NCBI RefSeq assembly: GCF_000332175.1
Contig: NZ_KB235914.1
Coordinates: 2,538,868 to 2,602,867 of the forward strand
DNA from: Pseudanabaena sp. PCC 6802
Lineage (GTDB): Bacteria; Cyanobacteriota; Cyanobacteriia; Pseudanabaenales; Pseudanabaenaceae
Reading direction: 5' to 3'
Length of the DNA: 64,000 nt
The notes beneath the pieces were generated by a model. It had not been told where the DNA came from and did not search any database. It saw nothing but the letters and a program-made list of their open reading frames with translations. Below are positions 1-64,000 of this stretch, piece by piece. Position numbers and translations under genes: made by a program. Within the stretch, counting starts at the first letter, position 1. The number at the start of each line of letters is the position of its first letter.

Positions 1-690
1 CAGGCGCTTGGCGAGTTCATTATCTTTATTGATAGCGATCTGGTAGTGACCGAGGGTTTTTTAGCCGCGCATGCTGCAGGCCTGCATGGTTTAGATCGCG
101 CTTTTACCTACGGTCGGGTAATTAATACCTGTAATTTTGAACAACCTACATCCGAACCATTTAAGGTGACCGACTTTTCGGCTGCCTATTTTGCTACAGG
201 TAACGTAGCGATCGCGCGGCATTGGTTAATTGAAGCAGGTCTGTTCGATACCAGCTTTCGTCAGTATGGCTGGGAGGATCTAGAACTGGGCGTACGTCTG
301 AAAAAACTAGGTTTAAAGCTGATTAAATGCCCTCAAGCGGTTGGTTACCACTGGCATCCACCATTTAGCTTATCCCAATTACCTCATCTGATCGATCAGG
401 AGGAGCAGCGAGGACGGATGGGGATTTTATTTTATCAGAAGCATCCCACCTGGGAAGTGCGCATGATGATCCAAATGACCTGGCTGCATCGGCTGCTCTG
501 GGGGCTGCTGTCTTTGGGTGGGGTGTTGAACGAGCGATCGATGCGTCCCCTCTTACAGTGGCTGATCGATCGCGGCAACCCGCAGCTAGCCTTAGAAGTA
601 GCAAGGATCTTTTTGAACTGGTACAACGTACAGGGCGTGTACGCCGCCTATCGCAATTTAGGTGTGGAGGGGGCAACTAGTCGTCCCTAA
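1..690 (+). CDS. Glycosyltransferase family 2, C-terminal part (cut by window edge)
   Basis: The frame is open to the first base of the window, so the gene starts upstream and only its last 229 codons are present. The visible part begins in the GT-A fold with a DSD motif (FIDSDLVV, about 31-48), the usual site for metal and the nucleotide-sugar diphosphate. GWEDLELGVRLKKLG further on matches the ED motif of the Glyco_transf_7C region of chondroitin-polymerase-like GT2 enzymes. The likely role is sugar transfer to a surface polysaccharide; the substrate cannot be read. It lies outside the tRNA-integrated element, on the chromosomal side. Confidence 0.8.
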   Translation, partial: QALGEFIIFIDSDLVVTEGFLAAHAAGLHGLDRAFTYGRVINTCNFEQPTSEPFKVTDFSAAYFATGNVAIARHWLIEAGLFDTSFRQYGWEDLELGVRLKKLGLKLIKCPQAVGYHWHPPFSLSQLPHLIDQEEQRGRMGILFYQKHPTWEVRMMIQMTWLHRLLWGLLSLGGVLNERSMRPLLQWLIDRGNPQLALEVARIFLNWYNVQGVYAAYRNLGVEGATSRP

Positions 691-793
691 AAAACATCTC
701 AAGCCAATACAGTTCGGTTAAGCCTCCCAACCCCAATTCTGGGGGAGAAAGAGTTCTCAAGCTTCTGGTTGCGACTCTTTCCGCAAGCCCCGA

Positions 794-1459
794 TCAGCTT
801 GCCAACTTAAATGACTGAATAAATTGCTCGATGTCAGTACCGCTAATTTTACTCTTGTTGCCTAAAACCAATTGCTGATATAGCCTGTCCTTGATTAAGC
901 AGGTGCGCCCCGTGGCGATCGCATCAATCCCAGATACCTTGACATCCTCAAACACGAAGCTGCGGCAGGGGAATCCGTCCAGATCCGTAACGTTATCTTC
1001 TTTGATTTTCCCTTTCAACTGTTGATTTGACAGCCTCACAGCTTCAGCAAGGACGGTTTGGGGGTCTTGCTGCCCAACTTCTTTAGGAACATCATTGTAA
1101 GCCACAAAAAAAGCCCCATCATCATTGCCAAACAATGTGAGATATTGCTTTACCAAACCTTTAGGGCTAGGTAAGTCCTGAGTGCGCTCTGATGGCTTGC
1201 CAGGAAACGCCGCAGAATATTTTCCCGCCTCTGAGGTATAACTGTGCCAGTTGGCAGGCACAGCAGCATTAGAGTTGGTTTGATTCTGGGGTTGAGGTGG
1301 TTGCTGAGGACTGGCAGCAGGGTTAGGACTAGAAGTAGTTGAACTATCTGGGTTAGAAGCGCTAGTGCTATTGGGGCTAGAAGTGGGAGCTACAGTAGGT
1401 GTCGGACTGCAAGCACTAATGACAACCGCGCCAACTACAGAAACAACGTATTTTTTCAT
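794..1459 (-). CDS. Cyanobacterial lipoprotein of unknown function
   Basis: This is a 221-aa predicted lipoprotein. The ATG at 1459 gives a clean signal peptide ending in the lipobox VISAC; a GTG four codons upstream is less suitable. A Ser/Thr/Pro/Gln-rich linker (about residues 20-65) tethers a folded C-terminal domain starting near WHSYTSEAGKYSAAFPGKP, with Cys residues near the end. That domain resembles the PsbP-like/DUF1795-like folds common in cyanobacteria, but I do not recognise the exact family. It is convergent with the glycosyltransferase and sits on the chromosomal side of the attachment site. Confidence 0.75.
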   Translation of the reverse strand: MKKYVVSVVGAVVISACSPTPTVAPTSSPNSTSASNPDSSTTSSPNPAASPQQPPQPQNQTNSNAAVPANWHSYTSEAGKYSAAFPGKPSERTQDLPSPKGLVKQYLTLFGNDDGAFFVAYNDVPKEVGQQDPQTVLAEAVRLSNQQLKGKIKEDNVTDLDGFPCRSFVFEDVKVSGIDAIATGRTCLIKDRLYQQLVLGNKSKISGTDIEQFIQSFKLAS

Positions 1460-1570
1460 AGCCCTACGCACTGAACTGCTAATTTAATTCAACATGACTC
1501 AATTAAGTTTACTATTTAATTATGTGTCATGACTAGCTTAAGTCTGATATCATAAACAAGCTAAAAAATT

Positions 1571-1644
1571 CGGGGCGTAGCGCAGCTTGGTAGCGCACCA
1601 CTTTGGGGTAGTGGGGGTCGAAGGTTCAAATCCTTTCGCTCCGA
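1571..1644 (+). tRNA. tRNA-Pro (anticodon GGG)
   Basis: All arms fold: acceptor CGGGGCG/CGCTCCG with one G-U pair, D stem GCGC/GCGC, anticodon stem CCACT/AGTGG around the 7-nt loop TTGGGGT, and T stem GAAGG/CCTTT around TTCAAAT, with discriminator A1644. CCA is not encoded. Loop positions 34-36 (1605-1607) read GGG, which decodes CCC/CCU. From 1597 on, the gene is repeated exactly at the far end of the window. The tRNA is therefore the integration target of the element to its right, and its 3' half is supplied by that element. Confidence 0.95.
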
Positions 1645-1645
1645 T
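1597..1645 (+). repeat. attL: left 49-bp direct repeat of the integrated element
   Basis: These 49 bases, from the base before the anticodon stem to one base past the discriminator, are identical to 63611-63659. The pattern of a full tRNA at one end, a 3' fragment at the other, and an integrase gene next to the full copy is the classical signature of integration into a tRNA gene. The crossover usually falls in the anticodon-loop region, which is inside the repeat. Confidence 0.93.
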
Positions 1646-1651
1646 AGTATT

Positions 1652-1684
1652 AAAACCTTCTCTATGAGAGGGTTTTCGCTTTTC
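1652..1684 (+). terminator. Intrinsic terminator after tRNA-Pro
   Basis: AAAACC (1652-1657) pairs with GGTTTT (1671-1676), and inner TCTC/GAGA pairing closes a TAT loop. A T-rich tract follows. It lies just downstream of the tRNA and inside the element, so the element supplies the tRNA with a terminator as well as its 3' half. Confidence 0.6.
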
Positions 1685-1766
1685 TGGGTATGCGTTTACA
1701 GCTCTATCGCATTCTCAATAAGAACTACAAAATGTCGCTCAATATAGGATTTTGAAGGGCTAACTG

Positions 1767-1783
1767 GTATAAAATTGGTATAC
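1767..1783 (+). repeat. 17-bp repeat, putative arm-type recombinase site (left)
   Basis: GTATAAAATTGGTATAC occurs here and again, identically, at 63539-63555, just inside the other end of the element. Here it extends into the perfect palindrome TTGGTATACCAA (1775-1786). One copy near each end next to att sites suggests an arm-type integrase or Xis site, or the promoter region of int. This is inference from position and identity only. Confidence 0.5.
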
Positions 1784-1808
1784 CAAGTTGTGCTCAGAAA
1801 CCTAAAGT

Positions 1809-2921
1809 ATGGCAAAGGGGACAGTTGCTTTAGAAACCTTCAAAGACAGGTTACGATTGCGCTGGGGCTACGCTGGCAAACGCTACTGTCTTTACATCGG
1901 TCTACCTGACACAAAGGTCAACCGCTTTGCTGCCGAGGGTAAAGCCCGCCAAATCGAGCTAGATATTGCCAGTGGTAACTTCGATACCACCTTGAAAAAA
2001 TATAAGACCGATCGGCAAGTACAGAGATCGCAGCTTAAAACAGTAGAGCTATTCGAGAAATTCATGCAGGAGAAAGCCAAGAGCGTCTATCAACGCAGCT
2101 TGGAGAAGTACAAAGCCACGCTCGGATACTTGAGGCAGTATTTTAAGGAAAAGCAGGCAGATGCGATCTCTGTAGCACTAGCCGAACAATTCTTAGAGTG
2201 GCTATGCAGCAAAATCTCACCTGTTACAGCAAAAGAACGCCTGACACTTATTAATGCTTGCTGGGAATGGGGAATAAATGAGGAAATCATCGAGAACAAT
2301 CCTTGGAACGATCTAGTTGCACGGGTAAAAATACCTCCTAAACAAAAGTCAAAGCCTTTCACCCGTGAAGAAATCCAGATGATTATTGAGGCTTTCCGAA
2401 GCGATCGCTACTATAGTCACTACGCTGATTTTGTGGAATTCTTATTTGGGACAGGATGCAGAACTGGCGAAGCAGTTGGCTTGCGTTGGGGGCATTTATC
2501 TGATGACTGCTCTAGTGTTTGGATTGGTGAAAGTGTCAGCCGAGGCGTAAGAAAGTCCACCAAGACCAATCGAGCCAGGACTATTTCCCTTACACCACAC
2601 TTGCAGTCAATGCTGCTTGCTCGCAGACCAGAGAATCCAGATTCCGACGGCCTTGTATTTCCAACACCCCACGGTCATGCGATCGACGATCATAACTTCC
2701 GCAATCGAGCATGGAAGACTGTTCTGGCTGGGTTGAATATTGACTACAGAAAGCCTTACAACACTCGACACACGTTAATTTCCCATGCGCTCGATCTGGG
2801 CATGAGTCCTGTAATGGTGGCACAACTAACGGGGCATGACGTTGCAACCTTGTATGAAAACTATGCAGGTAGTGTAAGCAGCCGACCCAGACTGCCAGAG
2901 TTAATGAAAGATAGGGAGTAA
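1809..2921 (+). CDS. int: Tyrosine recombinase (integrase) of the tRNA-Pro island
   Basis: This 370-aa site-specific recombinase would cut and rejoin the tRNA att repeats. The N-terminal domain (about 1-60) has the compact arm-binding DUF3596-like look (KRYCLYIGLPDT), followed by a core-binding domain (about 75-170) and the catalytic domain. Visible catalytic residues are Arg218 (GCRTGEA), Arg320 (YNTRHTL), His343 (TGHD) and Tyr352 (YENYAG). The usual His of the HxxR box is Tyr317, a variant I believe also occurs in this integrase group. It starts 163 bp from attL and reads into the element. The next gene begins 5 bp after its stop. Confidence 0.93.
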   Translation: MAKGTVALETFKDRLRLRWGYAGKRYCLYIGLPDTKVNRFAAEGKARQIELDIASGNFDTTLKKYKTDRQVQRSQLKTVELFEKFMQEKAKSVYQRSLEKYKATLGYLRQYFKEKQADAISVALAEQFLEWLCSKISPVTAKERLTLINACWEWGINEEIIENNPWNDLVARVKIPPKQKSKPFTREEIQMIIEAFRSDRYYSHYADFVEFLFGTGCRTGEAVGLRWGHLSDDCSSVWIGESVSRGVRKSTKTNRARTISLTPHLQSMLLARRPENPDSDGLVFPTPHGHAIDDHNFRNRAWKTVLAGLNIDYRKPYNTRHTLISHALDLGMSPVMVAQLTGHDVATLYENYAGSVSSRPRLPELMKDRE

Positions 2922-2926
2922 ATCCT

Positions 2927-3196
2927 ATGGCACAGATAATACACCAGCAAATCATTGAGGCAATTCAAGAACTACCTAGCAAATCATTGCCCGAACTCGC
3001 CAACTTTATCGAGTACCTGCGGTTCAAAAATGCTTCCGCGTCAGAACCTAGAAGCTCTGGTTCGTCGTTTCTGTTGGGTATTGCAGGGCTGGGCAGTACG
3101 GTTGAGAGCGCTCTCGCCGAGCGAGATGAGGAGATCCTGTCCAGAGAGGTCTCCCCTCTGCATGGTTGGAGCATCAAACCAGAGATGCAAATATGA
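2927..3196 (+). CDS. DUF2281/VapB-like antitoxin
   Basis: This 89-aa protein has an N-terminal helix containing ELPSKSLPELANFIEYLR, typical of DUF2281 and related antitoxins. The C-terminal half is variable and acidic, as expected of a toxin-neutralising tail. It starts 5 bp after the integrase stop. Its stop overlaps by 4 bp (ATGA) with the start of a PIN-domain fragment, the arrangement of vapBC pairs. Such pairs can stabilise mobile elements. Here the toxin is truncated, so the antitoxin is probably an orphan. Confidence 0.7.
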   Translation: MAQIIHQQIIEAIQELPSKSLPELANFIEYLRFKNASASEPRSSGSSFLLGIAGLGSTVESALAERDEEILSREVSPLHGWSIKPEMQI

Positions 3197-3258
3197 GAGC
3201 TATTCTCGATACAAGCTTTCTCTTTGCCCTGAGTAATAGCGGCGATCGCCCCTCTTAG
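3193..3258 (+). pseudogene. Truncated PIN-domain (VapC-like) toxin start
   Basis: The ATG at 3193 overlaps the antitoxin stop, and the frame reads MRAILDTSFLFALSNSGDR before TAG at 3256-3258. The first residues, with Asp in LDTSF, match the beta-1 strand and first acidic residue of PIN ribonucleases. A full VapC has about 130 residues, so only the N-terminus remains. No continuation was found in the following 100 bp in any frame, which suggests deletion rather than a simple frameshift. Confidence 0.65.
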
Positions 3259-3355
3259 ATCGCTTCGACCTGTGCTTGCCACAATTATAGTAAGCATTTC
3301 TGCTAAGGTGAGAATGAATATCACTCCAAATGCACGAGACAACCAACGCTCAGCT

Positions 3356-3748
3356 ATGAAAAAGATTGCCCAGCGCAGCCCCAAAAGTTCTGACATACCT
3401 ACCTGTGAAACACACATGGTGCATTTGGATAGCGTGCGGCAGGGTAGGCAACAGGTCTTGCAAATGGCAAAAGCACAGCAGATGTCTGACTTTTTTGGAG
3501 TTTTGGCAGACCCTAACCGCCTACGACTACTATCCGTGTTGGTCGATTGCGAAATGTGTGTCTGCGATCTAGCCGCTGTCCTGGAGATGACCGAATCCGC
3601 CGTGTCACACCAGCTACGCACCCTAAGATCGATGAATCTGGTTAAATATCGCCGTGACGGTCGCAATATTTATTACAGTCTTGCCGATAATCACGTCGTC
3701 AACCTCTACCACGAAGTTGCAGAACACTTAGGCGAAACAGAAAGTTAA
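3356..3748 (+). CDS. SmtB/ZiaR/BxmR-type ArsR-family metal sensor
   Basis: This is a winged-helix repressor released from DNA by metal. The FFGVLADPNRLRLLSVL segment and recognition helix TESAVSHQLRTLR are nearly those of Synechococcus SmtB. Two metal sites are visible: an alpha-3N type with the Cys pair in CEMCVCDLA plus an N-terminal Cys/His, and an alpha-5 type (DNHVVNLYHEVAEH). Having both recalls BxmR, so Zn, Cd and possibly Cu(I)/Ag(I) are candidate inducers. The start at 3356 gives 130 residues, normal for the family; ATGs at 3314 and 3272 are possible. It precedes the Zn/Cd ATPase, with a matching operator between them. Confidence 0.88.
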   Translation: MKKIAQRSPKSSDIPTCETHMVHLDSVRQGRQQVLQMAKAQQMSDFFGVLADPNRLRLLSVLVDCEMCVCDLAAVLEMTESAVSHQLRTLRSMNLVKYRRDGRNIYYSLADNHVVNLYHEVAEHLGETES

Positions 3749-3802
3749 ATACGTTTTAGCCTAACCAGTTAGCAAGCATGTACAAATTCTCAACATCGTG
3801 GC

Positions 3803-3828
3803 AATATATGAATAGCCCCTCATATATT
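3803..3828. promoter_or_regulatory. SmtB-type 12-2-12 operator before the Zn/Cd ATPase
   Basis: AATATATGA (3803-3811) is the exact reverse complement of TCATATATT (3820-3828), separated by 8 bp. The 26-bp span is the 12-2-12 layout of ArsR/SmtB operators. It lies 8 bp before the ATPase start and 55 bp after the sensor's stop, so the sensor probably represses the ATPase directly. Confidence 0.75.
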
Positions 3829-3835
3829 CAATAGT

Positions 3836-5821
3836 ATGTCCAAACACTGTGGATGTTCCAGTCATGATGATGACAAGCAGGAGCATCAAGAAAGTCATAG
3901 CCACAAACACGATCGCGAAGACGGTCATGATCGCGATCACGATCACGATCACGGCGAAGGTGGATTCGATCTGAGGGCAGAGTTAGCTCCTGTAGTATTA
4001 GTGATTGGACTGTTCGGTGTGGGGACGGGGTTTGAGGAAGCCCTGCACAACACGCCCTTTTCGATCGCTGAGTATGCCATCTTTATCTTTGCCTACCTCT
4101 TGGCGGGTTGGAATGTGCTGACGATCGCAGGGCACAACATTCTTAAGGGTAGATGGTTTGACGAAAACTTTTTGATGACTGTTGCCACATTGGGCGCGAT
4201 CGCCATTCACAAGTTGCCTGAAGCAGTTGGCGTGATGATGTTCTACAAAATTGGCGAACTGTTTCAAGAATATGCCGTGGGTAACTCGCGGCGATCGATT
4301 AAAGCGGTACTGGAAACTCGCCCCGACTATGCCAATCTCAAAGTTGATGGTCAGATTCTAAAAACATCACCTGAAAAAGTCAAAGTGGGAGAAGTTATTA
4401 CTGTTACCGCAGGCGAAAAGATTCCCCTAGATGGAGAGATTATGGTAGGCACTTCCCAAATCGATACCTCTGCTCTGACGGGAGAATCTGTACCTCGCAA
4501 CGTAAAAGTGGGCGAACCTGTGTTAGCAGGCACGATTAACAAAACAGGCGTACTCGATATTAAAGTCACAAAACTATTTGGTGAGTCATCGATCGCCAGG
4601 ATTCTCGATCTGGTGGAAAATGCCAGCAGCAAAAAGGCAGAGACGGAGAAATTCATCACGAAATTCGCCAAGATTTATACACCGATTGTGGTGTTTGTCT
4701 CGCTGGCGATCGCGCTCGTTCCTCCTCTAGTGATTCCCAATGCCACTTCTGCGGAATGGGTGTATCGGGCGCTGGTTATTCTGGTGATTTCCTGTCCCTG
4801 CGGCTTGGTAATTAGCATTCCCTTGGGATATTTTGGTGGCATTGGTGGAGCGGCCAAACGGGGTATTTTGATTAAAGGTTCGACTTTTCTCGATACCCTT
4901 ACTCACGTGAAGACAGTTGTGTTCGATAAAACAGGGACGCTGACAAAGGGAAATTTCAACGTCACGCAAGTCATGCCTAAAAATGGTTTTACCAAGGAAG
5001 AATTGCTATCTCTCGCTGCTCATATCGAAGCGCAGTCGAATCACCCCATCGCTCGCTCTATTCAAAAAGCATACACAGGGGAAGTCGATCTCTCAAAGGT
5101 AACGAACTACGAAGAAATTTCAGGGCATGGCATTCGCGCTACGATTAGCGATCGCTTAATTATTGCAGGGAACGATCGCCTTTTACATCGAGAACGCATA
5201 CCACACGATACTTGCGAGCTTACTGGTACGGTCGTTCATGTTGCAGTAGATCGCAACTATGCAGGCTATATCACCATCGCTGACGAACTCAAAGAAGATG
5301 CGGGACGAGCAATTAGAGACCTGAGACTGCTAGGCGTAACGAAAGCGATTATGCTGACAGGAGACAATCAGAAAGTTGCCGAAAATATTGCGTGGCAGCT
5401 TACTTTAAGTTCCTACATGGCAGAACTCTTACCCGAAGGTAAAGTAGACGCAATCGAAAAAATTATGGCTGATGCTGCCAAAAATGAGAAAGTTGCCTTT
5501 GTCGGCGATGGCATCAACGATGCACCCGTACTGGCAAGGGCAGATGTTGGAATCGCTATGGGTGGTCTTGGCTCCGATGCGGCAATTGAGACTGCCGATG
5601 TCGTGATTATGAATGATTCTCCTACCAAAATTGGCGAAGCCATTCAAGTAGCGCGAAAGACCCGCAAAATTGTCTTACAGAATATTGGGCTGGCCATGTC
5701 TATTAAAGGCGTATTCATCATCTTGGGAGCGTTTGGTTTAGCGACGATGTGGGAAGCCGTGTTCGCTGATGTGGGGGTGGCTCTGGCTGCAATTGCAAAT
5801 GCAACAAGGGTTCTGAGATAA
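3836..5821 (+). CDS. P1B-2-type Zn/Cd/Pb-exporting ATPase with His-rich N-terminus
   Basis: This 661-aa inner-membrane pump exports divalent soft metals at the cost of ATP. It has the metal-channel CPC motif (residues 320-322), phosphorylation site DKTGT (Asp364), SNHPIA, and hinge GDGINDAP. The final helices carry the Lys (MSIKGVF) and Asp (FADVGVAL) typical of Zn/Cd/Pb P1B-2 pumps. There is no GMxCxxC heavy-metal domain; instead residues 1-43 hold CGC followed by a His/Asp-rich stretch partly encoded by tandem GATCAC repeats. An SmtB-type gene and operator lie immediately upstream, as in ziaRA, aztRA and bmtAR loci. Confidence 0.93.
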   Translation: MSKHCGCSSHDDDKQEHQESHSHKHDREDGHDRDHDHDHGEGGFDLRAELAPVVLVIGLFGVGTGFEEALHNTPFSIAEYAIFIFAYLLAGWNVLTIAGHNILKGRWFDENFLMTVATLGAIAIHKLPEAVGVMMFYKIGELFQEYAVGNSRRSIKAVLETRPDYANLKVDGQILKTSPEKVKVGEVITVTAGEKIPLDGEIMVGTSQIDTSALTGESVPRNVKVGEPVLAGTINKTGVLDIKVTKLFGESSIARILDLVENASSKKAETEKFITKFAKIYTPIVVFVSLAIALVPPLVIPNATSAEWVYRALVILVISCPCGLVISIPLGYFGGIGGAAKRGILIKGSTFLDTLTHVKTVVFDKTGTLTKGNFNVTQVMPKNGFTKEELLSLAAHIEAQSNHPIARSIQKAYTGEVDLSKVTNYEEISGHGIRATISDRLIIAGNDRLLHRERIPHDTCELTGTVVHVAVDRNYAGYITIADELKEDAGRAIRDLRLLGVTKAIMLTGDNQKVAENIAWQLTLSSYMAELLPEGKVDAIEKIMADAAKNEKVAFVGDGINDAPVLARADVGIAMGGLGSDAAIETADVVIMNDSPTKIGEAIQVARKTRKIVLQNIGLAMSIKGVFIILGAFGLATMWEAVFADVGVALAAIANATRVLR

Positions 5822-5945
5822 GATGCAAGTGCAGTTTAAAACTACAAAAACTACACTGGGCGTTTATAAGAAAATAGATATCAAGACTCTAAAGAATCGC
5901 TCACTTGCTATTTATTAAAACTCATTTTTTAGTGGAGGTAAAAGT

Positions 5946-6209
5946 ATGTTGTGTCCAGTTTGTAATGTTGACATGAGATTGGCAGACCGCGAAGGCATTG
6001 AGATCGATTACTGCCCCCAATGTCGTGGCATTTGGTTAGACCGGGGCGAATTGGAGAAGATTGTTGAGCGTTCAACAGCAGCGCCCTATGAAAGTGAAGG
6101 AGACAGAGACAGAAGTCGTCATGGTCAGGAATATCGCGGCGATAAGCTTGGAGACCGCGATCGCCGCGAGCGGAAGCGTGGTTTTCTGGAAGATCTATTT
6201 GATTTCTAG
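5946..6209 (+). CDS. Small TFIIB-type zinc-ribbon protein
   Basis: This 87-aa protein has a zinc ribbon (CPVC ... YCPQCRGIWLDRGELEKI, residues 2-40) of the zf-TFIIB family, then a highly charged Arg/Asp/Glu tail ending in GFLEDLFDF. A GGAGGT Shine-Dalgarno precedes the ATG. The next gene encodes a paralog with the same ribbon and the same final motif. The family role is not established; placement between two zinc exporters suggests zinc binding or buffering, which is inference. Confidence 0.75.
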   Translation: MLCPVCNVDMRLADREGIEIDYCPQCRGIWLDRGELEKIVERSTAAPYESEGDRDRSRHGQEYRGDKLGDRDRRERKRGFLEDLFDF

Positions 6210-6266
6210 AGGTAAGGATACTTCAGTCTCTGATTTACAAAACTGTTCGCAAACAGGGGTATTCAA

Positions 6267-6632
6267 ATGGCGACTAAAAATACGATGAGAATCTGCCCAA
6301 TCTGTATTATTGAGCTGGTGCCAGCAGATCGCCAGGGCATTGAACTTGACTACTGTCCCCAATGTCGAGGTATTTGGCTAGATCGGGGCGAGCTGGAGAA
6401 ACTCATTGACCAGTCAATAACACGCTATCGAGATGTCAGTTATGGAGAACGCAGTCGAAATCGAGATCGTTACCGAGATGATTATCGAGAGGATTATCGA
6501 GAGGAACACTCTGGTGGACATCATGACAGATATCGAGAGGAACACCACGACAGCGGGCATCGCGGCGGCAGACATTACAGTGGTGAGCATCGGCGCAGAT
6601 CGTTTCTAGAAGACCTGCTTGATTTTGATTAG
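6267..6632 (+). CDS. TFIIB-type zinc-ribbon protein with His/Arg-rich tail
   Basis: This 121-aa paralog of the preceding protein has CPIC ... YCPQCRGIWLDRGELEKL (about 10-47). Its tail carries degenerate repeats of DDYREDYREEH, many His residues (GGHHDRYREEHHDSGH), and ends in FLEDLLDFD. The conserved ends around a tail of different length point to tandem duplication followed by repeat expansion. Function is unknown; the His-rich tail could bind Zn, Ni or Co. Confidence 0.75.
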   Translation: MATKNTMRICPICIIELVPADRQGIELDYCPQCRGIWLDRGELEKLIDQSITRYRDVSYGERSRNRDRYRDDYREDYREEHSGGHHDRYREEHHDSGHRGGRHYSGEHRRRSFLEDLLDFD

Positions 6633-6729
6633 ATAAACCTTGCTTTCTTGCAGCCAATTCACTGAATTTTCTGTTTCCACTACCTCATTTTCTGTCACCT
6701 GTCCACCACTCAATTTTTCCGTAGAAACA

Positions 6730-7632
6730 ATGACTCACAATCATAGCCACGAATCCGTCAACTATAACCGAGCATTCATCATCAGCGTTTCCCTCAATAC
6801 GCTTTTTGTGGTAGTTGAGGCAGTTTACGGGATTCTGGCGAACTCCCTAGCACTGTTGGCGGATGCCGGTCATAACCTGAGCGATGTTTTGGGATTGCTC
6901 CTCGCTTGGGGAGCCAGTCTGCTGTCTCAGCGACTTCCCTCCGCACGACGTACTTTTGGATTGCGGCGCTCTTCGATTTTGGCAGCACTGCTGAATGCTA
7001 CTTTTCTACTACTTGTCTCTGGCGGCATCGGTTGGGAAGCGATGCAACGGTTTGTTGCACCTACACCCGTTGCAGGTGCAACAGTGATTAATGTGGCAGC
7101 GATCGGGATTGCGATTAATACTGGCAGCGCGTTGATGTTTTTATCGGGGCGCAAGCAGGATCTGAACCTACGAGGTGCTTTTCTACATTTGGTTGCTGAT
7201 GCAGCCGTCTCGGTAGGTGTTGTACTGGCTGGGATTGTGATTGTGCTGACGGGCTGGCTTTGGCTTGACCCGGCTGTGAGTTTGGTTGTTACTGTAGCGA
7301 TAGTCGCTGGCACCTGGCAACTGTTCCGGGAATCGCTGGATCTAATGATGGATGCAGTTCCAGCCGGGATTGAGCCACTAGCCATTCGCACCTATTTGGC
7401 TGAACTTCCGGGAGTAGTTGGCGTGCATGACCTGCATATTTGGGGGATGAGTACAACCGAAACAGCTCTTATGGCTCATTTGATTATTCCCAATGAACAG
7501 ACTGGCGATGCATTTTTATCCCGGGCTTCTCAAGGGTTGCATAACCATTTTGGGATCGAACACACAACGCTGCAAATTGAAACGGGCGATCCTGCTTATC
7601 CCTGCCCACAAGCGCCAGATGACCGAGTATAA
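6730..7632 (+). CDS. Cation diffusion facilitator (CzcD/ZitB-like)
   Basis: The ATG at 6730 gives a 300-aa protein with a short His-rich start (MTHNHSHES). Six membrane segments follow, with HxxxD metal sites in helix 2 (DAGHNLSD) and helix 5 (LHLVADAAV), then a cytoplasmic C-terminal domain with GVHDLHIWGMS. The family exchanges Zn2+, Cd2+ or Co2+ for H+ across the inner membrane. It follows the zinc-ribbon genes and precedes a second CDF-like gene, consistent with one Zn/Cd efflux block. Confidence 0.9.
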   Translation: MTHNHSHESVNYNRAFIISVSLNTLFVVVEAVYGILANSLALLADAGHNLSDVLGLLLAWGASLLSQRLPSARRTFGLRRSSILAALLNATFLLLVSGGIGWEAMQRFVAPTPVAGATVINVAAIGIAINTGSALMFLSGRKQDLNLRGAFLHLVADAAVSVGVVLAGIVIVLTGWLWLDPAVSLVVTVAIVAGTWQLFRESLDLMMDAVPAGIEPLAIRTYLAELPGVVGVHDLHIWGMSTTETALMAHLIIPNEQTGDAFLSRASQGLHNHFGIEHTTLQIETGDPAYPCPQAPDDRV

Positions 7633-7673
7633 CTAACTATCCTCAAATCTCATTTCAGTAGTAAAACTTTCCT

Positions 7674-8372
7674 TTGATGATAAACCCCAATTATACGTTG
7701 CTCGTTCATACCGATTTCCTCGAAGCGACTCCACACGATCTCCCGAAAGTGCGGCTACTTTGGATCGTTCTGGGACTGCGGAGTTTCCTGTTTCTGGTAG
7801 AACTGGTAGTTGGACTTCAGAGCCACAGTATGTCTTTACTGGCAGGATCGGGACACCTGTTCCTGGATCTAGTGACGATGGGATTAACGCTGTTAGTCGT
7901 CTGGCTACTTCAGCGTCAATCGAACGGTTGGTCAGCGATCGACTACTGGAAAGTGACTGCCTGGATAGGATTGCTTAATGGTGCTAGCCTGAGCGCGATC
8001 GCCTTTTTGATTGCTTGGGAATCTGTGAAACACCTACAAGTCCCTGAACCGATACTAGGCTTACCGATGCTGCTTGTAGCAGGGATAAGTCTGGTCATTA
8101 ACGGTTTGAGTATTCAACTCCTATACGAAGATAGCCACAATGACTTGAATATTCGGGGAGTGCTATTACACGGGGTCGCTGATGCTACCGTTTCAGTTAG
8201 TGTGATTCTGGCTGCCTGTGCGGTTTATCTCTGCAACTGGCTCTGGGCAGATGCAGTGGGAAGTCTAGTGGTTTCTGTTCTCATCAGCTTAAGTGCCATT
8301 TCCCTAATGCAAAATGGCTGGCAGCTTTTGAAAAATGTATCAATTCAGCAACAGGAGGATACACATGATTAA
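7674..8372 (+). CDS. Short CDF-like transporter lacking the C-terminal domain
   Basis: This 232-aa membrane protein is related to the preceding CDF. HxxxD pairs survive in helix 2 (GSGHLFLD) and helix 5 (LHGVADATV), while the usual ADAGH is changed to AGSGH. The protein ends after helix 6 at an acidic/His tail (QQQEDTHD), so the roughly 80-residue cytoplasmic dimerisation domain is absent. It could be a stand-alone minimal CDF or a partner of the full-length one. The start at 7674 has a second ATG one codon later. Confidence 0.75.
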   Translation: MMINPNYTLLVHTDFLEATPHDLPKVRLLWIVLGLRSFLFLVELVVGLQSHSMSLLAGSGHLFLDLVTMGLTLLVVWLLQRQSNGWSAIDYWKVTAWIGLLNGASLSAIAFLIAWESVKHLQVPEPILGLPMLLVAGISLVINGLSIQLLYEDSHNDLNIRGVLLHGVADATVSVSVILAACAVYLCNWLWADAVGSLVVSVLISLSAISLMQNGWQLLKNVSIQQQEDTHD

Positions 8373-8448
8373 TTCACTGCCAAATGTCTTGACTTACACC
8401 AATGCTACAAATGTTTTAAGTAAATACCCAAATAATTTAATCCTATGA
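8365..8448 (+). CDS. Possible 27-aa coupling peptide
   Basis: A strong Shine-Dalgarno (AGGAGG at 8353-8358) precedes an ATG at 8365. The frame runs 27 codons and stops at TGA (8446-8448), overlapping the ATG of the VKOR gene (8445). Its start overlaps the stop of the CDF-like gene. The peptide (MINSLPNVLTYTN...) matches nothing I know. The tiling suggests translational coupling, but the Shine-Dalgarno could be fortuitous. Confidence 0.4.
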   Translation: MINSLPNVLTYTNATNVLSKYPNNLIL

Positions 8449-9497
8449 ACAAAAACAATCAGCCTCCCTCCTCAGAAGAAATAAGTTCATCCACTGCTGA
8501 GAAGATGAAAGAATTTCGCAATCGGCAGCGATCGCAACCCTGGTTACATCGCTACTCTCGCCCGATTATTGCTGGTATCGCCACTTTGGGCGTAGCGATT
8601 ACAGCTTATCTCACTTTTGTCAGCTTCTCGCAAACATCGGCAGCTTGCCCAACAAATAGCTGCGATCTAGTACTTTCTAGTCCCTATGCCAAAGTATTTG
8701 GCTTACCGCTCTCGCTATTTGGTTGTTTGGGCTATGGCAGTATGGTTGTCTTTGCAGTTGCACCTTTACTGGTGAATTCTCCCGAACAAAAGCAACTTCG
8801 CACGAAACTAGAGAATTGGACAAAACTACTTCTCTTTATGGGTGGTACTGCCATGATGGTCTTTAGCGGCTATTTGATGTATCTCCTATTTGCCGTGATT
8901 CAGTCTGTCTGTATCTACTGCATCGCTTCTGCGTTACTCTCTACCAGTCTATTTATCTTTTCTGTGATTGGGCAAAAATGGGAGGATATTGGACAGCTAT
9001 TCTTTACTGGAGCTATTATTGCTGTACTCACAATTTTAGGGACGTTGGCTATTTATGGAAGTGCTAATAAGTCAATCGCTAGCGAGACTCTACCCATCGA
9101 TCCCACCACAGGGAAACCAGTTATTCAATCACCGACAACAAGACCAAAACAGGGAGTAGGTTGGGAAATCACTACGACTTCAGGCAATGCTGAAATTGCT
9201 TTAGCACAGCACCTCAAGCAAATTGGAGTAAAAATGTACGTTTTCTATACCTGCCCTCACTGTTATAAGCAAAAGCAGTTATTTGGCAAGGAAGCTGTAA
9301 AAGAGTTAAATATAATTGAATGTCATCCTGACGGTATCAATTCCCAACGACAATTGTGCGAAGCGGCAAAAATTGAGAGTGTTCCTACTTGGGAAATTAA
9401 AGGAAAGTTCTATCAAGGTGAGCGATCGCTCCAAGAACTTGCTGATTTATCTGGCTATCAAGGCGATCGCAACTTCCGCTATTTGTTACCTCATTAA
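8445..9497 (+). CDS. Vitamin K epoxide reductase fused to thioredoxin-like domain
   Basis: This 350-aa membrane oxidoreductase makes disulfide bonds in exported proteins. After a cytoplasmic start, the VKOR domain (about 40-200) carries the loop cysteine pair (ACPTNSC) and the quinone-proximal CxxC (VCIYC). A linker leads to a thioredoxin-like domain (about 255-350) with CPHC and the cis-Pro region SVPTW. The fusion is the usual cyanobacterial form. Its place among metal exporters suggests redox maintenance of cysteine-rich periplasmic proteins under metal stress, which is inference. Confidence 0.9.
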   Translation: MNKNNQPPSSEEISSSTAEKMKEFRNRQRSQPWLHRYSRPIIAGIATLGVAITAYLTFVSFSQTSAACPTNSCDLVLSSPYAKVFGLPLSLFGCLGYGSMVVFAVAPLLVNSPEQKQLRTKLENWTKLLLFMGGTAMMVFSGYLMYLLFAVIQSVCIYCIASALLSTSLFIFSVIGQKWEDIGQLFFTGAIIAVLTILGTLAIYGSANKSIASETLPIDPTTGKPVIQSPTTRPKQGVGWEITTTSGNAEIALAQHLKQIGVKMYVFYTCPHCYKQKQLFGKEAVKELNIIECHPDGINSQRQLCEAAKIESVPTWEIKGKFYQGERSLQELADLSGYQGDRNFRYLLPH

Positions 9498-9563
9498 ACC
9501 TGAAGTCGTCAGCGAATGTACTCTGGTAGAATCGTTATTGTTGATTTTTGAGCGAACTTAACT

Positions 9564-10427
9564 TTGTCCCGAAAACTAAGAGAAATTGCGCTAAGGGGGA
9601 ACAGAATCTCCTCCAAGCCATTATTACTTCCACAGACTGCATTAAAGCTGCGTAAGGCACTAGCACTTCTGGGCTTTTCGCTTTCAGTCGGAACAATGTA
9701 TCTACTCTTAAATCTTCAAAACACTAGAGAGGTTCCAGTTGCACCTGTAGCAAAATCTTCTCGCACTCTTGCAGAAGTTTTATCTCAGAACCGAGAGAAA
9801 AAATACAAACTAGCACAGAAAGCGATCGCTTCTGATAACCTAGAATCCCTAAATATCAAGAAATCACCTTTAGTGGACGATAGAAAACCTGTGAAGTTAG
9901 CAGCAAAGAATAATTCGATTGATAAAGATAGTGCTAATCCTACTCAAAAAATAACTTCTGCTCAGTTGTTCAAATTACCATTTCAGATCTCTGACTTGTC
10001 AAATTTCACTGCAACTGCCTACTTAACTCTGTTACCCAATGCCAGTTTTACCAATAAATTTATATTTCCCTCGGAAGGCGTAATTACGTCAAACTTTGGC
10101 TGGCGTTGGGGCAGAGCGCATCAAGGTGTAGATATTGCGGCTGAGAAAGGTACACCGATCTGGGCAGCCAGCACGGGCATCGTGCAATATGCAGGTTGGA
10201 ATAGTGGTGGCTATGGAAATATGGTAGATGTTCGTCATCCTGACGGTACAATTACTCGCTATTCTCATCTCAATAATATCTATGTTGAAGAAGGACAAAC
10301 CGTAAGCCAAGCGCAGCCACTTGGCACAATGGGAGATACGGGTTATACAACGGGTACTAACCTGCATTTTGAGATTCGTCTCGATGGCTTTAGTGCTGTC
10401 GATCCGCTGTCTCTGCTTAGTGAGTAA
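9564..10427 (+). CDS. Membrane-anchored M23 (LytM-like) protein
   Basis: This 287-aa protein has one N-terminal membrane helix (about 30-50), a low-complexity linker, and a C-terminal M23 domain (about 175-287). Zinc ligands HQGVD and the last His of LHFE are present, as is catalytic His in YSHL. The position usually His in the HLH motif is Asn (TNLHFE), which may weaken hydrolysis. The start is a TTG at 9564 without a clear Shine-Dalgarno, so the N-terminus is uncertain. Proteins of this class cut peptidoglycan cross-links or regulate amidases. Confidence 0.8.
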   Translation: MSRKLREIALRGNRISSKPLLLPQTALKLRKALALLGFSLSVGTMYLLLNLQNTREVPVAPVAKSSRTLAEVLSQNREKKYKLAQKAIASDNLESLNIKKSPLVDDRKPVKLAAKNNSIDKDSANPTQKITSAQLFKLPFQISDLSNFTATAYLTLLPNASFTNKFIFPSEGVITSNFGWRWGRAHQGVDIAAEKGTPIWAASTGIVQYAGWNSGGYGNMVDVRHPDGTITRYSHLNNIYVEEGQTVSQAQPLGTMGDTGYTTGTNLHFEIRLDGFSAVDPLSLLSE

Positions 10428-10450
10428 TTTAGATAGTAAGAATAGAAACG

Positions 10451-11515
10451 ATGAATCGTAATCAATTGCAATCTGGTGTATTTTTTGCGATCGCTGCCGC
10501 ATTCTTATTTGGTGCGAGTACGCCGTTGGCAAAAGCCTTATTGGGTGAAACTGCACCCCAAATGCTAGCAGGGTTACTGTATCTAGGTTCTGGGCTGGGA
10601 TTAGCTCTCGTTCAATTAATTAGTCAGAGATTCCAGGCTCAACAACCTGCTGAAGCTAGCTTAAAGAAGGGAGACTGGTTATGGTTAGGCGGTGCTATTC
10701 TCGCTGGTGGTGTGCTTGCTCCCGTCTTGATGATGCTGGGACTGATCGCTACGCCTGCGGCGATCGCGTCGCTTTTACTCAACCTGGAAGGCGTGCTTAC
10801 AGCACTGATTGCATGGTTTGTATTTCAAGAGCATTTCGATCGCCGTATTGCGATCGGCATGGGTGCAATTACCGCAGGTAGCGCTGTACTATCCTGGCAG
10901 GGTCGCCTCGACTTTGATGGTAACTGGGGATTTTTATTAATTATCGCGGCATGTCTGGGGTGGGCAATTGATAATAACCTGACTCGTAAAGTCTCCTCTG
11001 CCGATCCTCTCGCGATCGCTACCCTGAAAGGAGGTATAGCAGGAACAGTGAACGTAGCGATCGCCCTAGCTATGGGCGATCGTCTACCCAGTCCTTTAGC
11101 CGTAGGCTCGAGCTGTGTTGTGGGGTTCTTTGGCTATGGTATCAGTCTCGTATTGTTTATCTTAGCCCTGAGACACATTGGCACTTCTAGAACAGGAGCC
11201 TATTTTGCAGTTGCACCTTTTGTGGGAGCGGCGATCGCTGTTCTCTTTCTCAAAGAAGCCGTCACAACCAACTTAATCCTGGCGACGGGATTGATGGGAA
11301 TCGGAGTATGGCTACACCTGACCGAGCAACACGACCACAAGCATATCCATGAAGCGATCGTACACGAGCACAGTCATACTCATGACGAGCACCATCAACA
11401 CGAACATCTTCGCAGGGTTTCTATGCAAAAAGCACACAGCCATCTCCACAAACACCAACCGATCCGACACAAACATCAGCATTATCCCGATATTCACCAC
11501 CGACATATTCATTAG
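10451..11515 (+). CDS. DMT/EamA permease with long His-rich C-terminus
   Basis: This 354-aa protein has ten predicted membrane segments in two EamA repeats (about 1-285). The final 65 residues are exceptionally rich in His (HDHKHIHEAIVHEHSHTH and similar). The core resembles drug/metabolite exporters of the RhaT/YdcZ group; the tail suggests cytoplasmic zinc, nickel or cobalt binding. The substrate cannot be read. It sits between the VKOR/M23 genes and mntH in the same orientation. Confidence 0.85.
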   Translation: MNRNQLQSGVFFAIAAAFLFGASTPLAKALLGETAPQMLAGLLYLGSGLGLALVQLISQRFQAQQPAEASLKKGDWLWLGGAILAGGVLAPVLMMLGLIATPAAIASLLLNLEGVLTALIAWFVFQEHFDRRIAIGMGAITAGSAVLSWQGRLDFDGNWGFLLIIAACLGWAIDNNLTRKVSSADPLAIATLKGGIAGTVNVAIALAMGDRLPSPLAVGSSCVVGFFGYGISLVLFILALRHIGTSRTGAYFAVAPFVGAAIAVLFLKEAVTTNLILATGLMGIGVWLHLTEQHDHKHIHEAIVHEHSHTHDEHHQHEHLRRVSMQKAHSHLHKHQPIRHKHQHYPDIHHRHIH

Positions 11516-11612
11516 TAACTATATTTGTCAAGTATTTATACTGATAGCTACGCGATCGCCAGCAATGGTATGCTCGGGCGAATAATGAAACGATTATGAA
11601 AAGCAGCTTATC

Positions 11613-12926
11613 ATGACTATTCTAGATCGCAAACCCAGTTTATCTGAAGTCCATCGCACGATTGCAATCCCAAATCAGGGATTTTGGCGTAAGTTGCTCG
11701 CTTATGCAGGGCCTGGTTATCTGGTTTCTGTGGGATATATGGATCCAGGTAATTGGGCAACCGATTTAGCTGGCGGGGCGAAGTTTGGCTATGCGTTGCT
11801 GAGTGTGATTTTGCTATCGAACCTGATGGCAGTGTTGCTGCAAGCACTATGCGTGCGTCTGGGTGTGGCGACGGGAAGAGATTTAGCGCAGGTGTGCCGC
11901 GATCGATTCAGTCCTAAAATTAACTTCTGTTTGTGGGTATTGTGCGAAATTGCCATTGCTGCCTGCGATCTGGCAGAACTATTGGGCAGTGCGATCGCTA
12001 TTCAGTTACTATTTGGTCTACCACTAATTTGGGGCGTGTGTATTACAGCTTTGGATGTGATTGTCTTACTCATGCTCCAACAAAAAGGCTTTCGCTATGT
12101 GGAAGCTTTGGTAATTATGCTGGTTGCCACCGTGGGTATTTGTTTTGCGGCGGAGATTCTATTCTCAAAACCAGATACAGGCGGTATCTTATTCGGATAT
12201 GCGCCAAAGTTAGCGATTTTGCAGAATCCTGAGATGCTCTACATTGCAATTGGCATTTTGGGTGCAACCGTAATGCCGCACAATCTCTACCTGCATTCCG
12301 CGATCGTGCAGACCCGTGCGTGGGAAGCAACACCAAAGAAGAAATGGGAAGCAATTAAATTTGGCACGATTGATTCTACAGTAGCTCTATCCTTTGCGCT
12401 GTTTATTAACTCAGCAATTTTGATCGTATCTGCCGCTACGTTCCACTTTTCAGGCTATCAGGACGTAGCAGAAATTCAAGAAGCTTACAAACTCCTTTCT
12501 CCACTTTTGGGCGTGAGTGCTGCTAGTGCCATTTTTGGGTTAGCCCTGCTTGCTTCTGGACAGAGTTCCACGCTAACTGCAACCCTAGCAGGTCAAGTAG
12601 TGATGGAAGGATTTCTCAATCTGCGACTACCCCCTTGGTTGCGTCGTCTAGCCACTCGATTTCTCGCCATTATTCCTGCTTTAATTGCGATCGTCTACTT
12701 TGGCGAACACAGTACAAGTAATCTAATCGTTCTCAGTCAAGTGATCTTGAGCTTGCAACTCCCTTTTGCTGTGATCCCCTTGGTCATATTTACCAGCGAT
12801 CGCCGCTTGATGGGAGAGTTTGTCAATCCTAAATGGTTGAAATGGATGGCCTGGGCGATCGCGTTCGTTATTACCTCGCTCAATCTCTGGCTACTTTGGC
12901 AAACATTTCTGAATTGGCTGCACTAG
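11613..12926 (+). CDS. mntH: NRAMP-type Mn2+/H+ transporter
   Basis: This 437-aa inner-membrane symporter takes up Mn2+ (also Fe2+ and Cd2+). The helix-1 metal motif DPGN (GYMDPGNWATDL) and the helix-6 MPH motif (VMPHNLYLHSA) are both present, with eleven predicted helices and normal length. It is the only evident importer in an export-rich block. It may replace manganese displaced by Zn/Cd, which is inference. No dedicated MntR operator was recognised upstream. Confidence 0.93.
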   Translation: MTILDRKPSLSEVHRTIAIPNQGFWRKLLAYAGPGYLVSVGYMDPGNWATDLAGGAKFGYALLSVILLSNLMAVLLQALCVRLGVATGRDLAQVCRDRFSPKINFCLWVLCEIAIAACDLAELLGSAIAIQLLFGLPLIWGVCITALDVIVLLMLQQKGFRYVEALVIMLVATVGICFAAEILFSKPDTGGILFGYAPKLAILQNPEMLYIAIGILGATVMPHNLYLHSAIVQTRAWEATPKKKWEAIKFGTIDSTVALSFALFINSAILIVSAATFHFSGYQDVAEIQEAYKLLSPLLGVSAASAIFGLALLASGQSSTLTATLAGQVVMEGFLNLRLPPWLRRLATRFLAIIPALIAIVYFGEHSTSNLIVLSQVILSLQLPFAVIPLVIFTSDRRLMGEFVNPKWLKWMAWAIAFVITSLNLWLLWQTFLNWLH

Positions 12927-12943
12927 AGGAATGTTATGAGATG

Positions 12944-13645
12944 TTAAATTCCGATGGCTAATGCAGCACGACGTTGCCTAACTAGGTCGGGAACATAATG
13001 ATTCTTATCTGCCTGAGAGTTAAAACCAAGACGGTTATAGACCATGCCTCCTATGCCAGGTATAACAACACCTTCGGGGGTACGTTCATCGTCTTCTGCC
13101 AGGTAAATGTAGCGAAATTTTTTATATATGCTCTCAGGAAAACCTTTTTGTAAGCGTTTCTCTGCCCCCTTAAAAATAGCAGGTGCAACTACAAAGATTG
13201 TTTGTGGGGTAATTCGCTCAATTGTGTCGAGCAAGTTAGTTCTGACTACGCAAGCTCCAGAAATAATTGACTTCACAATAATTAAACTATTAACTTGCGT
13301 TGTAGTTGGTTCTAAGTAACGCTTCAAGATTGGCGCAACCTGCAAGTCTGAAATACCAAACGGGGCGAAACGCTGATTCCAGAAGCAAGCTAATGTAACT
13401 TTGGCTAGACTTGTCTCTAACTTACTTAACATGCCTTTTGCCAGGAAATCGGCATCTTCGGCAGTGCAAGCGAGATATGCACCTTCAGTGCGATCCTTAA
13501 TTTCTGTCAAGACCAGATCGCCCAATGATTCGCCGAGTTCATACATACACTTGCGGTAAAGCTCAACGTTGCTTTGTGGATCGACAAGTGTTGCCAGCAG
13601 TTGCTTTTCCTTATCTCTAGCAAATTGTGAGAATGTTCTAGACAT
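12944..13645 (-). CDS. UPRT-like phosphoribosyltransferase-fold protein
   Basis: This 233-aa protein follows the outline of uracil phosphoribosyltransferase. IIVKSIISGACVVRTNLLD sits where UPRT has its PRPP loop (usually DPMLATGGS), then FVVAPAIFKGAEKRL, and EGVVIPGIGGMVYNRLG in place of the uracil-binding GYIVPGLGDAGDR. The PRPP loop is degenerate (KSIISGAC), so catalysis as a UPRT is doubtful. It lies 142 bp downstream of a putative nuclease gene in the same direction. A sensor or effector role in a defence pair is possible; housekeeping pyrimidine salvage is less likely. Fold fairly sure, function unknown. Confidence 0.6.
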   Translation of the reverse strand: MSRTFSQFARDKEKQLLATLVDPQSNVELYRKCMYELGESLGDLVLTEIKDRTEGAYLACTAEDADFLAKGMLSKLETSLAKVTLACFWNQRFAPFGISDLQVAPILKRYLEPTTTQVNSLIIVKSIISGACVVRTNLLDTIERITPQTIFVVAPAIFKGAEKRLQKGFPESIYKKFRYIYLAEDDERTPEGVVIPGIGGMVYNRLGFNSQADKNHYVPDLVRQRRAALAIGI

Positions 13646-13787
13646 AGGGAGGATCGCTTGAAGGAAAAAAAGTATGGAAGCTAACGCTAAGCTATATCGC
13701 TTTTTTATTATGGTTTGTAGCTTTTTAGCATTATTTAGTTTTGTAAATCAAGTATTTGTCACAGAATTTTACGATTTTGCAAACTAG

Positions 13788-14702
13788 CTAGAGCAGAATT
13801 TCTAAGTCCTCAAACCTCGAAGGAGAAAACTGTTTAATTCTATCCTGAAAGTGTTGAAATGCTTCAGAATCACAACTATGTGGAAATGTTCCATCTGTGA
13901 ACCATCCAACGGCTATGTATTCCCAGTGGAAAAAGCCTCTAGAAATTGAGAAGTAAAATCCTGGAATTTGCTCTAAGACTTTAACCACTTCGGGATCGAG
14001 CGAGATTACATCATCACTCAAGAAAGAGCGGATAAAAGACGGTTGACATTTCTGCGCAGATTTAAGGATGTCCAGCACAGTGATTCTAGTTTTATCACTA
14101 GCAACCCAGGCTCCCAGCAAAACCTTTGCTACACATTCAATTTTGTCTCTGGTTGGTTGCTCAAATGCAGTCAAATATGCGATTGCTTGCCTAAAAGCAT
14201 CATGGGCTTGCAAAAGCTCGTCAACAGTTGGTAGGTATGGGAAAAATGCAACATGACTATAATTTTTTAAATCTGAGGGCATTGAGTCTGCCAGGCGAAT
14301 CTGTAAATCTTCTGAAGAAACAACCAGAAATAACTCTGAATTTCTACACTTGACTTCTGTATTGAGATATTTCTGTTGTCGGAAGTCATACGCAATTCTG
14401 ACTTTGCTGGTATTAGTACCCCATGACACTGTAGGACTATTTTTTAGCTGGAAATGTTGTAGTGATGTGTCTGCACCAAGATCGACGATCAGGTCATCGA
14501 CGAAAGCTGTTACTTGGCTAGCAAGGTAAATCTCTTCGCCTGACTCGATTACACGAGGAGCAATCAGGACGATTTGGCAGATGGCAAAAAAGTTTTCGTA
14601 TGTGTTGCCCTTTTGATTAGCAACGCCTCCTCGATTCTTTCTGTATAAGTAATCAAGAATTTCTTGGTTGAATAGGTTGGTGAGTTGGCTGTCAGAGTAC
14701 AT
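13788..14702 (-). CDS. Putative Cap4/DUF4297-like nuclease-domain protein
   Basis: This is a 304-aa protein. Its N-terminal half (about 25-135) has GGVANQKGNTYENFFAICQI followed by AFVDDLIVDLG and HFQLKNSPTVSW. The order of a helical start, acidic residues and a QxK is typical of the PD-(D/E)xK-like DUF4297/Cap4 dsDNA nuclease domain. The C-terminal half (ISRGFFHWEYIAVGWF) is unfamiliar and could be a sensor. It is followed by the UPRT-like gene. No nucleotide cyclase is adjacent, so this is not a recognisable CBASS locus. The nuclease assignment rests on motif layout only. Confidence 0.5.
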   Translation of the reverse strand: MYSDSQLTNLFNQEILDYLYRKNRGGVANQKGNTYENFFAICQIVLIAPRVIESGEEIYLASQVTAFVDDLIVDLGADTSLQHFQLKNSPTVSWGTNTSKVRIAYDFRQQKYLNTEVKCRNSELFLVVSSEDLQIRLADSMPSDLKNYSHVAFFPYLPTVDELLQAHDAFRQAIAYLTAFEQPTRDKIECVAKVLLGAWVASDKTRITVLDILKSAQKCQPSFIRSFLSDDVISLDPEVVKVLEQIPGFYFSISRGFFHWEYIAVGWFTDGTFPHSCDSEAFQHFQDRIKQFSPSRFEDLEILL

Positions 14703-14776
14703 TATCTCGGTAAGCTACCTAGTAAAGCTATTCTCAAGCATATCCTAATCAACAATGATATTATGGCGTACTATAT

Positions 14777-14795
14777 AGTAAATGAATCATTTACT
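14777..14795. promoter_or_regulatory. Inverted repeat, probable TetR operator
   Basis: AGTAAATGA (14777-14785) and TCATTTACT (14787-14795) are perfect 9-bp arms around one base, ending 5 bp before the ATG of the TetR gene. Size and place fit an autoregulatory TetR operator. Confidence 0.65.
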
Positions 14796-14800
14796 TACTA

Positions 14801-15496
14801 ATGAGTCGTCAACCTGCGATCGCCCGTCTTGATAGTCTCATTGAGGCTGCTACGGTGGTTTTCATCGAAAAGGGATACCGCCGCACCCAGATTGCCGATG
14901 TAGCTCATGCCATGCAGCGATCGCCTGGTGCCATCTACCGCTATGTCGAAAGTAAAGAAGCTCTATTCGATTTGGTTATCCGCGCTGTCACTCAACCAGA
15001 GTGGGAACCGACCGATCTGACATTGCCAATTCCAACACCCGAATCAGATGCCACCTTAGCATTTTTGCGAGATCTCTTAGCTCGCGAAGGGCGAATTCAT
15101 AGCTTGGAAAGAGCGATCGCCAAAAAGACAGTCAAGCACCCGCGCACCGAACTTGAGCGCATCATCCGCGAACTCTATGCCAAAACGGCTCGCTACCGTG
15201 TGGGCATGAAATTAGTCGAGCGATCGGCGTTGGACTATCCAGAGCTAGCTGTCCTGTGGTTTGGTGAGATGCGTATTAGGGTATTGCAGCAACTCACTAC
15301 ATACCTGCAATTACGGATAGAAGAGGGGTTGCTGCATCCAGTTCCAGACTACTCAGCTACCGCACGTCTGATTGTCGAAACCGTTGTTTTCTTTTCCGTT
15401 CATCGCCATCAAGATCCATTTCCTACACCGATGAGCGATCGCATTGCTGAAGAAACCGTCGTTGATAACCTGGTCAACGCTTATGTCAAAAGATAG
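14801..15496 (+). CDS. TetR-family transcriptional regulator
   Basis: This 231-aa protein has an N-terminal HTH (about 10-60: EAATVVFIEKGYRRTQIADVAHAMQRSP...YRYVESKEALF) and a helical ligand domain that I cannot assign to a ligand. It probably controls itself through the adjacent inverted repeat, and perhaps the methyltransferase genes 140 bp downstream or the convergent MFS exporter. TetR plus an exporter usually means inducible removal of an organic toxicant. Confidence 0.85.
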   Translation: MSRQPAIARLDSLIEAATVVFIEKGYRRTQIADVAHAMQRSPGAIYRYVESKEALFDLVIRAVTQPEWEPTDLTLPIPTPESDATLAFLRDLLAREGRIHSLERAIAKKTVKHPRTELERIIRELYAKTARYRVGMKLVERSALDYPELAVLWFGEMRIRVLQQLTTYLQLRIEEGLLHPVPDYSATARLIVETVVFFSVHRHQDPFPTPMSDRIAEETVVDNLVNAYVKR

Positions 15497-15637
15497 CTCC
15501 TATGAATACTTCAAGCACTTTAAGCCACCGTTACGATCTCGATTGGTTGCGAGAAAGAGAGAGGATCGCGGCTTTTCATCCCTGAAGTCTAATCACTACA
15601 GTTTATACTCCATGAAATAAAATTAACAAGAGGTTGT

Positions 15638-16252
15638 ATGGGCATCTATTCACAATTAATTTTGCCTCGATTGATGGATTGGTCTATGTCTAATCCAGTG
15701 TTCGCAGAGTATCGAAAAGAAGTCCTCGCCAACGTGCAAGGTGAAGTACTTGAAATCGGCTTTGGTCCGGGCCTAAACCTGGCCTACTATCCCTATCATG
15801 TTGAAAAGATTACGACTATTGATGCGAATTCAGGAATGCAAGCTATTGCTGAGCCACGCATTCGAGATTCATCCATCCAAGTTGAGTATCGCGTTCTCAA
15901 TAGCGAATCCTTGCCAATGCCTGACAATACGTTTGATAGCGTCGTCAGCACTTGGACGCTGTGCAGCATTGCCAAAGTCAATCGCGCAATCGCAGAAATC
16001 CATCGCGTTCTCAAGCCAGGCGGTAAATTCTTTTTCATCGAACATGGACTCAGTAGCGATCGCAACGTGCAGATATGGCAGAACCGCCTTACCCCCTTGC
16101 AAAAAGTGATTGCGGATGGTTGTCATCTTAACCGCAATATTCAACAACTGGTGGCAAATCATTTCAGCGATGTTGCAGTCGAGCAATTTTACGTGGAACG
16201 CTTACCAAAGGTGGGAGGCTATATGTATAAAGGGATAGCAACTAAGATATAA
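15638..16252 (+). CDS. Class I SAM-dependent methyltransferase (METTL7/PEMT-like)
   Basis: This 204-aa protein has the SAM-binding motif EIGFGPGLNL (about 38-47), acidic end of strand 2 (TTIDAN), motif SVVSTWTLCSI and post-I LKPGGKFFFIEHG. The pattern GPGLN...VVSTWTLCS is frequent in small METTL7-like or phospholipid N-methyltransferase-like proteins. The substrate is unknown. A second methyltransferase follows after 14 bp, so the two are likely co-transcribed. Arsenite methylation is unlikely, as no conserved arsenic-binding Cys set is visible. Confidence 0.8.
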   Translation: MGIYSQLILPRLMDWSMSNPVFAEYRKEVLANVQGEVLEIGFGPGLNLAYYPYHVEKITTIDANSGMQAIAEPRIRDSSIQVEYRVLNSESLPMPDNTFDSVVSTWTLCSIAKVNRAIAEIHRVLKPGGKFFFIEHGLSSDRNVQIWQNRLTPLQKVIADGCHLNRNIQQLVANHFSDVAVEQFYVERLPKVGGYMYKGIATKI

Positions 16253-16266
16253 AGACACCTCAGAAT

Positions 16267-16899
16267 ATGACAACTGAATCTAAGGTTAAAGCACAATACG
16301 ATCGCGTTGCAGAGATTTACGATCGCCGCTGGCGTTCCTATCTCACAGATACGCTAACTTTCCTGAAGGACTACATGAATCTTTCAGGGAACGAGACTAT
16401 CCTGGATATTGCCTGTGGTACGGGCGAACTAGAAAGATTGCTAATTGCTGCCCATCCTCGCTTAAAGATCGTAGGCGTTGATATTTCCGAAAAGATGCTG
16501 GAAATCGCGCAGTCAAAATTTACTGGCGATCGCAATATCGAATTTGTGCAAGCAAGCGCGATCGCGCTACCGTTTCCAGATCGCAGTTTTGACATCATCG
16601 TAACGGCAAATGCATTTCATTATTTCGAGCATCCCGCCGCTGCCTTGCAAGAAATGTGCCGTGTTCTCAAACCTGACGGGAAAGTTATTGTCATGGATTG
16701 GTGTCGAGACTATTGGTGTTGTCAGATTCTCGATATCATCCTTAAACTGATTGACCCTGCTCACAAGAATTGTTACACCCAACAGGAGCTACATGACTAC
16801 TTAGTCGAAGCTGGTTTTGATGTCACTGCCGAACAAAGAGTAAGACTGCAATTCCTTTGGGGAATGATGGCGGCTACAGGTAATGTTCTCACTCCTTGA
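16267..16899 (+). CDS. Class I SAM-dependent methyltransferase (UbiE-like)
   Basis: This 210-aa protein has YDRVAEIYDRRW at the start, the SAM motif DIACGTGELE, acidic VDISEKML, and the ALPFPDRSFDIIVTANAFHY segment of the UbiE/COQ5 group. The second half has several Cys (WCRDYWCCQIL and KNCYTQQE), unusual for the group and perhaps substrate- or metal-binding. It is paired with the preceding methyltransferase and convergent with the MFS gene 16 bp away. The substrate cannot be told. Confidence 0.8.
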   Translation: MTTESKVKAQYDRVAEIYDRRWRSYLTDTLTFLKDYMNLSGNETILDIACGTGELERLLIAAHPRLKIVGVDISEKMLEIAQSKFTGDRNIEFVQASAIALPFPDRSFDIIVTANAFHYFEHPAAALQEMCRVLKPDGKVIVMDWCRDYWCCQILDIILKLIDPAHKNCYTQQELHDYLVEAGFDVTAEQRVRLQFLWGMMAATGNVLTP

Positions 16900-16915
16900 C
16901 CTCGATCGCACCACG

Positions 16916-18133
16916 TTACGCTAGATTTTCCTGATGTTTCTTCATCGAACCCAGCAGTAAGCTAGTTACAACCAGTAAAACACCAGCAAAAACATAAGGG
17001 GAGCTTACTTGCCATGCAAATAGAACCCCCCCTAACATCGATCCCCCAACTTGTCCGAAGCTATTGGCGGCATTTTGAATTCCTAACACTGTTCCCGTGT
17101 GTTGACCGCCCCGCTCTGAAATCAAAGCAGCTAAGTTTGGGGCGATCAATGCCATACCGAATGCCAATATAGCGACTACTCCCAGCACAATGGGAAGCGA
17201 TCTCGCCATGAGCAGCAGGGATATCCCGCTTCCCATGAGTGCAAATCCCAAAGCAACCTGGGAGATCGCACTTACATGTCGAAACAAATAGCCCACAGCA
17301 ATGGTTTGAAAGAGTGTCATTACTGAGCCACAAACCATGAATACAATGCTTATTTGGATGGGGCCGAATCCCAATTTTTCTTGACCATATAACGCAAAAA
17401 CGACTTCAAAGAGCGTAAGTCCAAACTGTGCGATCGTTGTTAATCCCAATAGCAGTAATAGTGGTTTACCAAGCTTTTTCCAATTCAGGGCTGGCTGATG
17501 AGCGAGTACAGTTTCTGATTTCGATGATAACGATTCCGGCAACCAACGGAGAGCAGCTAGCAGCGTTAAGAACATCAAAACCGCAGCTAGAAAAAATGGA
17601 GGAGCATAGTTTTCAATTTTGATATCGAAAAGACCAAAGGTGAAATGTAAGTCTTCACGAGTTGTCAAGCCACCGAAAGCTGGACCTGCAATTACTCCAA
17701 GACTTACTGCTGTACCGAGCCAAGCCATTCCTTTGGCGCGATCGCGCTCAGAAGTTAAATCGGCAACATAAGCTGTTGCAGCAGGCAGCATCGCAGAGGA
17801 TAGAAACCCACCGACTGCCCGAACAACGTACAGCATTGTTAGGGAAGAGGCAAACCCAAATAGGAGTTGGGCAATGGCGGAACCAGCAATTCCGAGCAAG
17901 ATTAAGGGTCGTCTGCCGATTCGATCTGACCATTGTCCCCAAAATGGTGCTGCAATCAACTGAACGAAGGCATAAATGCTAGTTAATAAGGTAATGTGAA
18001 TCGCGATCGTTTCACGCGCAATACCTGCTGCATGTAGATGTTTGGCGTAGAAAGGAAGTACAGGCAGACTTACTCCGAAGCCAATCATGACGACAAATAA
18101 ACAAACAAACAGTAAGAATAGCCTTTTACTCAT
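16916..18133 (-). CDS. MFS (DHA1, TetA-like) efflux transporter
   Basis: This 405-aa, twelve-helix permease has motif A (GQWSDRIGRRP) after helix 2 and the antiporter-type motif C region (GVIAGPAFGG) in helix 5, so it is an H+-coupled exporter. The substrate is unknown. It is convergent with the second methyltransferase and precedes no gene of its own strand. Together with the TetR gene 2 kb away it may form a small detoxification unit. Confidence 0.88.
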   Translation of the reverse strand: MSKRLFLLFVCLFVVMIGFGVSLPVLPFYAKHLHAAGIARETIAIHITLLTSIYAFVQLIAAPFWGQWSDRIGRRPLILLGIAGSAIAQLLFGFASSLTMLYVVRAVGGFLSSAMLPAATAYVADLTSERDRAKGMAWLGTAVSLGVIAGPAFGGLTTREDLHFTFGLFDIKIENYAPPFFLAAVLMFLTLLAALRWLPESLSSKSETVLAHQPALNWKKLGKPLLLLLGLTTIAQFGLTLFEVVFALYGQEKLGFGPIQISIVFMVCGSVMTLFQTIAVGYLFRHVSAISQVALGFALMGSGISLLLMARSLPIVLGVVAILAFGMALIAPNLAALISERGGQHTGTVLGIQNAANSFGQVGGSMLGGVLFAWQVSSPYVFAGVLLVVTSLLLGSMKKHQENLA

Positions 18134-18225
18134 AACAGGTGAAGGGACTAATGATGCCTACCATACCGATTGCGCTCACTCCAACGTTTATAGCGACTAT
18201 TTCTGTATACATTTTGCAGATTAGA

Positions 18226-18378
18226 TCAATGGCAACCGCCGCCGCCGCTATGTTTGTTATGCCCCCCATGTCCGCTCTGACCATGTCCACCGTTATGTCT
18301 GTTGTGTCCCTGTCCTCGCCGTTGAAACCAGAATAAGGCGATCGCGATCAATGCAAGTCCTAATAGCAATCCAAACAT
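18226..18378 (-). CDS. 50-aa membrane protein with Gly/His-rich tail
   Basis: This small gene has a strong Shine-Dalgarno (AGGAGAG) 7 bp before ATG at 18378. One membrane helix (MFGLLLGLALIAIALFWFQ) is followed by a tail of Gly and His (GGHGQSGHGGHNKHSG, ending GGGGCH). The layout recalls the DUF2933 protein at 31746-32003 in miniature. It is the last gene before a pair of flavoprotein genes. Metal binding at the membrane is plausible; no family is recognised. Confidence 0.65.
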   Translation of the reverse strand: MFGLLLGLALIAIALFWFQRRGQGHNRHNGGHGQSGHGGHNKHSGGGGCH

Positions 18379-18433
18379 AATATTCTCTCCTAATCTTTCC
18401 TGTAAAATGGAAAAAATTGAATAGATCCAAGGC

Positions 18434-19651
18434 TTAACCGATCAATTCAGCGACTCGAAGAGCAGAGGAGATAGCTCCTTCATGCAAGCCATCACCAAGG
18501 TAGGCTCCCGCATGGTAGGTGTTATTCTCGCCGTTAGTCGCAACCACTTCATCTCGGTATCGAAAAGATTCAGTGGTATACAACGGAGTGTGGTGCTCCT
18601 GAATATGAATGATGCGATCTTTGGCAATAAGCTCCTCCAATTGGAACGACAGGAAATGATGCTGTGGCGATGAGGAGATGCCGCAAAGCTGATTCAAGCA
18701 ACCGTTATATCCCCAACGGGTGTTTGTCTGGAAAAAATCAAATTCTGAGGGGTGTCGAATGCCTTGTTCGAAATACATGGAAGTATCCCTATGAACTGTA
18801 GTAGTTGCATAATTGGCTTTCCAAGCTGAGAAGCGTTTAATTTCAGCATCGGTTGGGTCAGCTAACAGCGCCATTACCTGGTCGGGTGGCGTGGCAAACA
18901 CGACTTTATCAAACTCCTGCATTGCGCCGTTCAAGTGCTTAATTTTCACGACATCTGGGCTTCTGGAAATACTGGCAATCTCCATATTTAGGAAGACTTC
19001 ACCTTTAAAGCATTCCAGAATTTTTTCAATGTAAGTATATACACCGCCTTCAACCCTGAGCCAGTTGACTGCAAGGTAGTCCCGTAACATCGGAATTGCC
19101 AATTCTGCTGGAAAATCGTCGATCAGTTCAAACGGTATCGAGTAGCTATACATCGTCAGCAACTTGAGCCAGAGGCTACTAGTACTATCGTCTTTCAGAT
19201 AGTGCGATAGTGGCTGGTCGTAAAAATACTTCATATTAGCAAATCGGGTTTTCAGCCATAATCCAGCGGAACGGACATGGACGGTATCAAATCGAAGATA
19301 TTCGATCAGACGTTGGATGCCTGCGAAGTTTTTCTCGATCGCGACCTCCGATAAAAAATGATCGCCATTTCTGGGAAACAATGCTGAACCGATATCAACG
19401 GGTACTAATTCCACTCCCAGCTCTTGCATGAGAGCAACGAAGTTATGAAATACAGTGGGAAATTCGAGTACACCACTTTCCAAAATTTCATTGCACTCAG
19501 ATTGGTTTGGCTTCACGTTTTTGTTCAGAGTCCGAATATGTCCCCCTAGCATGGGTTGCCGTTCCAACACGATGACATGATGCCCTTGTTTATCGAGCAG
19601 GTAAGCTGTGGCCATACCACTGGCTCCGCCCCCAATAATCGCAATTCTCAT
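18434..19651 (-). CDS. FAD-dependent amine-oxidase-like oxidoreductase
   Basis: This 405-aa flavoprotein has the dinucleotide motif GGGASGMATAYLL at the start, the LGGHIRT loop typical of protoporphyrinogen-oxidase/amine-oxidase folds, and a C-terminal FAD motif (HAGAYLGDGLHEGAISSALR). The substrate cannot be assigned. It lies 45 bp downstream of a carotenoid-desaturase-like flavoprotein in the same direction, so the two probably act in one lipid or isoprenoid oxidation pathway. The long insertions in the middle are not diagnostic. Confidence 0.8.
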   Translation of the reverse strand: MRIAIIGGGASGMATAYLLDKQGHHVIVLERQPMLGGHIRTLNKNVKPNQSECNEILESGVLEFPTVFHNFVALMQELGVELVPVDIGSALFPRNGDHFLSEVAIEKNFAGIQRLIEYLRFDTVHVRSAGLWLKTRFANMKYFYDQPLSHYLKDDSTSSLWLKLLTMYSYSIPFELIDDFPAELAIPMLRDYLAVNWLRVEGGVYTYIEKILECFKGEVFLNMEIASISRSPDVVKIKHLNGAMQEFDKVVFATPPDQVMALLADPTDAEIKRFSAWKANYATTTVHRDTSMYFEQGIRHPSEFDFFQTNTRWGYNGCLNQLCGISSSPQHHFLSFQLEELIAKDRIIHIQEHHTPLYTTESFRYRDEVVATNGENNTYHAGAYLGDGLHEGAISSALRVAELIG

Positions 19652-19696
19652 AGCTGACTCCTAAGTTGATGAATTGAATATTGCATGACTTTCTGT

Positions 19697-21235
19697 TTAG
19701 CCGTTGCCTAAAAACACATCGCCAGATAAGCGCTGATACAGCAGTGCTCCTGTCCAAATGGTCGGAGCAAAGCCTGGATAGCCAGATGAGGCATTGCAGA
19801 AATAAAACTGGTTGAGCGAGGTTTCGTGATTTAGTCGCCCTAAACCCATGTTGTGCGGGGTCAGACTGGAGCCGTAGGAATTTCCATTCGGACTCCAGCA
19901 AAACCGCTCATTAGTGGTAGGGCTGCCTGTGATATGGAAGACCATGTGCTTCCTAAAATTTGGTACGTAGTGTTTTTCCACGACATTCAGGATGGAATCT
20001 AAGATTTCTTGCTTTTTCTGGTTGTAGGCTTTGCGATCGCTCTCCCGTAATTGCTTGAAATAGTCGTAATTGGCAACAGTGAGAAATTCCACAATTTGAC
20101 AGTCCTCTGGGCAATCCCCCCTCGCTTCTGTCAATAAAGTAGGCGTAGTGATCGCAAAACTAGGATTAGAAAAGTCATGGCGATCGTACATCTGCGCGAA
20201 GGATTCATTTAGATCGTCATGTCCGCTATGGGCGAGATTCCACTTGCCAAATCCATATTCTCTGAGGTCGAGATCTTTGACGACGCAGTAAGCCATGTAG
20301 TTAGATGCCGAATATTCATAGTTGAGTTTTCGGCGTACAGTTTTAGAGAACTTTTCTTCTCCAATCATTTTGGCGGCTCTTTGGGGATCAATATTACAAA
20401 TCACCGTATTACCCGTAAATTCAGAGGTCTGATGGGTGGTGAGATCGATCGCCTCCACTCCTGTAACCGTTCTATCTGTGACCCTAAATTTTGTGACTTC
20501 ATGGTTAAGCAGCAACTGTCCCCCGTGTGATTCAATCACCTTCACCAACGCATTAATAACGCTCTCAAAATGCTGAGTCGGGTAAAAAGCACCTGCCTGA
20601 TAGCCTCGAAATAAGGCGACCCAAGCATAAAATGAGAGTTGATTTGGAGGCAGTAAAAAATCAAGCCATTGCAGAGCCAATAGAGTTTGAGCGGCTTGAG
20701 GTAGTTGAAACTTGTCAAATACATTTTGAAGGGTGCTGTTGAGATACTGGACAGCGCACAATGCTTCACTTGGATGTTTGAGTATTTCAGTTGGCTTGAT
20801 TGGAGGAGCAATTATTTTCAAGCCTACGCCCGTCTTTTCGACTTCGTTGACGAATTGGCGGATGCGATCGCTATGTGCGGGAAACAGCGCAGACAATCGC
20901 TGAATCAGTTCTTCTGGTTCCGAGGGAATGTCCAAGGCATGACCTGGCATTCGCATATGGTCAAAGCCGTTGGCGTCATACCGCTCAAAGGTCACTTCCC
21001 GATCCAAGCCCAGTTTTTTGAGTACCCGATTGACGGTTTGCCCTTCACCGCAATCCCAGACATAGTGAAATTGAGCGTTAAATGTATACTTTTTAGCCAT
21101 CGTAAACGTATGCCCAAAACCACCAGGATGCTCATGGGCTTCGAGGATTTGCACTGTCTTGCCGGAGTTTGCCATCAGAGCACCAAAGACCAAGGCTGAT
21201 AAGCCACTGCCGACGATGAGGAAATCTGGCTTCAT
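19697..21235 (-). CDS. CrtI/retinol-saturase-like FAD oxidoreductase
   Basis: This 512-aa flavoprotein has GSGLSALVFGALMANSG and LEAHEHPGGFGHTF, the start of phytoene-desaturase/CrtH/retinol-saturase proteins. The C-terminal stretch NQFYFCNASSGYPGFAPT and a closing helix complete the FAD site. Likely reactions are desaturation, saturation or isomerisation of a polyene or fatty chain. It is upstream of the amine-oxidase-like gene, with which it probably forms an operon. Confidence 0.8.
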   Translation of the reverse strand: MKPDFLIVGSGLSALVFGALMANSGKTVQILEAHEHPGGFGHTFTMAKKYTFNAQFHYVWDCGEGQTVNRVLKKLGLDREVTFERYDANGFDHMRMPGHALDIPSEPEELIQRLSALFPAHSDRIRQFVNEVEKTGVGLKIIAPPIKPTEILKHPSEALCAVQYLNSTLQNVFDKFQLPQAAQTLLALQWLDFLLPPNQLSFYAWVALFRGYQAGAFYPTQHFESVINALVKVIESHGGQLLLNHEVTKFRVTDRTVTGVEAIDLTTHQTSEFTGNTVICNIDPQRAAKMIGEEKFSKTVRRKLNYEYSASNYMAYCVVKDLDLREYGFGKWNLAHSGHDDLNESFAQMYDRHDFSNPSFAITTPTLLTEARGDCPEDCQIVEFLTVANYDYFKQLRESDRKAYNQKKQEILDSILNVVEKHYVPNFRKHMVFHITGSPTTNERFCWSPNGNSYGSSLTPHNMGLGRLNHETSLNQFYFCNASSGYPGFAPTIWTGALLYQRLSGDVFLGNG

Positions 21236-21366
21236 AAAATGAGTCCCTAGACGTTTGAATAAAATTATTGCGTGGCGATGAGGGCGTGATATACGCCCCC
21301 ACTTGTGTAAGGCAGCTATCCAATCTGCCTATGCCAAAGTCTTCAGGAAGCAGTCATGCCAGACTA

Positions 21367-21708
21367 CTAAGCTGCTTGTGCTACTTGGTGTAAACTTTTT
21401 GCACAAAGACGACAAGCTTCAGCACATCGCTTACAGCGATCGTCGTGAGATGCGTGCTTATCGCATTCTTGAGCGCAGAGTTCGCAGGCTTTGGCACAGG
21501 CAACACAAACTTCTTTACAGAGGCTCGATCCCCGCAGCATGAAGCGGGCACACAATGTGCACAAATCAGCACAGTCCTGACAGAGGCGGATGCATTCAGC
21601 CATCATTGACGTATGCTCTCCACCCAGGCAAGTGCTGGCGCAGATTTCACATTCTCGCAAGCAATCCAAACAATCTCGAATGCAAGTATCCAGTGTTGCA
21701 GTTGTCAT
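21367..21708 (-). CDS. Cys-rich four-helix-bundle copper storage protein (Csp, DUF326)
   Basis: This 113-aa cytosolic-type protein has 21 cysteines, most in CxxxC and CxxC spacing along four helices (for example CIRDCLDCLRECEIC), the design of Csp proteins that pack many Cu(I) ions inside the bundle. The ATG at 21708 has GGAG upstream; an extension to 21732 adds no typical residues. A CopR-type repeat lies 253 bp upstream in the right orientation, tying it to the copper regulon far to the right. No signal peptide, so cytosolic Cu(I) storage is likely. Confidence 0.88.
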   Translation of the reverse strand: MTTATLDTCIRDCLDCLRECEICASTCLGGEHTSMMAECIRLCQDCADLCTLCARFMLRGSSLCKEVCVACAKACELCAQECDKHASHDDRCKRCAEACRLCAKSLHQVAQAA

Positions 21709-22103
21709 AGTAAAACTCCAAATTTGTGTCAATTGATTGTGTAGGTCTTAGCTACATTCACACTCTAGACAAACGTTTGTATTAAGCATGAATGCCAAAA
21801 CGGTGTTCATGAGTGGATTGCAATCATCTTCATATGAGATTGGCGCTCAATAAAATCTCCATCTCATAGATGCATTTGAGATGCTATGAAAAGTAAAAGC
21901 GCTAAATTTAGCTGAGATATGGAAAATTTATTCCAATGTTTATAAGGATAGCGAAACAAGATGAAACCAGGATGAAATTTTCTGCTGTTTTCTCACTTTT
22001 ACATAGAAGCGATCGCACTACTCGTTCCCAACTTTTCAATCATTTGACTCAATTTGGCACACTGTTACTTCTACGGCAGAGTTTTTGAATTATTTCAATT
22101 AGA
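21709..22103. other. Intergenic region upstream of csp with control signals
   Basis: This 395-bp stretch holds no credible gene. It contains the CopR-type box at 21961-21977 and an inverted repeat CATCTCA/TGAGATG (21860-21866 and 21877-21883, 10-bp spacer) that could be an operator or hairpin in the csp leader. The rest is AT-rich. Confidence 0.5.
21961..21977 (-). promoter_or_regulatory. CopR-type box upstream of csp
   Basis: On the minus strand this reads TTTCAT-CCTGG-TTTCAT, an exact TTTCAT-N5-TTTCAT direct repeat, oriented toward the copper storage gene. It is one of six such boxes in the window. Confidence 0.75.
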
Positions 22104-22742
22104 CTAAATCGGACACAGACCATTCTGACATTCAGGGCTGCGGGCAATGTGCGCGTCATAAAATGTCTTTATTAGCACGGGGTCATAACTTTGAAGTTTT
22201 TGCAGGTATCCCCAAGCAGTCAGAGCGATCGCTGAATCAAGATTTGGTCGTGGCGTGACAATAATACGAGGATTAACGGTTCTCAATTCACGAGCCTGTG
22301 CCTTAACCTTCTCTAAATCTTCACTTTTAATCAGTTGAGGATTGTAGCTAATAATAATGCCGCCATGTTCCAGATTATGTACTAACTGCTCATCGACAGG
22401 TGGTTCTTTAATGTAGATGCCCCAACTTGCAGGGGTTGCATAGTGCGATCCAGAAGTGGGAGGATTGGAATTGTAGGTAACTCGCTGTCCTTCTAGTATA
22501 TGTTGCTGCCCTAAGTTAGGGAAAATTGTACCAGGGAGGGTTACCCCAGCTTTTAACGGTGGAAGGGAGTTCCCTTGTGTTGTTACCTCGAATCGCTCAA
22601 ATGTCTTTGGCTTATAGTTGTTAATCGCCAGTATGACCACGATCGCCACCATGCTAAATGGAAAGACTATCCATATATGTTCTCGTACTTTTGCTAGAAA
22701 GGGGGAAGGACGTTTGCGTAATACTTTGCTTGTTTTATCCAT
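22104..22742 (-). CDS. DUF3105 membrane-anchored protein
   Basis: This 212-aa protein has a cytoplasmic basic start, one membrane helix (FPFSMVAIVVILAI) and an exported DUF3105 domain with NPPTSGSHYATPASWGIY and LVHNLEHGGIIISYN. The His residues of PTSGSHY and LEHG are conserved in the family, which sometimes accompanies VKOR/DsbA-like or metal genes; the biochemical role is unknown. The ATG at 22742 lies 5 bp past the stop of the MerR gene; an ATG at 22754 would overlap it. It is probably co-transcribed with and controlled by that MerR protein. Confidence 0.8.
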   Translation of the reverse strand: MDKTSKVLRKRPSPFLAKVREHIWIVFPFSMVAIVVILAINNYKPKTFERFEVTTQGNSLPPLKAGVTLPGTIFPNLGQQHILEGQRVTYNSNPPTSGSHYATPASWGIYIKEPPVDEQLVHNLEHGGIIISYNPQLIKSEDLEKVKAQARELRTVNPRIIVTPRPNLDSAIALTAWGYLQKLQSYDPVLIKTFYDAHIARSPECQNGLCPI

Positions 22743-22746
22743 GTTG

Positions 22747-23178
22747 TTAAAAATCATTTTTCTGTAAAATCGGACAGACTTCACCTGTCTCTAGTCGCTG
22801 GGTGGGAGTCCAATCTTCAAGCAGGTTAACGATCTCATTCCTCAAAGTCATCAGTTCTGCAATGCGGCGATCGATTTCGAGGATTTGATGCTTTAACCGC
22901 TGCTCAATTTCATCGCAGGGAGTTAAGCCGCGATCGTAAACTTGCAAAATCTCAGCAATCTCTTGCAAGCTCAACCCCAACTTTTGTAATCGTTTAATAA
23001 AGGCAAGACGCTTGATAATATCAGGTAAAAACAAGCGGAATTGCCCCTCAGTTCGCCCTGATGACTTAAGTAAGCCGAGTTCTTCGTAGTAACGAATCGT
23101 TTTGATCGGAATGCCGCTCTTCGTCGCAACTTGACCAATCTGTAACAGTGTTTGCTCTTGGCAGAATGCAGTCACCAT
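22747..23178 (-). CDS. MerR-family metal sensor (ZntR/CadR/PbrR-like)
   Basis: This 143-aa activator has an N-terminal winged helix (LLQIGQVATKSGIPIKTIRYYEE), a long dimerisation helix, a Cys in LTPCDEIEQRL, and a C-terminal Cys (VCPIL) after 35 residues. These fit a thiol metal site of the divalent group, though the usual second Cys of a C-terminal CxxC-type loop is not evident. Its own promoter carries a ZntR-like dyad. The following DUF3105 gene is probably co-transcribed. Inducer: Zn, Cd or Pb by inference. Confidence 0.82.
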   Translation of the reverse strand: MVTAFCQEQTLLQIGQVATKSGIPIKTIRYYEELGLLKSSGRTEGQFRLFLPDIIKRLAFIKRLQKLGLSLQEIAEILQVYDRGLTPCDEIEQRLKHQILEIDRRIAELMTLRNEIVNLLEDWTPTQRLETGEVCPILQKNDF

Positions 23179-23213
23179 AGCTTTAGATCTCAAAAATTTA
23201 TCAGCTTTTAATT

Positions 23214-23245
23214 TATATACACTCTCTAGTCGACTGGAGAGTCAA
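23214..23245 (-). promoter_or_regulatory. MerR-type promoter with ZntR-like operator
   Basis: On the minus strand, -35 TTGACT (23245-23240) and -10 TATATA (23219-23214) are 20 bp apart, the overlong spacing of MerR-controlled promoters. The spacer is filled by a dyad (23221-23242) with outer arms ACTCTC/GAGAGT and palindromic centre AGTCGACT, very like the E. coli zntA operator. It points to the merR-DUF3105 pair and overlaps the end of devA. Confidence 0.75.
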
Positions 23246-23937
23246 GTAGCGATCGCAGCGGGTGTGAGACGACCATCTTCCATACGAATAATGCGATCGG
23301 CGATGTCTAAAATGCGGTTGTCATGTGTCACTACCAGAATGGGACAGCCCTGTTCCTGTGATAGATGCTGCATCAGTTCCACTACATCTCGTCCTGACTT
23401 ACTATCTAATGCAGCCGTTGGTTCGTCAGCCAGAAGCAGTTTGGGATGGCTGACCAGGGCACGAGCGATCGCTACCTTTTGTTTCTGACCACCAGAGAGG
23501 TTGTCTGGGAAGTAGTTCGCCCGATGTTCCAATCCAACTTCCTTGAGTATGGCATCTGCTCTTGCCCGAAACTCCTCAACTGGAATGTCTTCATGAAGTT
23601 CGAGTGCGGTCTGCACGTTTTCCCATGCAGTCAGAAATTCCAGCAGATTATGCGCTTGAAAAATGTAGCCAATATCCCGACGGATGTTAACGAGTTGCTC
23701 TTTACTAGCTCCATCTAGCTCATAACCAAAAACTTTGAGACTACCTTCTTGTAAAGCTCGCAATCCACCAATTAAGGTTAGCAAAGTAGTTTTACCTGAG
23801 CCAGAAGGGCCCATCATGATTACAATCTCCCCGGCATAAATTTCCAGGTTAATGTCAAATAAAACCTGCTTCTTCAGATCGCCTTGACCGAAGTAGTGAT
23901 TGAGATTCCGAATACTAATAACAGGTTCTTGAGTCAT
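23242..23937 (-). CDS. devA: DevA-type ABC exporter ATPase
   Basis: This 231-aa ABC ATPase has Walker A (GPSGSGKTT), Q-loop (YIFQAHNLLEFLTA), signature (LSGGQKQKVAIARAL), Walker B (LLLADEPTAALD) and switch His (VTHDNRI). The pattern matches DevA, the ATPase of cyanobacterial DevBCA exporters that with TolC export heterocyst glycolipids or other compounds. It lies 4 bp after devC. The organism need not be heterocystous, since paralogs are widespread. Confidence 0.88.
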   Translation of the reverse strand: MTQEPVISIRNLNHYFGQGDLKKQVLFDINLEIYAGEIVIMMGPSGSGKTTLLTLIGGLRALQEGSLKVFGYELDGASKEQLVNIRRDIGYIFQAHNLLEFLTAWENVQTALELHEDIPVEEFRARADAILKEVGLEHRANYFPDNLSGGQKQKVAIARALVSHPKLLLADEPTAALDSKSGRDVVELMQHLSQEQGCPILVVTHDNRILDIADRIIRMEDGRLTPAAIAT

Positions 23938-23941
23938 ATTG

Positions 23942-25111
23942 CTAAAAGATATCAGCGGGATCGGCAGCTTGGAGTTTGCGTACAGCGATCGCGCCTGAAA
24001 TAAAGCACATCAGAATCGTGAGGGCTAAAACCGATATTCCTCGTTCGATATCCATTGTCATCGGCAGGCTTGTCGCGGTTTGAGTGAGATTATATAAACC
24101 CAGGGTGACGGCAAATCCAGGAACATAGCCCAGTACCGCCAGGATTAAGGCTTCTTGAAACACCATATGCAGCAGATAGCGATCGCGGTAACCCATTGCT
24201 TTTAGCGTGGCATATTCAGCTAGATGATCGGAGACATTTGTATAGAGTACCTGATAGACAATCACGCTACCAACGATGAAGCCCATGATGGTTCCCATGG
24301 TGAATACAAAGCCAATAGCAGTGTTCTTTTTCCAATAGTTTTTCTCAAAATCCACAAATTCAGCATGGGTCAAGACTTGGATATCATTGGGCAAATTTGT
24401 TTTCAATGCCTGCATGACTTTTTCAACCTTTGCACTGGGTTTTAGTTTGATTAAGCCAACGTTGATTTCTCCAGGTGCGCGGGTTTTGAATATCCGCAAG
24501 AAGTTAATATCGCTGGTGATTAGCAGTGCATCGGAACCAAAGGAGGAGCCAACTGTAAATAAACCCATAATCTTGATGCGTCGATTATTCACTTCTGGTG
24601 TAATGACCTTGCCCTGCGCCACAGCTTCGATAAAGGGTTGAAATTCTGGACGAGAAATGCGATCGAGAATCGCCATGTCATCCAGTTTGATGTGTCCCAG
24701 GTATTGGTTGATTTCTGGAATATGCAGCGTGATTTTTGTGGGATCGATGCCGATCGCTAAGATGGCGCGATCGCGCTGGCTTTCGGCACTTTTCCAGGTA
24801 CCCAGACCGACATACATCGCATTAATAGACTCAACACCATCAATACTGAGAGCCTGATAAAGCCGCCGTCGAGAAAAGTTGTTCATATTGATCAAGGCGC
24901 GGGAACGGGGATTAATCAGTACCAGATCGGCATTAAGACTCTGGTGTACGCGGGTCGCACTTACATACAGCGCTCCCTGGAACCCCATTTGCATAAACAT
25001 GAGAATCACTGCAAAGGCAATCCCTGCTAGCGCAACCAGGAGCCTGGCTCGTTCTCGGCTCAGTTGTAACCAGGCAAGAAACAGCTTGCGACTCCTGTTT
25101 TTGGGACTCAC
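23942..25111 (-). CDS. devC: DevC-type ABC exporter permease
   Basis: This 389-aa FtsX/MacB-fold permease has one N-terminal helix (LLVALAGIAFAVILMFMQMGFQ), a large exported domain (about 45-260), and three C-terminal helices including IVGSVIVYQVLYTNVSDHLAEYATLKAMGYR, the coupling region typical of DevC. Its start overlaps the devB stop by 4 bp, so the pair is translationally coupled. Confidence 0.88.
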   Translation of the reverse strand: MSPKNRSRKLFLAWLQLSRERARLLVALAGIAFAVILMFMQMGFQGALYVSATRVHQSLNADLVLINPRSRALINMNNFSRRRLYQALSIDGVESINAMYVGLGTWKSAESQRDRAILAIGIDPTKITLHIPEINQYLGHIKLDDMAILDRISRPEFQPFIEAVAQGKVITPEVNNRRIKIMGLFTVGSSFGSDALLITSDINFLRIFKTRAPGEINVGLIKLKPSAKVEKVMQALKTNLPNDIQVLTHAEFVDFEKNYWKKNTAIGFVFTMGTIMGFIVGSVIVYQVLYTNVSDHLAEYATLKAMGYRDRYLLHMVFQEALILAVLGYVPGFAVTLGLYNLTQTATSLPMTMDIERGISVLALTILMCFISGAIAVRKLQAADPADIF

Positions 25112-26316
25112 GGCTTTACGGCTCCTAGTGCAATCTCCACCGTTACCTGCAAGTTTGACAAGCCTGCAACTTGCTTGCTAGAGCTTGAATTCAATTGGAT
25201 TTTGACTTCTACCACACGGACATCGGTAGCTGCGGCTGGGTCAGTATTGAGAATGTCTTTCTTACCAACTTCCCAGCCGATTTGAGCAACTGTACCGCGC
25301 AATTTCCCGCCAAACGCAGGACTAGTTATTGTGGCGCTTTGCCCCACCTGCACTTTGCCAATGTCAGTTTCATATACTTCTGCTACTACATCGATCTGAT
25401 CGGTTTGGCCAATTTCAAATACGCCCTTGCCGCGATCGGAGATCGCTTCACCAGGGCGGATATGAACTTTTAAGACGCGACCAGCTTTAGGTGCCCGCAC
25501 ATACGCCAGATCCAGATCTGCTTTTGTCTTTTCAACTGTCGCGATCGCTCGATCCACATCTGCTTCAGCCACTTGCACATCGGTTGGACGCACTTCGGCA
25601 ATCCGATTGAGATTAGCTTTGGCTTCATTCAGTTGAGCCTGCACCGATCCGCGAATTCGCTTTAACGTTGCCCTGCCTTCTTGCAGTTTTGCCTGGGCGC
25701 TTTCAAAGGTGAGTCGCTTACTGTCGAGAATGGATGCGGAAATAACCCCTTCTTGAGAGAGTTTTTGGTAACGTTCGTACTCGGTTTCGGCATTACGAAG
25801 CTCTGCTGCTAGTCTCTCCACGGTTGCAACTTGAGCCGTTACATTTCCCTGCAATTCCGCTTCCATGCGCTGAATTGTTGCCGTCTGAGCATCGATCTCT
25901 CCAGCTTTCGCGCCAGCTTTCACCTGTGCCAATCGGGCTTGCGTTACGCTCAACTGTCCTTGAGCCTCTTTAAGGATTGCTAGAGCGCGATCGCGGCTAT
26001 CTAAAATGGCAAGCATCTGTCCAGCTCGGACTGCGTCCCCTTCTTTCACCAGTACTTGCAAAATTCGCGTTCCCTCCAGTGAACTTGTCGAGGACAGGTG
26101 TACCGCTTCTCCTCGTGGCTCTAAACGACCTAAAGCAGTGACGATGCCAGCGTTGGCAGTAGTTGTTTCCGCCGTTAGGATAGGACTAGGGGATAGGGGA
26201 CGGTAGCGAGAAATGGTGTAGACTGCGACAGCAAGCGTGACAAGTCCTGTGGCGATCGCGATCGCTATCCATCGTTTTGAAGATTTGGCTTGTCGAGTTT
26301 TTGAAGGTATGTCCAT
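25108..26316 (-). CDS. devB: DevB-type membrane fusion protein
   Basis: This 402-aa HlyD-like adaptor has one N-terminal membrane anchor, a lipoyl half-motif (GRLEPRGEAVHLS), a long coiled-coil hairpin (about 120-240, ending near LNEAKANLNRIAEVRPTD), a second lipoyl half (YVRAPKAGRVLKVHIRPGE) and a beta-barrel domain. It heads devBCA on the minus strand and would bridge the inner-membrane ABC part to an outer-membrane TolC. The TolC gene at 41133 in the same island is a possible partner. Confidence 0.88.
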   Translation of the reverse strand: MDIPSKTRQAKSSKRWIAIAIATGLVTLAVAVYTISRYRPLSPSPILTAETTTANAGIVTALGRLEPRGEAVHLSSTSSLEGTRILQVLVKEGDAVRAGQMLAILDSRDRALAILKEAQGQLSVTQARLAQVKAGAKAGEIDAQTATIQRMEAELQGNVTAQVATVERLAAELRNAETEYERYQKLSQEGVISASILDSKRLTFESAQAKLQEGRATLKRIRGSVQAQLNEAKANLNRIAEVRPTDVQVAEADVDRAIATVEKTKADLDLAYVRAPKAGRVLKVHIRPGEAISDRGKGVFEIGQTDQIDVVAEVYETDIGKVQVGQSATITSPAFGGKLRGTVAQIGWEVGKKDILNTDPAAATDVRVVEVKIQLNSSSSKQVAGLSNLQVTVEIALGAVKP

Positions 26317-26368
26317 AGATTAAAAACCGCTCCAAGCTAGTTTTATTGTTCCTCTCGATGTAGCAATG

Positions 26369-26539
26369 CTAAGGTGAGAAATGTTCTAAGGCTGTATGAA
26401 TAAGTCCTGGTGAATGACAGACCAGTAAACAAGCAAAAAACATTAGAAGCATTCCCAAGATTGCGTTAACCCGCTGTCGAATACTTTTTTCTTTCTCAAC
26501 CTCTGAGCTATTAGAATTAGCGATAACTGGATTGTGCAT
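26369..26539 (-). CDS. 56-aa single-helix membrane protein
   Basis: This small gene has a good Shine-Dalgarno (AAAGGAG, 6 bp from ATG). After a charged N-terminal 25 residues comes one hydrophobic segment (AILGMLLMFFACLLVCHSPG) with two Cys, then a His-containing end. It is not a family I recognise. It lies between the protease gene and devB on the same strand and may be part of either operon. Confidence 0.5.
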   Translation of the reverse strand: MHNPVIANSNSSEVEKEKSIRQRVNAILGMLLMFFACLLVCHSPGLIHTALEHFSP

Positions 26540-26578
26540 GGGTCTTTCTCCTTTATTCTCACTTGCGATACCCGAAAT

Positions 26579-26695
26579 TTAATAAATTGTCCCAGTTGTC
26601 AAAGAGATTAAGGGCGGTAGCATCATTACAGGGGTGATGGTGCCGTGAATCCGACGGAAATGAACTTGACGACTTGTCGCGATCGAAATCTCCAT
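26579..26695 (-). CDS. 38-aa PepSY-TM-like fragment
   Basis: ATG at 26695 after GCATAGC, then 38 codons to TAA. The sequence RQVHFRRIHGTITPVMMLPP followed by LISLTTGTIY matches the start of PepSY-TM proteins (R-x-x-H-x-W, then the first membrane helix ending in TG). It is too short for a PepSY domain and could be a remnant or a genuine mini-protein. It lies 12 bp after the end of the serine protease gene. Confidence 0.5.
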   Translation of the reverse strand: MEISIATSRQVHFRRIHGTITPVMMLPPLISLTTGTIY

Positions 26696-26707
26696 GCTAT
26701 GCCTCAA

Positions 26708-27892
26708 TTAACGAGTTGGTTGCAGGTCACCAATACGAATAGATAGGGAAACGATCTGACTACCCCGCCGTAGTTTCACCTGCAAAACCTGATTCACCTG
26801 ACCGCTTTCCACAATGCGTTGCAACTGCTCCGCTGTAGTAATGGACTGTCCGTTAATGTCAACGATGACATCTCCCGGGCGAACGCCTGCTGCGCCTGCT
26901 GGGGTATTGGGAGGGGCTTGCAGTACCACCACCCCGTCGATCTCTGGCAGTTGTATAGGGGCATTGGGGGCACTGTTGTTCTCTCTTGCTATATGTGGCG
27001 TTAGGGTGATCATGTGAATGCCGAGATAGGGATGAGCCACTTGTTTCCCATCGGCAAGCGCAGTCGCAGCAGCTTTAGCGATATCGATCGGAATGGCAAA
27101 TCCAATGCCTTGGGCTTCGGCTCGGATAGCGGTGTTAATGCCAATCACTTCTCCAGATTTATTCAGTAAGGGACCGCCAGAGTTGCCGGGATTAATTGCT
27201 GCATCCGTTTGAATCAAGTCTAGGCGCTTGTCGGGCATACCTATCTGGGAACTGGAACGGCTGAGATTGCTAATAATTCCCAATGTTACCGTGTTGTTAA
27301 GACCTAATGGATTGCCAACCGCGATCGCCCAATCCCCTACCCGCACCTTGCTAGAGTCACCTAATGGGGCAACAGGTAATGCCTGACCCGTAGGGTTAAT
27401 CTTTACCACTGCCAGATCCATTAGCAGGTCTGCACCTCTCACCTCTCCCCGAAATTGTCGCCCATCGGTAAGGGTTACAGTCACCTTGTCTGCTCCTCGC
27501 ACAACATGAGCATTGGTCAGAATTAAGCCACTTCGATCTGTAATAAACCCAGAGCCAATCCCCCGCTGCAATTTTTGTTGAGGAACCAGATCGGCATCCG
27601 TCAATCCAAGAAACTGGCGGAGAATTGGGTCGTTTAAAGCGGGGTCAGGAGCAAGGCGAATCGTTTGTTCTGTGTCAATCCGGACGACAGCCGTTCCAAC
27701 TTTTTTAACCGCAGTGGCAACAAACTCGCCCTCTAAACTAAGCATAGGAGGCTGGAATGTTCGATTGGTGAAGTTTTGACTGGGGCTCAAAGTCTTTAAA
27801 GTTATAACAGCAACTCCAGCACCAATTAAACCTGCCAAACTATAGCCAACTATTTGAACTAAAGGAAACATTTTGCGTTTTTCAGAAGCCAT
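26708..27892 (-). CDS. HhoA/HtrA-type periplasmic serine protease with PDZ domain
   Basis: This 394-aa protein has an N-terminal anchor (VGYSLAGLIGAGVAVITL), a trypsin-like domain with catalytic His (TNAHVVRGAD), Asp (MDLAVVKI) and Ser (NPGNSGGPLLN), and one C-terminal PDZ domain (about 285-390, GVVVLQAPPNTPAGAAGVRPGDVI). It is the size of cyanobacterial HhoA/HhoB/HtrA. It degrades or refolds damaged exported proteins. Inclusion in a metal island suggests protection from metal-induced misfolding. Confidence 0.9.
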   Translation of the reverse strand: MASEKRKMFPLVQIVGYSLAGLIGAGVAVITLKTLSPSQNFTNRTFQPPMLSLEGEFVATAVKKVGTAVVRIDTEQTIRLAPDPALNDPILRQFLGLTDADLVPQQKLQRGIGSGFITDRSGLILTNAHVVRGADKVTVTLTDGRQFRGEVRGADLLMDLAVVKINPTGQALPVAPLGDSSKVRVGDWAIAVGNPLGLNNTVTLGIISNLSRSSSQIGMPDKRLDLIQTDAAINPGNSGGPLLNKSGEVIGINTAIRAEAQGIGFAIPIDIAKAAATALADGKQVAHPYLGIHMITLTPHIARENNSAPNAPIQLPEIDGVVVLQAPPNTPAGAAGVRPGDVIVDINGQSITTAEQLQRIVESGQVNQVLQVKLRRGSQIVSLSIRIGDLQPTR

Positions 27893-28034
27893 TGTTTAAC
27901 CTCATCCAGTAGAGTAGATTAGCGTAAGGGTAGGCTCAAACTGATACCTGGCGGTTTTAGAAGGGATGATGACTAAGATTCTTTGAAACATTTAACTTCC
28001 TCCCATGCGCAGTGATTGATTAGAGGTGGTCTGC

Positions 28035-29276
28035 TTAACAACCTCGATGGTGGGATGGGCGATCGCGGTGCGTGGATTGGGAAATACAGATTTCGTCTGT
28101 TGGTTGAAAAGAGCCGACCAAGAGTTTTCGCTTGAATGTTCCACCCTGCGCTACAGTCATGGCTGAAATATCGAGGGTGAATTCTTGACCGGGCTGTAGT
28201 TGCTGGTGATGAATTGTGACAGCGCGTTTCACTTCATAAATCGGTGCCCAGGGACAGCAATAGTAGTGCCCCAAGCGCGTTCCCCAGCGGTCTTTGGCGT
28301 AGGAGATCGCCCCTTGGGCTAAAGCCGCATCGATCGCTGCCTGAATTTCCAGCGTGCGTTCCGGGTCAGGATCGTATTTCCAAATTGTCGCGATCGCTGC
28401 CTTCGCCTCAGTATTCCGCTGAAATTCATCCCGTGCGGCAGGATCGGTCAGGCACCAAGGATCGAACCCTACCTCACCGGGAAGGGGGCGCTGAAGTTGG
28501 TTTGAAGTTGAAATAAGCTGAGTGGTAGCCGATGGATTATGCTCCAGTAGTTGTGGCATCGCCAGAATTTGCCCCAGGTGATAGTAGGACGCAAGGGCAG
28601 CTTTTGCGTATCGTTCAACTTTGGGATGAACTGCTTGGGGCAGGTTCGGTTTCCAGAGTTGTTCGGCATAGTCTGCTTCACTATTGGCGGCTGCCAGCAG
28701 TTGACGAATCTGATGGATAGTGGATTGCTTTTCTGCGGGAATGGTTTCGGCTTCAAAGGTCGCGATCGCTGCTTCCGCATGAGTCCGAATCAGACGGGTG
28801 GCTTCTACCATGCCATCCAGATGGGTATTTGGGCAGGACTCCGACTCCTCCCAGGGTGGCAGATCTGCTGGAAGGTATCCGTCAACCTGATAAGCCGGAT
28901 TGTATTGCGCCTGATGTGCCCGATTGAGCCAACTTTCAACCTGGCTGTAGTAAGCAAGTGCCTGTTCTGCTGTCATGGGTGGAACGTAACCCACCGTTGA
29001 CGGATCGGCTTGATAATCGGCCTCTAGAAGCCGATCGCCCAGAGTTTGCAGTACAAAAGCATTCCAGGCACAGAGAAATTGCGCCTGACTTGCCAGATCG
29101 ACCGTCCAGGGATTCGAGCCCTGAATCTTCAATTCCAGGCGGCGATCCTCTACCTGTTTGAGCAAATCATAAACGGTTTGACCCGCCCGTCGATAGGCTT
29201 CGAGCGTGTCAGCGGCAACCTCGCCCTTTGCCAGGGCAACTAGTTTTCCAATGATTCCCTGTCGTTCTGCCATCAT
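28035..29276 (-). CDS. Unrecognised family with GxYYCCPWAPIY motif (long form)
   Basis: This 413-aa soluble protein has no family I recognise. The N-terminus (GIIGKLVALAKGEVAADTLEAYRRA) and the C-terminal third (PGEVGFDPWCLTD; GHYYCCPWAPIYEVKRAVTI; FTLDISAMTVAQGGTFKRKLL) recur in the shorter protein at 29864-30394. The middle (about 60-255) is unique and helical, rich in Ala, Glu and Gln. The CC pair and CLTD Cys could bind metal or form a disulfide. A very strong AAGGAGG precedes the start; the second ATG (29273) is equally likely. UspA and stress genes surround it. Confidence 0.7.
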   Translation of the reverse strand: MMAERQGIIGKLVALAKGEVAADTLEAYRRAGQTVYDLLKQVEDRRLELKIQGSNPWTVDLASQAQFLCAWNAFVLQTLGDRLLEADYQADPSTVGYVPPMTAEQALAYYSQVESWLNRAHQAQYNPAYQVDGYLPADLPPWEESESCPNTHLDGMVEATRLIRTHAEAAIATFEAETIPAEKQSTIHQIRQLLAAANSEADYAEQLWKPNLPQAVHPKVERYAKAALASYYHLGQILAMPQLLEHNPSATTQLISTSNQLQRPLPGEVGFDPWCLTDPAARDEFQRNTEAKAAIATIWKYDPDPERTLEIQAAIDAALAQGAISYAKDRWGTRLGHYYCCPWAPIYEVKRAVTIHHQQLQPGQEFTLDISAMTVAQGGTFKRKLLVGSFQPTDEICISQSTHRDRPSHHRGC

Positions 29277-29342
29277 ATTTCCTCCTTGTCATTCCATTTG
29301 TCGAGAGCGCTGAACTCAGGTGTGAGCAGGCAAAGTGCTAAG

Positions 29343-29882
29343 TCAGGTTACAGCCTTCCATGGACTTGATTCGCTGGGATGAGATGAAGTTGCCATTTTG
29401 ACTTGAGACTGCACCGTAAGAACTGCACAGGGAGCATGGTGGAGGACATAATTGCTGACACTGCCCATTAATGTCTCGCTCAGTCCAGAAAGCCCCCGTC
29501 GTCCCATGACAATTAGATCGGCATCCCAGGTGCAGGCAGTATTGCAAATGGTTTTACCTGGGATACCGGGGCTTTGGACACATTCTGTGTGTACGCCTGC
29601 GGCAGTTGCAGCTTTTGAGTGCGATCGCAGCAGATCCAGCCCTTTCTTAGCAAATGCTTCCCACTGTTTTTGATACTGCTCCACCATTTCACTACCGGTT
29701 CCTGACTGATAAGGGTCCGGGTTGTAGAGTTTAGAAATGTTTGGACAACCCTCTTCGTCAATAGATAAGACATGCAATAGCACCATGCTGCCTTTGTTGG
29801 CTTTCGCTAGGGCAATGGCTTCATCAAACACGCGCTTGCTATCTTTAGACATATCCATAGCTACTAAAATCTTTTGAAACAT
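29343..29882 (-). CDS. Universal stress protein (UspA family)
   Basis: This 179-aa protein has the Usp fold: start KILVAMDMSKDSKRVFDEAIALA, and ATP-binding motif DLIVMGRRGLSGLSETLMGSVSNYVLHHAPCAVLTV, matching G-2x-G-9x-G(S/T). It is therefore probably of the ATP-binding type. Its start overlaps the end of the upstream gene by 19 bp, with GGAGG inside that gene, so the two are translationally coupled. It is slightly longer than usual because of a C-terminal tail. Confidence 0.88.
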   Translation of the reverse strand: MFQKILVAMDMSKDSKRVFDEAIALAKANKGSMVLLHVLSIDEEGCPNISKLYNPDPYQSGTGSEMVEQYQKQWEAFAKKGLDLLRSHSKAATAAGVHTECVQSPGIPGKTICNTACTWDADLIVMGRRGLSGLSETLMGSVSNYVLHHAPCAVLTVQSQVKMATSSHPSESSPWKAVT

Positions 29883-30394
29883 AGAACCTCCTTTGGAAAG
29901 GAACTAGTCAGAATCTGGCGCTTGAACGCACCGCCTTTTGACACTACTTCAGCCGAAACATCAAAGGTAAACTTCTGAAACCTCGCTAGCCGTTGGTTGC
30001 CAATCGTGACTGAGCGCCTAGCTACATAAATTGGTGCCCAAGGACAGCAGTAATAGTATCCAATCCGAGTACCTGCATGAGTGAGTGGGAAAGCAATATC
30101 TCCCCACCATAGAGCAGCGATAATTTCTGTCTGAATTGCCAATGTCTTGTCAGGTTCGGGATCGCACTTCCAAAGTGCAGCGATCGCTTCTATTGCCTTA
30201 GGGTTGTCATACAATTTGGCATAAGCTACTGAATCGGTCAGGCACCAGGGATCGAAGCCAGGTTGACCTGGTAATGCCAGCATCCGATCGCGGCCTGGGT
30301 AATCTGCTCTTCGATCGGCTTCGGATGTTTGAATCGCAAACTCACCTTTAGTAAGGTCGAGGAATCTTCCCAAAATATCTAGTCGTAATATCAT
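29864..30394 (-). CDS. Unrecognised family with GYYYCCPWAPIY motif (short form)
   Basis: This 176-aa protein (ATG 30394, AGAGAG upstream) is a compact paralog of the 413-aa protein on the other side of uspA. It shares the N-terminal ILGRFLDLTKGEF-type segment, PGFDPWCLTD, GYYYCCPWAPIY and GGAFKRQIL but lacks the central 200 residues. The family is therefore a two-part domain into which the long form has an insertion. Function unknown. Translational coupling to uspA suggests a stress-related role. Confidence 0.7.
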   Translation of the reverse strand: MILRLDILGRFLDLTKGEFAIQTSEADRRADYPGRDRMLALPGQPGFDPWCLTDSVAYAKLYDNPKAIEAIAALWKCDPEPDKTLAIQTEIIAALWWGDIAFPLTHAGTRIGYYYCCPWAPIYVARRSVTIGNQRLARFQKFTFDVSAEVVSKGGAFKRQILTSSFPKEVLCFKRF

Positions 30395-30449
30395 AAGATC
30401 TCTCTTGAATCTTTGTGTTGGTTGTGGTGGAACAAAAATCAAAGTCCAG

Positions 30450-30950
30450 CTATTCTTGGTCTGACTCAACTTTCGTTAAAGCTGCCTGTAGTTTTGCCTC
30501 ATCATCTTTCGATAATGAGGTGCGCAGAACTTTACCCTCAAACTTGCTCAGATCGTCCAGAACTTTATCTGGTGTAGACTTTCTCACCAGGATAAAGAGG
30601 GCAGACGTTCCTGGCTCTACCGTATTGCCAATTTCTCGAATAAAGTTATCATCAATGCCGATATCGGTTAGCGCTCCCGAAACTGCACCAACGGTAGCGC
30701 CAACCGCCCAACCCAATAATGGATTGAAGAATATCAAACCAAAAAGCAGTCCCCAGAAACCTCCACTCAATGCACCAGAAGCTACTAGTTCCTGGGTTTG
30801 CTTGATTTTGACTTTGCCTTCTCGATCCCTGACAACGATCGCAGCATCTTCTAAGTCAATTAGATGCTCCCGTTGTAGTTTCATGAGGTCAATCAGAACC
30901 TCGTCTGCCTTGAACTCATCTTTAAAGCCAATAACAATTAGATCGCTCAT
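30450..30950 (-). CDS. DUF1269 membrane protein
   Basis: This 166-aa protein starts MSDLIVIGFKDEFKADEVL, has DAAIVVRDREGKVKIKQT and a central Gly-rich membrane pair (GALSGGFWGLLFGLIFFNPLLGW and VGAVSGAL), then EPGTSALFILVRK. This is the complete DUF1269 pattern. The family is common in stress clusters, but its biochemical role is unknown. It lies in the same minus-strand run as uspA. Confidence 0.85.
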   Translation of the reverse strand: MSDLIVIGFKDEFKADEVLIDLMKLQREHLIDLEDAAIVVRDREGKVKIKQTQELVASGALSGGFWGLLFGLIFFNPLLGWAVGATVGAVSGALTDIGIDDNFIREIGNTVEPGTSALFILVRKSTPDKVLDDLSKFEGKVLRTSLSKDDEAKLQAALTKVESDQE

Positions 30951-31007
30951 AATTTCCTATCTGGTTGAAGTAAGATTTAACAATTAAATGAAGAGCAATT
31001 GCGAGAA

Positions 31008-31688
31008 CTAAGTATCGTGGTGAGACTGCTTAGAATTCGATAGCTTTTTCTGATTTGTTTGCCCCCAGCGAGGGAAAAAGGCTGGTGTAACCGCAGCATA
31101 ACGGGCATACTCCTCACCAAATTCTGCTAAAGCGTCACGCTCTTCTTGACGTGCCAGACGAACGTACATCCATACCAGAATTGGGAACATCAACAGAGTC
31201 AAGATCGTAGGCCATTGCAGCAAAAATCCAAACATGATAATGATGAAAGCAATATACTGGGGATGGCGAATCGTTGTGTAGGGGCCTGCTATCGCCAGGG
31301 TGTGGCTGCGTTGGGCTTTATATAGTACCTCCCACGCAGATGACAGTAAGACAAAGCCGCCAAAGATAAACACCAAGCTGAGGATATGGATCGGCTCGAA
31401 ATGCGGATCGCCCTTCTGCCCGAGCAGCGTCCACCAGAGGTGGCCAGCGTTATGGGAAAGGACATCTAACCCAGGATAACGGCTTTGCAACCAGCCTGAG
31501 AGTAAGTAAATGGTGAGAGGAAAGCCGTACATCTCTGTAAATAGCGCCACGATGAAGGCTGAAAAGGCTCCGAACGATCGCCAATCGCGGGGACTGCGCG
31601 GCTTTGTAAAGCTGAAAGCAAAGATGATAAATACTAGAGAATTGATAATCACCAGGAACCAGAGGCCGTAAGCGGGGATATCTTTCAT
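31008..31688 (-). CDS. Isoprenylcysteine carboxyl-methyltransferase-like membrane protein
   Basis: This 226-aa protein has six hydrophobic segments and the ICMT/PEMT C-terminal signature: RHPQYIAFIIIMFG, then RLARQEERDALAEFGEEYARYA. These form the SAM site and membrane re-entry of the family. Bacterial members methylate unknown lipids or thiols and are common in heavy-metal islands next to YHS and DUF2933 genes, as here. Confidence 0.82.
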   Translation of the reverse strand: MKDIPAYGLWFLVIINSLVFIIFAFSFTKPRSPRDWRSFGAFSAFIVALFTEMYGFPLTIYLLSGWLQSRYPGLDVLSHNAGHLWWTLLGQKGDPHFEPIHILSLVFIFGGFVLLSSAWEVLYKAQRSHTLAIAGPYTTIRHPQYIAFIIIMFGFLLQWPTILTLLMFPILVWMYVRLARQEERDALAEFGEEYARYAAVTPAFFPRWGQTNQKKLSNSKQSHHDT

Positions 31689-31745
31689 GACGTTAAGTCT
31701 CCTAATTCTTAAATAGCTCGACTGATAGAACTCTAGAGATAAGCT

Positions 31746-32003
31746 TCAACGCGAGCGATCGTCACTGCCGCCACCATGTCCGCCATGTCCACCGTGCATA
31801 AATAGATGCATGAGCGGGCAAGCCAGGAGAAATAGCCAGGGCAGGACAGGGATCAGATGTGCAAAGTGTTCGGTAATCAAAAAGAAGGCGATGATGCCTA
31901 AGAAAAAATACAAGGCAATTCGAGCTGGCCTCAGCCATCCATTACTCATATCAGATCGATCGCGATCGTCTTGGTGAACCTCTCGATTGTGTTGGTGAAC
32001 CAT
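31746..32003 (-). CDS. DUF2933 small membrane protein
   Basis: This 85-aa protein has a polar start (HQHNREVHQDDRD), two membrane segments (IALYFFLGIIAFFLITEHFAH and LPWLFLLACPLMHLFMHGGH) and a Gly/His tail. LACPLMHLFMHGGHGGHGG is the hallmark of DUF2933. Function unknown, but it regularly travels with copper and silver resistance genes. GGAGG precedes the start. Confidence 0.85.
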   Translation of the reverse strand: MVHQHNREVHQDDRDRSDMSNGWLRPARIALYFFLGIIAFFLITEHFAHLIPVLPWLFLLACPLMHLFMHGGHGGHGGGSDDRSR

Positions 32004-32025
32004 AGAAACCTCCTAGTTTGATAAA

Positions 32026-33885
32026 TTAAGGCAGATACGCATTTGTGACATATTGCTGCACCATGCGGTGGGTGTTAAAAAATGAGGCATTCAACGCGAT
32101 CGCCTGCCGCATCACATCAACCCAGCGTTCGTGCTCTCGATAAAACATTGGCGCGATCGTGTTTTTCAACTTTTGATATAAGTCCTCTGCATCCTGTCGG
32201 TTCAGGGCATCTGAACCAGAGAACTCTGGCTCCTTGGAACCAATAGACCAGCCCGTTATCCCTTCGATATGCCCTTCAATCCACCAGCCATCCAGAACGC
32301 TGAAACTGGGAACGCCGTTGTGTGCGGCTTTCATGCCAGAGGTTCCCGATGCTTCTAGAGGTCGCTGTGGCGTGTTCAGCCAGAGGTCGACTCCAGAGAC
32401 GATCGGCTTAGCCAGATCCATGTCGTAGTTTTCCAAGAAAATTACGGGGATTCGATCTCGTAGCTGGCGAGAGATATCGAAAATATGCCGAATTAAGTCT
32501 TTACCAGAATTGTCTCTGGGATGTGCCTTACCCGCAAAAACAAACTGCAAGGAGCCAACCTGTTCGGCAATCTCTAGCAGTCGATTAATATCTGAGAAGA
32601 TTAAATCTGCCCGCTTGTAAGGCGTTGCCCTACGAGCGAAGCCAATTGTCAGAGTATCAGGAGAAAGCGAAAGATTGGTTCGCTTCTGAATTTGTTCCAG
32701 GAGATGAACTTTAGCTACTACGTGAGCTTCCCAAATCTCCTGCTGGGGAATGTTGATGGCATGCCTTAGCATGGATGGGTCGTTGCTCCAGCCAGGAATG
32801 TATCGGTCGTAGAGAGATTTAAAGCTGTCACAAGTCCACGTCCAGGAGTGAACGCCATTAGTGATGTGGTGGATGGGGTAGCCAGGAAACATTTCTTGCG
32901 AGACTTCTTCATGCCTCTTAGCCACGCCGTTAACATAATGGCTCAGGTTCAGCCCCAGCAGGGTCATATTGAGGCGATCGCGCCCTGCCAGCATTTGCAG
33001 GATATCGAAAGGCACAACTGGTTCCAAAATAGATTGCACCAGATCGTAGCCGAATTGATCGTGTCCAGCAGGAACGGGTGTATGGGTAGTAAAGACACAT
33101 CGCTCTCTAACGTTGCCGAAATCCCACACTTCTGTCTGTTGCCCGTTTTGTTCCTTTAAAAGCTCCAGGACTAGCAGACTAGCGTGCCCTTCATTCATGT
33201 GAAATCGCTCGATACCGCTATATCCGAGGGCATGAAGCATTCTGACTCCACCAATACCCAGCAACATCTCTTGAGCTAGACGATAGCGCTCATCTCCGCC
33301 GTAGAGGAAATCTGTCAGGGTACGGTCATTATCAGTATTTCCTTCAACGTCGGTGTCCAGCAAAATCAAGGGGACAATATATCTACTTAAGCCGACAATG
33401 TCATACTGCCAGGCTCGAACTTGGACTATCCGTTGCTCAATTTCGACGCTGACTGTTTCAGGCCAAGGGCGCAAGAAGCGTTCTGGATGCCATTGAACAG
33501 GATGTTCTCCTTGTCCACCCCATTCATCTAGTTTTTGATCGAAATAGCCTTTGCGATAGAGCAGACTCACCCCAACGCTGGGTACTCGCAGATCGGCACA
33601 GGATTTCAGGGTATCGCCAGCCAGTACACCTAAACCACCGCTATAAGTTGGCATAGCAGAACCAACTGCAACCTCCATTGAGAAATAGGCAACCCGCCTG
33701 TTTTCTTTGGCTTCATCGTAACTTGCGGTCACAAGTGCGCTAATATACCTGTCTGGCTGCTCAAAGAACTTGCTTTGGCAGAATTCCGAACAGAAGTGGA
33801 CTTCTCGATCGTTGTGGAAAGCTCTTAGTGCTTTATCTGGCTGAACTGTCATGCCACAAACTGGATCTTTCAGAATCGTACTCAT
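32026..33885 (-). CDS. YHS domain fused to alpha-glucan phosphorylase
   Basis: This 619-aa protein has residues 1-50 forming a YHS domain (KDPVCGMTV ... HFCSEFCQSKF), a small metal-binding module. It is followed by a short-type alpha-glucan phosphorylase (about 60-619) with YFSMEVAVGSAMPTYSGGLG, HMNEGHASLL, and the pyridoxal-phosphate Lys region EASGTSGMKAAHNG. The enzyme part would release glucose-1-phosphate from glycogen. The fusion implies that metal binding may tune glycogen breakdown. The next two genes upstream also carry YHS domains. Confidence 0.88.
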   Translation of the reverse strand: MSTILKDPVCGMTVQPDKALRAFHNDREVHFCSEFCQSKFFEQPDRYISALVTASYDEAKENRRVAYFSMEVAVGSAMPTYSGGLGVLAGDTLKSCADLRVPSVGVSLLYRKGYFDQKLDEWGGQGEHPVQWHPERFLRPWPETVSVEIEQRIVQVRAWQYDIVGLSRYIVPLILLDTDVEGNTDNDRTLTDFLYGGDERYRLAQEMLLGIGGVRMLHALGYSGIERFHMNEGHASLLVLELLKEQNGQQTEVWDFGNVRERCVFTTHTPVPAGHDQFGYDLVQSILEPVVPFDILQMLAGRDRLNMTLLGLNLSHYVNGVAKRHEEVSQEMFPGYPIHHITNGVHSWTWTCDSFKSLYDRYIPGWSNDPSMLRHAINIPQQEIWEAHVVAKVHLLEQIQKRTNLSLSPDTLTIGFARRATPYKRADLIFSDINRLLEIAEQVGSLQFVFAGKAHPRDNSGKDLIRHIFDISRQLRDRIPVIFLENYDMDLAKPIVSGVDLWLNTPQRPLEASGTSGMKAAHNGVPSFSVLDGWWIEGHIEGITGWSIGSKEPEFSGSDALNRQDAEDLYQKLKNTIAPMFYREHERWVDVMRQAIALNASFFNTHRMVQQYVTNAYLP

Positions 33886-33926
33886 GTTTTTTACCCGTCA
33901 TAGGGAATATTCATCATTTAATTTAG

Positions 33927-36107
33927 TTAATCAGTGGATAGCTTCAGACCTTTCAGCAGCGATGAGTTGACAATCACTGACAGAGAACTCAGAGCCATAG
34001 CAGCCGCTGCAATGATTGGGTTCAGGAACCCTAGAGCCGCAATAGGAATTCCTACCGTGTTATAAATGAAGGCCCAGAACAGATTCTGTTTAATCTTGAG
34101 CATCGTGGCACGGGACAGGCGGATGGCTGCCACGACATCGCGCACGTCATTTTTCACCAGAATGATGCCACCTGTTTCTTTCGCAACATCTGCCCCAGAA
34201 CCGATGGCAATCCCAATATCAGCCGTTGCTAAGGCTGGCGCATCGTTGACTCCATCGCCCACCATCGCCACAACCTCACCCTGTTTCTGTAGGTCTTGCA
34301 CGACCTTGGCTTTATCTCCTGGTAGGACTTCAGCAATTACCCGCTGAATGCCTAATTGATGGGCGATCGCATCCGCAGTCCGATGATTATCTCCGGTCAG
34401 CAACACGACCTTAATATTCTCTTTGCGTAAAGCTGCGATCGCTTGACTAGCTTCAGGCTTGAGCGTATCGGCTACAGCGACGATCCCGATTAAAAGACCA
34501 TTGCAGCCCACCAGCATAGCTGTCTTCCCTTCTGTTTCTAGACGGCTCAGCGTACTCTCAGTTGATGGATTAAGGTAATAGCCTTCCTGTTGAAACAGTT
34601 GGCGATTGCCCAGGATAACTCGGTTGCCGTTTGCTTCTCCGCGAATGCCGCGCCCGGGAATCGCCTGGAAATTCTTCACATCAGGGATTGACAAATTCTG
34701 GTGTCTGGCTGCCCGCACGATCGCCTCTCCTAGGGGATGTTCTGAACCTACCTCCACAGCAGCGGCTAGCTTTAAAACTTCGCCTTCTGGCTGCTCTGCC
34801 AGAGCAATAATATCCGTGAGGCTGGGTTCTCCCCGTGTCAGCGTTCCAGTCTTATCGAAAACCACCGTAGTAAGTTTCTCAGCTCGCTCCAGGATTTCGC
34901 CACCTCGGATTAAAATCCCTGCCTCCGCCCCTTTGCCTACACCTACCATCAGAGCCGCTGGTGTCGCAATTCCCAAAGCACAGGGGCAGGAGATAATTAA
35001 TACAGCAATGAAAGATAGCAAAGCCTGTGGGAAATTACCCAGGATCAGCCAAACGATAAATGCTAGTAGAGCAATGCCTACAACAGCAGGGACAAAATAG
35101 CCAGTAACCTTATCGGCAAGCCGCTGTACTTGAGCAGTGCTAGCTTGAGCTTCCTCGACAAACTTGATAATTTGAGCTAGGGCTGTTTCTGCCCCCACGC
35201 GCGTAGCGCGAAAGCGGAAGCTTCCTGTTCGGTTCAAGGTGCCGCCAATTACCTCTGCTCCTGTTCCCTTTTCTACAGGGATCGACTCCCCAGTTAGCAT
35301 GGACTCATCCACGGATGATAAGCCATCAAGGACGATACCATCTGTTGGCACTTTCTCACCCGGACGGACAACGATCGTCTCTTCAACCATCACGCTCTCG
35401 GCGGGGATTTCCATCTCTATCCCGTCTCGGATTACCCTGGCTGTGGCGGGTTTTAAATCAAGGAGCTTGCGTACTGCCGCCGATGAATTCTTCTTAATGA
35501 TTTCTTCCATGTACTTGCCCAGCAGTACAAAGGCAATTATTATGGCGGAAACCTCAAAGTAAACGCTGCGCTCTTCGACTCTGACAGGCAGGATACTAGG
35601 GAAAAAGACTACCACTACGCTATAGAGATAGGCAACGCTAGTTCCCAGAGCAATCAGAAAGTCCATATTAATGCTGCGGGTGCGAATGGCATTCCACGAC
35701 CCCACATAGAACGACCACCCACCGATAAACTGGACTGGCGTAGTCAAGATAAACAGCCACACTCCCCAGGTAAACCAGGGCAGAAATGGAATTGGAACCC
35801 AAGTCACAAGAGTTACACCTGCTGCCAAACCGATAAAAGCCGCCGCCCGCAGAATTGCCAGGAACAAAACTCCTGTCAGCGCAATTGTGACGCGGGTACG
35901 CATAGACTTGAGTTCGGCTTCGGGCGACTCGAAGGTACGCTGGCAACCCTGGCTGCAAAAATAATAGGTACGCCCACCCCGTTCCGACTTTAAAGCTGTC
36001 GCTTTCGGCACCATCATGCCGCAGATCGGGTCTTTAGCCATCTCCTGTGGGCTTGATGATACAGTGCTTTCGTGTCTGTGACCGTGCTGTCCGTGATTGT
36101 GAGCCAT
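33927..36107 (-). CDS. Cu+-type P1B-1 ATPase with N-terminal YHS domain
   Basis: This 726-aa pump has a His-rich start, then a YHS domain (KDPICGMMV ... [12 protein letters not shown]) instead of the usual CxxC heavy-metal domain. The core has CPC ([12 protein letters not shown]), DKTGT (Asp418), SEHPLG and GDGVNDAP. The last helices carry YN ([11 protein letters not shown]) and [12 protein letters not shown], the Cu+/Ag+ P1B-1 signature. It exports cytosolic Cu+ to the periplasm. It lies between a small YHS gene (6 bp upstream) and the YHS-phosphorylase fusion. Confidence 0.9.
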
Positions 36108-36113
36108 TCTTAG

Positions 36114-36293
36114 TTATTCTCCCTGCGACTCAAAAGTTTGCTGGCAGTGCGTACTGCAAAAATAGTAAGTCTGCCCCTTTCTCTCTGACTTGAGCGCAGT
36201 AGCTTTCTCGACTGTCATGCCGCAGATCGGGTCTTTTGCGGTTTTACTTTGCGAGCCGTCCTGTTCGCGTTTGCGGCTAAAAAATCCAAACAT
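36114..36293 (-). CDS. Small stand-alone YHS-domain protein
   Basis: This 59-aa protein starts at 36293 after a strong AGGAGG; an upstream ATG at 36329 is less likely. MFGFFSRKREQ leads into a YHS domain ([21 protein letters not shown] ... FCSTHCQQTF) very like that of the following ATPase. It may be a metal chaperone or trans partner of the pump. The ATPase start follows 6 bp after its stop. Confidence 0.8.
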   Translation of the reverse strand: MFGFFSRKREQDGSQSKTAKDPICGMTVEKATALKSERKGQTYYFCSTHCQQTFESQGE

Positions 36294-36458
36294 GTACAAC
36301 CTCCTGTAATATGAGTGACACGTATACAAGTTCGATGCAGTACTTCAGAAATGGGGGCAGATCGCCGCAACTGCCTTAGCGATCGCTTTGCCTGGGGAGA
36401 TTTACTTAATTTCTAATTTCTAATGCCAGCGAACGAACTGAGGATAAAATTCTCAGTC

Positions 36459-36842
36459 TCACAGGCGCTCGATCGCTGCCTTCAGTTTTGCCCCTACCTG
36501 CTCTGCGATATCTAGTAGACCTGGATTCTCAACAGCTTGCATGGATGCAATGGGATCTACAGCAGCAACTTCGACAACTTCTGCCTTCTGTTGCACGATG
36601 ACATTGCAAGGCAGCATCATGCCAATTTTGTCTTCTACTTGCAATGCTTGATAAGCAAAGGATGGATTGCAAGCCCCCAGGATTTTGTAGCCTTGCATCT
36701 CCACCTCCAGTTTCTTCTTCATCGTGGCTTGTACGTCAATCTCTGTAAGGACACCAAATCCCTCTTGCTTCAAGCTCTCGATCGCTTTTGTCACAGCTTC
36801 ATCGAAAGAAACATTCAAGGTTTTACTGAAGTAATAGCTCAT
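36459..36842 (-). CDS. DUF302 protein
   Basis: This 127-aa protein carries the whole DUF302 pattern: SFDEAVTKAIESLKQEGFGVLTEIDVQATMKKKL, ILGACNPSFAYQAL and MLPCNVIVQQKA. The conserved Cys in GACNP and LPCNV suggests metal or haem binding. The family is common in copper islands. It is divergent from the CopM-like gene, and a near-exact CopR box (36882-36898) faces it. Confidence 0.85.
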   Translation of the reverse strand: MSYYFSKTLNVSFDEAVTKAIESLKQEGFGVLTEIDVQATMKKKLEVEMQGYKILGACNPSFAYQALQVEDKIGMMLPCNVIVQQKAEVVEVAAVDPIASMQAVENPGLLDIAEQVGAKLKAAIERL

Positions 36843-36881
36843 ATTAATTTCTCCTTTGCTTATTAATTGTTTCAGGCAACT

Positions 36882-36898
36882 ATGAAATGGGCGTGAAA
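36882..36898 (-). promoter_or_regulatory. CopR-type box (one mismatch) upstream of DUF302
   Basis: On the minus strand this reads TTTCAC-GCCCA-TTTCAT, one base off the exact box. It lies 40 bp before the DUF302 start in the divergent region. Confidence 0.55.
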
Positions 36899-36949
36899 TC
36901 CCCTCTTAAAGTATTGCGATCGCATTAAATTTTGTTGCGGCTGCGCAAA

Positions 36950-36966
36950 TTTCATCCTGATTTCAT
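36950..36966 (+). promoter_or_regulatory. CopR-type box upstream of the DUF305 gene
   Basis: TTTCAT-CCTGA-TTTCAT, exact. It lies 41 bp before the ATG at 37008. The box ends only 11 bp before the alternative start at 36978, which favours the downstream start. Confidence 0.75.
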
Positions 36967-37007
36967 CGCCCAGATCTATGGTGAAAATGGAGGCGAAGAA
37001 AAACCTT

Positions 37008-37694
37008 ATGAAACTGATAAAATCTGGAGAATCTGGGCATCAATGGAAAACGAACAAGCCATTGCTGCTAGCGATAGCGGGTCTATTAGCAGGCGGGGCA
37101 GTGACGGGCATACTCGTAACGAGTGTTGTGCAAGCGCAGCAAGTTCACAGAGGCTTTCCTTACTCTGTCAGCCAAGCTATGCCTCATCGTCGGGGCATGA
37201 TGATGGGACAGCAAGCCGATCGCCATTTCATCACCATGATGATTCCGCACCATGAGGGTGCTGTTAAGATGGCAGATTTGGCACTAAAACTCTCCAAGCG
37301 ACCGGAGATCAGGAAATTAGCAGAGGCAATCAAGCGCGATCAGACCCGTGAAATCGACCAAATGCGATCGTGGTACAAGCAGTGGTATGGTACGAATGTC
37401 CCTCCTATATCTGCGATCGAAGATACGGGAATGATGGGGATGCACTCTCGCATGATGGGCATGATGAACATGACGGAAGCCGATCTCAAAGCTCTTGCTA
37501 CTGCGCCTGATTTTGATAAAGCGTTCATCGAAGAGATGATTCCCCATCACAAGATGGCGTTAATGATGACGCATATGATTGTGGATAGCGATCGCCCCGA
37601 AATGAGAAAGCTCGCCAGTGCGATTGTCCAATCTCAAAGTGCCGAAATCGAGCAAATGCGCCAGTGGTACAGCAGTTGGTATGCTAGCAAGTAA
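37008..37694 (+). CDS. CopM-like periplasmic DUF305 copper-binding protein
   Basis: This 228-aa exported protein (ATG 37008 preferred because the CopR box crowds 36978) has a signal/anchor (LLLAIAGLLAGGAVTGILV) and two DUF305 repeats. Each has a His/Met cluster (MMIPHHEGAVKMADLA and MIPHHKMALMMTHM) followed by EIDQMRSWYKQWY-type helices. Many Met (MMGMHSRMMGMMNM) sit between them. Synechocystis CopM is a DUF305 protein that binds Cu(I) outside the cytosol and protects against copper. Downstream small genes are in the same direction. Confidence 0.88.
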   Translation: MKLIKSGESGHQWKTNKPLLLAIAGLLAGGAVTGILVTSVVQAQQVHRGFPYSVSQAMPHRRGMMMGQQADRHFITMMIPHHEGAVKMADLALKLSKRPEIRKLAEAIKRDQTREIDQMRSWYKQWYGTNVPPISAIEDTGMMGMHSRMMGMMNMTEADLKALATAPDFDKAFIEEMIPHHKMALMMTHMIVDSDRPEMRKLASAIVQSQSAEIEQMRQWYSSWYASK

Positions 37695-37706
37695 GCAGGA
37701 AAATAT

Positions 37707-37895
37707 ATGCCCGATCGAAAAGTAAATCGCTCCTACTGGCTTGAGTTTATCGGCTATAGCTTGGCCATAATGGTTGGCATATGGTGGGGGCTGTATGGTA
37801 TTAATTCTGGCACTAAGGAAGCGCCAAAATCCCAAGAACAGCGATCGAATGCCTTCGGAACGAAATCGCCCTCGGTAATTAACTCCCAGCACTAG
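37707..37895 (+). CDS. 62-aa membrane protein
   Basis: This small protein starts 12 bp after the DUF305 gene with AGGAAAA upstream. One membrane helix (WLEFIGYSLAIMVGIWWGLYG) is followed by a polar Ser/Gln/Lys tail. I do not recognise the family. Spacing indicates co-transcription with the CopM-like gene and the next membrane protein. Confidence 0.6.
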   Translation: MPDRKVNRSYWLEFIGYSLAIMVGIWWGLYGINSGTKEAPKSQEQRSNAFGTKSPSVINSQH

Positions 37896-37909
37896 CGAAT
37901 CTCGCTCAC

Positions 37910-38392
37910 ATGTATATTGAAAAAGTTGCCAGGAGAATAGAAGGTATCTTAGCTGCGCCAGAAACCAATCTATTTTTATTTGGGTTTCTGCTGCATTTTG
38001 TCTATGAAGTTTGGCAGTCCCCATATTTTGAGTTTTACAGAATGCCGACCTTAGCTGACAAGGTAAGCTATATCACTCACTGTACAGTGGGTGATGGGGT
38101 AATTACTGTAATTAGTGGGGGAGTTGTCAGTTGGGTGGATCGCTCTCGCTCTTGGATATTACGCCCAACTTGGCGGGCAATGATTCTCTTTACCAGCTTA
38201 GGTTGGTTTTACACGTTCATCTCAGAGATTTATCGCATTCGCATTGCAAAACTTTACGGTGTCTCAACCTTGGTTGTACCAATCGTGGAGATTAGCTGGC
38301 TGCCACTTCTGCAATGGATAATTATTCCACCTTTAGTTCTATATATGTCTAGAAAACACATTCTAGGGTATCAAAAAAATAGATCTTCTTGA
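37910..38392 (+). CDS. Four-helix membrane protein of unknown function
   Basis: This 160-aa protein has four hydrophobic segments and the conserved-looking FLLHFVYEVWQSPYFEFY near the start, plus HCTVGDGVITVISGGVV. It resembles small cyanobacterial inner-membrane proteins with no known role. The Tyr/Trp and acidic residues within the first helix could bind a ligand. It is the last gene of the CopM-headed group; pxcA follows 100 bp later. Confidence 0.6.
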   Translation: MYIEKVARRIEGILAAPETNLFLFGFLLHFVYEVWQSPYFEFYRMPTLADKVSYITHCTVGDGVITVISGGVVSWVDRSRSWILRPTWRAMILFTSLGWFYTFISEIYRIRIAKLYGVSTLVVPIVEISWLPLLQWIIIPPLVLYMSRKHILGYQKNRSS

Positions 38393-38491
38393 ATTTTGCG
38401 AAGTTTCATCAGCCCTAAGATGAGAAAATATGAGTTCATCCATTTTGAAGCGATCGCAAAAATTACTAGTTTCTGAAGACTAAGGCACCGA

Positions 38492-39829
38492 ATGGCTTCT
38501 AGTTCTAAAAATCAGCTTCAGTCAATTTTCATAAAGGCAACTCAGTGGTTTACTAAAACACCAGAAAGAGCGATCGATCGAGCTTATGAGGCTGCTGTAA
38601 ACATTAAAAAGCTCGAAGAAGAGTACTTTGGGGGGAATCCCATTTCGGAAAATGCTGGATACAGCGAAAGTACCTTTAGCTTATTTAACATTCAACTAAG
38701 CAACTATCTCAACACTATTGATGCCAGGCTAACGGAATATAAATTGAGTTCCAGAGTTCCTTACCTTTTACCGCAAAATTCTATAGAAGCAGCGACTAGG
38801 CCACTGGGCAACCCAAGTATTCAAGATACCAATCCATCAATTACCCAAAAACTGGCTTTCATTGACTACATCTTGGCAAGATATCGCGTCAACCCCATCA
38901 AAAGTGTCAAGACTCAACCAGATACAGTACAGCTATTAGATGTAGATGTCCTGAAACCGGAAGCCAAAGAGAAATTCTATTTGTTTCCGCATTCCCCTAA
39001 GAAAGATACCTCTAGAACCGTAACTTCAGTTGAAAAAAGCATTCTACCTGGCTCTTTTACCCGTGCATTCGATCGCGTTAGACACAATCTTACTCCCTCG
39101 TATAGCTCCTATGAAAATGATGTTGTTGATGAATTAAGGCAATCACGCAAGCGCACAAATGCCGCGATTAGATATTGTGCGATCTTAGTGATAGCTACTA
39201 TTGCCGTACAGGTAATTTCCAAAAACCTAGTCTACAGTCCTATTGTAGATTACTGGACTAACCAAAAACCCTTTGAAATTCAGTTGAGTCCCGAATTTGA
39301 TGACGAAGCAATCGAACGCTTCAGTATTGCCAAGCAAAAAATAGAATTCGATAGGTTGATTGGCAAATACTCAAATCAATCTCTAGAAGAAGGGAATCAG
39401 TTACGCCAGGAAGCGATCGATATTGTTAAGTACTACAAGAATGTCAGCTTAGATGGGATAAAAAATTTGCTGGCAGACTTTACCGCCGTAATAGCCTTTA
39501 ACACCATACTTGTTGCAGGTAAAAAACAAATCCTAGTAATTAAAGACTTTATCGACGAGGTACTCTTTAGTCTCAGCGATAATGCCAAAGCTTTTTTAAT
39601 TATTGTTTCTACTGATACTTTTGTTGGATTTCATTCTAAAGAAGGGTGGGATGCCTTGCTTACTTCTTTGTTCTACCATTTTGGCATCCCCGAAAATCGT
39701 ATTTTTATTATGGCTTTCATCGCTACCTTACCAGTATTTCTAGATGGGCTGTTTAAGTTTTGGATCTTCCAGTACCTTAGACAATCTTCACCCTCTACTG
39801 CTGCTATATATGGAGAAATGAATGATTAG
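38492..39829 (+). CDS. pxcA: Proton extrusion protein PcxA (CemA/CotA family)
   Basis: This 445-aa inner-membrane protein has a soluble N-terminal half including LPGSFTRAFDRVRHNLTPSY, then four membrane segments with the CemA core: VDYWTNQKPFEIQLS, LLADFTAVIAFNTILV, FVGFHSKEGWDALL, FYHFGIPENRIFIM and the end PVFLDGLFKFWIFQYLR. PcxA supports light-driven Na+-dependent proton extrusion and CO2 transport. It is usually a chromosomal gene, so its presence in an island suggests either a second copy or a captured chromosomal segment. It has its own 99-bp leader. Confidence 0.9.
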   Translation: MASSSKNQLQSIFIKATQWFTKTPERAIDRAYEAAVNIKKLEEEYFGGNPISENAGYSESTFSLFNIQLSNYLNTIDARLTEYKLSSRVPYLLPQNSIEAATRPLGNPSIQDTNPSITQKLAFIDYILARYRVNPIKSVKTQPDTVQLLDVDVLKPEAKEKFYLFPHSPKKDTSRTVTSVEKSILPGSFTRAFDRVRHNLTPSYSSYENDVVDELRQSRKRTNAAIRYCAILVIATIAVQVISKNLVYSPIVDYWTNQKPFEIQLSPEFDDEAIERFSIAKQKIEFDRLIGKYSNQSLEEGNQLRQEAIDIVKYYKNVSLDGIKNLLADFTAVIAFNTILVAGKKQILVIKDFIDEVLFSLSDNAKAFLIIVSTDTFVGFHSKEGWDALLTSLFYHFGIPENRIFIMAFIATLPVFLDGLFKFWIFQYLRQSSPSTAAIYGEMND

Positions 39830-40041
39830 TTATCGATCGCTTTGAGGGTGTTCTGATTTATATTTACGAAGCGCAATCGCTGCAATATTTGACCTCATCC
39901 CAGCAATTCGCCCATTTTTTGCGCCAGGTAAATGGTAGTTTGCAAGTGGGGCAAGTTTTCTTCGGGAGGCTTGACTTGTTGCCTTTGCGAGCTATTTTAG
40001 GGTTGTATTTACAAAATCTACAAATTTCGTTGCTAATTTAG
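39826..40041 (+). pseudogene. Start-less reading frame, probable gene remnant
   Basis: From the last codon of pxcA one frame stays open to TAG at 40039-40041 (about 71 codons) but has no ATG, GTG or TTG near its 5' end. Its translation ([20 protein letters not shown], then [20 protein letters not shown]) has the amphipathic look of a real protein. I cannot name it. It is probably the 3' end of a lost gene. The remaining gap to 40182 contains the CopR box and otherwise nothing evident. Confidence 0.35.
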
Positions 40042-40109
40042 CCTAACTGTTGTTATAGATGGCATCTAGTTAAAAGATTATTTATGACAATCAAAAGCTT
40101 TTGGGGCAA

Positions 40110-40126
40110 TTTCATCCTGATTTCAT
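40110..40126 (+). promoter_or_regulatory. CopR-type box upstream of the lipoprotein-TolC pair
   Basis: TTTCAT-CCTGA-TTTCAT, exact, identical in its N5 to the box before the DUF305 gene. It lies 80 bp before the ATG at 40207. Confidence 0.75.
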
Positions 40127-40206
40127 CTGCATTCAGTAAATTAAGAGAGAGTGCTGGTTAGAAAAGCATTCAGGCAAACTGGTTGTCTAGCTCAAAACAT
40201 ACATTA

Positions 40207-41112
40207 ATGAAAAAATTTGCCGCCGCGATTCCTTTCTGGATGGGTACCGCCGCTGTATCTGCGACCCTAATCTTTGCTCAAGGTTGTTCGTCGTCAGTTA
40301 AATCTGCTGAAGAAACACCGCCTGCTTCTACACCAGTTGCTTCATCAAAAAATCCTCATGAAGGACATTTGATGAATGGTGTTGAGATGAACAGGACAGA
40401 GATGCTGAAAAGGGCTAACTCAATTCAAGCAAAGCTAACTGCTCCACCTAATATCGCTCCCAAGACTCCAGTATCCTTAACGATTGACGTGCGGGATCGG
40501 CAGGGGAAAGCGATCTCTAAGTTCGATACTTTTCAGGAAAAATTAATGCACCTGATTGTAGTCAGGGACGATCTCCAGTTCTTCGATCATCTTCACCCTA
40601 CCTACAAGCAGAATGGACGCTTTGAAGTCGAGGCCAGTTTTCCTCAACCTGGAAATTACACCCTATTCAGCGACTATAAGCCTGCCAAACAAATTGAAGT
40701 AGTCTCTGTGCTGAAATTGCAAGTTCCAGGTGCTAGTTCTTCTGTTCCAGCGATCCATCTAAATCGCATCAAGACTCTGGGTGACACAAAAGCAAAGCTC
40801 ACTTTTTCGGAGTCAACGCTCAGAGCGGGGGAGGAAGTAACAGTGATGTTTAACCTTCGGCAAGCAGCAAACAATCGACCAATTCAAGACCTACAGCCCT
40901 ATTTAGGTCAAAGAGGCCACCTTGTTATATTGCGACAGATTAACCCACTCGCAGCAGAAGACTACATCCATGCCCATGCTGTTAAGAATTCTCCTGATGG
41001 ACAAGTAGAGTTTATGACTAAATTCCCTCAATCAGGTAGATACAAACTCTGGGGACAATTCAATCGCAATGGCAGAATAATCGTTGCTGACTTTTGGGTA
41101 GATGTGCAGTGA
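40207..41112 (+). CDS. Secreted lipoprotein with two FixH/YtkA-like domains
   Basis: This 301-aa predicted lipoprotein (ATG 40207, signal peptide ending AQGCSSS) has an N-terminal HEGHLMNGVEMNRTEM motif rich in His and Met. Two Ig-like repeats follow: one with KLMHLIVVRDDLQFFDHLHP and one with RGHLVILRQINP...YIHAHAV. The H-x-H clusters suggest copper binding outside the cell. The domains resemble FixH/YtkA-type modules. A CopR box lies upstream and the TolC gene follows immediately, so it is probably a periplasmic copper carrier for the efflux system. Confidence 0.7.
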   Translation: MKKFAAAIPFWMGTAAVSATLIFAQGCSSSVKSAEETPPASTPVASSKNPHEGHLMNGVEMNRTEMLKRANSIQAKLTAPPNIAPKTPVSLTIDVRDRQGKAISKFDTFQEKLMHLIVVRDDLQFFDHLHPTYKQNGRFEVEASFPQPGNYTLFSDYKPAKQIEVVSVLKLQVPGASSSVPAIHLNRIKTLGDTKAKLTFSESTLRAGEEVTVMFNLRQAANNRPIQDLQPYLGQRGHLVILRQINPLAAEDYIHAHAVKNSPDGQVEFMTKFPQSGRYKLWGQFNRNGRIIVADFWVDVQ

Positions 41113-41132
41113 GCGTTTATTTTCTGAATTGC

Positions 41133-42566
41133 ATGAAGATGTTTCGCTGCTTAGCAGCGATCGGCGTCAGTACCACAGTTATATTTAATGAGGCAAAGCT
41201 AGTCACTGCACAAACAGTAACTAAGCCTATGCTCAATAACTCTAGCCACACGCAGAAAGATCCAGCACCAAGCAATCTTTCTCCTGCTCCCGATCCTTTA
41301 TATCTGCCTACCAAACTAGATGAAGTCAGGCTTGAGAAAACCCAAGCGATTACGCTCAATCAAGCTCTAGACCTGGCACGCCAAAATCATACCGAGCTAC
41401 GTATAGCCGAGCTAACCCTAAAACGCAGTCAAGCAGCACTCCGCCAAGCACAAGCGGCTAACTCGCCAACCATTGCTGTCGTGGGTGAACTAGAAAGCGA
41501 TCGCTCTGCCAAGGAGACTTTTCTAGATTTACGTAAAGATAGAGAAGTGAGGCGATCGCTTAATTCTCTCGGTAGTACGCTAGAGGCAAGCTATGACATC
41601 TTTACATCAGGTAAACGAGAAGCTTTAGTTAAGGCGGCGGAAGAAAAGTTGCGTATCGATCTTTTAGATGTGCAGCGGTTAAGCGAACAAATTCGTTTAG
41701 ATGTGACGAATGGTTACTACGATCTACAAGAAGCAGACGAACAAGTGAGAATTGCTCAGGCAGCAGTAGTAAATGCCCAGAAAAGTCTCAAGGATTCCGT
41801 GTTTTTAGAAGAAGGTGGTACGGGAACTCAGTTTGATATTCTACGTTCTAAAGTGCAGCTTGCGAATGCCGAACAGGACTTGACCCAAGCTCAAACCCAG
41901 CAAGAAATCTCTCGTCGCCAACTAGCTCAAATCTTGAATGTCTCGCAATCTATCGATGTTTCTGCCTCCGATGCCGTGCAAAAAGCGGGTGAATGGAGTC
42001 TATCGCTGGAAGAAAGCATTATCCAGGCATATAAACAGCGTGTGGAATTGCAACAGCAACTCGCACAACGCCAAATCAGCGAACAGCAACGTCTTGCCGC
42101 AATTGCCGACGGTAAACCTCAAATTAGTTTATTTGCCAATTATCAAGTTTTGTACGGTTTAGATAGTGGCATGGGAATTGTTGATGGTTATGCTGTTGGT
42201 GCAAGACTGCGATGGAATCTTTTTGATGGTGGTGGGGCACAAGCTGCCGCCGATCAAGAAGAGGTGAATAAGGCGATCGCTGAAACTAAGTTCACCGACA
42301 TGCGCAATCAAATTCGTCTTCAGGTGGAAAAAGCCTATAAAAATCTGCATACCAATGCCAAAAATATTCAAACTGCTGCACTCGCTTTGAAACAAGCACA
42401 AGAAAGCTTAGATCTTGCACGACTGCGGTTTCAGGCTGGTGTTGGTACTCAGTTAGATGTATCTACAGCTCAAAGTGAATTGACTAAGGCAGATGGCAAT
42501 CGTGTTAGAGCAATTTTGAACTATAATCGTGCGCTTGCCTCGCTTCAGAGAGCAATAGCTAAATAG
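41133..42566 (+). CDS. TolC-family outer-membrane efflux protein
   Basis: This 477-aa exported protein (ATG 41133 gives a good signal peptide; a GTG at 41109 would overlap the upstream stop) has the TolC repeat structure. Coiled-coil segments occur at ITLNQALDLARQNHTELRIAEL and again in the second half (AALALKQAQESLDLARLRFQAG), with GVGTQLDVSTAQSEL at the end. It forms the outer-membrane channel, probably for the HlyD-RND pump 2 kb downstream, which lacks its own, and perhaps also for DevBCA. Confidence 0.88.
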   Translation: MKMFRCLAAIGVSTTVIFNEAKLVTAQTVTKPMLNNSSHTQKDPAPSNLSPAPDPLYLPTKLDEVRLEKTQAITLNQALDLARQNHTELRIAELTLKRSQAALRQAQAANSPTIAVVGELESDRSAKETFLDLRKDREVRRSLNSLGSTLEASYDIFTSGKREALVKAAEEKLRIDLLDVQRLSEQIRLDVTNGYYDLQEADEQVRIAQAAVVNAQKSLKDSVFLEEGGTGTQFDILRSKVQLANAEQDLTQAQTQQEISRRQLAQILNVSQSIDVSASDAVQKAGEWSLSLEESIIQAYKQRVELQQQLAQRQISEQQRLAAIADGKPQISLFANYQVLYGLDSGMGIVDGYAVGARLRWNLFDGGGAQAAADQEEVNKAIAETKFTDMRNQIRLQVEKAYKNLHTNAKNIQTAALALKQAQESLDLARLRFQAGVGTQLDVSTAQSELTKADGNRVRAILNYNRALASLQRAIAK

Positions 42567-42598
42567 ATATTCTCATACGTTCAAATTAGATATTCCAA

Positions 42599-42615
42599 TT
42601 TCATCACGATTTCAT
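42599..42615 (+). promoter_or_regulatory. CopR-type box upstream of DUF2808
   Basis: TTTCAT-CACGA-TTTCAT, exact, 57 bp before the ATG at 42673. Confidence 0.75.
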
Positions 42616-42672
42616 TCCTCTCTGTCATGCTAATAAACGACAAGTTAATGATGTGAATTATTGAGAGGAAAC

Positions 42673-43146
42673 ATGTTAAAAAGGTTGATTTATGCCACCG
42701 TATCTACACTAGCACTTCTAACTTCGGTTCCCGCTTTACAAGCTGAGGATGTTTCGTCTAGTCCTAAAGCTACCCAAATTATTCACAGTAGTGCGATTCC
42801 TAATAATGCAGGTGCCCCCAGACCAACCTACCATTTTGAAATCCGCGTTGGCGGTGGGTCTCTTTCGCAGATGACAATTGATATACCAGAGGAGGTGGCG
42901 ATTGGCGAGATAGAAGTTAAATCTCAGTCAGGGCAAAAAATTGACACCACTGTCTCTATGAATGGCAAGGCGGCGACAGTGGCTTTTGCACAGCCGATCG
43001 CTGTAGGCACTAATATGGATGTTTACCTGAGAGATGTAAATACTAGATGGAAGTATCCTAAGACATGGTTTTTCCCCATTTCTGGCAGTGTTGGGGGTGT
43101 AAATATCCCATTTGGACTGGGCCGAATTCAGACCTACGGTCACTAA
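42673..43146 (+). CDS. DUF2808 exported protein
   Basis: This 157-aa protein (ATG 42673 with GAGAGGAAAC upstream) has a signal peptide ending near ALQAED and the DUF2808 domain: PRPTYHFEIRVGGGSLSQMTIDIPE, DTTVSMNGKAATVAF, GTNMDVYLRDVNTRW and the closing GRIQTYGH. The family is nearly restricted to cyanobacteria and its function is unknown. The box upstream places it under copper control here. Confidence 0.82.
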   Translation: MLKRLIYATVSTLALLTSVPALQAEDVSSSPKATQIIHSSAIPNNAGAPRPTYHFEIRVGGGSLSQMTIDIPEEVAIGEIEVKSQSGQKIDTTVSMNGKAATVAFAQPIAVGTNMDVYLRDVNTRWKYPKTWFFPISGSVGGVNIPFGLGRIQTYGH

Positions 43147-43149
43147 GCT

Positions 43150-44013
43150 CTACAAGAGTGCCTGAATTTCCGCAATACCTATACCAGTTTTCTGGCTGAT
43201 AGTTTCGATGTCGAGTAGACCAAGAAGGGAGCGGGCGATCGCTATTGCTTTCTCCCGCTCACCTTCAGCTCGACCTTCAGCATGACCTTCAGCTCGACCA
43301 TCCTGTCTTGCCTTTAAAATTGCGTTGCGATTATCATGCAAAAACATTTCTCGCTTTTCTAATAGTTCTAGTTCCTTTTTGCTCAGTTTACTTTGCTTCG
43401 CGACCTCAAAAGCGTGATGAAGTGCTGGCACCTCATCTAAATTTGGTGGTGCTGTTTGAAGCTTGTTAGCAGATCGCAGAAAGTACAACCATTTATCGGT
43501 CAGGGTTTCCAACTGATCTAATTCACGCTTGAATTTAGGCAACTCCACAAACACTAGCTCAATATCATCGCTGTAGTCGGTCAAATCGTCTTTCTCCTTG
43601 AGGCGATAACGGGAGATGATCCGTTCTTGCTCTGGAAACATCTCAAAATCGGTTATCGTTAGGGCAATCACAGGATTTAGTAATGTGTAATCTTCCCCAA
43701 CAGACAGTTGAATCGAAAAGGCTTTGGCAGCATTGTAGAGTACCCGTTTTTCAAACCCCAACACATTCAATACCTGCATTTCAATAATCACGGTTTTATT
43801 ACCTGCGATCGTGGCTTTGACATCGAGATAAGAATCTTTCATCCCTTTAATGCGTGGAGCCTGGTAGGGATCGATAATTTCTACATCGAGAATAGTTTCT
43901 TTCTCTTCATAGAGAATGGCATTGAGGAAACTAATTAGAATATCTTTGCTCTTTTTAGAGCCAAAGATTTTCTTGAAAGCAAAGTCAGTTTTGGGGTTGA
44001 TAAATGTCGTCAT
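43150..44013 (-). CDS. Rpn-family PD-(D/E)XK nuclease / putative transposase
   Basis: This 287-aa protein starts INPKTDFAFKKIFGSKKSKDIL and has DVKATIAGNKTVIIEMQV, the nuclease motif D...ExQ of Rpn (recombination-promoting nuclease) proteins. It ends in an Arg/Glu/Gly-rich repeat (RQDGRAEGHAEGRAEGERE) and a short HTH-like helix. Rpn proteins promote RecA-independent recombination or defend against phage. It lies on the opposite strand between two copper-controlled genes and may be an inserted passenger. Confidence 0.85.
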   Translation of the reverse strand: MTTFINPKTDFAFKKIFGSKKSKDILISFLNAILYEEKETILDVEIIDPYQAPRIKGMKDSYLDVKATIAGNKTVIIEMQVLNVLGFEKRVLYNAAKAFSIQLSVGEDYTLLNPVIALTITDFEMFPEQERIISRYRLKEKDDLTDYSDDIELVFVELPKFKRELDQLETLTDKWLYFLRSANKLQTAPPNLDEVPALHHAFEVAKQSKLSKKELELLEKREMFLHDNRNAILKARQDGRAEGHAEGRAEGEREKAIAIARSLLGLLDIETISQKTGIGIAEIQALL

Positions 44014-44096
44014 AACGACGTAACTCAAGCGAGGGATTCAAGTGCATTTATTCTAACAAATCGAACAATGTAGCCCCAAAAGTACAGATCCGAAAA

Positions 44097-44113
44097 TTTC
44101 ATCCCAATTTCAT
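44097..44113 (+). promoter_or_regulatory. CopR-type box upstream of the HlyD-RND operon
   Basis: TTTCAT-CCCAA-TTTCAT, exact, 67 bp before the ATG at 44181. Confidence 0.75.
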
Positions 44114-44180
44114 CGCCTTATGAAAAACTGTATTCAGCCCTAGCAAATCTAACCTTTTACCTTATCAGTGGATAATAACT

Positions 44181-45812
44181 ATGACTTATTACCGCCCCCT
44201 CGCCAAGCAGCATTTCGTGGCTGGAGCATTAGTCAGTCTAGCTTTATTAGCTCTTCCTAGCGCCTATCCAGTCAGCGTACTTGCCCATGCGGGGCATGGT
44301 AGTGAGTTTGGCGGCAATAAAGCCACGCAATCCAAGGATGCGATCGCCGTCGATGCAGAAACAGCAAAGCGGATGGGACTCAAAGTAGAACCTGTCGCCT
44401 CTAAGCGCCTAGCCTTAGGGATTCAAACCACGGGGCAAATTGCGCATATGCCCGATCGCAAAGCCGAAGTCACTACCCCAATCAAAGGTAAGGTGGTGAA
44501 GCTATTTGTCAAACCAGGCGCAGTGGTGAAAGCAGGTCAGGTTTTGGCAATTCTATCTAGCCCAGAACTAGGGGAATTGCGGGTGAGTGCGATCGAAAAG
44601 CGGGCGGAAGCTGAGGTAGATCTGCGATTAGCGCAGCAAAACTACGATCGCCAGAAGCAAATAGCTACGTTAGACATAGAGCAAGCCAGAACTGAACTTA
44701 AGATAGATCGGGAGCGCTACGATCGAGACAAGGAACTGCAAGAGCGCGGGGCAATTCCCAAACGGCAGTTGCTAGAATCGGAGTCTAAATTAGCCACAGC
44801 GAAGGCCGCAGTAACTAAAGCTGAAAGTCGATTGCAGGTTATGGAAGCTGAGGCTCAGCAACAACGCGCTCAGTCTCGGGTGCAACTGAGTAATGCTGCC
44901 TATGAGGCACGTCTGCGCCAGCTTAGTGTTAATCCTAATTCCGACGGCACGATCGCGATTAAAGCCCCCATTGACGGCACGATCGCCGATCGCGAGATTT
45001 CGCTGGGACAATCCGTTGAAGAAGCGGGTAAACCCTTGATGACAATTGTGGATAGCAGCGCGGTTTTAGCCACCGCCAATGTCTATGAAAAGGATTTAAA
45101 CAAGGTTAAAGTTGGGCAGTCAGTGCGCATCAAGGTAGCTGGATTACCAGATCGCACTTTTACTGGGAAAATTACTGTAATCGGCGCTGTTGTAACGGGT
45201 GAAAGTCGCGTCGTGCCTGTCCAAGCAGAGTTAGAAAACGCCAATGGGTTGCTGAAGCCAGGGATGTTTGCAGAATTAGAGATCCTAACCGAGCGATCGC
45301 CAGAAGCAGTCTTAGCCATTCCCCAGTCGGCGATTGTGGAAGCCAACGGTCAGCAGATCGTCTATGTCCAAAATGGTAATGCCTACCAGCCTGTCAACAT
45401 CACTCTGGGTCGCAAATCGGGTGACTTAATCGAAATTAAAGATGGGCTATTTGAGGGGGATTTAGTTGTAACGCAGCGGGGGATGCAACTCTACGCGCAA
45501 TCCCTGCGGGGAGGCAAAAAAGCAGAAGATTCTAAGAGTGATACTGCTCCAGAGACTAATTTGGCAACAGTGCCAGGCAATAGTCAGATGCCCTGGTGGG
45601 TAGTCTTGCCAATCGGAGGCGCGATCGCCGCAGGAGCATTCTGGTTAGGGCGACGCACCAAACCTGCTCTGGCGACTGTGGATATTAGTGCTAATGGCTT
45701 AGGAAAAAGTACAGATATTTATGTCGATCGTTCTCAGTCTCATTCCCAACATAATTTACCTGATTCGGAAGTACAGCATGGCGATCGCGAAGATCGTCAC
45801 TCAAATAATTAG
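44181..45812 (+). CDS. copB: HlyD-type periplasmic adaptor of heavy-metal RND pump (CopB/CusB-like)
   Basis: This 543-aa adaptor has a signal/anchor (VAGALVSLALLALPSAYPVSVLAHAGHG), lipoyl half (VVKLFVKPGAVVKAGQVLA), coiled-coil hairpin (about 130-220), second lipoyl half (IKAPIDGTIADREISLGQS), a barrel domain, and a C-terminal membrane helix (WWVVLPIGGAIAAGAFWLG) plus His-rich tail. The C-terminal anchor is unusual for CusB-type adaptors. The RND gene starts 11 bp later, and a CopR box precedes the operon. In Synechocystis the matching genes are copBAC. Confidence 0.88.
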   Translation: MTYYRPLAKQHFVAGALVSLALLALPSAYPVSVLAHAGHGSEFGGNKATQSKDAIAVDAETAKRMGLKVEPVASKRLALGIQTTGQIAHMPDRKAEVTTPIKGKVVKLFVKPGAVVKAGQVLAILSSPELGELRVSAIEKRAEAEVDLRLAQQNYDRQKQIATLDIEQARTELKIDRERYDRDKELQERGAIPKRQLLESESKLATAKAAVTKAESRLQVMEAEAQQQRAQSRVQLSNAAYEARLRQLSVNPNSDGTIAIKAPIDGTIADREISLGQSVEEAGKPLMTIVDSSAVLATANVYEKDLNKVKVGQSVRIKVAGLPDRTFTGKITVIGAVVTGESRVVPVQAELENANGLLKPGMFAELEILTERSPEAVLAIPQSAIVEANGQQIVYVQNGNAYQPVNITLGRKSGDLIEIKDGLFEGDLVVTQRGMQLYAQSLRGGKKAEDSKSDTAPETNLATVPGNSQMPWWVVLPIGGAIAAGAFWLGRRTKPALATVDISANGLGKSTDIYVDRSQSHSQHNLPDSEVQHGDREDRHSNN

Positions 45813-45823
45813 GAGCGATCGCT

Positions 45824-48800
45824 ATGCTTAATGCCATTCTCAAATGGTCGATCGCGCAACGCTGGCTCGTTGTAATTATCTCGATTATCGTTAGTCTCTG
45901 GGGTTTTCGGGTCATTTCGCAGATGCCCCTAGATGTTTTCCCTAGCTTTGCACCGCCGCAGGTAGAGATTCAAACAGAAGCAAAAGGACTAGCCCCAGAG
46001 GAAATTGAATCTCTGGTTACTTTGCCAATCGAAAGTGCGATTAACGGCACACCTGGCGTGACGACGGTGCGCTCCTCATCAGCGGTGGGGATATCTGTTG
46101 TCAAAGTAATTTTTAACTGGGGTACGGATATTTACCAGGCAAGGCAATTAGTAACAGAACGATTGCAGCAAGCACGGAGCAAGTTACCCGAAGGTGTGGA
46201 GCAACCGCAAATTCAACCAATTAGTTCTCCGATTGGGGTGATTCTGAAATATAGCTTTACCTCTGATACAGTTCCCTCGATGGAAGTGCGACGCATTGTG
46301 GACTGGCAGGTGACAAATCGATTACTTGCCGTGCCAGGTGTAACTCAAATTGTCGTATTCGGCGGTGATATCAGGCAATATCAGGTACTCATCGATCCCA
46401 AAAAATTACAGGCATTTGATGTCACAATCGAAGATGTTGAAAAAGCGGCAAAAGCAGCAAATTCTAACGCTCCTGGTGGCTTCTTAACCACCTCAGATCG
46501 AGAATTGCTGATTCGCGGTGTGGGCAGAATTCAATCTATCCAGGACTTAGCTAAGTCGGCGATCAAGGCGCGAGATGGTAAACCTGTTCTTTTGGGAGAT
46601 GTGGCAGAGGTAAAGCTTGGGGCAGCCCTTAAGCGTGGCGATGCGATTGTGAATGGTAAGCAAGCAATTGTTCTGATTGTAAATAAGCAACCCCGTGCCG
46701 ACACACCAACTGTGACCAAAGCAGTAGAAGAGGCAATGAAGGAGATCGCAACTGCACTGCCCAAAGATATTCAAGTCAAGGTTACTTTCCGTCAAGAAGA
46801 CTTTATTGAGGCTTCCATTACCAATATTGAAGAAGCATTGCGGGATGGCATCATCATTGTCTCAGTCATTCTAATTCTGTTTCTGATGAACTGGCGAACC
46901 GTAATCATTACTCTCAGTGCTTTGCCCTTATCCTTAATTCTGGGTGTGATGATTCTTAACTGGGCGGGAGAGGGCATCAATACGATGACACTGGGTGGCT
47001 TGGCAGTGGCAATTGGTTCAGTAGTTGATGATGCGATCGTGGACATGGAAAATGTCTATCGCCGACTGCGCGAAAATCAAATTGCGGGGACACCCGTACC
47101 CCCTTTGCAAGTTGTGTTTAATGGCTCTATCGAAGTGCGGGTAAGCGTTCTATTCTCTACAATTATTATTGCCGTCGTGTTTGCACCGATTTTTTCCCTC
47201 TCTGGAGTAGAAGGACGCATCTTCTCACCGATGGGATTAGCATACCTTCTGTCTATCCTCGCTTCTACTTTAGTAGCACTAACCCTTACCCCTGCTTTAT
47301 GCGCGTTGCTTTTAGTAAATCGTCAGCTCCCCCCAGATGAAACATGGGTAGCAAGATTCTCGGAACGCCTCTATCACCCGGCTTTGATGTTTGCTGTGCA
47401 ATGGCCGAAAGTGGTTATCTTCTTTGCCACGGCTGCACTTGTAGCGGCGATTGTGATTCTACCTTCCTTAGGGCGATCGTTCTTGCCAGAGTTTCAAGAG
47501 CGATCGCTAATCAATGCCATTAACCTCTATCCTGGTGGTTCCTTAGAAGCTACGAATCAGGTTGGTTTTTCGATCGCGAGTGCATTGAAAGACGATAAGC
47601 GGTTCGAGGTAATTCAACTACGATCGGGCCGCGCTCCAGGCGATAGTGACGTTGGTGGAGTCAACTTTGCCGAGATGGATATAGAACTGAGTGCGGAAGC
47701 AGTACGCGATCGTAAAGGGGCAATCGAAACTCTACGTCAGGAATTTGCGAAACTTCCTGGGGTTGCCGCAAATGTGGGTGGATTTATCTCCCACCGTATG
47801 GATGAGGTGCTGTCAGGTGTACGATCTGGTATTGCCGTTAAAATTTATGGTTCCGATCTATCAGAACTGCTTAGGTTAGGACAGCAGGTAGAGCAGGTCA
47901 TGCAAGCAATTCCTGGCGTTGTCGATCTGCAATTAGAACAGCAAATTCCCATCAAGCAGATTCAAATCCAATTCGATCGCACAGCGGCGGCTCGCTATGG
48001 TTTAACCGTAGGTGAACTTTCCAACACAATCGAAACAGCAATGAACGGCAAAGTTGTCTCCCAAGTACTGGAAAAGCAACAGGTATTTGATATGGTCGTG
48101 TGGTTAGAAGAAAAGTCTCGCCGCGATCTAGAAACCATCAGCAATCTTCTAGTTGATACACCTGACGGCAAGAAGATTCCACTCGCTCAAGTCGCCAAGA
48201 TTGACTATGGTACGGGGCCGAACACAATCAATCGTGAAAATGTCTCTCGTCTGATTGTGGTTTCTGCAAATGCTACTGGACGGGACTTGCGATCGCTTGT
48301 GGATGAGATTAAGGAAAAAATCAAGCAGCAGGTGCAATTTCCCTCTGGCTACTTTCCAGTCTATGGTGGGCAGTTTGAGTCGGAGGAACGTGCTACCCAA
48401 AATTTCATTGTCTACGGCGCTCTAGCTTTCATCATTATCACCGTACTGATTTACTTTGCCGTTAAAACTATCCCCGCAACGCTGGCTATTATGATTAACC
48501 TGCCTCTAGCACTGATTGGCGGACTAATCTCAATCATGTTAACAGGGGGAGCGATCTCTGTTGCTTCTCTGGTGGGATTTATTACCCTATTTGGCGTAGC
48601 AACACGCAACGGCCTATTATTGGTGGATAATTACGACGCTAAACTTGCGGCGGGGATGTCTATGCGAGAAACGATCGTCAAGGGATCGAGCGAACGTCTT
48701 GCTGCAATCTTGATGACGGCTCTTTCTTCAGCTTTAGGGATGTTTCCACTAGTGATTAGTGGAGGAGCAGGGAAGGAGATTCTACAGCCTCTAGCTGTTG

Positions 48801-48949
48801 TAGTCTTCGGAGGTCTATTTACCTCTACAGCCTTAACCTTGCTTGTTTTACCTGCTTTATATTCCCAATTTGGCAAGTATCTGATGTCTACCCAAGCAGA
48901 GGCGATCGCTGCGACTAAATCAATCGAGTTAGAAGAAGCAAATATCTAG
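45824..48949 (+). CDS. copA: Heavy-metal RND efflux permease (CopA/CusA/CzcA family)
   Basis: This 1041-aa inner-membrane RND transporter has the twelve-helix layout with two large periplasmic loops. Start IAQRWLVVIISIIVSLWGF; helix-4 proton-relay region VAIGSVVDDAIVDMENVYRRL; second half GVATRNGLLLVDNYDAKL; end GGLFTSTALTLLVLPALYSQFGKYL. The family moves Cu+/Ag+ or divalent ions from the periplasm through the adaptor and TolC. Context (six copper boxes, CopRS) favours copper. The gene was the template of the remnant at 49513-49664. Confidence 0.92.
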   Translation: MLNAILKWSIAQRWLVVIISIIVSLWGFRVISQMPLDVFPSFAPPQVEIQTEAKGLAPEEIESLVTLPIESAINGTPGVTTVRSSSAVGISVVKVIFNWGTDIYQARQLVTERLQQARSKLPEGVEQPQIQPISSPIGVILKYSFTSDTVPSMEVRRIVDWQVTNRLLAVPGVTQIVVFGGDIRQYQVLIDPKKLQAFDVTIEDVEKAAKAANSNAPGGFLTTSDRELLIRGVGRIQSIQDLAKSAIKARDGKPVLLGDVAEVKLGAALKRGDAIVNGKQAIVLIVNKQPRADTPTVTKAVEEAMKEIATALPKDIQVKVTFRQEDFIEASITNIEEALRDGIIIVSVILILFLMNWRTVIITLSALPLSLILGVMILNWAGEGINTMTLGGLAVAIGSVVDDAIVDMENVYRRLRENQIAGTPVPPLQVVFNGSIEVRVSVLFSTIIIAVVFAPIFSLSGVEGRIFSPMGLAYLLSILASTLVALTLTPALCALLLVNRQLPPDETWVARFSERLYHPALMFAVQWPKVVIFFATAALVAAIVILPSLGRSFLPEFQERSLINAINLYPGGSLEATNQVGFSIASALKDDKRFEVIQLRSGRAPGDSDVGGVNFAEMDIELSAEAVRDRKGAIETLRQEFAKLPGVAANVGGFISHRMDEVLSGVRSGIAVKIYGSDLSELLRLGQQVEQVMQAIPGVVDLQLEQQIPIKQIQIQFDRTAAARYGLTVGELSNTIETAMNGKVVSQVLEKQQVFDMVVWLEEKSRRDLETISNLLVDTPDGKKIPLAQVAKIDYGTGPNTINRENVSRLIVVSANATGRDLRSLVDEIKEKIKQQVQFPSGYFPVYGGQFESEERATQNFIVYGALAFIIITVLIYFAVKTIPATLAIMINLPLALIGGLISIMLTGGAISVASLVGFITLFGVATRNGLLLVDNYDAKLAAGMSMRETIVKGSSERLAAILMTALSSALGMFPLVISGGAGKEILQPLAVVVFGGLFTSTALTLLVLPALYSQFGKYLMSTQAEAIAATKSIELEEANI

Positions 48950-48982
48950 TTTTGTCATTTATTTTTATTTGGAGTGAATTCG

Positions 48983-49504
48983 ATGCCATCTTTCAAACTA
49001 TTCATAATCGGTTCGGGTATTGTGGGTTTGCTAGCACTAGGCGCGTGCAGCAGTGGTAATCAAACCAGTAGTTCCACCCCTACTTCGGTTGAAACAACTG
49101 CCCCAACAACTACAGCCACTAAACCTACTGAAGCAGCTACCAGTTCATCTCCCGATCCTGCCAAAACAGAATCCCAAGAGCAAGGCAAACCTAAGCAAGG
49201 TGGACAAGTGGTCGAGTCAGGTGCTTACCATTTGGAACTAGTCACAGGCAAAGAGGAAAGCGGCGTACATCTCGATTTTTTCTTACAGAAAGGAGACAAT
49301 CATGAAGCGATCGCTGATGCTAAGGTAAAAGCACAAGTCAAATTGCCTGATGGCACTCAAAAGTCATTGGATCTAGAATACGATGCCTCTGGCAAGCACT
49401 ACACGATTTTACTGCCAACTAAAGTTCCTGGAGAGTATCAAGTTGCAATTCTCTCTGACATTAAGGGTGAAAGGGTGAATGGGCGCTTTAGCTTTAAGTT
49501 GTAG
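48983..49504 (+). CDS. Small lipoprotein with paralog downstream
   Basis: This 173-aa lipoprotein (ATG 48983, lipobox LALGACSSG) has a Thr/Ser/Pro-rich linker and a C-terminal domain (about 75-173): GGQVVESGAYHLELVTGKEE, HLDFFLQKGDNHEAI, AQVKLPDGTQKSLDLEYD, GKHYTILLPTKVPGEYQVAI, ERVNGRFSFKL. This Ig-like domain is shared with the protein at 49690 and resembles FixH/YtkA modules. The His residues suggest copper. It follows the RND gene by 33 bp. Confidence 0.75.
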   Translation: MPSFKLFIIGSGIVGLLALGACSSGNQTSSSTPTSVETTAPTTTATKPTEAATSSSPDPAKTESQEQGKPKQGGQVVESGAYHLELVTGKEESGVHLDFFLQKGDNHEAIADAKVKAQVKLPDGTQKSLDLEYDASGKHYTILLPTKVPGEYQVAILSDIKGERVNGRFSFKL

Positions 49505-49512
49505 TTCGCATA

Positions 49513-49664
49513 GCGGTTGTAGTTTTGGCGGGTTGTTTACTTCGACAGCCCTCACCTTGCTGGTTTTGCCAGCTTTTTACTCACTGTTTGGTAAATATCT
49601 CATTCCCAAAAAAGAAGAGATGCTTGCTGAACGTGACGGCAAATTGAATGAAGTTAGCGCGTAA
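49513..49664 (+). pseudogene. 3' remnant of a second RND pump gene
   Basis: The end of the RND permease is repeated here in shortened, frameshifted form. The residues GGLFTSTALTLLVLPAFYS then LFGKYLIPKKEEMLAERD match the end of the gene at 45824-48949. Just before them GCG GTT GTA GTT (AVVV) aligns with the same gene only if one T is restored (49524-49527). Everything upstream of it is missing. The block is followed by a paralog of the lipoprotein gene, as in the intact copy, so it is the scar of a duplicated RND-lipoprotein unit. Confidence 0.8.
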
Positions 49665-49689
49665 ATCTATCTTATTTTTGGAATAAATT

Positions 49690-50133
49690 ATGAAATCTCA
49701 AGTCTTTTCAGCATTTGCCGCGATCGTCATTACTACTTTAGGTACTGTCGGGCAAATTGCGATCGCATCTAACCCATCACTAACACAACAAGAAAATATC
49801 ACCAAGACGAAAGCTGTTGGGAATAAAGGCGGTCAAGTTGTTGAGTCGCAGGGCTATCATTTAGAGTTTGTGCCTGAAAAAAGCGATAAAGGAATGCATC
49901 TGGACTTCTATTTGCAAAAAGGTGATACCCATACTGCTGTGGGAGGAGCAAAGGTAACGGCTCAGGTACAAATGCCTGATGGCAAGAAGGAAACCTTGAC
50001 ACTGAAGTACGATGACAAGGAAAAGCATTACACTGCATTACTTGCTACCAAAGCCACAGGTGAATATAAAGTAGTAATTCTCTTGGATATTGGCGGTAAA
50101 AAAGTGAATGGACGTTTCAGCTTTAAGAGATAG
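49690..50133 (+). CDS. Secreted paralog of the RND-linked lipoprotein
   Basis: This 147-aa protein has a signal peptide (AAIVITTLGTVGQIAIAS) without lipobox Cys, so it is probably soluble in the periplasm. The domain matches the lipoprotein at 48983 throughout: GGQVVESQGYHLEFVPEKSD, MHLDFYLQKGDTHTA, AQVQMPDGKKETLTLKYD, KHYTALLATKATGEYKVVI, KKVNGRFSFKR. It follows the RND remnant by 25 bp. Confidence 0.75.
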   Translation: MKSQVFSAFAAIVITTLGTVGQIAIASNPSLTQQENITKTKAVGNKGGQVVESQGYHLEFVPEKSDKGMHLDFYLQKGDTHTAVGGAKVTAQVQMPDGKKETLTLKYDDKEKHYTALLATKATGEYKVVILLDIGGKKVNGRFSFKR

Positions 50134-50196
50134 TTCATATTCCTGGATCGCAATCTTAGTCTGCCAGTTTTCCAACTCAGTCTCCTGCAAGTTCAT

Positions 50197-50892
50197 ATGA
50201 AAATTCTATTAGTTGAAGATGAACTAGATCTCGGACGCATCATCCAAAATAGTCTCAACCAGGAAAAATATATAGTTGACTGGTTCCAAGATGGGGATCT
50301 CGCTTGGCAATATCTGGAAAGTCAAGCCACTCAGTATACGCTTGCCATCCTTGACTGGCTATTACCTGGCTTATCGGGCATCGAACTCTGTCAACGCCTC
50401 CGCGCTCAGGGTAATCCCTTGCCAATCCTGATGCTCACTGCTAAAGATGGCATGGCAGATAAGGTCGCAGGACTCGATGCCGGAGCTGATGACTATTTGG
50501 TGAAACCGTTTAAAATCGTGGAACTGTTGGCAAGGCTGAGAGCTTTACAACGGCGATCGCCACAGATGCAACCGCAGCAATTACAAGTCGGCAACCTGAA
50601 ACTGGACTTCAGCACTTCAACTGTGACCGTGCAAGACGATCGCGGTCGCCCTCAGTCGTTATTCCTAACTAACAAGGAGTTTCAGTTACTCGAATACTTT
50701 ATGCGACACCCAAATCAAATTCTGAGCCGCGATCGCCTCATGAATCAACTTTGGGAAATCAATGCCGAAACTATTAGTAACGTCGTTGCCGCCCAAGTGC
50801 GTTTATTGCGGCGTAAGCTAGGAGAATATGGTTATGACAAGCTAATTGAAACCATTCCAGGTATGGGCTACCGCCTCAACCCACCATCATGA
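50197..50892 (+). CDS. copR: OmpR/PhoB-family response regulator, CopR-like
   Basis: This 231-aa regulator has a receiver domain (phosphoacceptor Asp53 in LAILDWLLPG, Lys in DYLVKPF, acidic pair near residue 8) and a C-terminal winged helix (about 130-231, FLTNKEFQLLEYFMRHPNQILSR...VAAQVRLLRRKL). In Synechocystis the copper regulator CopR is of this class and binds TTTCAT-N5-TTTCAT; six such boxes lie in this window. The stop overlaps the kinase start by 4 bp. Rpp/Nrs regulators are the closest alternatives. Confidence 0.85.
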   Translation: MKILLVEDELDLGRIIQNSLNQEKYIVDWFQDGDLAWQYLESQATQYTLAILDWLLPGLSGIELCQRLRAQGNPLPILMLTAKDGMADKVAGLDAGADDYLVKPFKIVELLARLRALQRRSPQMQPQQLQVGNLKLDFSTSTVTVQDDRGRPQSLFLTNKEFQLLEYFMRHPNQILSRDRLMNQLWEINAETISNVVAAQVRLLRRKLGEYGYDKLIETIPGMGYRLNPPS

Positions 50893-52250
50893 ATCAGAAT
50901 CATTTATTCACATCTACTCGCTGGAGCTTGGCGAGTTCTTATACGATTGTGATGGGATTAATCCTCAGCCTTTGTGGCATAGGGCTTTATCAAACGGTAG
51001 CTCATGCCCATTTTCAGTCACAGGATCGAGAGCTGGAATCTCTTTCTGGTGTCCTACATGACAGCCTAGAACCAATTCTCAAGCAACCTGGACTGATAGA
51101 TGCCAGCGTACAGAGAGTATTGCCCAATCTCTGCATCTTAGATGAAAACTCCAAAGCATCTTGTGCCCAAGTCAATAATCTCAAGCGGCATATTCTAGGC
51201 ACGATCCAGCAAGATAATTACTATGCTCGCTTTTGGAATCTGTCAGGAGATCCTGTCGCGATCGCAGGCAATCTGCCAGAAGGCATCCCAACAAATTTAG
51301 ACACAACCACTTGGCAAACTCTTCAAACTAAAAACGATCGCTACCATCAAGTTTCGATCCTGCTTAAAAATAATCAAAACCAACCTTGGGGATACATGCA
51401 GGTAGGTCACTCGCTCAAAGAAAGCGATCGCCATCTCGCCACACTCAAATTGATTTTACTACTGGGACTTCCCATTTCTATGCTTCTTGTCGGCGGTGCG
51501 AGTTGGTGGCTAGCAGGAAAAGCCATGCGTCCCGTTTACAGTTCGTATCAGCAAATCCAGCAGTTTACGGCTGATGCCGCCCACGAGTTGCGTACTCCAA
51601 TCGCCGTGATTTGTGCAGCGGTTGAGATGGCGCTTGCCACTTCTCCATCACTTGAATCAGAAGCGGATAGCACTTTACAGACAGTCGAACGCCAAAGTAG
51701 ACGTTTATCGCAATTGGTGCAGGATTTATTACTGCTATCTCGCATGGATCGACAAGAGCAACAAGATCGGCCATCTCCACCAATTAAATTCCAGTCCTGC
51801 TGTCTCAACGATCTAATCGGCGATCTAGTAGAAGAACTTGCAGATATCGCGATCGCGGCGAAAATCAGTCTTGGTCAAGATATTCAGGTAGATTATCCTT
51901 TATTAGTCTTAGGTAATGAGGAACGGCTCTATCGGCTGGTGGCAAATCTGATTACTAATGCCATTCAGTACACGCTTCCAGGAGGGCAAGTTAAGGTGAT
52001 TCTGAAACGAGAAGATCGCTACGCGGTCATCCAAGTCCATGATACGGGTATTGGCATTGCACTTCAAGACCAACCTCATATCTTCGATCGCTTCTATCGC
52101 GTTTCTAGCGATCGCTCCAGGGCAACAGGGGGATCTGGCTTGGGCTTAGCGATTGCGCAGGCGATCGCGCAGGCACATCAGGGTAGTATCCAGGTAAAGA
52201 GCCAGATGGGTAAAGGTAGTACTTTCACAGTTCGACTACCCTTAAAATAA
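50889..52250 (+). CDS. copS: Sensor histidine kinase, CopS-like
   Basis: This 453-aa kinase has two membrane helices (near 15-37 and 185-208) bounding a periplasmic sensor domain with Cys in NLCILDENSKASC, a possible metal site. A HAMP-like region follows, then phospho-His232 in AAHELRTPIAVI and ATPase motifs NLITNAIQYT, DTGIGI and GGSGLGLAIAQAI. It is translationally coupled to the regulator. A copper-sensing role is inferred from the CopR boxes and the neighbouring efflux genes. Confidence 0.85.
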   Translation: MNQNHLFTSTRWSLASSYTIVMGLILSLCGIGLYQTVAHAHFQSQDRELESLSGVLHDSLEPILKQPGLIDASVQRVLPNLCILDENSKASCAQVNNLKRHILGTIQQDNYYARFWNLSGDPVAIAGNLPEGIPTNLDTTTWQTLQTKNDRYHQVSILLKNNQNQPWGYMQVGHSLKESDRHLATLKLILLLGLPISMLLVGGASWWLAGKAMRPVYSSYQQIQQFTADAAHELRTPIAVICAAVEMALATSPSLESEADSTLQTVERQSRRLSQLVQDLLLLSRMDRQEQQDRPSPPIKFQSCCLNDLIGDLVEELADIAIAAKISLGQDIQVDYPLLVLGNEERLYRLVANLITNAIQYTLPGGQVKVILKREDRYAVIQVHDTGIGIALQDQPHIFDRFYRVSSDRSRATGGSGLGLAIAQAIAQAHQGSIQVKSQMGKGSTFTVRLPLK

Positions 52251-52379
52251 GCATGAGGGATAAAAAGTGAATAATACCAATTTCCTAAAATCGACTACAG
52301 CGGCGATCGAAAACATTAGCACAGATGCTTTTATCTCTGCGAAAATAATAGTTATCTGTGCTAGGACTCGACTTTTATC

Positions 52380-52655
52380 ATGGTTGCAACACAAGAAATT
52401 CAATTAGTCAGTAGGGGAACCCAGCTAATTTCATCATCTTGCGAATATTCTGGGAACCATTTGGTACGAGAGTTGCGCTTTCGCTTGGGACTGACGCAGG
52501 AACAATTTGCCGCAGAATTAGGAGTCACTTTTGCATCGATCAATCGCTGGGAAAACCGCAAGGTACAACCATCACCAATGGCACTGAAACTACTGCGCCA
52601 GCGTTTGGAACAGATGGGTGATCGCGGTACCGATCTCCTAGATCGCTACTTTTGA
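52380..52655 (+). CDS. XRE-type helix-turn-helix regulator
   Basis: This 91-aa protein has a Cro/CI-type HTH at about 32-85 (LRFRLGLTQEQFAAELGVTFASINRWENRKVQPSPMALKLL). It marks the transition from metal cargo to the phage/plasmid-like right part. The target is unknown; the repeated TGCTAGT motif near 60.4 kb belongs to another regulator pair. Confidence 0.82.
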   Translation: MVATQEIQLVSRGTQLISSSCEYSGNHLVRELRFRLGLTQEQFAAELGVTFASINRWENRKVQPSPMALKLLRQRLEQMGDRGTDLLDRYF

Positions 52656-52710
52656 TATGCGTCGCACAGCAAGGTCATAGAATCTGCTAGTGCAGATGTC
52701 ATGGTTTCTC

Positions 52711-52759
52711 GATGTCTCCTCACCTAAGCTCGTAGCCACAGAGCAATTTTGGAGACATC
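52711..52759 (+). promoter_or_regulatory. Inverted repeat that can mask the Shine-Dalgarno of the HU-fusion gene
   Basis: GATGTCTCC (52711-52719) is the exact reverse complement of GGAGACATC (52751-52759), separated by 31 nt. The second arm contains the GGAG that precedes the ATG at 52766 by the usual distance. Pairing would hide the ribosome site, so translation may need an unfolding signal. Confidence 0.5.
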
Positions 52760-52765
52760 CAACCC

Positions 52766-53455
52766 ATGAACCAACTCGAACTCGCGAATGTGATCGCGCA
52801 AGAACTCCAGATCGGCGGCTACGATGCCGATCGCTTCTTGAAAGTCACACTTGAAAAGATCGTGGAGACTGTAACAACCAATCAACCTGTCGAACTGCAA
52901 GGTTTCGGTACGTTTGCGATGCGTCCTAACGCTCCGCGCACAGGTACGAGTCCTGCCACTGGCGAACCATTTAACGTTCCCGCCCGCTGGTCTGCCTCCT
53001 TCAAAATCGATAAAGCCTTTAAAGAGCGCGTTGAAGCTGTGCCACTGGATCAATCCAGCCCTACTGTCTCCCCTGGCAGTATCTCCGATATCATCACTCC
53101 TGGTGATAAGCCCTACTACTTTACCGTCCAGTTCAGCGACGACGTGGGCATCAAAGCCTCTACTATCGGCGGTAAGAACAGCGAACTCGGCGAACTCGAT
53201 GTGCGCGTGACTGGCCCCAACGGTTTCAACCAACTTGCCAGAGCGACAAGAACCAAAGCTACTGCCGATAAGAAAGGACGGATCGTCACCTATGCTGTCG
53301 GTGCTCCTGGTGGCGTGTGGGACTTCACCGCAAACGGTCAATACCAGATCGATCTGCTAGAAGCACAAGTTTCGGACTTGATGGGCAATTTCCTATCGTC
53401 TACTACGGTCGGAAACTTTAACGTGGCAATCCCTGGTGGTAGCGGAGGGATCTAA
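52766..53455 (+). CDS. HU/IHF-like domain fused to an adhesin-type Ig-like domain
   Basis: This is a 229-aa protein. Residues 1-90 follow HU/IHF proteins (MNQLELANVIAQEL...FLKVTLEKIVE...VELQGFGTFAMRPNAPRTG...FKIDKAFKERV), with the GFGTF and R-x-A/G-R-x-G-type arm. Residues about 105-225 have FTVQFSDDVGIKASTI, LDVRVTGPNGFNQLA, VTYAVGAPGGVWDFTANGQY and VSDLMGNFLS, a beta-domain otherwise typical of cyanobacterial cadherin/haemolysin-like surface proteins. No signal peptide is present. I know no such fusion. The next gene starts within its stop (TAATG). Confidence 0.7.
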   Translation: MNQLELANVIAQELQIGGYDADRFLKVTLEKIVETVTTNQPVELQGFGTFAMRPNAPRTGTSPATGEPFNVPARWSASFKIDKAFKERVEAVPLDQSSPTVSPGSISDIITPGDKPYYFTVQFSDDVGIKASTIGGKNSELGELDVRVTGPNGFNQLARATRTKATADKKGRIVTYAVGAPGGVWDFTANGQYQIDLLEAQVSDLMGNFLSSTTVGNFNVAIPGGSGGI

Positions 53456-53820
53456 TGACCTACGCTGATTTCCTGGCAAAGCTGCGATCGCTTTTGTCTG
53501 GCTTACTCTACCCCTCCGAATCAGACTTCCCTGTAGAAATCTCCCCACGAGGACTTTCCTACAGAATGCCCAGTAGTGGTGAGGTGCGCGACCTGGATCG
53601 CGTCTTCAAGATGCGGCATGTCGAGGATTGGATGGGTGAGGGAGAGCAAGAGTTTGCCCAGAGGTGGCAGGCAGTTTACGACCACATTGCCAGCAAGACT
53701 ATAGCCACAACCGCATGGCACTACAAAGTCAACCGCAAAAACTACACCCACGAGCAAGTAGTCATCCTGCTGCACGCTCAGGGAGTTGTAGGACTTCGCA
53801 TCCGACTCGTTGAAACATAG
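53455..53820 (+). CDS. NuiA-like nuclease-inhibitor family protein
   Basis: This 121-aa protein resembles NuiA, the tight inhibitor of the Anabaena sugar-non-specific nuclease NucA. GLLYPSESDFPVEI aligns with GLLFMSESEYPFEV, VEDWMGEGEQEFAQRWQ with the acidic DWYEDEENAVVAKFQ, and both end in VVET/RLVET. Its start overlaps the stop of the HU-fusion gene. No nucA-like nuclease is visible in the window. A role in neutralising a host or rival nuclease is inferred. Confidence 0.72.
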   Translation: MTYADFLAKLRSLLSGLLYPSESDFPVEISPRGLSYRMPSSGEVRDLDRVFKMRHVEDWMGEGEQEFAQRWQAVYDHIASKTIATTAWHYKVNRKNYTHEQVVILLHAQGVVGLRIRLVET

Positions 53821-53832
53821 GAGATAGCGCCC

Positions 53833-54021
53833 GTGACAACACTTGATGACTTTCTGGCTCAAAACGAAGAGGCAATAATCGCTATGTCCATTGCAGACAG
53901 AATCCTGTTAGCTCGCAGCCTGCTCGACTCTGTTGCCTCAACTCTAGTGGGTTCAGCCATCGATGCTCAGGACGATGGCGATGACGAGAACTATGAATGT
54001 GCGGAAGACGAGGATTACTAA
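53833..54021 (+). CDS. 62-aa acidic hypothetical protein
   Basis: GTG start 12 bp after the NuiA-like gene with AGGAG upstream. An amphipathic N-terminal helix pair (DDFLAQNEEAIIAMSIADRILLARSLL) leads to a very acidic tail (DAQDDGDDENYECAEDEDY). No family is recognised. A hairpin terminator follows. Confidence 0.55.
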   Translation: MTTLDDFLAQNEEAIIAMSIADRILLARSLLDSVASTLVGSAIDAQDDGDDENYECAEDEDY

Positions 54022-54025
54022 AAAC

Positions 54026-54063
54026 GAAGAGGGAAGAGCGAAGAAATACAGACTTCCCTCTTC
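54026..54063 (+). terminator. Hairpin terminator after the HU-fusion operon
   Basis: GAAGAGGGAAG (54026-54036) pairs perfectly with CTTCCCTCTTC (54053-54063) around a 16-nt loop, just after the stop of the acidic protein. T- and C-rich sequence follows. It probably separates this operon from the next. Confidence 0.55.
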
Positions 54064-54102
54064 ATTCTTCCGCTTTCCGTCTTAATTATGGAGGTGCTTA
54101 CG

Positions 54103-54210
54103 ATGACTCTAATCCAAGTTCCAACTCTCTCGCCAGATAACTGGCATGACATTGGCGCGATCGGGATTGTGTTTCTTTTAATTGCAATCGCTGTGAGGAA
54201 ATACTTATGA
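54103..54210 (+). CDS. 35-aa single-helix protein, paralog of the 54943 protein N-terminus
   Basis: GGAGG precedes ATG at 54103; 35 codons end in TGA overlapping the ATG of the next gene (ATGA). The sequence LSPDNWHDIGAIGIVFLLIA, then IAVRKYL, matches the start of the protein at 54943 (LSPYAWQDIGIIGFVVVSFA, IALGKWL). It is a membrane mini-protein, perhaps holin- or anchor-like, in an operon with a C39-like peptidase. Confidence 0.65.
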   Translation: MTLIQVPTLSPDNWHDIGAIGIVFLLIAIAVRKYL

Positions 54211-54920
54211 TGACTCAAGTTCAGGAATGGCGGCGGCAAGCTGCTCAGAATCTTGCCAATCGCATCCCTAAAATCGAAGGCGATCTCAACAACTTTGACC
54301 TGGCAGTTGACGATGTAGTAAGGCTGTTGAACAACCAGCCTACAAGACCCGCAGGGCGGAAAGCCTATGAAGGCATTTTCCCAGTCGATAAACTTGCGAT
54401 CGAGTTAGATGTCCCCTTCTACGCACAAACTGATAACTACTCTCAGCCAGATCGAACCTGTAACTCTTCTAGCTGTGCGATGGCAGCTAAGTATCTTGGA
54501 GCTAATCTCTCAGGTGATGACGAATATTTGCAAATTGTGCTGACTCATGGCGATACCACCGATCACTCAGCTCAGACAGACGCCTTAGTAAACTATGGCA
54601 TTGAGTCTGCATGGTACACAAACCTGGATTTCGATGACCTGGATGAATCCTTAGCTGCAAATTTACCCGTTGTAATTGCCATCCTGCATCGTGGTTCTGA
54701 AGATGCTCCCACAGGTGGTCACATCATAGTTGTGATTGGCAGGACTGAGAACGGTGACTATATTGTCAACGATCCATACGGGGACTGCAATGATGGCTAT
54801 ACCAGCGATGTCTACAACGGTAAGGGCGCAATCTACAGCCGAACCTTGCTCAAGGCAAGGTGGCTAGTAGAAGGCAGTAAAAGCGGCTGGGGAAGGCTTT
54901 TTATTCAGCCAGCCAAATAG
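54207..54920 (+). CDS. C39-like papain-fold peptidase
   Basis: This 237-aa protein has an N-terminal helical part (about 1-60) and a C39-type peptidase domain with Cys90 (NSSSCAMAAKYLG), His172 (PTGGHIIVVIG) and Asp189 (IVNDPYGD), a complete Cys-His-Asp set. An upstream Gln equivalent (FYAQTDN) could fill the oxyanion hole. There is no signal peptide. C39-like enzymes process leader peptides or cell-wall peptides; here it is flanked by two related membrane mini-proteins, which may place it at a membrane. Confidence 0.78.
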   Translation: MMTQVQEWRRQAAQNLANRIPKIEGDLNNFDLAVDDVVRLLNNQPTRPAGRKAYEGIFPVDKLAIELDVPFYAQTDNYSQPDRTCNSSSCAMAAKYLGANLSGDDEYLQIVLTHGDTTDHSAQTDALVNYGIESAWYTNLDFDDLDESLAANLPVVIAILHRGSEDAPTGGHIIVVIGRTENGDYIVNDPYGDCNDGYTSDVYNGKGAIYSRTLLKARWLVEGSKSGWGRLFIQPAK

Positions 54921-54942
54921 ATCTAGACAAAGAGAAATAGTT

Positions 54943-55416
54943 ATGATCGCTCAGATCCAAACACAGCCACAACCACAACAGCCACAATTTCCAGTCCTAT
55001 CACCGTATGCCTGGCAGGATATTGGAATAATTGGGTTCGTGGTTGTATCTTTTGCGATCGCGCTGGGGAAATGGTTGCCTTCCTATCTCGATAAACGCTG
55101 GGCACTACGGCAAAAAGAGATCGAACTAGCGATCGCAGGCAAAGAACAATCCATGAAGGCAGAACTGATGCGCGACGAACGCGACCAGAAGCTACTGGCT
55201 GACTTTACAAATACTCTTTTAGCCAAAGAGTTACAGCGCTCTGAGGAACTCCTGGAAAATCTAGCTGAAACGCAGCAACGGATTGCCGAGACACAGGGAA
55301 TTCAGCAACAACAATTCGAGGCGATCTCGCGTGGATTTGAGCAGTCCACCAAAAATCAAGCCAGGATGATCGAACTTCACGAAGCGATCCTAGAAGCACT
55401 ATCAAAACACGACTAA
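54943..55416 (+). CDS. Membrane-anchored coiled-coil protein
   Basis: This 157-aa protein has a Gln/Pro-rich start, one membrane helix (DIGIIGFVVVSFAIALGKWL) that matches the 35-aa protein at 54103, then a long charged coiled coil (about 55-155) rich in Gln and Glu. The anchor-plus-coiled-coil layout recalls holin/spanin-like or phage structural accessory proteins. It is in the same operon as the C39-like peptidase. Confidence 0.65.
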   Translation: MIAQIQTQPQPQQPQFPVLSPYAWQDIGIIGFVVVSFAIALGKWLPSYLDKRWALRQKEIELAIAGKEQSMKAELMRDERDQKLLADFTNTLLAKELQRSEELLENLAETQQRIAETQGIQQQQFEAISRGFEQSTKNQARMIELHEAILEALSKHD

Positions 55417-55960
55417 TCGGATTCGACCGTGCTTGATTCTTTTGTAAAGAGCGATCATTCCTCAATTAAAGCGATCGCACCGTCTCAGCTTATTTGTTGG
55501 TAGAGCTTCCAAGTATTCAGCACTGCGATCGCTCTAAAGCCGCTGGGCTTGTCCCCTTGCATCCCCACGGGGAAAAGCGGACGCGGTTCCACCGCGATTA
55601 TTCTGCGCTCCATTCCGCAGGAAACGTCAGCCTAGCACAGCAGTCATTCCGCAAAGAGGATCGCCCTTTAATAGTCAGATGTCTGAGGACGTGCCCGATA
55701 TTCTCGATTTATGGTTGGGCACGATTTGTTTTTTGGCTTCCATCCTCGCTCCGCTGCGGTGTCCGCGATCATAATTGTTGGGCGATTAGTTTGTTGGCTG
55801 CGCTGCGCTCCGCATTGCTGCATTTTGTGCCGTGCTTTATCGGCTGTCGTGTGCTTCATTCCGCGAACCAAGATGACGCTACGCGATTGATTTTTGTGAT
55901 GTGGTGTGGTGCATGTGGAATGTGAGTGTAGAGCAGGGCTGTCAAGCCTGATGCCACCCA
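55417..55960. other. Gene-free, structured 544-bp intergenic block
   Basis: No credible gene was found; open frames here read as low-quality Cys/Arg-rich protein. The DNA is locally GC-rich and structured: CCCC/GGGG (55563-55572) inside CCGCT/AGCGG (55540-55580), CGCGG/CCGCG (about 55582-55596). The octamer CATTCCGC occurs three times (55611, 55645, 55857), and there are several CGCTGCG/CGCTCCG variants. It could be an RNA, a REP-like array or a maintenance locus such as an origin. Confidence 0.4.
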
Positions 55961-56401
55961 TTAAATCAGAGTTAGCTGCTTTTCCAGCATCCAATCTGGT
56001 AGATCGCATGGTTCGATCAGCCAGTGCAGTTCTAAAGGGACTCCAAGCGAGATCGCATATCGTACTGTCCCCCAAGTTCCAGACCCAGCCCAAGAGTTTA
56101 CTGTCACGCCAGCAGGGCAGGGTTTATTTGGGAAAGCATGGAGAATTCCATTGTCAGCAATGAGAGCATCTACCATTTTTTTACTGCGTTGCTGAAGTTG
56201 GTAGGGCTTTCTGCCTTCTGTCTTATGTAGTTCTATTTCCATCCCCGCGTTTGCGCATTTGTGGGCGATCGCGTCTATTCCTGTGGCATCTCCTACGTGT
56301 AGTTTAGTGGCTTTATCGAGTAGCGATCTCAATTCTCTTGTGGCTTTTGCCACTTCGCTCTCAGGTAGTTTACGAGTTCCAGTGATTCCGACTACATGCA
56401 T
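55961..56401 (-). CDS. SLOG-superfamily (cpYpsA-like) nucleotide-binding protein
   Basis: This 146-aa protein has the Rossmann-like SLOG pattern: GITGTRKLPESE at the start, HVGDATGIDAIAHKCANAG, then an acidic/aromatic mid-part and SWAGSGTWGTVRYAISLGVPLELHWL, which resembles the GGTxxTxE region of the family. SLOG proteins bind nucleotides or their derivatives and often serve phage-defence or nucleotide-signalling roles. Its minus orientation among plus-strand backbone genes makes it a separate unit. Confidence 0.75.
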   Translation of the reverse strand: MHVVGITGTRKLPESEVAKATRELRSLLDKATKLHVGDATGIDAIAHKCANAGMEIELHKTEGRKPYQLQQRSKKMVDALIADNGILHAFPNKPCPAGVTVNSWAGSGTWGTVRYAISLGVPLELHWLIEPCDLPDWMLEKQLTLI

Positions 56402-56586
56402 TTGATTTCATCGATCTAACTGTTTCTATTGTACCATCACCAGATATTTGATAGATACTCGCTAGATATGCATTACCTATACAAGAACCTTCTTTAATAG
56501 GTACTACAAATAGACTAAGTCTTGCTAGCTATTGGCTGGCAGCATATAATATTTATATAAACTATTCAATAAATGGACTTCCAAAC

Positions 56587-57009
56587 ATGGTCACTTCTCA
56601 AAATATTCTCTACTCTTCTTCAGCGATCGCTCGTGTTCTCAATGTTGCTGCAAGTGCAGTAGTCAAATTCGATGTGTTCACAAAGGTTATTTGGGTTTAC
56701 ATCAAGGGGCAACGTCCAAAATTCTTGTCTAAAAAGCTATTCACTCAGCATTTTGTAGATCGCCGTAAGGCTGAAGCTAGAGGTTTGACTGTTACTCGCC
56801 ATGCTTTTGATCGTTCTCGTTTCACGGTTCGCAACGAGTCAAAGGGTACTTTCTATCAGGTGCAGGCGATCGCTTCTGGTTTGGTCTGCGAGTGCGAGGA
56901 CTACCAAAACCAGGTGAGATTCTTCGGGCGTGGATGCTGTAAGCACGGGTATGCCGTTCTAGCTCAACTCGGCTATACAGATCTGCGCTCATATCTGGCA
57001 GCGCAGTAA
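56587..57009 (+). CDS. SWIM-type zinc-finger protein
   Basis: This 140-aa protein has a SWIM motif near its end: CECEDYQNQVRFFGRGCCKHGYAVL, read as CxC-x(n)-CxH, a zinc finger often used for DNA or protein contact. The N-terminal 80 residues (SAIARVLNVAASAVVKFDVF and YIKGQRPKFLSKKLF) are not recognised but look DNA-binding. It belongs to the phage/plasmid-like backbone. Confidence 0.72.
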   Translation: MVTSQNILYSSSAIARVLNVAASAVVKFDVFTKVIWVYIKGQRPKFLSKKLFTQHFVDRRKAEARGLTVTRHAFDRSRFTVRNESKGTFYQVQAIASGLVCECEDYQNQVRFFGRGCCKHGYAVLAQLGYTDLRSYLAAQ

Positions 57010-57048
57010 TAACAAAATCGTCCTGAGCAAGACGAAAAAGGCGCTCGC

Positions 57049-57068
57049 TCAAGACGACATCAAAACAT
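57049..57068 (+). repeat. 20-bp direct repeat upstream of the gene at 57086
   Basis: TCAAGACGACATCAAAACAT occurs here, 17 bp before an ATG, and identically at 58067-58086, 14 bp before the DUF932 ATG. Two copies at the same place relative to starts suggest a shared leader element. Confidence 0.6.
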
Positions 57069-57085
57069 ATTTCTAAGATACCACG

Positions 57086-57379
57086 ATGATTACTTCTTGC
57101 ACGCAGTTTCAATCGGCTCGTAACCGCGATCGCGTTCCCGTTCTGCCCTATCACGAATACATCTATGAGGATGACTTCGATCGCACTGAAACCCACTATC
57201 TAATCGTTGATTTCGATACATATTGGTCGGATGGCAAAAACACTGGCTACTTTGCCAAAGCTGTTCCTCTGCCAGAGCCTCAACCAACTGAAGAAGACTG
57301 GCAAGAATACGAGTTATGGCTTGACGAACAAGAGGAACGCCATAGGCTAGCCACCGAACTGGCTTATGGCAACTGGTAA
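57086..57379 (+). CDS. 97-aa hypothetical protein of the element backbone
   Basis: This small acidic protein has aromatic-rich segments (PYHEYIYEDDFDRTETHYLIV and EEDWQEYELWLDEQEERHR). No domain is recognised. It is preceded by the 20-bp repeat and followed by two further backbone genes in the same direction. Confidence 0.6.
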   Translation: MITSCTQFQSARNRDRVPVLPYHEYIYEDDFDRTETHYLIVDFDTYWSDGKNTGYFAKAVPLPEPQPTEEDWQEYELWLDEQEERHRLATELAYGNW

Positions 57380-57461
57380 TTCAACTGTCCGATTGCAGTG
57401 ATGACATTAAAAGCCGCTGCTAAATCAATCAATTCTATGCAATCACAAGGAAAACCAAACG

Positions 57462-58013
57462 ATGACCGCACTGACTGTTTTTGGGACTAAACCCCAAGAC
57501 GCTATTTTTCTCCCTCCACAGCCCTTTGCTGTGAGGCTCAACTGCCAAACTGGGCAGATCGCCTTGAGTGAGAATGAGTTTCTGGGTGACTCGCTCGAAA
57601 TTTCGATTATCAAAGTCGCTCGTTACTTCGGCGATTTAGGCAAAACCAAGCAAGCTGAATGGCTGCAAATTTTCTTTGTGCCAGCCCCAGCCAGCAAGAT
57701 TCTCCCTGCAAATACGGTGTGCGTGAGCTACATCAAAACGCGATCGCTGGCTCAGTTTGCCCAAACTATCACTCGCTTGATGGAGAACGGCGAACCCGCA
57801 GAGGGCATCTTTATGCTTTCGTTCCTGAGCCACACGAACGCTCAAGGTCAGCCCTACAAGTCTGTCAAGTTCGACTGGAGAGAGCGTAAGACGGCGGCTG
57901 AGAAGAAGCAACTCGAATTGATTGCAGCTTTCATACAGAGCAAACCTGAACTTGCCGACACGAATGGCACTCGCGAAATGGTTTGCCTTGATGCTGTGGC
58001 TGCTGAGAAATAG
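57462..58013 (+). CDS. 183-aa hypothetical protein of the element backbone
   Basis: This soluble protein has no domain I recognise. It has a beta-rich first half (FAVRLNCQTGQIALSENEFLG) and a helical C-terminus (RERKTAAEKKQLELIAAFIQ). Its place between the small acidic gene and DUF932 gene is typical of plasmid/phage-type genes of unknown role. Confidence 0.6.
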   Translation: MTALTVFGTKPQDAIFLPPQPFAVRLNCQTGQIALSENEFLGDSLEISIIKVARYFGDLGKTKQAEWLQIFFVPAPASKILPANTVCVSYIKTRSLAQFAQTITRLMENGEPAEGIFMLSFLSHTNAQGQPYKSVKFDWRERKTAAEKKQLELIAAFIQSKPELADTNGTREMVCLDAVAAEK

Positions 58014-58066
58014 CTTGTTTGAGTTTGGTAGTTCTCCAACAAAAACTACCACTTTTCTATTGACTT

Positions 58067-58086
58067 TCAAGACGACATCAAAACAT
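58067..58086 (+). repeat. 20-bp direct repeat upstream of the DUF932 gene
   Basis: Second copy of TCAAGACGACATCAAAACAT, identical to 57049-57068, ending 14 bp before the ATG at 58101. Confidence 0.6.
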
Positions 58087-58100
58087 TCAGGAATAAAACT

Positions 58101-59030
58101 ATGACAGTTAGAACTTGGTATCGCAACTTAGGAACACCTATTACATCGGGCATGACCATCGACGAACAGCTAAAAGAGGCTGGACTTGATTGGACAGTTG
58201 AACTTTCACCGATTAGCTATGGTGATGACTGCTCGACCGAAGAATACCTTGCCGCCTATCGCAGCGATACGCAACAAATGCTAAGCATCTATGGAAAATG
58301 GCGTAAGCCTTTCCAAAATCGCCAGATCCTCGAAACTTTCCATACTTTCTGCGAACAGAACGACTTGCAAATCGATCGCATCGGTTGTCTCAAAGCAGGG
58401 AAAGAGCTTTTTGCTTTCACCAAACTACCCATCGAAATCGACGTGAAGAAAGTAGGCGATATCACAGAGACCCACTTGATGATTACCGAATCGCACGAGT
58501 GCGGTAGGGGATTGCAGATCGATCTGTACTTTAATCGGCTTGTCTGCACCAATGGCATGACCAGACCTGTACGCCAGAGACAGCAAATTATCAACCACGT
58601 CTCGAATTACAACAGCGAAACGCGCGGGCGCGCTAGCGTAGCGTCTCGCATTGCTGGCATTCTGACTCATGCACTCAAGACGGTTAGAGACTACGAGAAT
58701 ATATCGAATCGCCTTGCCGATGTTGCTCTTACCAAACAGGAAGCAGAGCTTCATCTCATTAAAGCCTTTGGCGATCCTAACAAACCTCTAGCGGAGCAGC
58801 CCAAGATCGTACAAACTTGCCTCAAGCTATTTCTCGGTGAAGGACAAGGCAGCGATTTACTGTCTGCCTACAACACCGCCTATGGATTGCTCGAATCGGT
58901 AAAAGAGTACATCAACTGGCACTCGCCTGTTAGAGGTAGCCTTGAGACTGCATTTTCTAGCTTGTGTTATGGCAGCAGAAAGCAGAAGCAGGAAGCTTTT
59001 ATACAGCAACTTGTATCTGTCCATCTGTAA
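58101..59030 (+). CDS. DUF932 phage/plasmid-like protein
   Basis: This 309-aa protein has the DUF932 outline: an opening WYRNLGTPITSGMTIDEQLKEAGLDW, then middle segments LMITESHECGRGLQIDLYFNRLVCTNGMT. An Arg/Ser insert RGRASVASR is encoded by the GC-rich stretch GCTAGCGTAGCGTCTCGC (58631-58648), and a helical end follows. DUF932 proteins are common on phages and plasmids; function unknown. Its leader has the 20-bp repeat. Confidence 0.8.
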   Translation: MTVRTWYRNLGTPITSGMTIDEQLKEAGLDWTVELSPISYGDDCSTEEYLAAYRSDTQQMLSIYGKWRKPFQNRQILETFHTFCEQNDLQIDRIGCLKAGKELFAFTKLPIEIDVKKVGDITETHLMITESHECGRGLQIDLYFNRLVCTNGMTRPVRQRQQIINHVSNYNSETRGRASVASRIAGILTHALKTVRDYENISNRLADVALTKQEAELHLIKAFGDPNKPLAEQPKIVQTCLKLFLGEGQGSDLLSAYNTAYGLLESVKEYINWHSPVRGSLETAFSSLCYGSRKQKQEAFIQQLVSVHL

Positions 59031-59038
59031 ATTTTTAA

Positions 59039-59059
59039 GGGGATGCGTGCAACATCCCC
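59039..59059 (+). terminator. Hairpin between DUF932 and umuD
   Basis: GGGGATG (59039-59045) and CATCCCC (59053-59059) enclose 7 nt, between convergent genes. It could act on both strands, although T-tracts are poor. Confidence 0.5.
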
Positions 59060-59239
59060 TACACGAAAGCAACCCACAAACTTTGCTCAGTCAGAAACGA
59101 TGGGATATGGGATGTGGTGAGCTTCGCTCGTTCAAATCTTTGCGCCCTTAACCCACCCACCCATCGCGGGCGCACCACTCCCCCGACCGTGTTCGTCACG
59201 GAAACCGCTCCTCGACACTTACCACCCCAAACACAACAA

Positions 59240-59662
59240 TTAATAGGGTCTGTACAGACCTGTCACTACTCCTTGGACGATCAAATCCATCTCAGGATGA
59301 ATCGGAATTGGCTGATAGTCAGGATTCTCAGGCAAAAGCTTGACCTTCCCAGCATGGCTGTACAGCCGTTTGATTGTCTGTTCGCCATTCACCACCGCCA
59401 CCACAATCCTGCCATGTACGGGTTCGACAGCTTTATTCACGAAAACGAGATCTCTATCGATGATGCCAACACCGCTCATCGAATCCCCAGCCACCTGTAA
59501 CGCAAAAGTCGTCGCAGGGTAGGGCACCAGACCACCAGGAATCATAACGTAATCCTGGATGCAATCGTCAGTAGATGAAGGCTGTCCCGCCGAAACATGG
59601 CACAAGAACAGCGGTAATCGTACCTGTATCGATAAATCGATATCAGAAGGATCGATATTCAT
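59240..59662 (-). CDS. umuD: UmuD-like S24 peptidase (orphan)
   Basis: This 140-aa protein has the full UmuD layout: cleavage site Ala25-Gly26 (HVSAGQP), catalytic Ser61 (GDSMSG) and Lys98 (EQTIKRLY). In E. coli, RecA-induced self-cleavage makes UmuD', which activates the UmuC polymerase. No umuC lies downstream here; DUF932 is convergent. It may serve a UmuC encoded elsewhere, or cleave a partner such as the neighbouring repressor. Confidence 0.85.
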   Translation of the reverse strand: MNIDPSDIDLSIQVRLPLFLCHVSAGQPSSTDDCIQDYVMIPGGLVPYPATTFALQVAGDSMSGVGIIDRDLVFVNKAVEPVHGRIVVAVVNGEQTIKRLYSHAGKVKLLPENPDYQPIPIHPEMDLIVQGVVTGLYRPY

Positions 59663-59714
59663 AAAAAGTCTCGGAATATTGTACTTTTATCAAAGCACAA
59701 AAAAAACAGATAAT

Positions 59715-60035
59715 CTAGTCCCTTTTCATCTTAAAAAATGGAATTTTTACACATTTTGTCAAATCTATCTCCACCCGTTCGAGTCTGACCTCCCGTTTTG
59801 GTGGATCGAGAACCACAGGTAAGAATCTATACACAACCTGATCGTTGATGAAAATTGACTCCAATTGTCCGAATCGAAGCAGCAAAATATCTAGCTTTAC
59901 CTTTAACTTTTCCGCGATCGCATCAGAACAGCAAATCGTTAAACAACGACCTTGCAAAGAGCAATCGCTTAAACCAAGCAGAAGGTCAAGGCTCTTGAAT
60001 CTTTGTTTTGGTGCCCATATTTCTCTTGGTTCCAT
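59715..60035 (-). CDS. 106-aa hypothetical protein
   Basis: This frame overlaps the end of the regulator gene by 50 bp. It carries several Cys (LSDCSLQGRCLTICCSDAI) and a Leu/Val-rich middle, with no recognised domain. The overlap with a convincing gene lowers confidence; it could be a real coupled gene or a chance frame. Confidence 0.35.
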   Translation of the reverse strand: MEPREIWAPKQRFKSLDLLLGLSDCSLQGRCLTICCSDAIAEKLKVKLDILLLRFGQLESIFINDQVVYRFLPVVLDPPKREVRLERVEIDLTKCVKIPFFKMKRD

Positions 60036-60402
60036 CGCGTGCCACCAATTCTTTTACAACAACAGTTAAATCCTCAATCGCCTCGCGCAGCTCGTCAATC
60101 TCTTTCTTGATCTGCCGATTTTCTGCTTCTAGTTTAGCCCCTTGTCCCTTGGGCAAACTCTTGTCCCGCGTCCGCGCCTTTGACTGATACGCGGCAAAAT
60201 CCTCCAGGTTAAATTGCCGCCGCACCTCCTCAGGAGTCTTGCCCATATATTGAGCGATCGCCTCAATCGAACGATCCTTCAGTAACTTTTTACCCGATAG
60301 CCAATCGCTAACCGCTTGCCGAGCCACGCCCAGAATAGCCGCAAACCGATTAGCAGAGCCGTGCTTGTCTACTTCCGATTGCACCCATTTTTGGAGATCC
60401 AT
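59986..60402 (-). CDS. Phage-type repressor with HTH and coiled coil
   Basis: This 138-aa protein has a Cro/CI-like HTH at about 15-65 (SANRFAAILGVARQAVSDWLSGKKLLKDRSIEAIAQYMG) and a C-terminal coiled coil (about 90-125) for dimerisation. It diverges from the gene at 60496, and the space between holds three TGCTAGT repeats. The layout is that of a lysogeny-type switch controlling the backbone operon. Confidence 0.78.
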   Translation of the reverse strand: MDLQKWVQSEVDKHGSANRFAAILGVARQAVSDWLSGKKLLKDRSIEAIAQYMGKTPEEVRRQFNLEDFAAYQSKARTRDKSLPKGQGAKLEAENRQIKKEIDELREAIEDLTVVVKELVARDGTKRNMGTKTKIQEP

Positions 60403-60412
60403 GCATCTAACC

Positions 60413-60488
60413 TGCTAGTGACAGGCATATATCTTGCCATAAACGTAGAATAAATGCTAGTCTGTCTACATCATGCTAGTAGCAGGTA
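60413..60488. promoter_or_regulatory. Divergent control region with three TGCTAGT operators
   Basis: Three copies begin at 60413 (TGCTAGTGACAGGCA), 60455 (TGCTAGTCTGTCTAC) and 60474 (TGCTAGTAGCAGGTA). The first and third agree over TGCTAGT-N3-CAGG-N-A-type positions. They lie between the repressor and the divergent gene and are probably its operators. Confidence 0.6.
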
Positions 60489-60495
60489 TACAGTG

Positions 60496-60657
60496 ATGAC
60501 CGCAGAAAGACGACCACAAATCTTCAAGTCAGGAGAAACCGAGATGATCCGCATCCCAAAATCTATCAGGGACGAGGTACAAGCGCTGATTAACCGCGAA
60601 TGCGCCCGCAAGCTCGATGCCATGGCTCGCAAGTTTGAGGAGGCAGCTTCAAGATGA
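60496..60657 (+). CDS. 53-aa small DNA-binding-like protein
   Basis: This small basic protein (ATG 60496; an earlier start at 60454 would run through the operators) has ERRPQIFKSGETEMIRIPKS and IRDEVQALINRECARKL, which resembles ribbon-helix-helix or Arc-like proteins. It is the first gene after the divergent operators, and its stop overlaps the next start (ATGA). Confidence 0.55.
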   Translation: MTAERRPQIFKSGETEMIRIPKSIRDEVQALINRECARKLDAMARKFEEAASR

Positions 60658-61088
60658 ATACTCCAGCAAAACCCTTGTTGCCCCTCGATCCAACGCTCAG
60701 GCAAAGAGCGATCGGTGTTGCCACACGTCTGATGACCGAGTTTACCAAGGGTGGTAAGTACCGCATTCCTGTCGCCAAATACGCTCAGGAAGTCTGCAAA
60801 ATCTTCCGCATTCCCCTGTTGCCCAAAGAAGCGCCTGTAACTGTTGCTGTCAAAAAACTTGAGCAGTGGCGCGCTCAGGTCAATTTCCGCACGGTCACTG
60901 ACGCGGACATCGAGGCGGTTTTGCCTCAGTTGGAAAGTTTGGTTAAGACAATCCGCTTAGCGATTGGCAGCAAAATTATCACCCGCGAACAGCGCAAGCG
61001 GTCACACAACCATCGCTGTCCAAAGGAGCGTAATACCAACCCGCGTCCCCTACACATGCCAGAAGGTGACGATCCCTATGTTGACTAA
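60654..61088 (+). CDS. 144-aa hypothetical backbone protein
   Basis: This protein starts within the stop of the preceding gene. It has a helical middle (YAQEVCKIFRIPLLPKEAPVTVAVKKL) and a basic His/Arg-rich end (TREQRKRSHNHRCPKERNTN). No domain is recognised. It is probably part of the operon leading to the replication-like gene. Confidence 0.6.
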   Translation: MNTPAKPLLPLDPTLRQRAIGVATRLMTEFTKGGKYRIPVAKYAQEVCKIFRIPLLPKEAPVTVAVKKLEQWRAQVNFRTVTDADIEAVLPQLESLVKTIRLAIGSKIITREQRKRSHNHRCPKERNTNPRPLHMPEGDDPYVD

Positions 61089-61132
61089 TCCCTAACCCCA
61101 AAACAACTGATTTTAGAACTGGAGTGTAATTT

Positions 61133-62023
61133 ATGACCGTCATTCATGCCATTCACAGCAACCGCTTTACGCAAATTGACAACGACATTTTGCGCGACGA
61201 GCGCTTGTCCTTCCGCGCCCACGGCTTGCACAGCTACTTGCTCAGCTTTCCCTCAGATTGGCACTTCGATCTTAACTGGATCGCCGATCGCGTCAAAGAT
61301 GGGATCTCTGCTATCCGCTCTGCGATCGACGAGCTAATCAATTTTGGTTACGTGCGCCGCGTCATCACGCGATCGCCATCGGGACAATTTCAATCTTGGG
61401 ACTACGAAGTATACGAGCGTCCCTTACCCATCGATCCACTGCCTGAAGGTCGAAAAATTCAGCAGCCTGAGCCAGTCGAACAGCTTACTCTACCGCTTGC
61501 TACAAAAGCACCTCAGCCACTTTCAGGTTTACCACAAATGGGCGAACCATTTATGGGCAATCGCACACATATAAATAATGAATTCCACGAAGAAGGAATT
61601 AAAAAATATCTCTCTCTGTCTGCGCCCACAAAAAATGTGGAGAGAGAGAATTTTGAAAATTTTATAGATCTCTCAAAACCCATTGACAAAACCTCTGTGG
61701 AATCCAGAAGTAAAGATAAATCTCGCCGCGCCTCCAGCATTTGGTCAACCCTGGATGACACCTTCAAAAACTTCTGCTGGCAGCAGGTAGACAAGCTACC
61801 TCACCGTCCCGCCGATCCAATTGCCTGGATACTCTCGCGCCTCGAACACCTGGAAGCTGAATACGAAAGACTCTACCCGCAAACTGCCTCACCAGACAGC
61901 AGATATGCCGAGTGGCAAGCGATCCTCGACGATCCCATGCGTGGGGTTAGCTACCTCATGTCACAAGTACCGTCTGACTGTCCCGAATACGAAGAACGCT
62001 ACAACTTTGCCTTCAGGAGGTAG
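61133..62023 (+). CDS. Replication-initiation-like protein (phage replisome/DnaD-like N-terminus)
   Basis: This 296-aa protein has an N-terminal winged-helix type start: FTQIDNDILRDERLSFRAHGLHSYLLSFPSDWHFDLNWIADRVKDG, a pattern typical of phage/plasmid replication initiators and primosomal helper proteins. The C-terminal half (ASSIWSTLDDTFKNFCWQQVDKLPHRPADPIAWILSRL) is less familiar. It probably serves replication of the excised element or helps primosome loading; this is inference. Confidence 0.7.
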   Translation: MTVIHAIHSNRFTQIDNDILRDERLSFRAHGLHSYLLSFPSDWHFDLNWIADRVKDGISAIRSAIDELINFGYVRRVITRSPSGQFQSWDYEVYERPLPIDPLPEGRKIQQPEPVEQLTLPLATKAPQPLSGLPQMGEPFMGNRTHINNEFHEEGIKKYLSLSAPTKNVERENFENFIDLSKPIDKTSVESRSKDKSRRASSIWSTLDDTFKNFCWQQVDKLPHRPADPIAWILSRLEHLEAEYERLYPQTASPDSRYAEWQAILDDPMRGVSYLMSQVPSDCPEYEERYNFAFRR

Positions 62024-62025
62024 CT

Positions 62026-62481
62026 ATGGAAACTCAAGAAAACTTGCCCATAATATCTGCGATTCCTGCACCAGTCCGAGATCGTTCAGTCAGACCGCCG
62101 TGGAAATGCTTTTGTTGCTGCGACTCTGGCAAGGTATCTAACCCATACCTCAGCAATTTTGTACTAGGGGAAAATGGCAAGCCATTCATCTGTCAGCGAC
62201 CAGATTGTGAGGAAGGGAAAAAATACCACACTGCCTATTATCTATCTGATGCTCAACGGCAGGAATATGCCAAAAAGCACGGCGGGGAAGCCATGTCAAG
62301 TCGTGAGTATCAAGCTCAGTGGGACATGCGCCTTACTGCTGCCCACTGCGAACAGATGCACCTATGGCACAAGGCGGATTGGGATAAACACGCAGCCCAG
62401 AGATCTAAACGGCTCAACTACGGGCAACCAATTTCTAGCCTCACCCAGAAACTATCAATGCCCAATGGCAAGGAATCTTGA
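62026..62481 (+). CDS. Cys-rich zinc-ribbon-like backbone protein
   Basis: This 151-aa protein starts 2 bp after the preceding gene. It has CFCCCDSGKVSN and FICQRPDCEEGKKYH, a possible zinc ribbon, and a helical second half. I do not recognise the family. Its stop overlaps the start of the methylase gene (TGATG). Confidence 0.6.
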   Translation: METQENLPIISAIPAPVRDRSVRPPWKCFCCCDSGKVSNPYLSNFVLGENGKPFICQRPDCEEGKKYHTAYYLSDAQRQEYAKKHGGEAMSSREYQAQWDMRLTAAHCEQMHLWHKADWDKHAAQRSKRLNYGQPISSLTQKLSMPNGKES

Positions 62482-63227
62482 TGAAGCATCTCGATCTGTT
62501 CGCTGGCATCGGCGGGTTTACCCTCGCAGCCCAATCGCTCGGCATTGAGACCGTGCAATTTGTCGAAATCAACTCCTACTGCTGCCATGTTCTACGAAAA
62601 AACTTCCCCACCATCCCCATCCACAGAGATATCAGGACTTTCCATGCCAAGCCAAACCAATTCGACCTCATCACGGGTGGATCTCCCTGCCAAGACCTCA
62701 GCCTCGCTGGCAAACGCACGGGAATTGCAGGCAGTCGCTCAGGACTCTGGTTCGAGATGCTCCGAATCATCGAGGCAGCAAAGCCCAGATTTGTCATTTG
62801 GGAAAACGTCAAAGGAGCTTTCTACACAGGTGGACTTGCCGAAGTTTTGCAAGGACTCTGCCAATTGGGCTATCGCTTCGATGTGGAAATCCTATCGGCA
62901 GCGGCAGTCGGAGCACCCCATCTACGCGAACGCATCTTTGTGGCTGCCTACGCCAGTAGCCTATGCGGGCAAGCACCGCCCTGGTCAAACCAAGTTAGAT
63001 CGCAAATTGCGGCTGTTACCGACCCCAACGGCATCGCAGGGATTCGGTCTGGTGCAGGAAATCAAACCATACTTGCCCCCTGGCGAAGTCTTAAACCCCC
63101 AATTTGTGGAGTGGCTCATGGGCTTTCCAGAAGATTGGACAGACTTGCAGCGATCGGCAACGCAGTTGTCCCTGCCGTAGCGGCGATCGCCCTGCAACGT
63201 GTTTTGTACTTGGAAAATTTGAGGTAA
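62481..63227 (+). CDS. C5 cytosine DNA methyltransferase
   Basis: This 248-aa methylase has motif I DLFAGIGGFTLAA, motif IV PCQ with catalytic Cys70 (GGSPCQDLS), motif VI ENVKGAF, motif VIII GAPHLRERIF, and motif X-type IGNAVVPAVAAIAL. It is short, with a reduced target-recognition region (about 155-220), so the recognised site cannot be told. No restriction enzyme is adjacent, suggesting a solitary element-encoded methylase for anti-restriction. A second frame through the same DNA also looks protein-like. Confidence 0.88.
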   Translation: MKHLDLFAGIGGFTLAAQSLGIETVQFVEINSYCCHVLRKNFPTIPIHRDIRTFHAKPNQFDLITGGSPCQDLSLAGKRTGIAGSRSGLWFEMLRIIEAAKPRFVIWENVKGAFYTGGLAEVLQGLCQLGYRFDVEILSAAAVGAPHLRERIFVAAYASSLCGQAPPWSNQVRSQIAAVTDPNGIAGIRSGAGNQTILAPWRSLKPPICGVAHGLSRRLDRLAAIGNAVVPAVAAIALQRVLYLENLR

Positions 63228-63232
63228 GGAAA

Positions 63233-63544
63233 ATGGCACAGATGATCGAACAAAATAGTATTGTTACTCTGCCATCCTTACAGGAATGGTGTGATAAGCA
63301 TGAAGCATCGAGGATCGCTGGACTTTCAGCATTAACCCTGCGCGACTGGCGGCTTAGCGGGAAGTTGGTTGAAGGCATTCACTGGGTGCGCTTCGGCAGC
63401 AGATGTGTACGTTACAATGCTGAACTACTCAGGGATTTTGTAGCTACCCAGCCAAACCCAAGTGTTCATCAACGTGCAGTTGATAACTACCTAGCCTCAC
63501 TACCCAGCAATAAGCCCAAAGTAAGAGCTAGAAAACTTGTATAA
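63233..63544 (+). CDS. xis: Excisionase-like HTH protein of the element
   Basis: This 103-aa protein (ATG 63233) has a MerR-like Xis fold: SRIAGLSALTLRDWRLSGKLVEGIHWVRFGSRCVRYNAELLRDFV, where a helix-turn-helix is followed by a basic wing. In phages such proteins bend DNA next to att and direct the integrase to excise. It ends 66 bp from attR. In a circularised element it would lie upstream of int in the same direction, with att between. Confidence 0.78.
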   Translation: MAQMIEQNSIVTLPSLQEWCDKHEASRIAGLSALTLRDWRLSGKLVEGIHWVRFGSRCVRYNAELLRDFVATQPNPSVHQRAVDNYLASLPSNKPKVRARKLV

Positions 63545-63555
63545 AATTGGTATAC
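63539..63555 (+). repeat. 17-bp repeat, putative arm-type recombinase site (right)
   Basis: GTATAAAATTGGTATAC, identical to 1767-1783, 55 bp inside attR. The palindrome is incomplete here (ATTGGTATACTT). Confidence 0.5.
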
Positions 63556-63610
63556 TTACTATTGATAACACCTAAAAATCATATTCAGTCAACTCTTTGC
63601 GGGTCATCAA

Positions 63611-63659
63611 ACCACTTTGGGGTAGTGGGGGTCGAAGGTTCAAATCCTTTCGCTCCGAT
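63611..63659 (+). repeat. attR: right 49-bp direct repeat (tRNA-Pro 3' fragment)
   Basis: Exact copy of 1597-1645. The 5' half of a tRNA is absent (the preceding bases GGGTCATCAA do not continue the gene), so this is the displaced native 3' end of tRNA-Pro and not a functional gene. Confidence 0.93.
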
Positions 63660-63708
63660 TGGTTTTAAGAAGAAGAGGTAAGTTGCGTACTCAAAACGTA
63701 CTCAATTT

Positions 63709-63954
63709 TTACCTCTTTTTCTTCCTATTGCTTAGCAGGCTAGCTTGGTAAATCTCGATCGCTCGTTGGTGAGCGCGTTCGTCATGGCGGTTTTGCATCC
63801 AGTCTTGAAGTAGCTCATCGTTATATCGAATGGTGCGAGAGTTTAGCTTAACGAAGTGGATGCCTTCTTTGAGATTCCCAGATAAGCGAGCCTTTTTAAG
63901 GGTTTCCGCAGAAAGACCAGTGATTTTTGCGGCTGTGTACTTATCTACAAACAT
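63709..63954 (-). CDS. Second excisionase-like HTH protein, beyond attR
   Basis: This 81-aa protein has AAKITGLSAETLKKARLSGNLKEGIHFVKLNSRTIRYNDELLQDW, homologous to the Xis at 63233 over the entire fold. It lies 50 bp outside the right repeat on the opposite strand and points toward it. It may belong to a second element inserted at the same tRNA, or to an older, partly decayed one. Confidence 0.75.
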   Translation of the reverse strand: MFVDKYTAAKITGLSAETLKKARLSGNLKEGIHFVKLNSRTIRYNDELLQDWMQNRHDERAHQRAIEIYQASLLSNRKKKR

Positions 63955-64000
63955 TTTATTTGCTCAACTTCTAGATAACTGAATCGAGATACAAAACTCT

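What the first reader, a model, noticed from the sequence alone, without database searches (positions are those of the whole stretch)
28035..30394. New protein family (YYCCPWAPIY) in long and short versions around uspA
A 413-aa and a 176-aa protein share both ends (KGE-type N-terminus, PGFDPWCLTD, YYCCPWAPIY, GG-FKR) but differ by a roughly 200-residue middle domain in the long one. I recognise no domain. The short one is translationally coupled to uspA by a 19-bp overlap. The invariant Cys pair and Trp/Pro core look functional.
Basis: seen in the sequence. Interest (0 to 1): 0.68.

Follow-up and report, generated by a model that had tools for sequence, protein, structure and literature searches.

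The report
Undescribed metal-island protein, long and short
A cyanobacterium carries a long and a short version of a protein that matches no described family or known structure; relatives are scattered over at least six phyla and often sit beside heavy-metal pump genes, so it is probably an uncharacterised helper in coping with toxic metals.

Summary
The 413-aa (28035-29276, minus) and 176-aa (29864-30394, minus) proteins are real homologues flanking a usp gene, with the stated 19-bp overlap. No Pfam, NCBIfam, PHROGs, PADLOC or PDB-sequence family matches. Neither confident AlphaFold2 model has a convincing PDB fold match.

One interpretive point is wrong: the Cys pair is not invariant (CT, CS and loss occur), whereas the middle domain missing from the short form holds the strictest residues (C148-x3-H152, H217-x3-E221, W71, W116, Q105).

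Full-length relatives occur patchily in Cyanobacteriota, Deinococcota, Actinomycetota, Chloroflexota, Armatimonadota and a proteobacterial MAG, some on plasmids. N-domain-only forms exist in an actinobacterium and on M. avium plasmids. The C-domain-only form was seen only here, an old duplicate with an internal deletion.

In cyanobacteria it lies in a copper/stress island, usually right after usp. Outside that island, 5 of 27 loci have a complete P1B heavy-metal ATPase within 10 kb (0.94 expected; P=0.0013), 7 counting contig-truncated ones.

Best reading: a cytosolic soft-metal-stress accessory protein with a probable Cys/His/Glu site in the N-domain. Function is inferred, not shown.

The parts
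28035..29276 (-). Long protein, 413 aa: helical N-domain (about 1-247) + disordered linker (248-260) + C-domain (263-396) + Cys/His-rich tail
   Evidence: model pLDDT 87.7; 22 genome-contig loci
28536..29276 (-). N-domain coding part; C148, P149, H152, E221, W71, W116, Q105 invariant and H217 in 23 of 24 relatives
28038..28493 (-). C-domain coding part with FDPWC and YYCCPW motifs
29343..29882 (-). usp (universal stress protein), 66 nt upstream of the long gene; usp-long adjacency kept in Chroococcidiopsis, Leptolyngbya and Cyanosarcina
29864..30394 (-). Short protein, 176 aa: N-terminal helix motif (1-30) + C-domain; overlaps the usp start by 19 nt
   Evidence: model pLDDT 81.5, core above 90
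30450..30950 (-). DUF1269 protein, directly upstream of the short gene (55 nt)
26708..27892 (-). Trypsin-like/PDZ serine protease (HhoA/DegP type), downstream of the long gene; same order on the Leptolyngbya plasmid
31008..36107 (-). Same-strand upstream genes: ICMT-like, DUF2933, YHS-phosphorylase, CPC-type YHS P1B ATPase

Best explanation
The long protein is a cytosolic accessory protein for soft-metal (Cu/Ag/Zn/Cd) stress. It has two domains. The helical N-domain probably carries a metal or thiol site formed by C148-x3-H152 and H217-x3-E221, which lie at the starts of two helices that should end on the same side of the bundle. The compact C-domain (FDPWC, YYCCPW, R383) with a Cys/His/Asp-rich tail probably binds a partner or adds ligands. 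It would buffer, sense or hand on the metal, made together with the efflux ATPase and USP. The short protein is an old duplicate that lost the N-domain; it would keep the docking parts (N-terminal helix and C-domain) and act as a partner or competitor made in step with USP. Shown: two-domain architecture, conservation, gene context, overlap. Inferred: metal binding, the role of each domain, the role of the short form.
For: At 29-34% identity across phyla C148, P149, H152, E221, W71, W116 are invariant and H217 is kept in 23 of 24. Cyanobacterial loci share a copper/stress island with a CPC P1B ATPase; the window also holds CusA/CusB-type RND genes, DUF305, DUF302, DUF326 and MerR. Outside that island: facing a P1B ATPase at 0.7 kb in a Deinococcota genome; head-to-head with arsR-P1B ATPase plus a CDF gene in Nonomuraea; beside a CopZ-like HMA protein and a truncated HMA ATPase in Thermaceae; 3.4 kb from a CPC ATPase with CsoR near in Conexibacter; ArsR, CDF, SCO, PCu(A)C and a CPC ATPase in Deinococcus NW-56; DUF326 and CsoR on the M. 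avium plasmid. Statistic: 5 of 27 loci with a complete P1B ATPase within 10 kb, 0.94 expected, P 0.0013; 7 with truncated ones, P 1e-5. C-terminal tail 29% H+C+D against 9% in the body; the M. avium form ends HHGPHSGHH.
Against: Most actinobacterial loci (Catenulispora, Planotetraspora, Actinoallomurus, A. saalfeldensis and others) show no metal gene within about 8 kb. Mobile genes gather on islands with metal resistance anyway, so context may be hitch-hiking. The C-domain Cys residues vary. One N-only form has Arg for H217.
Confidence: 0.42

Rival explanations
1. General stress or low-energy protein that works with USP and DUF1269; the metal link is only co-residence on a mobile stress island.
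For: usp lies immediately upstream of the long gene in 4 of 5 cyanobacterial island loci, with DUF1269, phosphorylase, phosphoketolase and HhoA-type protease nearby in some; the short gene overlaps usp; patchy, partly plasmid-borne distribution.
Against: Outside the cyanobacterial island no USP was seen next to it, whereas P1B ATPases and metal regulators recur.
Confidence: 0.28
2. An enzyme of unknown reaction whose active site is the invariant Cys/His/Glu/Trp/Gln set of the N-domain, with the C-domain as a regulatory part or lid.
For: Strict conservation of several polar residues plus Trp/Gln across phyla is as typical of catalysis as of metal binding.
Against: No fold or sequence match to any enzyme; context gives no substrate pathway.
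Confidence: 0.17
3. The short gene is a decaying fragment with no role of its own (about the short form only; compatible with any role of the long one).
For: Internal deletion, longest branch in the cyanobacterial clade (0.65 against 0.07-0.34), no second example found, tail cut short by usp.
Against: All 12 C-domain residues invariant in 21 long forms are kept, and 31 of 33 of those at 90%; intact frame without stop; old duplication by tree position.
Confidence: 0.25

Closest known systems
Uncharacterised accessory families of copper/silver islands (DUF305, DUF302, DUF326 four-helix copper-binding proteins, DUF2933, DUF3105)
   Same: Small proteins carried with CPC ATPases and CusAB; all five are in this window
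   Different: No sequence match to any of them; this one is larger, two-domain and without an evident signal peptide
Universal stress protein (PF00582) and DUF1269 (PF06897) genes
   Same: Adjacent and probably co-transcribed in the cyanobacterial island
   Different: The YYCCPW proteins are members of neither family
ArsR/SmtB-regulated P1B ATPase loci (cadA/ziaA type)
   Same: In Nonomuraea the gene is divergent from arsR-P1B ATPase with a CDF gene near; in Deinococcota G719 it faces a P1B ATPase
   Different: From general knowledge, the standard loci include no such protein; operator sites were not proven here

Membership tests
Universal stress protein (PF00582) | Match to the Usp profile above Pfam's cut-off | tested here: not met
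   No Pfam hit at E up to 1 for either protein; the neighbour usp hits at 1.7e-33
DUF326 four-helix bundle copper-binding protein (PF03860) | Cys-rich repeats matching PF03860 | tested here: not met
   No hit in 29 members; the ORF 21367-21732 in the window does hit
Heavy-metal-associated domain / CopZ chaperone (PF00403) | GMxCxxC motif and HMA profile match | tested here: not met
   No Pfam hit; no CxxC in either protein
Ferritin/Dps-like helical bundle (for the N-domain) | Clear structural match to a four-helix ferritin fold | tested here: inconclusive
   Dps and ferritin chains appear only at Foldseek E about 0.7-1.5; best VIA Z of any chain 8.4, within the range of common helical bundles; N-domain not folded alone
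Any PDB fold (for the C-domain) | Structural match well above background | tested here: inconclusive
   Best Z 3.0 (rmsd 7.4, 76 aligned) and no Foldseek hit below E 0.5 with a confident model; a fold that Foldseek ranked low is not excluded
Soft-metal-binding protein (functional class) | Measured binding of Cu, Zn or Cd | not testable with these tools
   Only conserved Cys/His/Glu and gene context support it

The most novel reading that the evidence does not exclude
A mobile, multi-phylum cytosolic metal sensor or carrier with a new C-terminal fold, which in this cyanobacterium has evolved a C-domain-only partner translated in step with a universal stress protein, linking metal load to USP signalling.
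Probability: 0.15. Interest if true: 0.75.

Novelty: new variant of a known kind. Interest (0 to 1): 0.5.

Why it matters
Metal-resistance islands carry many small unknown proteins. This one is undescribed in the libraries searched, has no detectable relative of known structure, spans at least six phyla and reaches plasmids of M. avium complex strains from patients. The conservation names precise residues to test, and the short form is a natural separation of the two domains.

Tried and rejected
Phage origin: no hit in phage records or viral contigs. Defence system: no PADLOC hit. Weak PDB sequence and fold hits (haptoglobin receptor, OSCP, P450, CusC helices, GPCRs, viral models) were rejected as noise. 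Invariance of the YYCC pair was rejected. A recent duplication of the long gene as source of the short one was rejected: the tree puts the short C-domain inside the cyanobacterial clade but on an early, long branch. The short form was sought elsewhere and not found. A regulator site upstream of the Nonomuraea copy: a short palindrome lies in the intergenic region, too short to count. Greedy longest-ORF gene calls in GC-rich loci gave antisense ORFs and were replaced by codon-position calls. Literature searches gave nothing on the family.

Full report
What is there. The window is part of the 4.6-Mb contig of a 5.6-Mb cyanobacterial genome. On the minus strand, in transcription order, lie DUF1269 (30950-30450), the short protein (30394-29864), usp (29882-29343), the long protein (29276-28035) and a trypsin/PDZ protease (27892-26708). 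The short gene's stop lies 19 nt inside usp, and usp's Shine-Dalgarno sequence AAAGGAGG is inside the short gene. Gaps are 55 nt (DUF1269 to short) and 66 nt (usp to long), so an operon is likely; a pattern scan found no more promoter- or terminator-like sites than shuffled sequence.

Homology of the two. The short protein matches a profile of long forms built without it at E 5e-56 over positions 250-388. Its first 38 residues alone match positions 5-30 at E 0.0009. So the short form equals the long form minus about residues 31-256. In a C-domain tree it falls inside the cyanobacterial clade (99/96) on its own long branch, 0.65 against 0.07-0.34 for its neighbours. It is therefore an old, faster-evolving duplicate, not a recent copy. 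It keeps all 12 residues invariant in the 21 long C-domains and 31 of 33 at the 90% level, which speaks for continued selection.

Family. Single proteins and alignments found nothing in Pfam, NCBIfam, PHROGs, PADLOC or PDB sequences. The one genome scan gave 22 loci, all with full-length two-domain proteins, in cyanobacteria, Thermaceae, Chloroflexi, Actinomycetota, Armatimonadetes and a proteobacterial MAG. Plasmid records add Chroococcidiopsis, Leptolyngbya, Deinococcus and an N-domain-only form on about 24-kb M. avium complex plasmids. A second N-only form is in an actinobacterium. Distribution is sparse: in sampled genomes, and counting the query genome each time, 2 of 145 relatives, 2 of 292 of the phylum, 2 of 296 Actinomycetota and 3 of 111 Deinococcota. 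No sampled member of the window's own family has it. This points to horizontal spread. It was not seen in phages or viral contigs.

Structure. The long model has mean pLDDT 87.7 and pTM 0.64: eight helices up to residue 239, a disordered linker at 248-260, then three helices and a small beta part. The short model has a core mostly above 90. Foldseek gives no PDB hit at E below 0.001 for either. The second look gives a best Z of 8.4 for the helical part, in the range where helical bundles match by arrangement alone, and 3.0 for the C-domain. This is absence of a found match, not proof of a new fold.

Conservation. In 24 aligned N-domains down to 30% identity, W71, Q105, W116, P136, C148, P149, H152 and E221 are invariant and H217 is kept in 23. 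By the predicted helices, C148/H152 start the helix at 150-176 and H217/E221 start the helix at 217-239; these two helices run the same way, so the four residues should lie at one end of the bundle (inference; distances could not be measured). In the C-domain, C340 is lost only in the D. grandis type, C341 is T or S in four rows and C275 is V or A in five. The tail after F390 is 29% His, Cys or Asp against 9% in the rest, and the M. avium N-only protein ends in a His-rich stretch.

Context. Cyanobacterial loci share one island: CPC-type YHS P1B ATPase, DUF2933, ICMT-like, DUF1269, USP, this gene, YHS-phosphorylase, MerR. The window adds CusA- and CusB-type genes, DUF305, DUF302, DUF326 and DUF3105. 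This counts as one event. Loci outside it were used as a separate test. P1B ATPases (TIGR01525) were counted in each genome or plasmid. In 27 loci, 0.94 would be expected to have one within 10 kb; 5 have a complete one (Conexibacter, Amycolatopsis, Nonomuraea copy 2, Deinococcota G719, Deinococcus NW-56), P 0.0013. Two more are cut by contig ends (Thermaceae, Microcoleus), giving P 1e-5. The Nonomuraea copy is divergent from arsR and a P1B ATPase with a CDF gene nearby. The G719 copy faces a P1B ATPase at 0.7 kb. Limits: the 10-kb cut-off was chosen after looking, lineages are not fully independent, mobile genes gather near metal resistance in general, and most actinobacterial copies have no metal gene near.

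Mechanism. Most likely the long protein is a soluble metal-stress accessory protein whose N-domain holds a Cys/His/Glu site, with the C-domain and tail as docking or ligand part. The short form keeps the N-terminal helix and C-domain but not the site, so it would be a partner or competitor matched in dose to USP by the overlap. Architecture, conservation, overlap and context are shown; metal binding and partner roles are inferred. A pure stress-island role with USP, or an unknown enzyme, remains open.

Verdict. The family is real and undescribed in the libraries and papers searched. The emphasis on the Cys pair should move to the N-domain. Functionally it is best called a new variant of a known kind, an accessory protein of metal islands, until binding is tested.

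Noticed in passing
window 32026-33885 (-): Alpha-glucan phosphorylase with an N-terminal YHS domain (E 5e-6, just under Pfam's cut-off; also in the Chroococcidiopsis and Leptolyngbya islands), an unusual fusion of a metal-linked domain to a glycogen enzyme.
   Followed up: partly
window 44181-48949 (+): CusB-like membrane fusion protein and an RND pump, with a response regulator and histidine kinase at 50197-52250: likely a copper/silver efflux locus.
   Followed up: partly
window 3836-5821 (+): A second P1B-type ATPase in the same window, about 30 kb from the first.
   Followed up: no
window 36117-36329 (-): Small YHS-like ORF next to the YHS P1B ATPase; a separate YHS gene also stands there in Chroococcidiopsis.
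   Followed up: no
L015 9998-11202 (Deinococcus aetherius pDAETH-3): The long protein is split over several frames, so this plasmid copy looks broken.
   Followed up: no
L012 6659-7543 (M. avium plasmid): N-domain-only form ending in a His-rich tail in place of the C-domain.
   Followed up: partly
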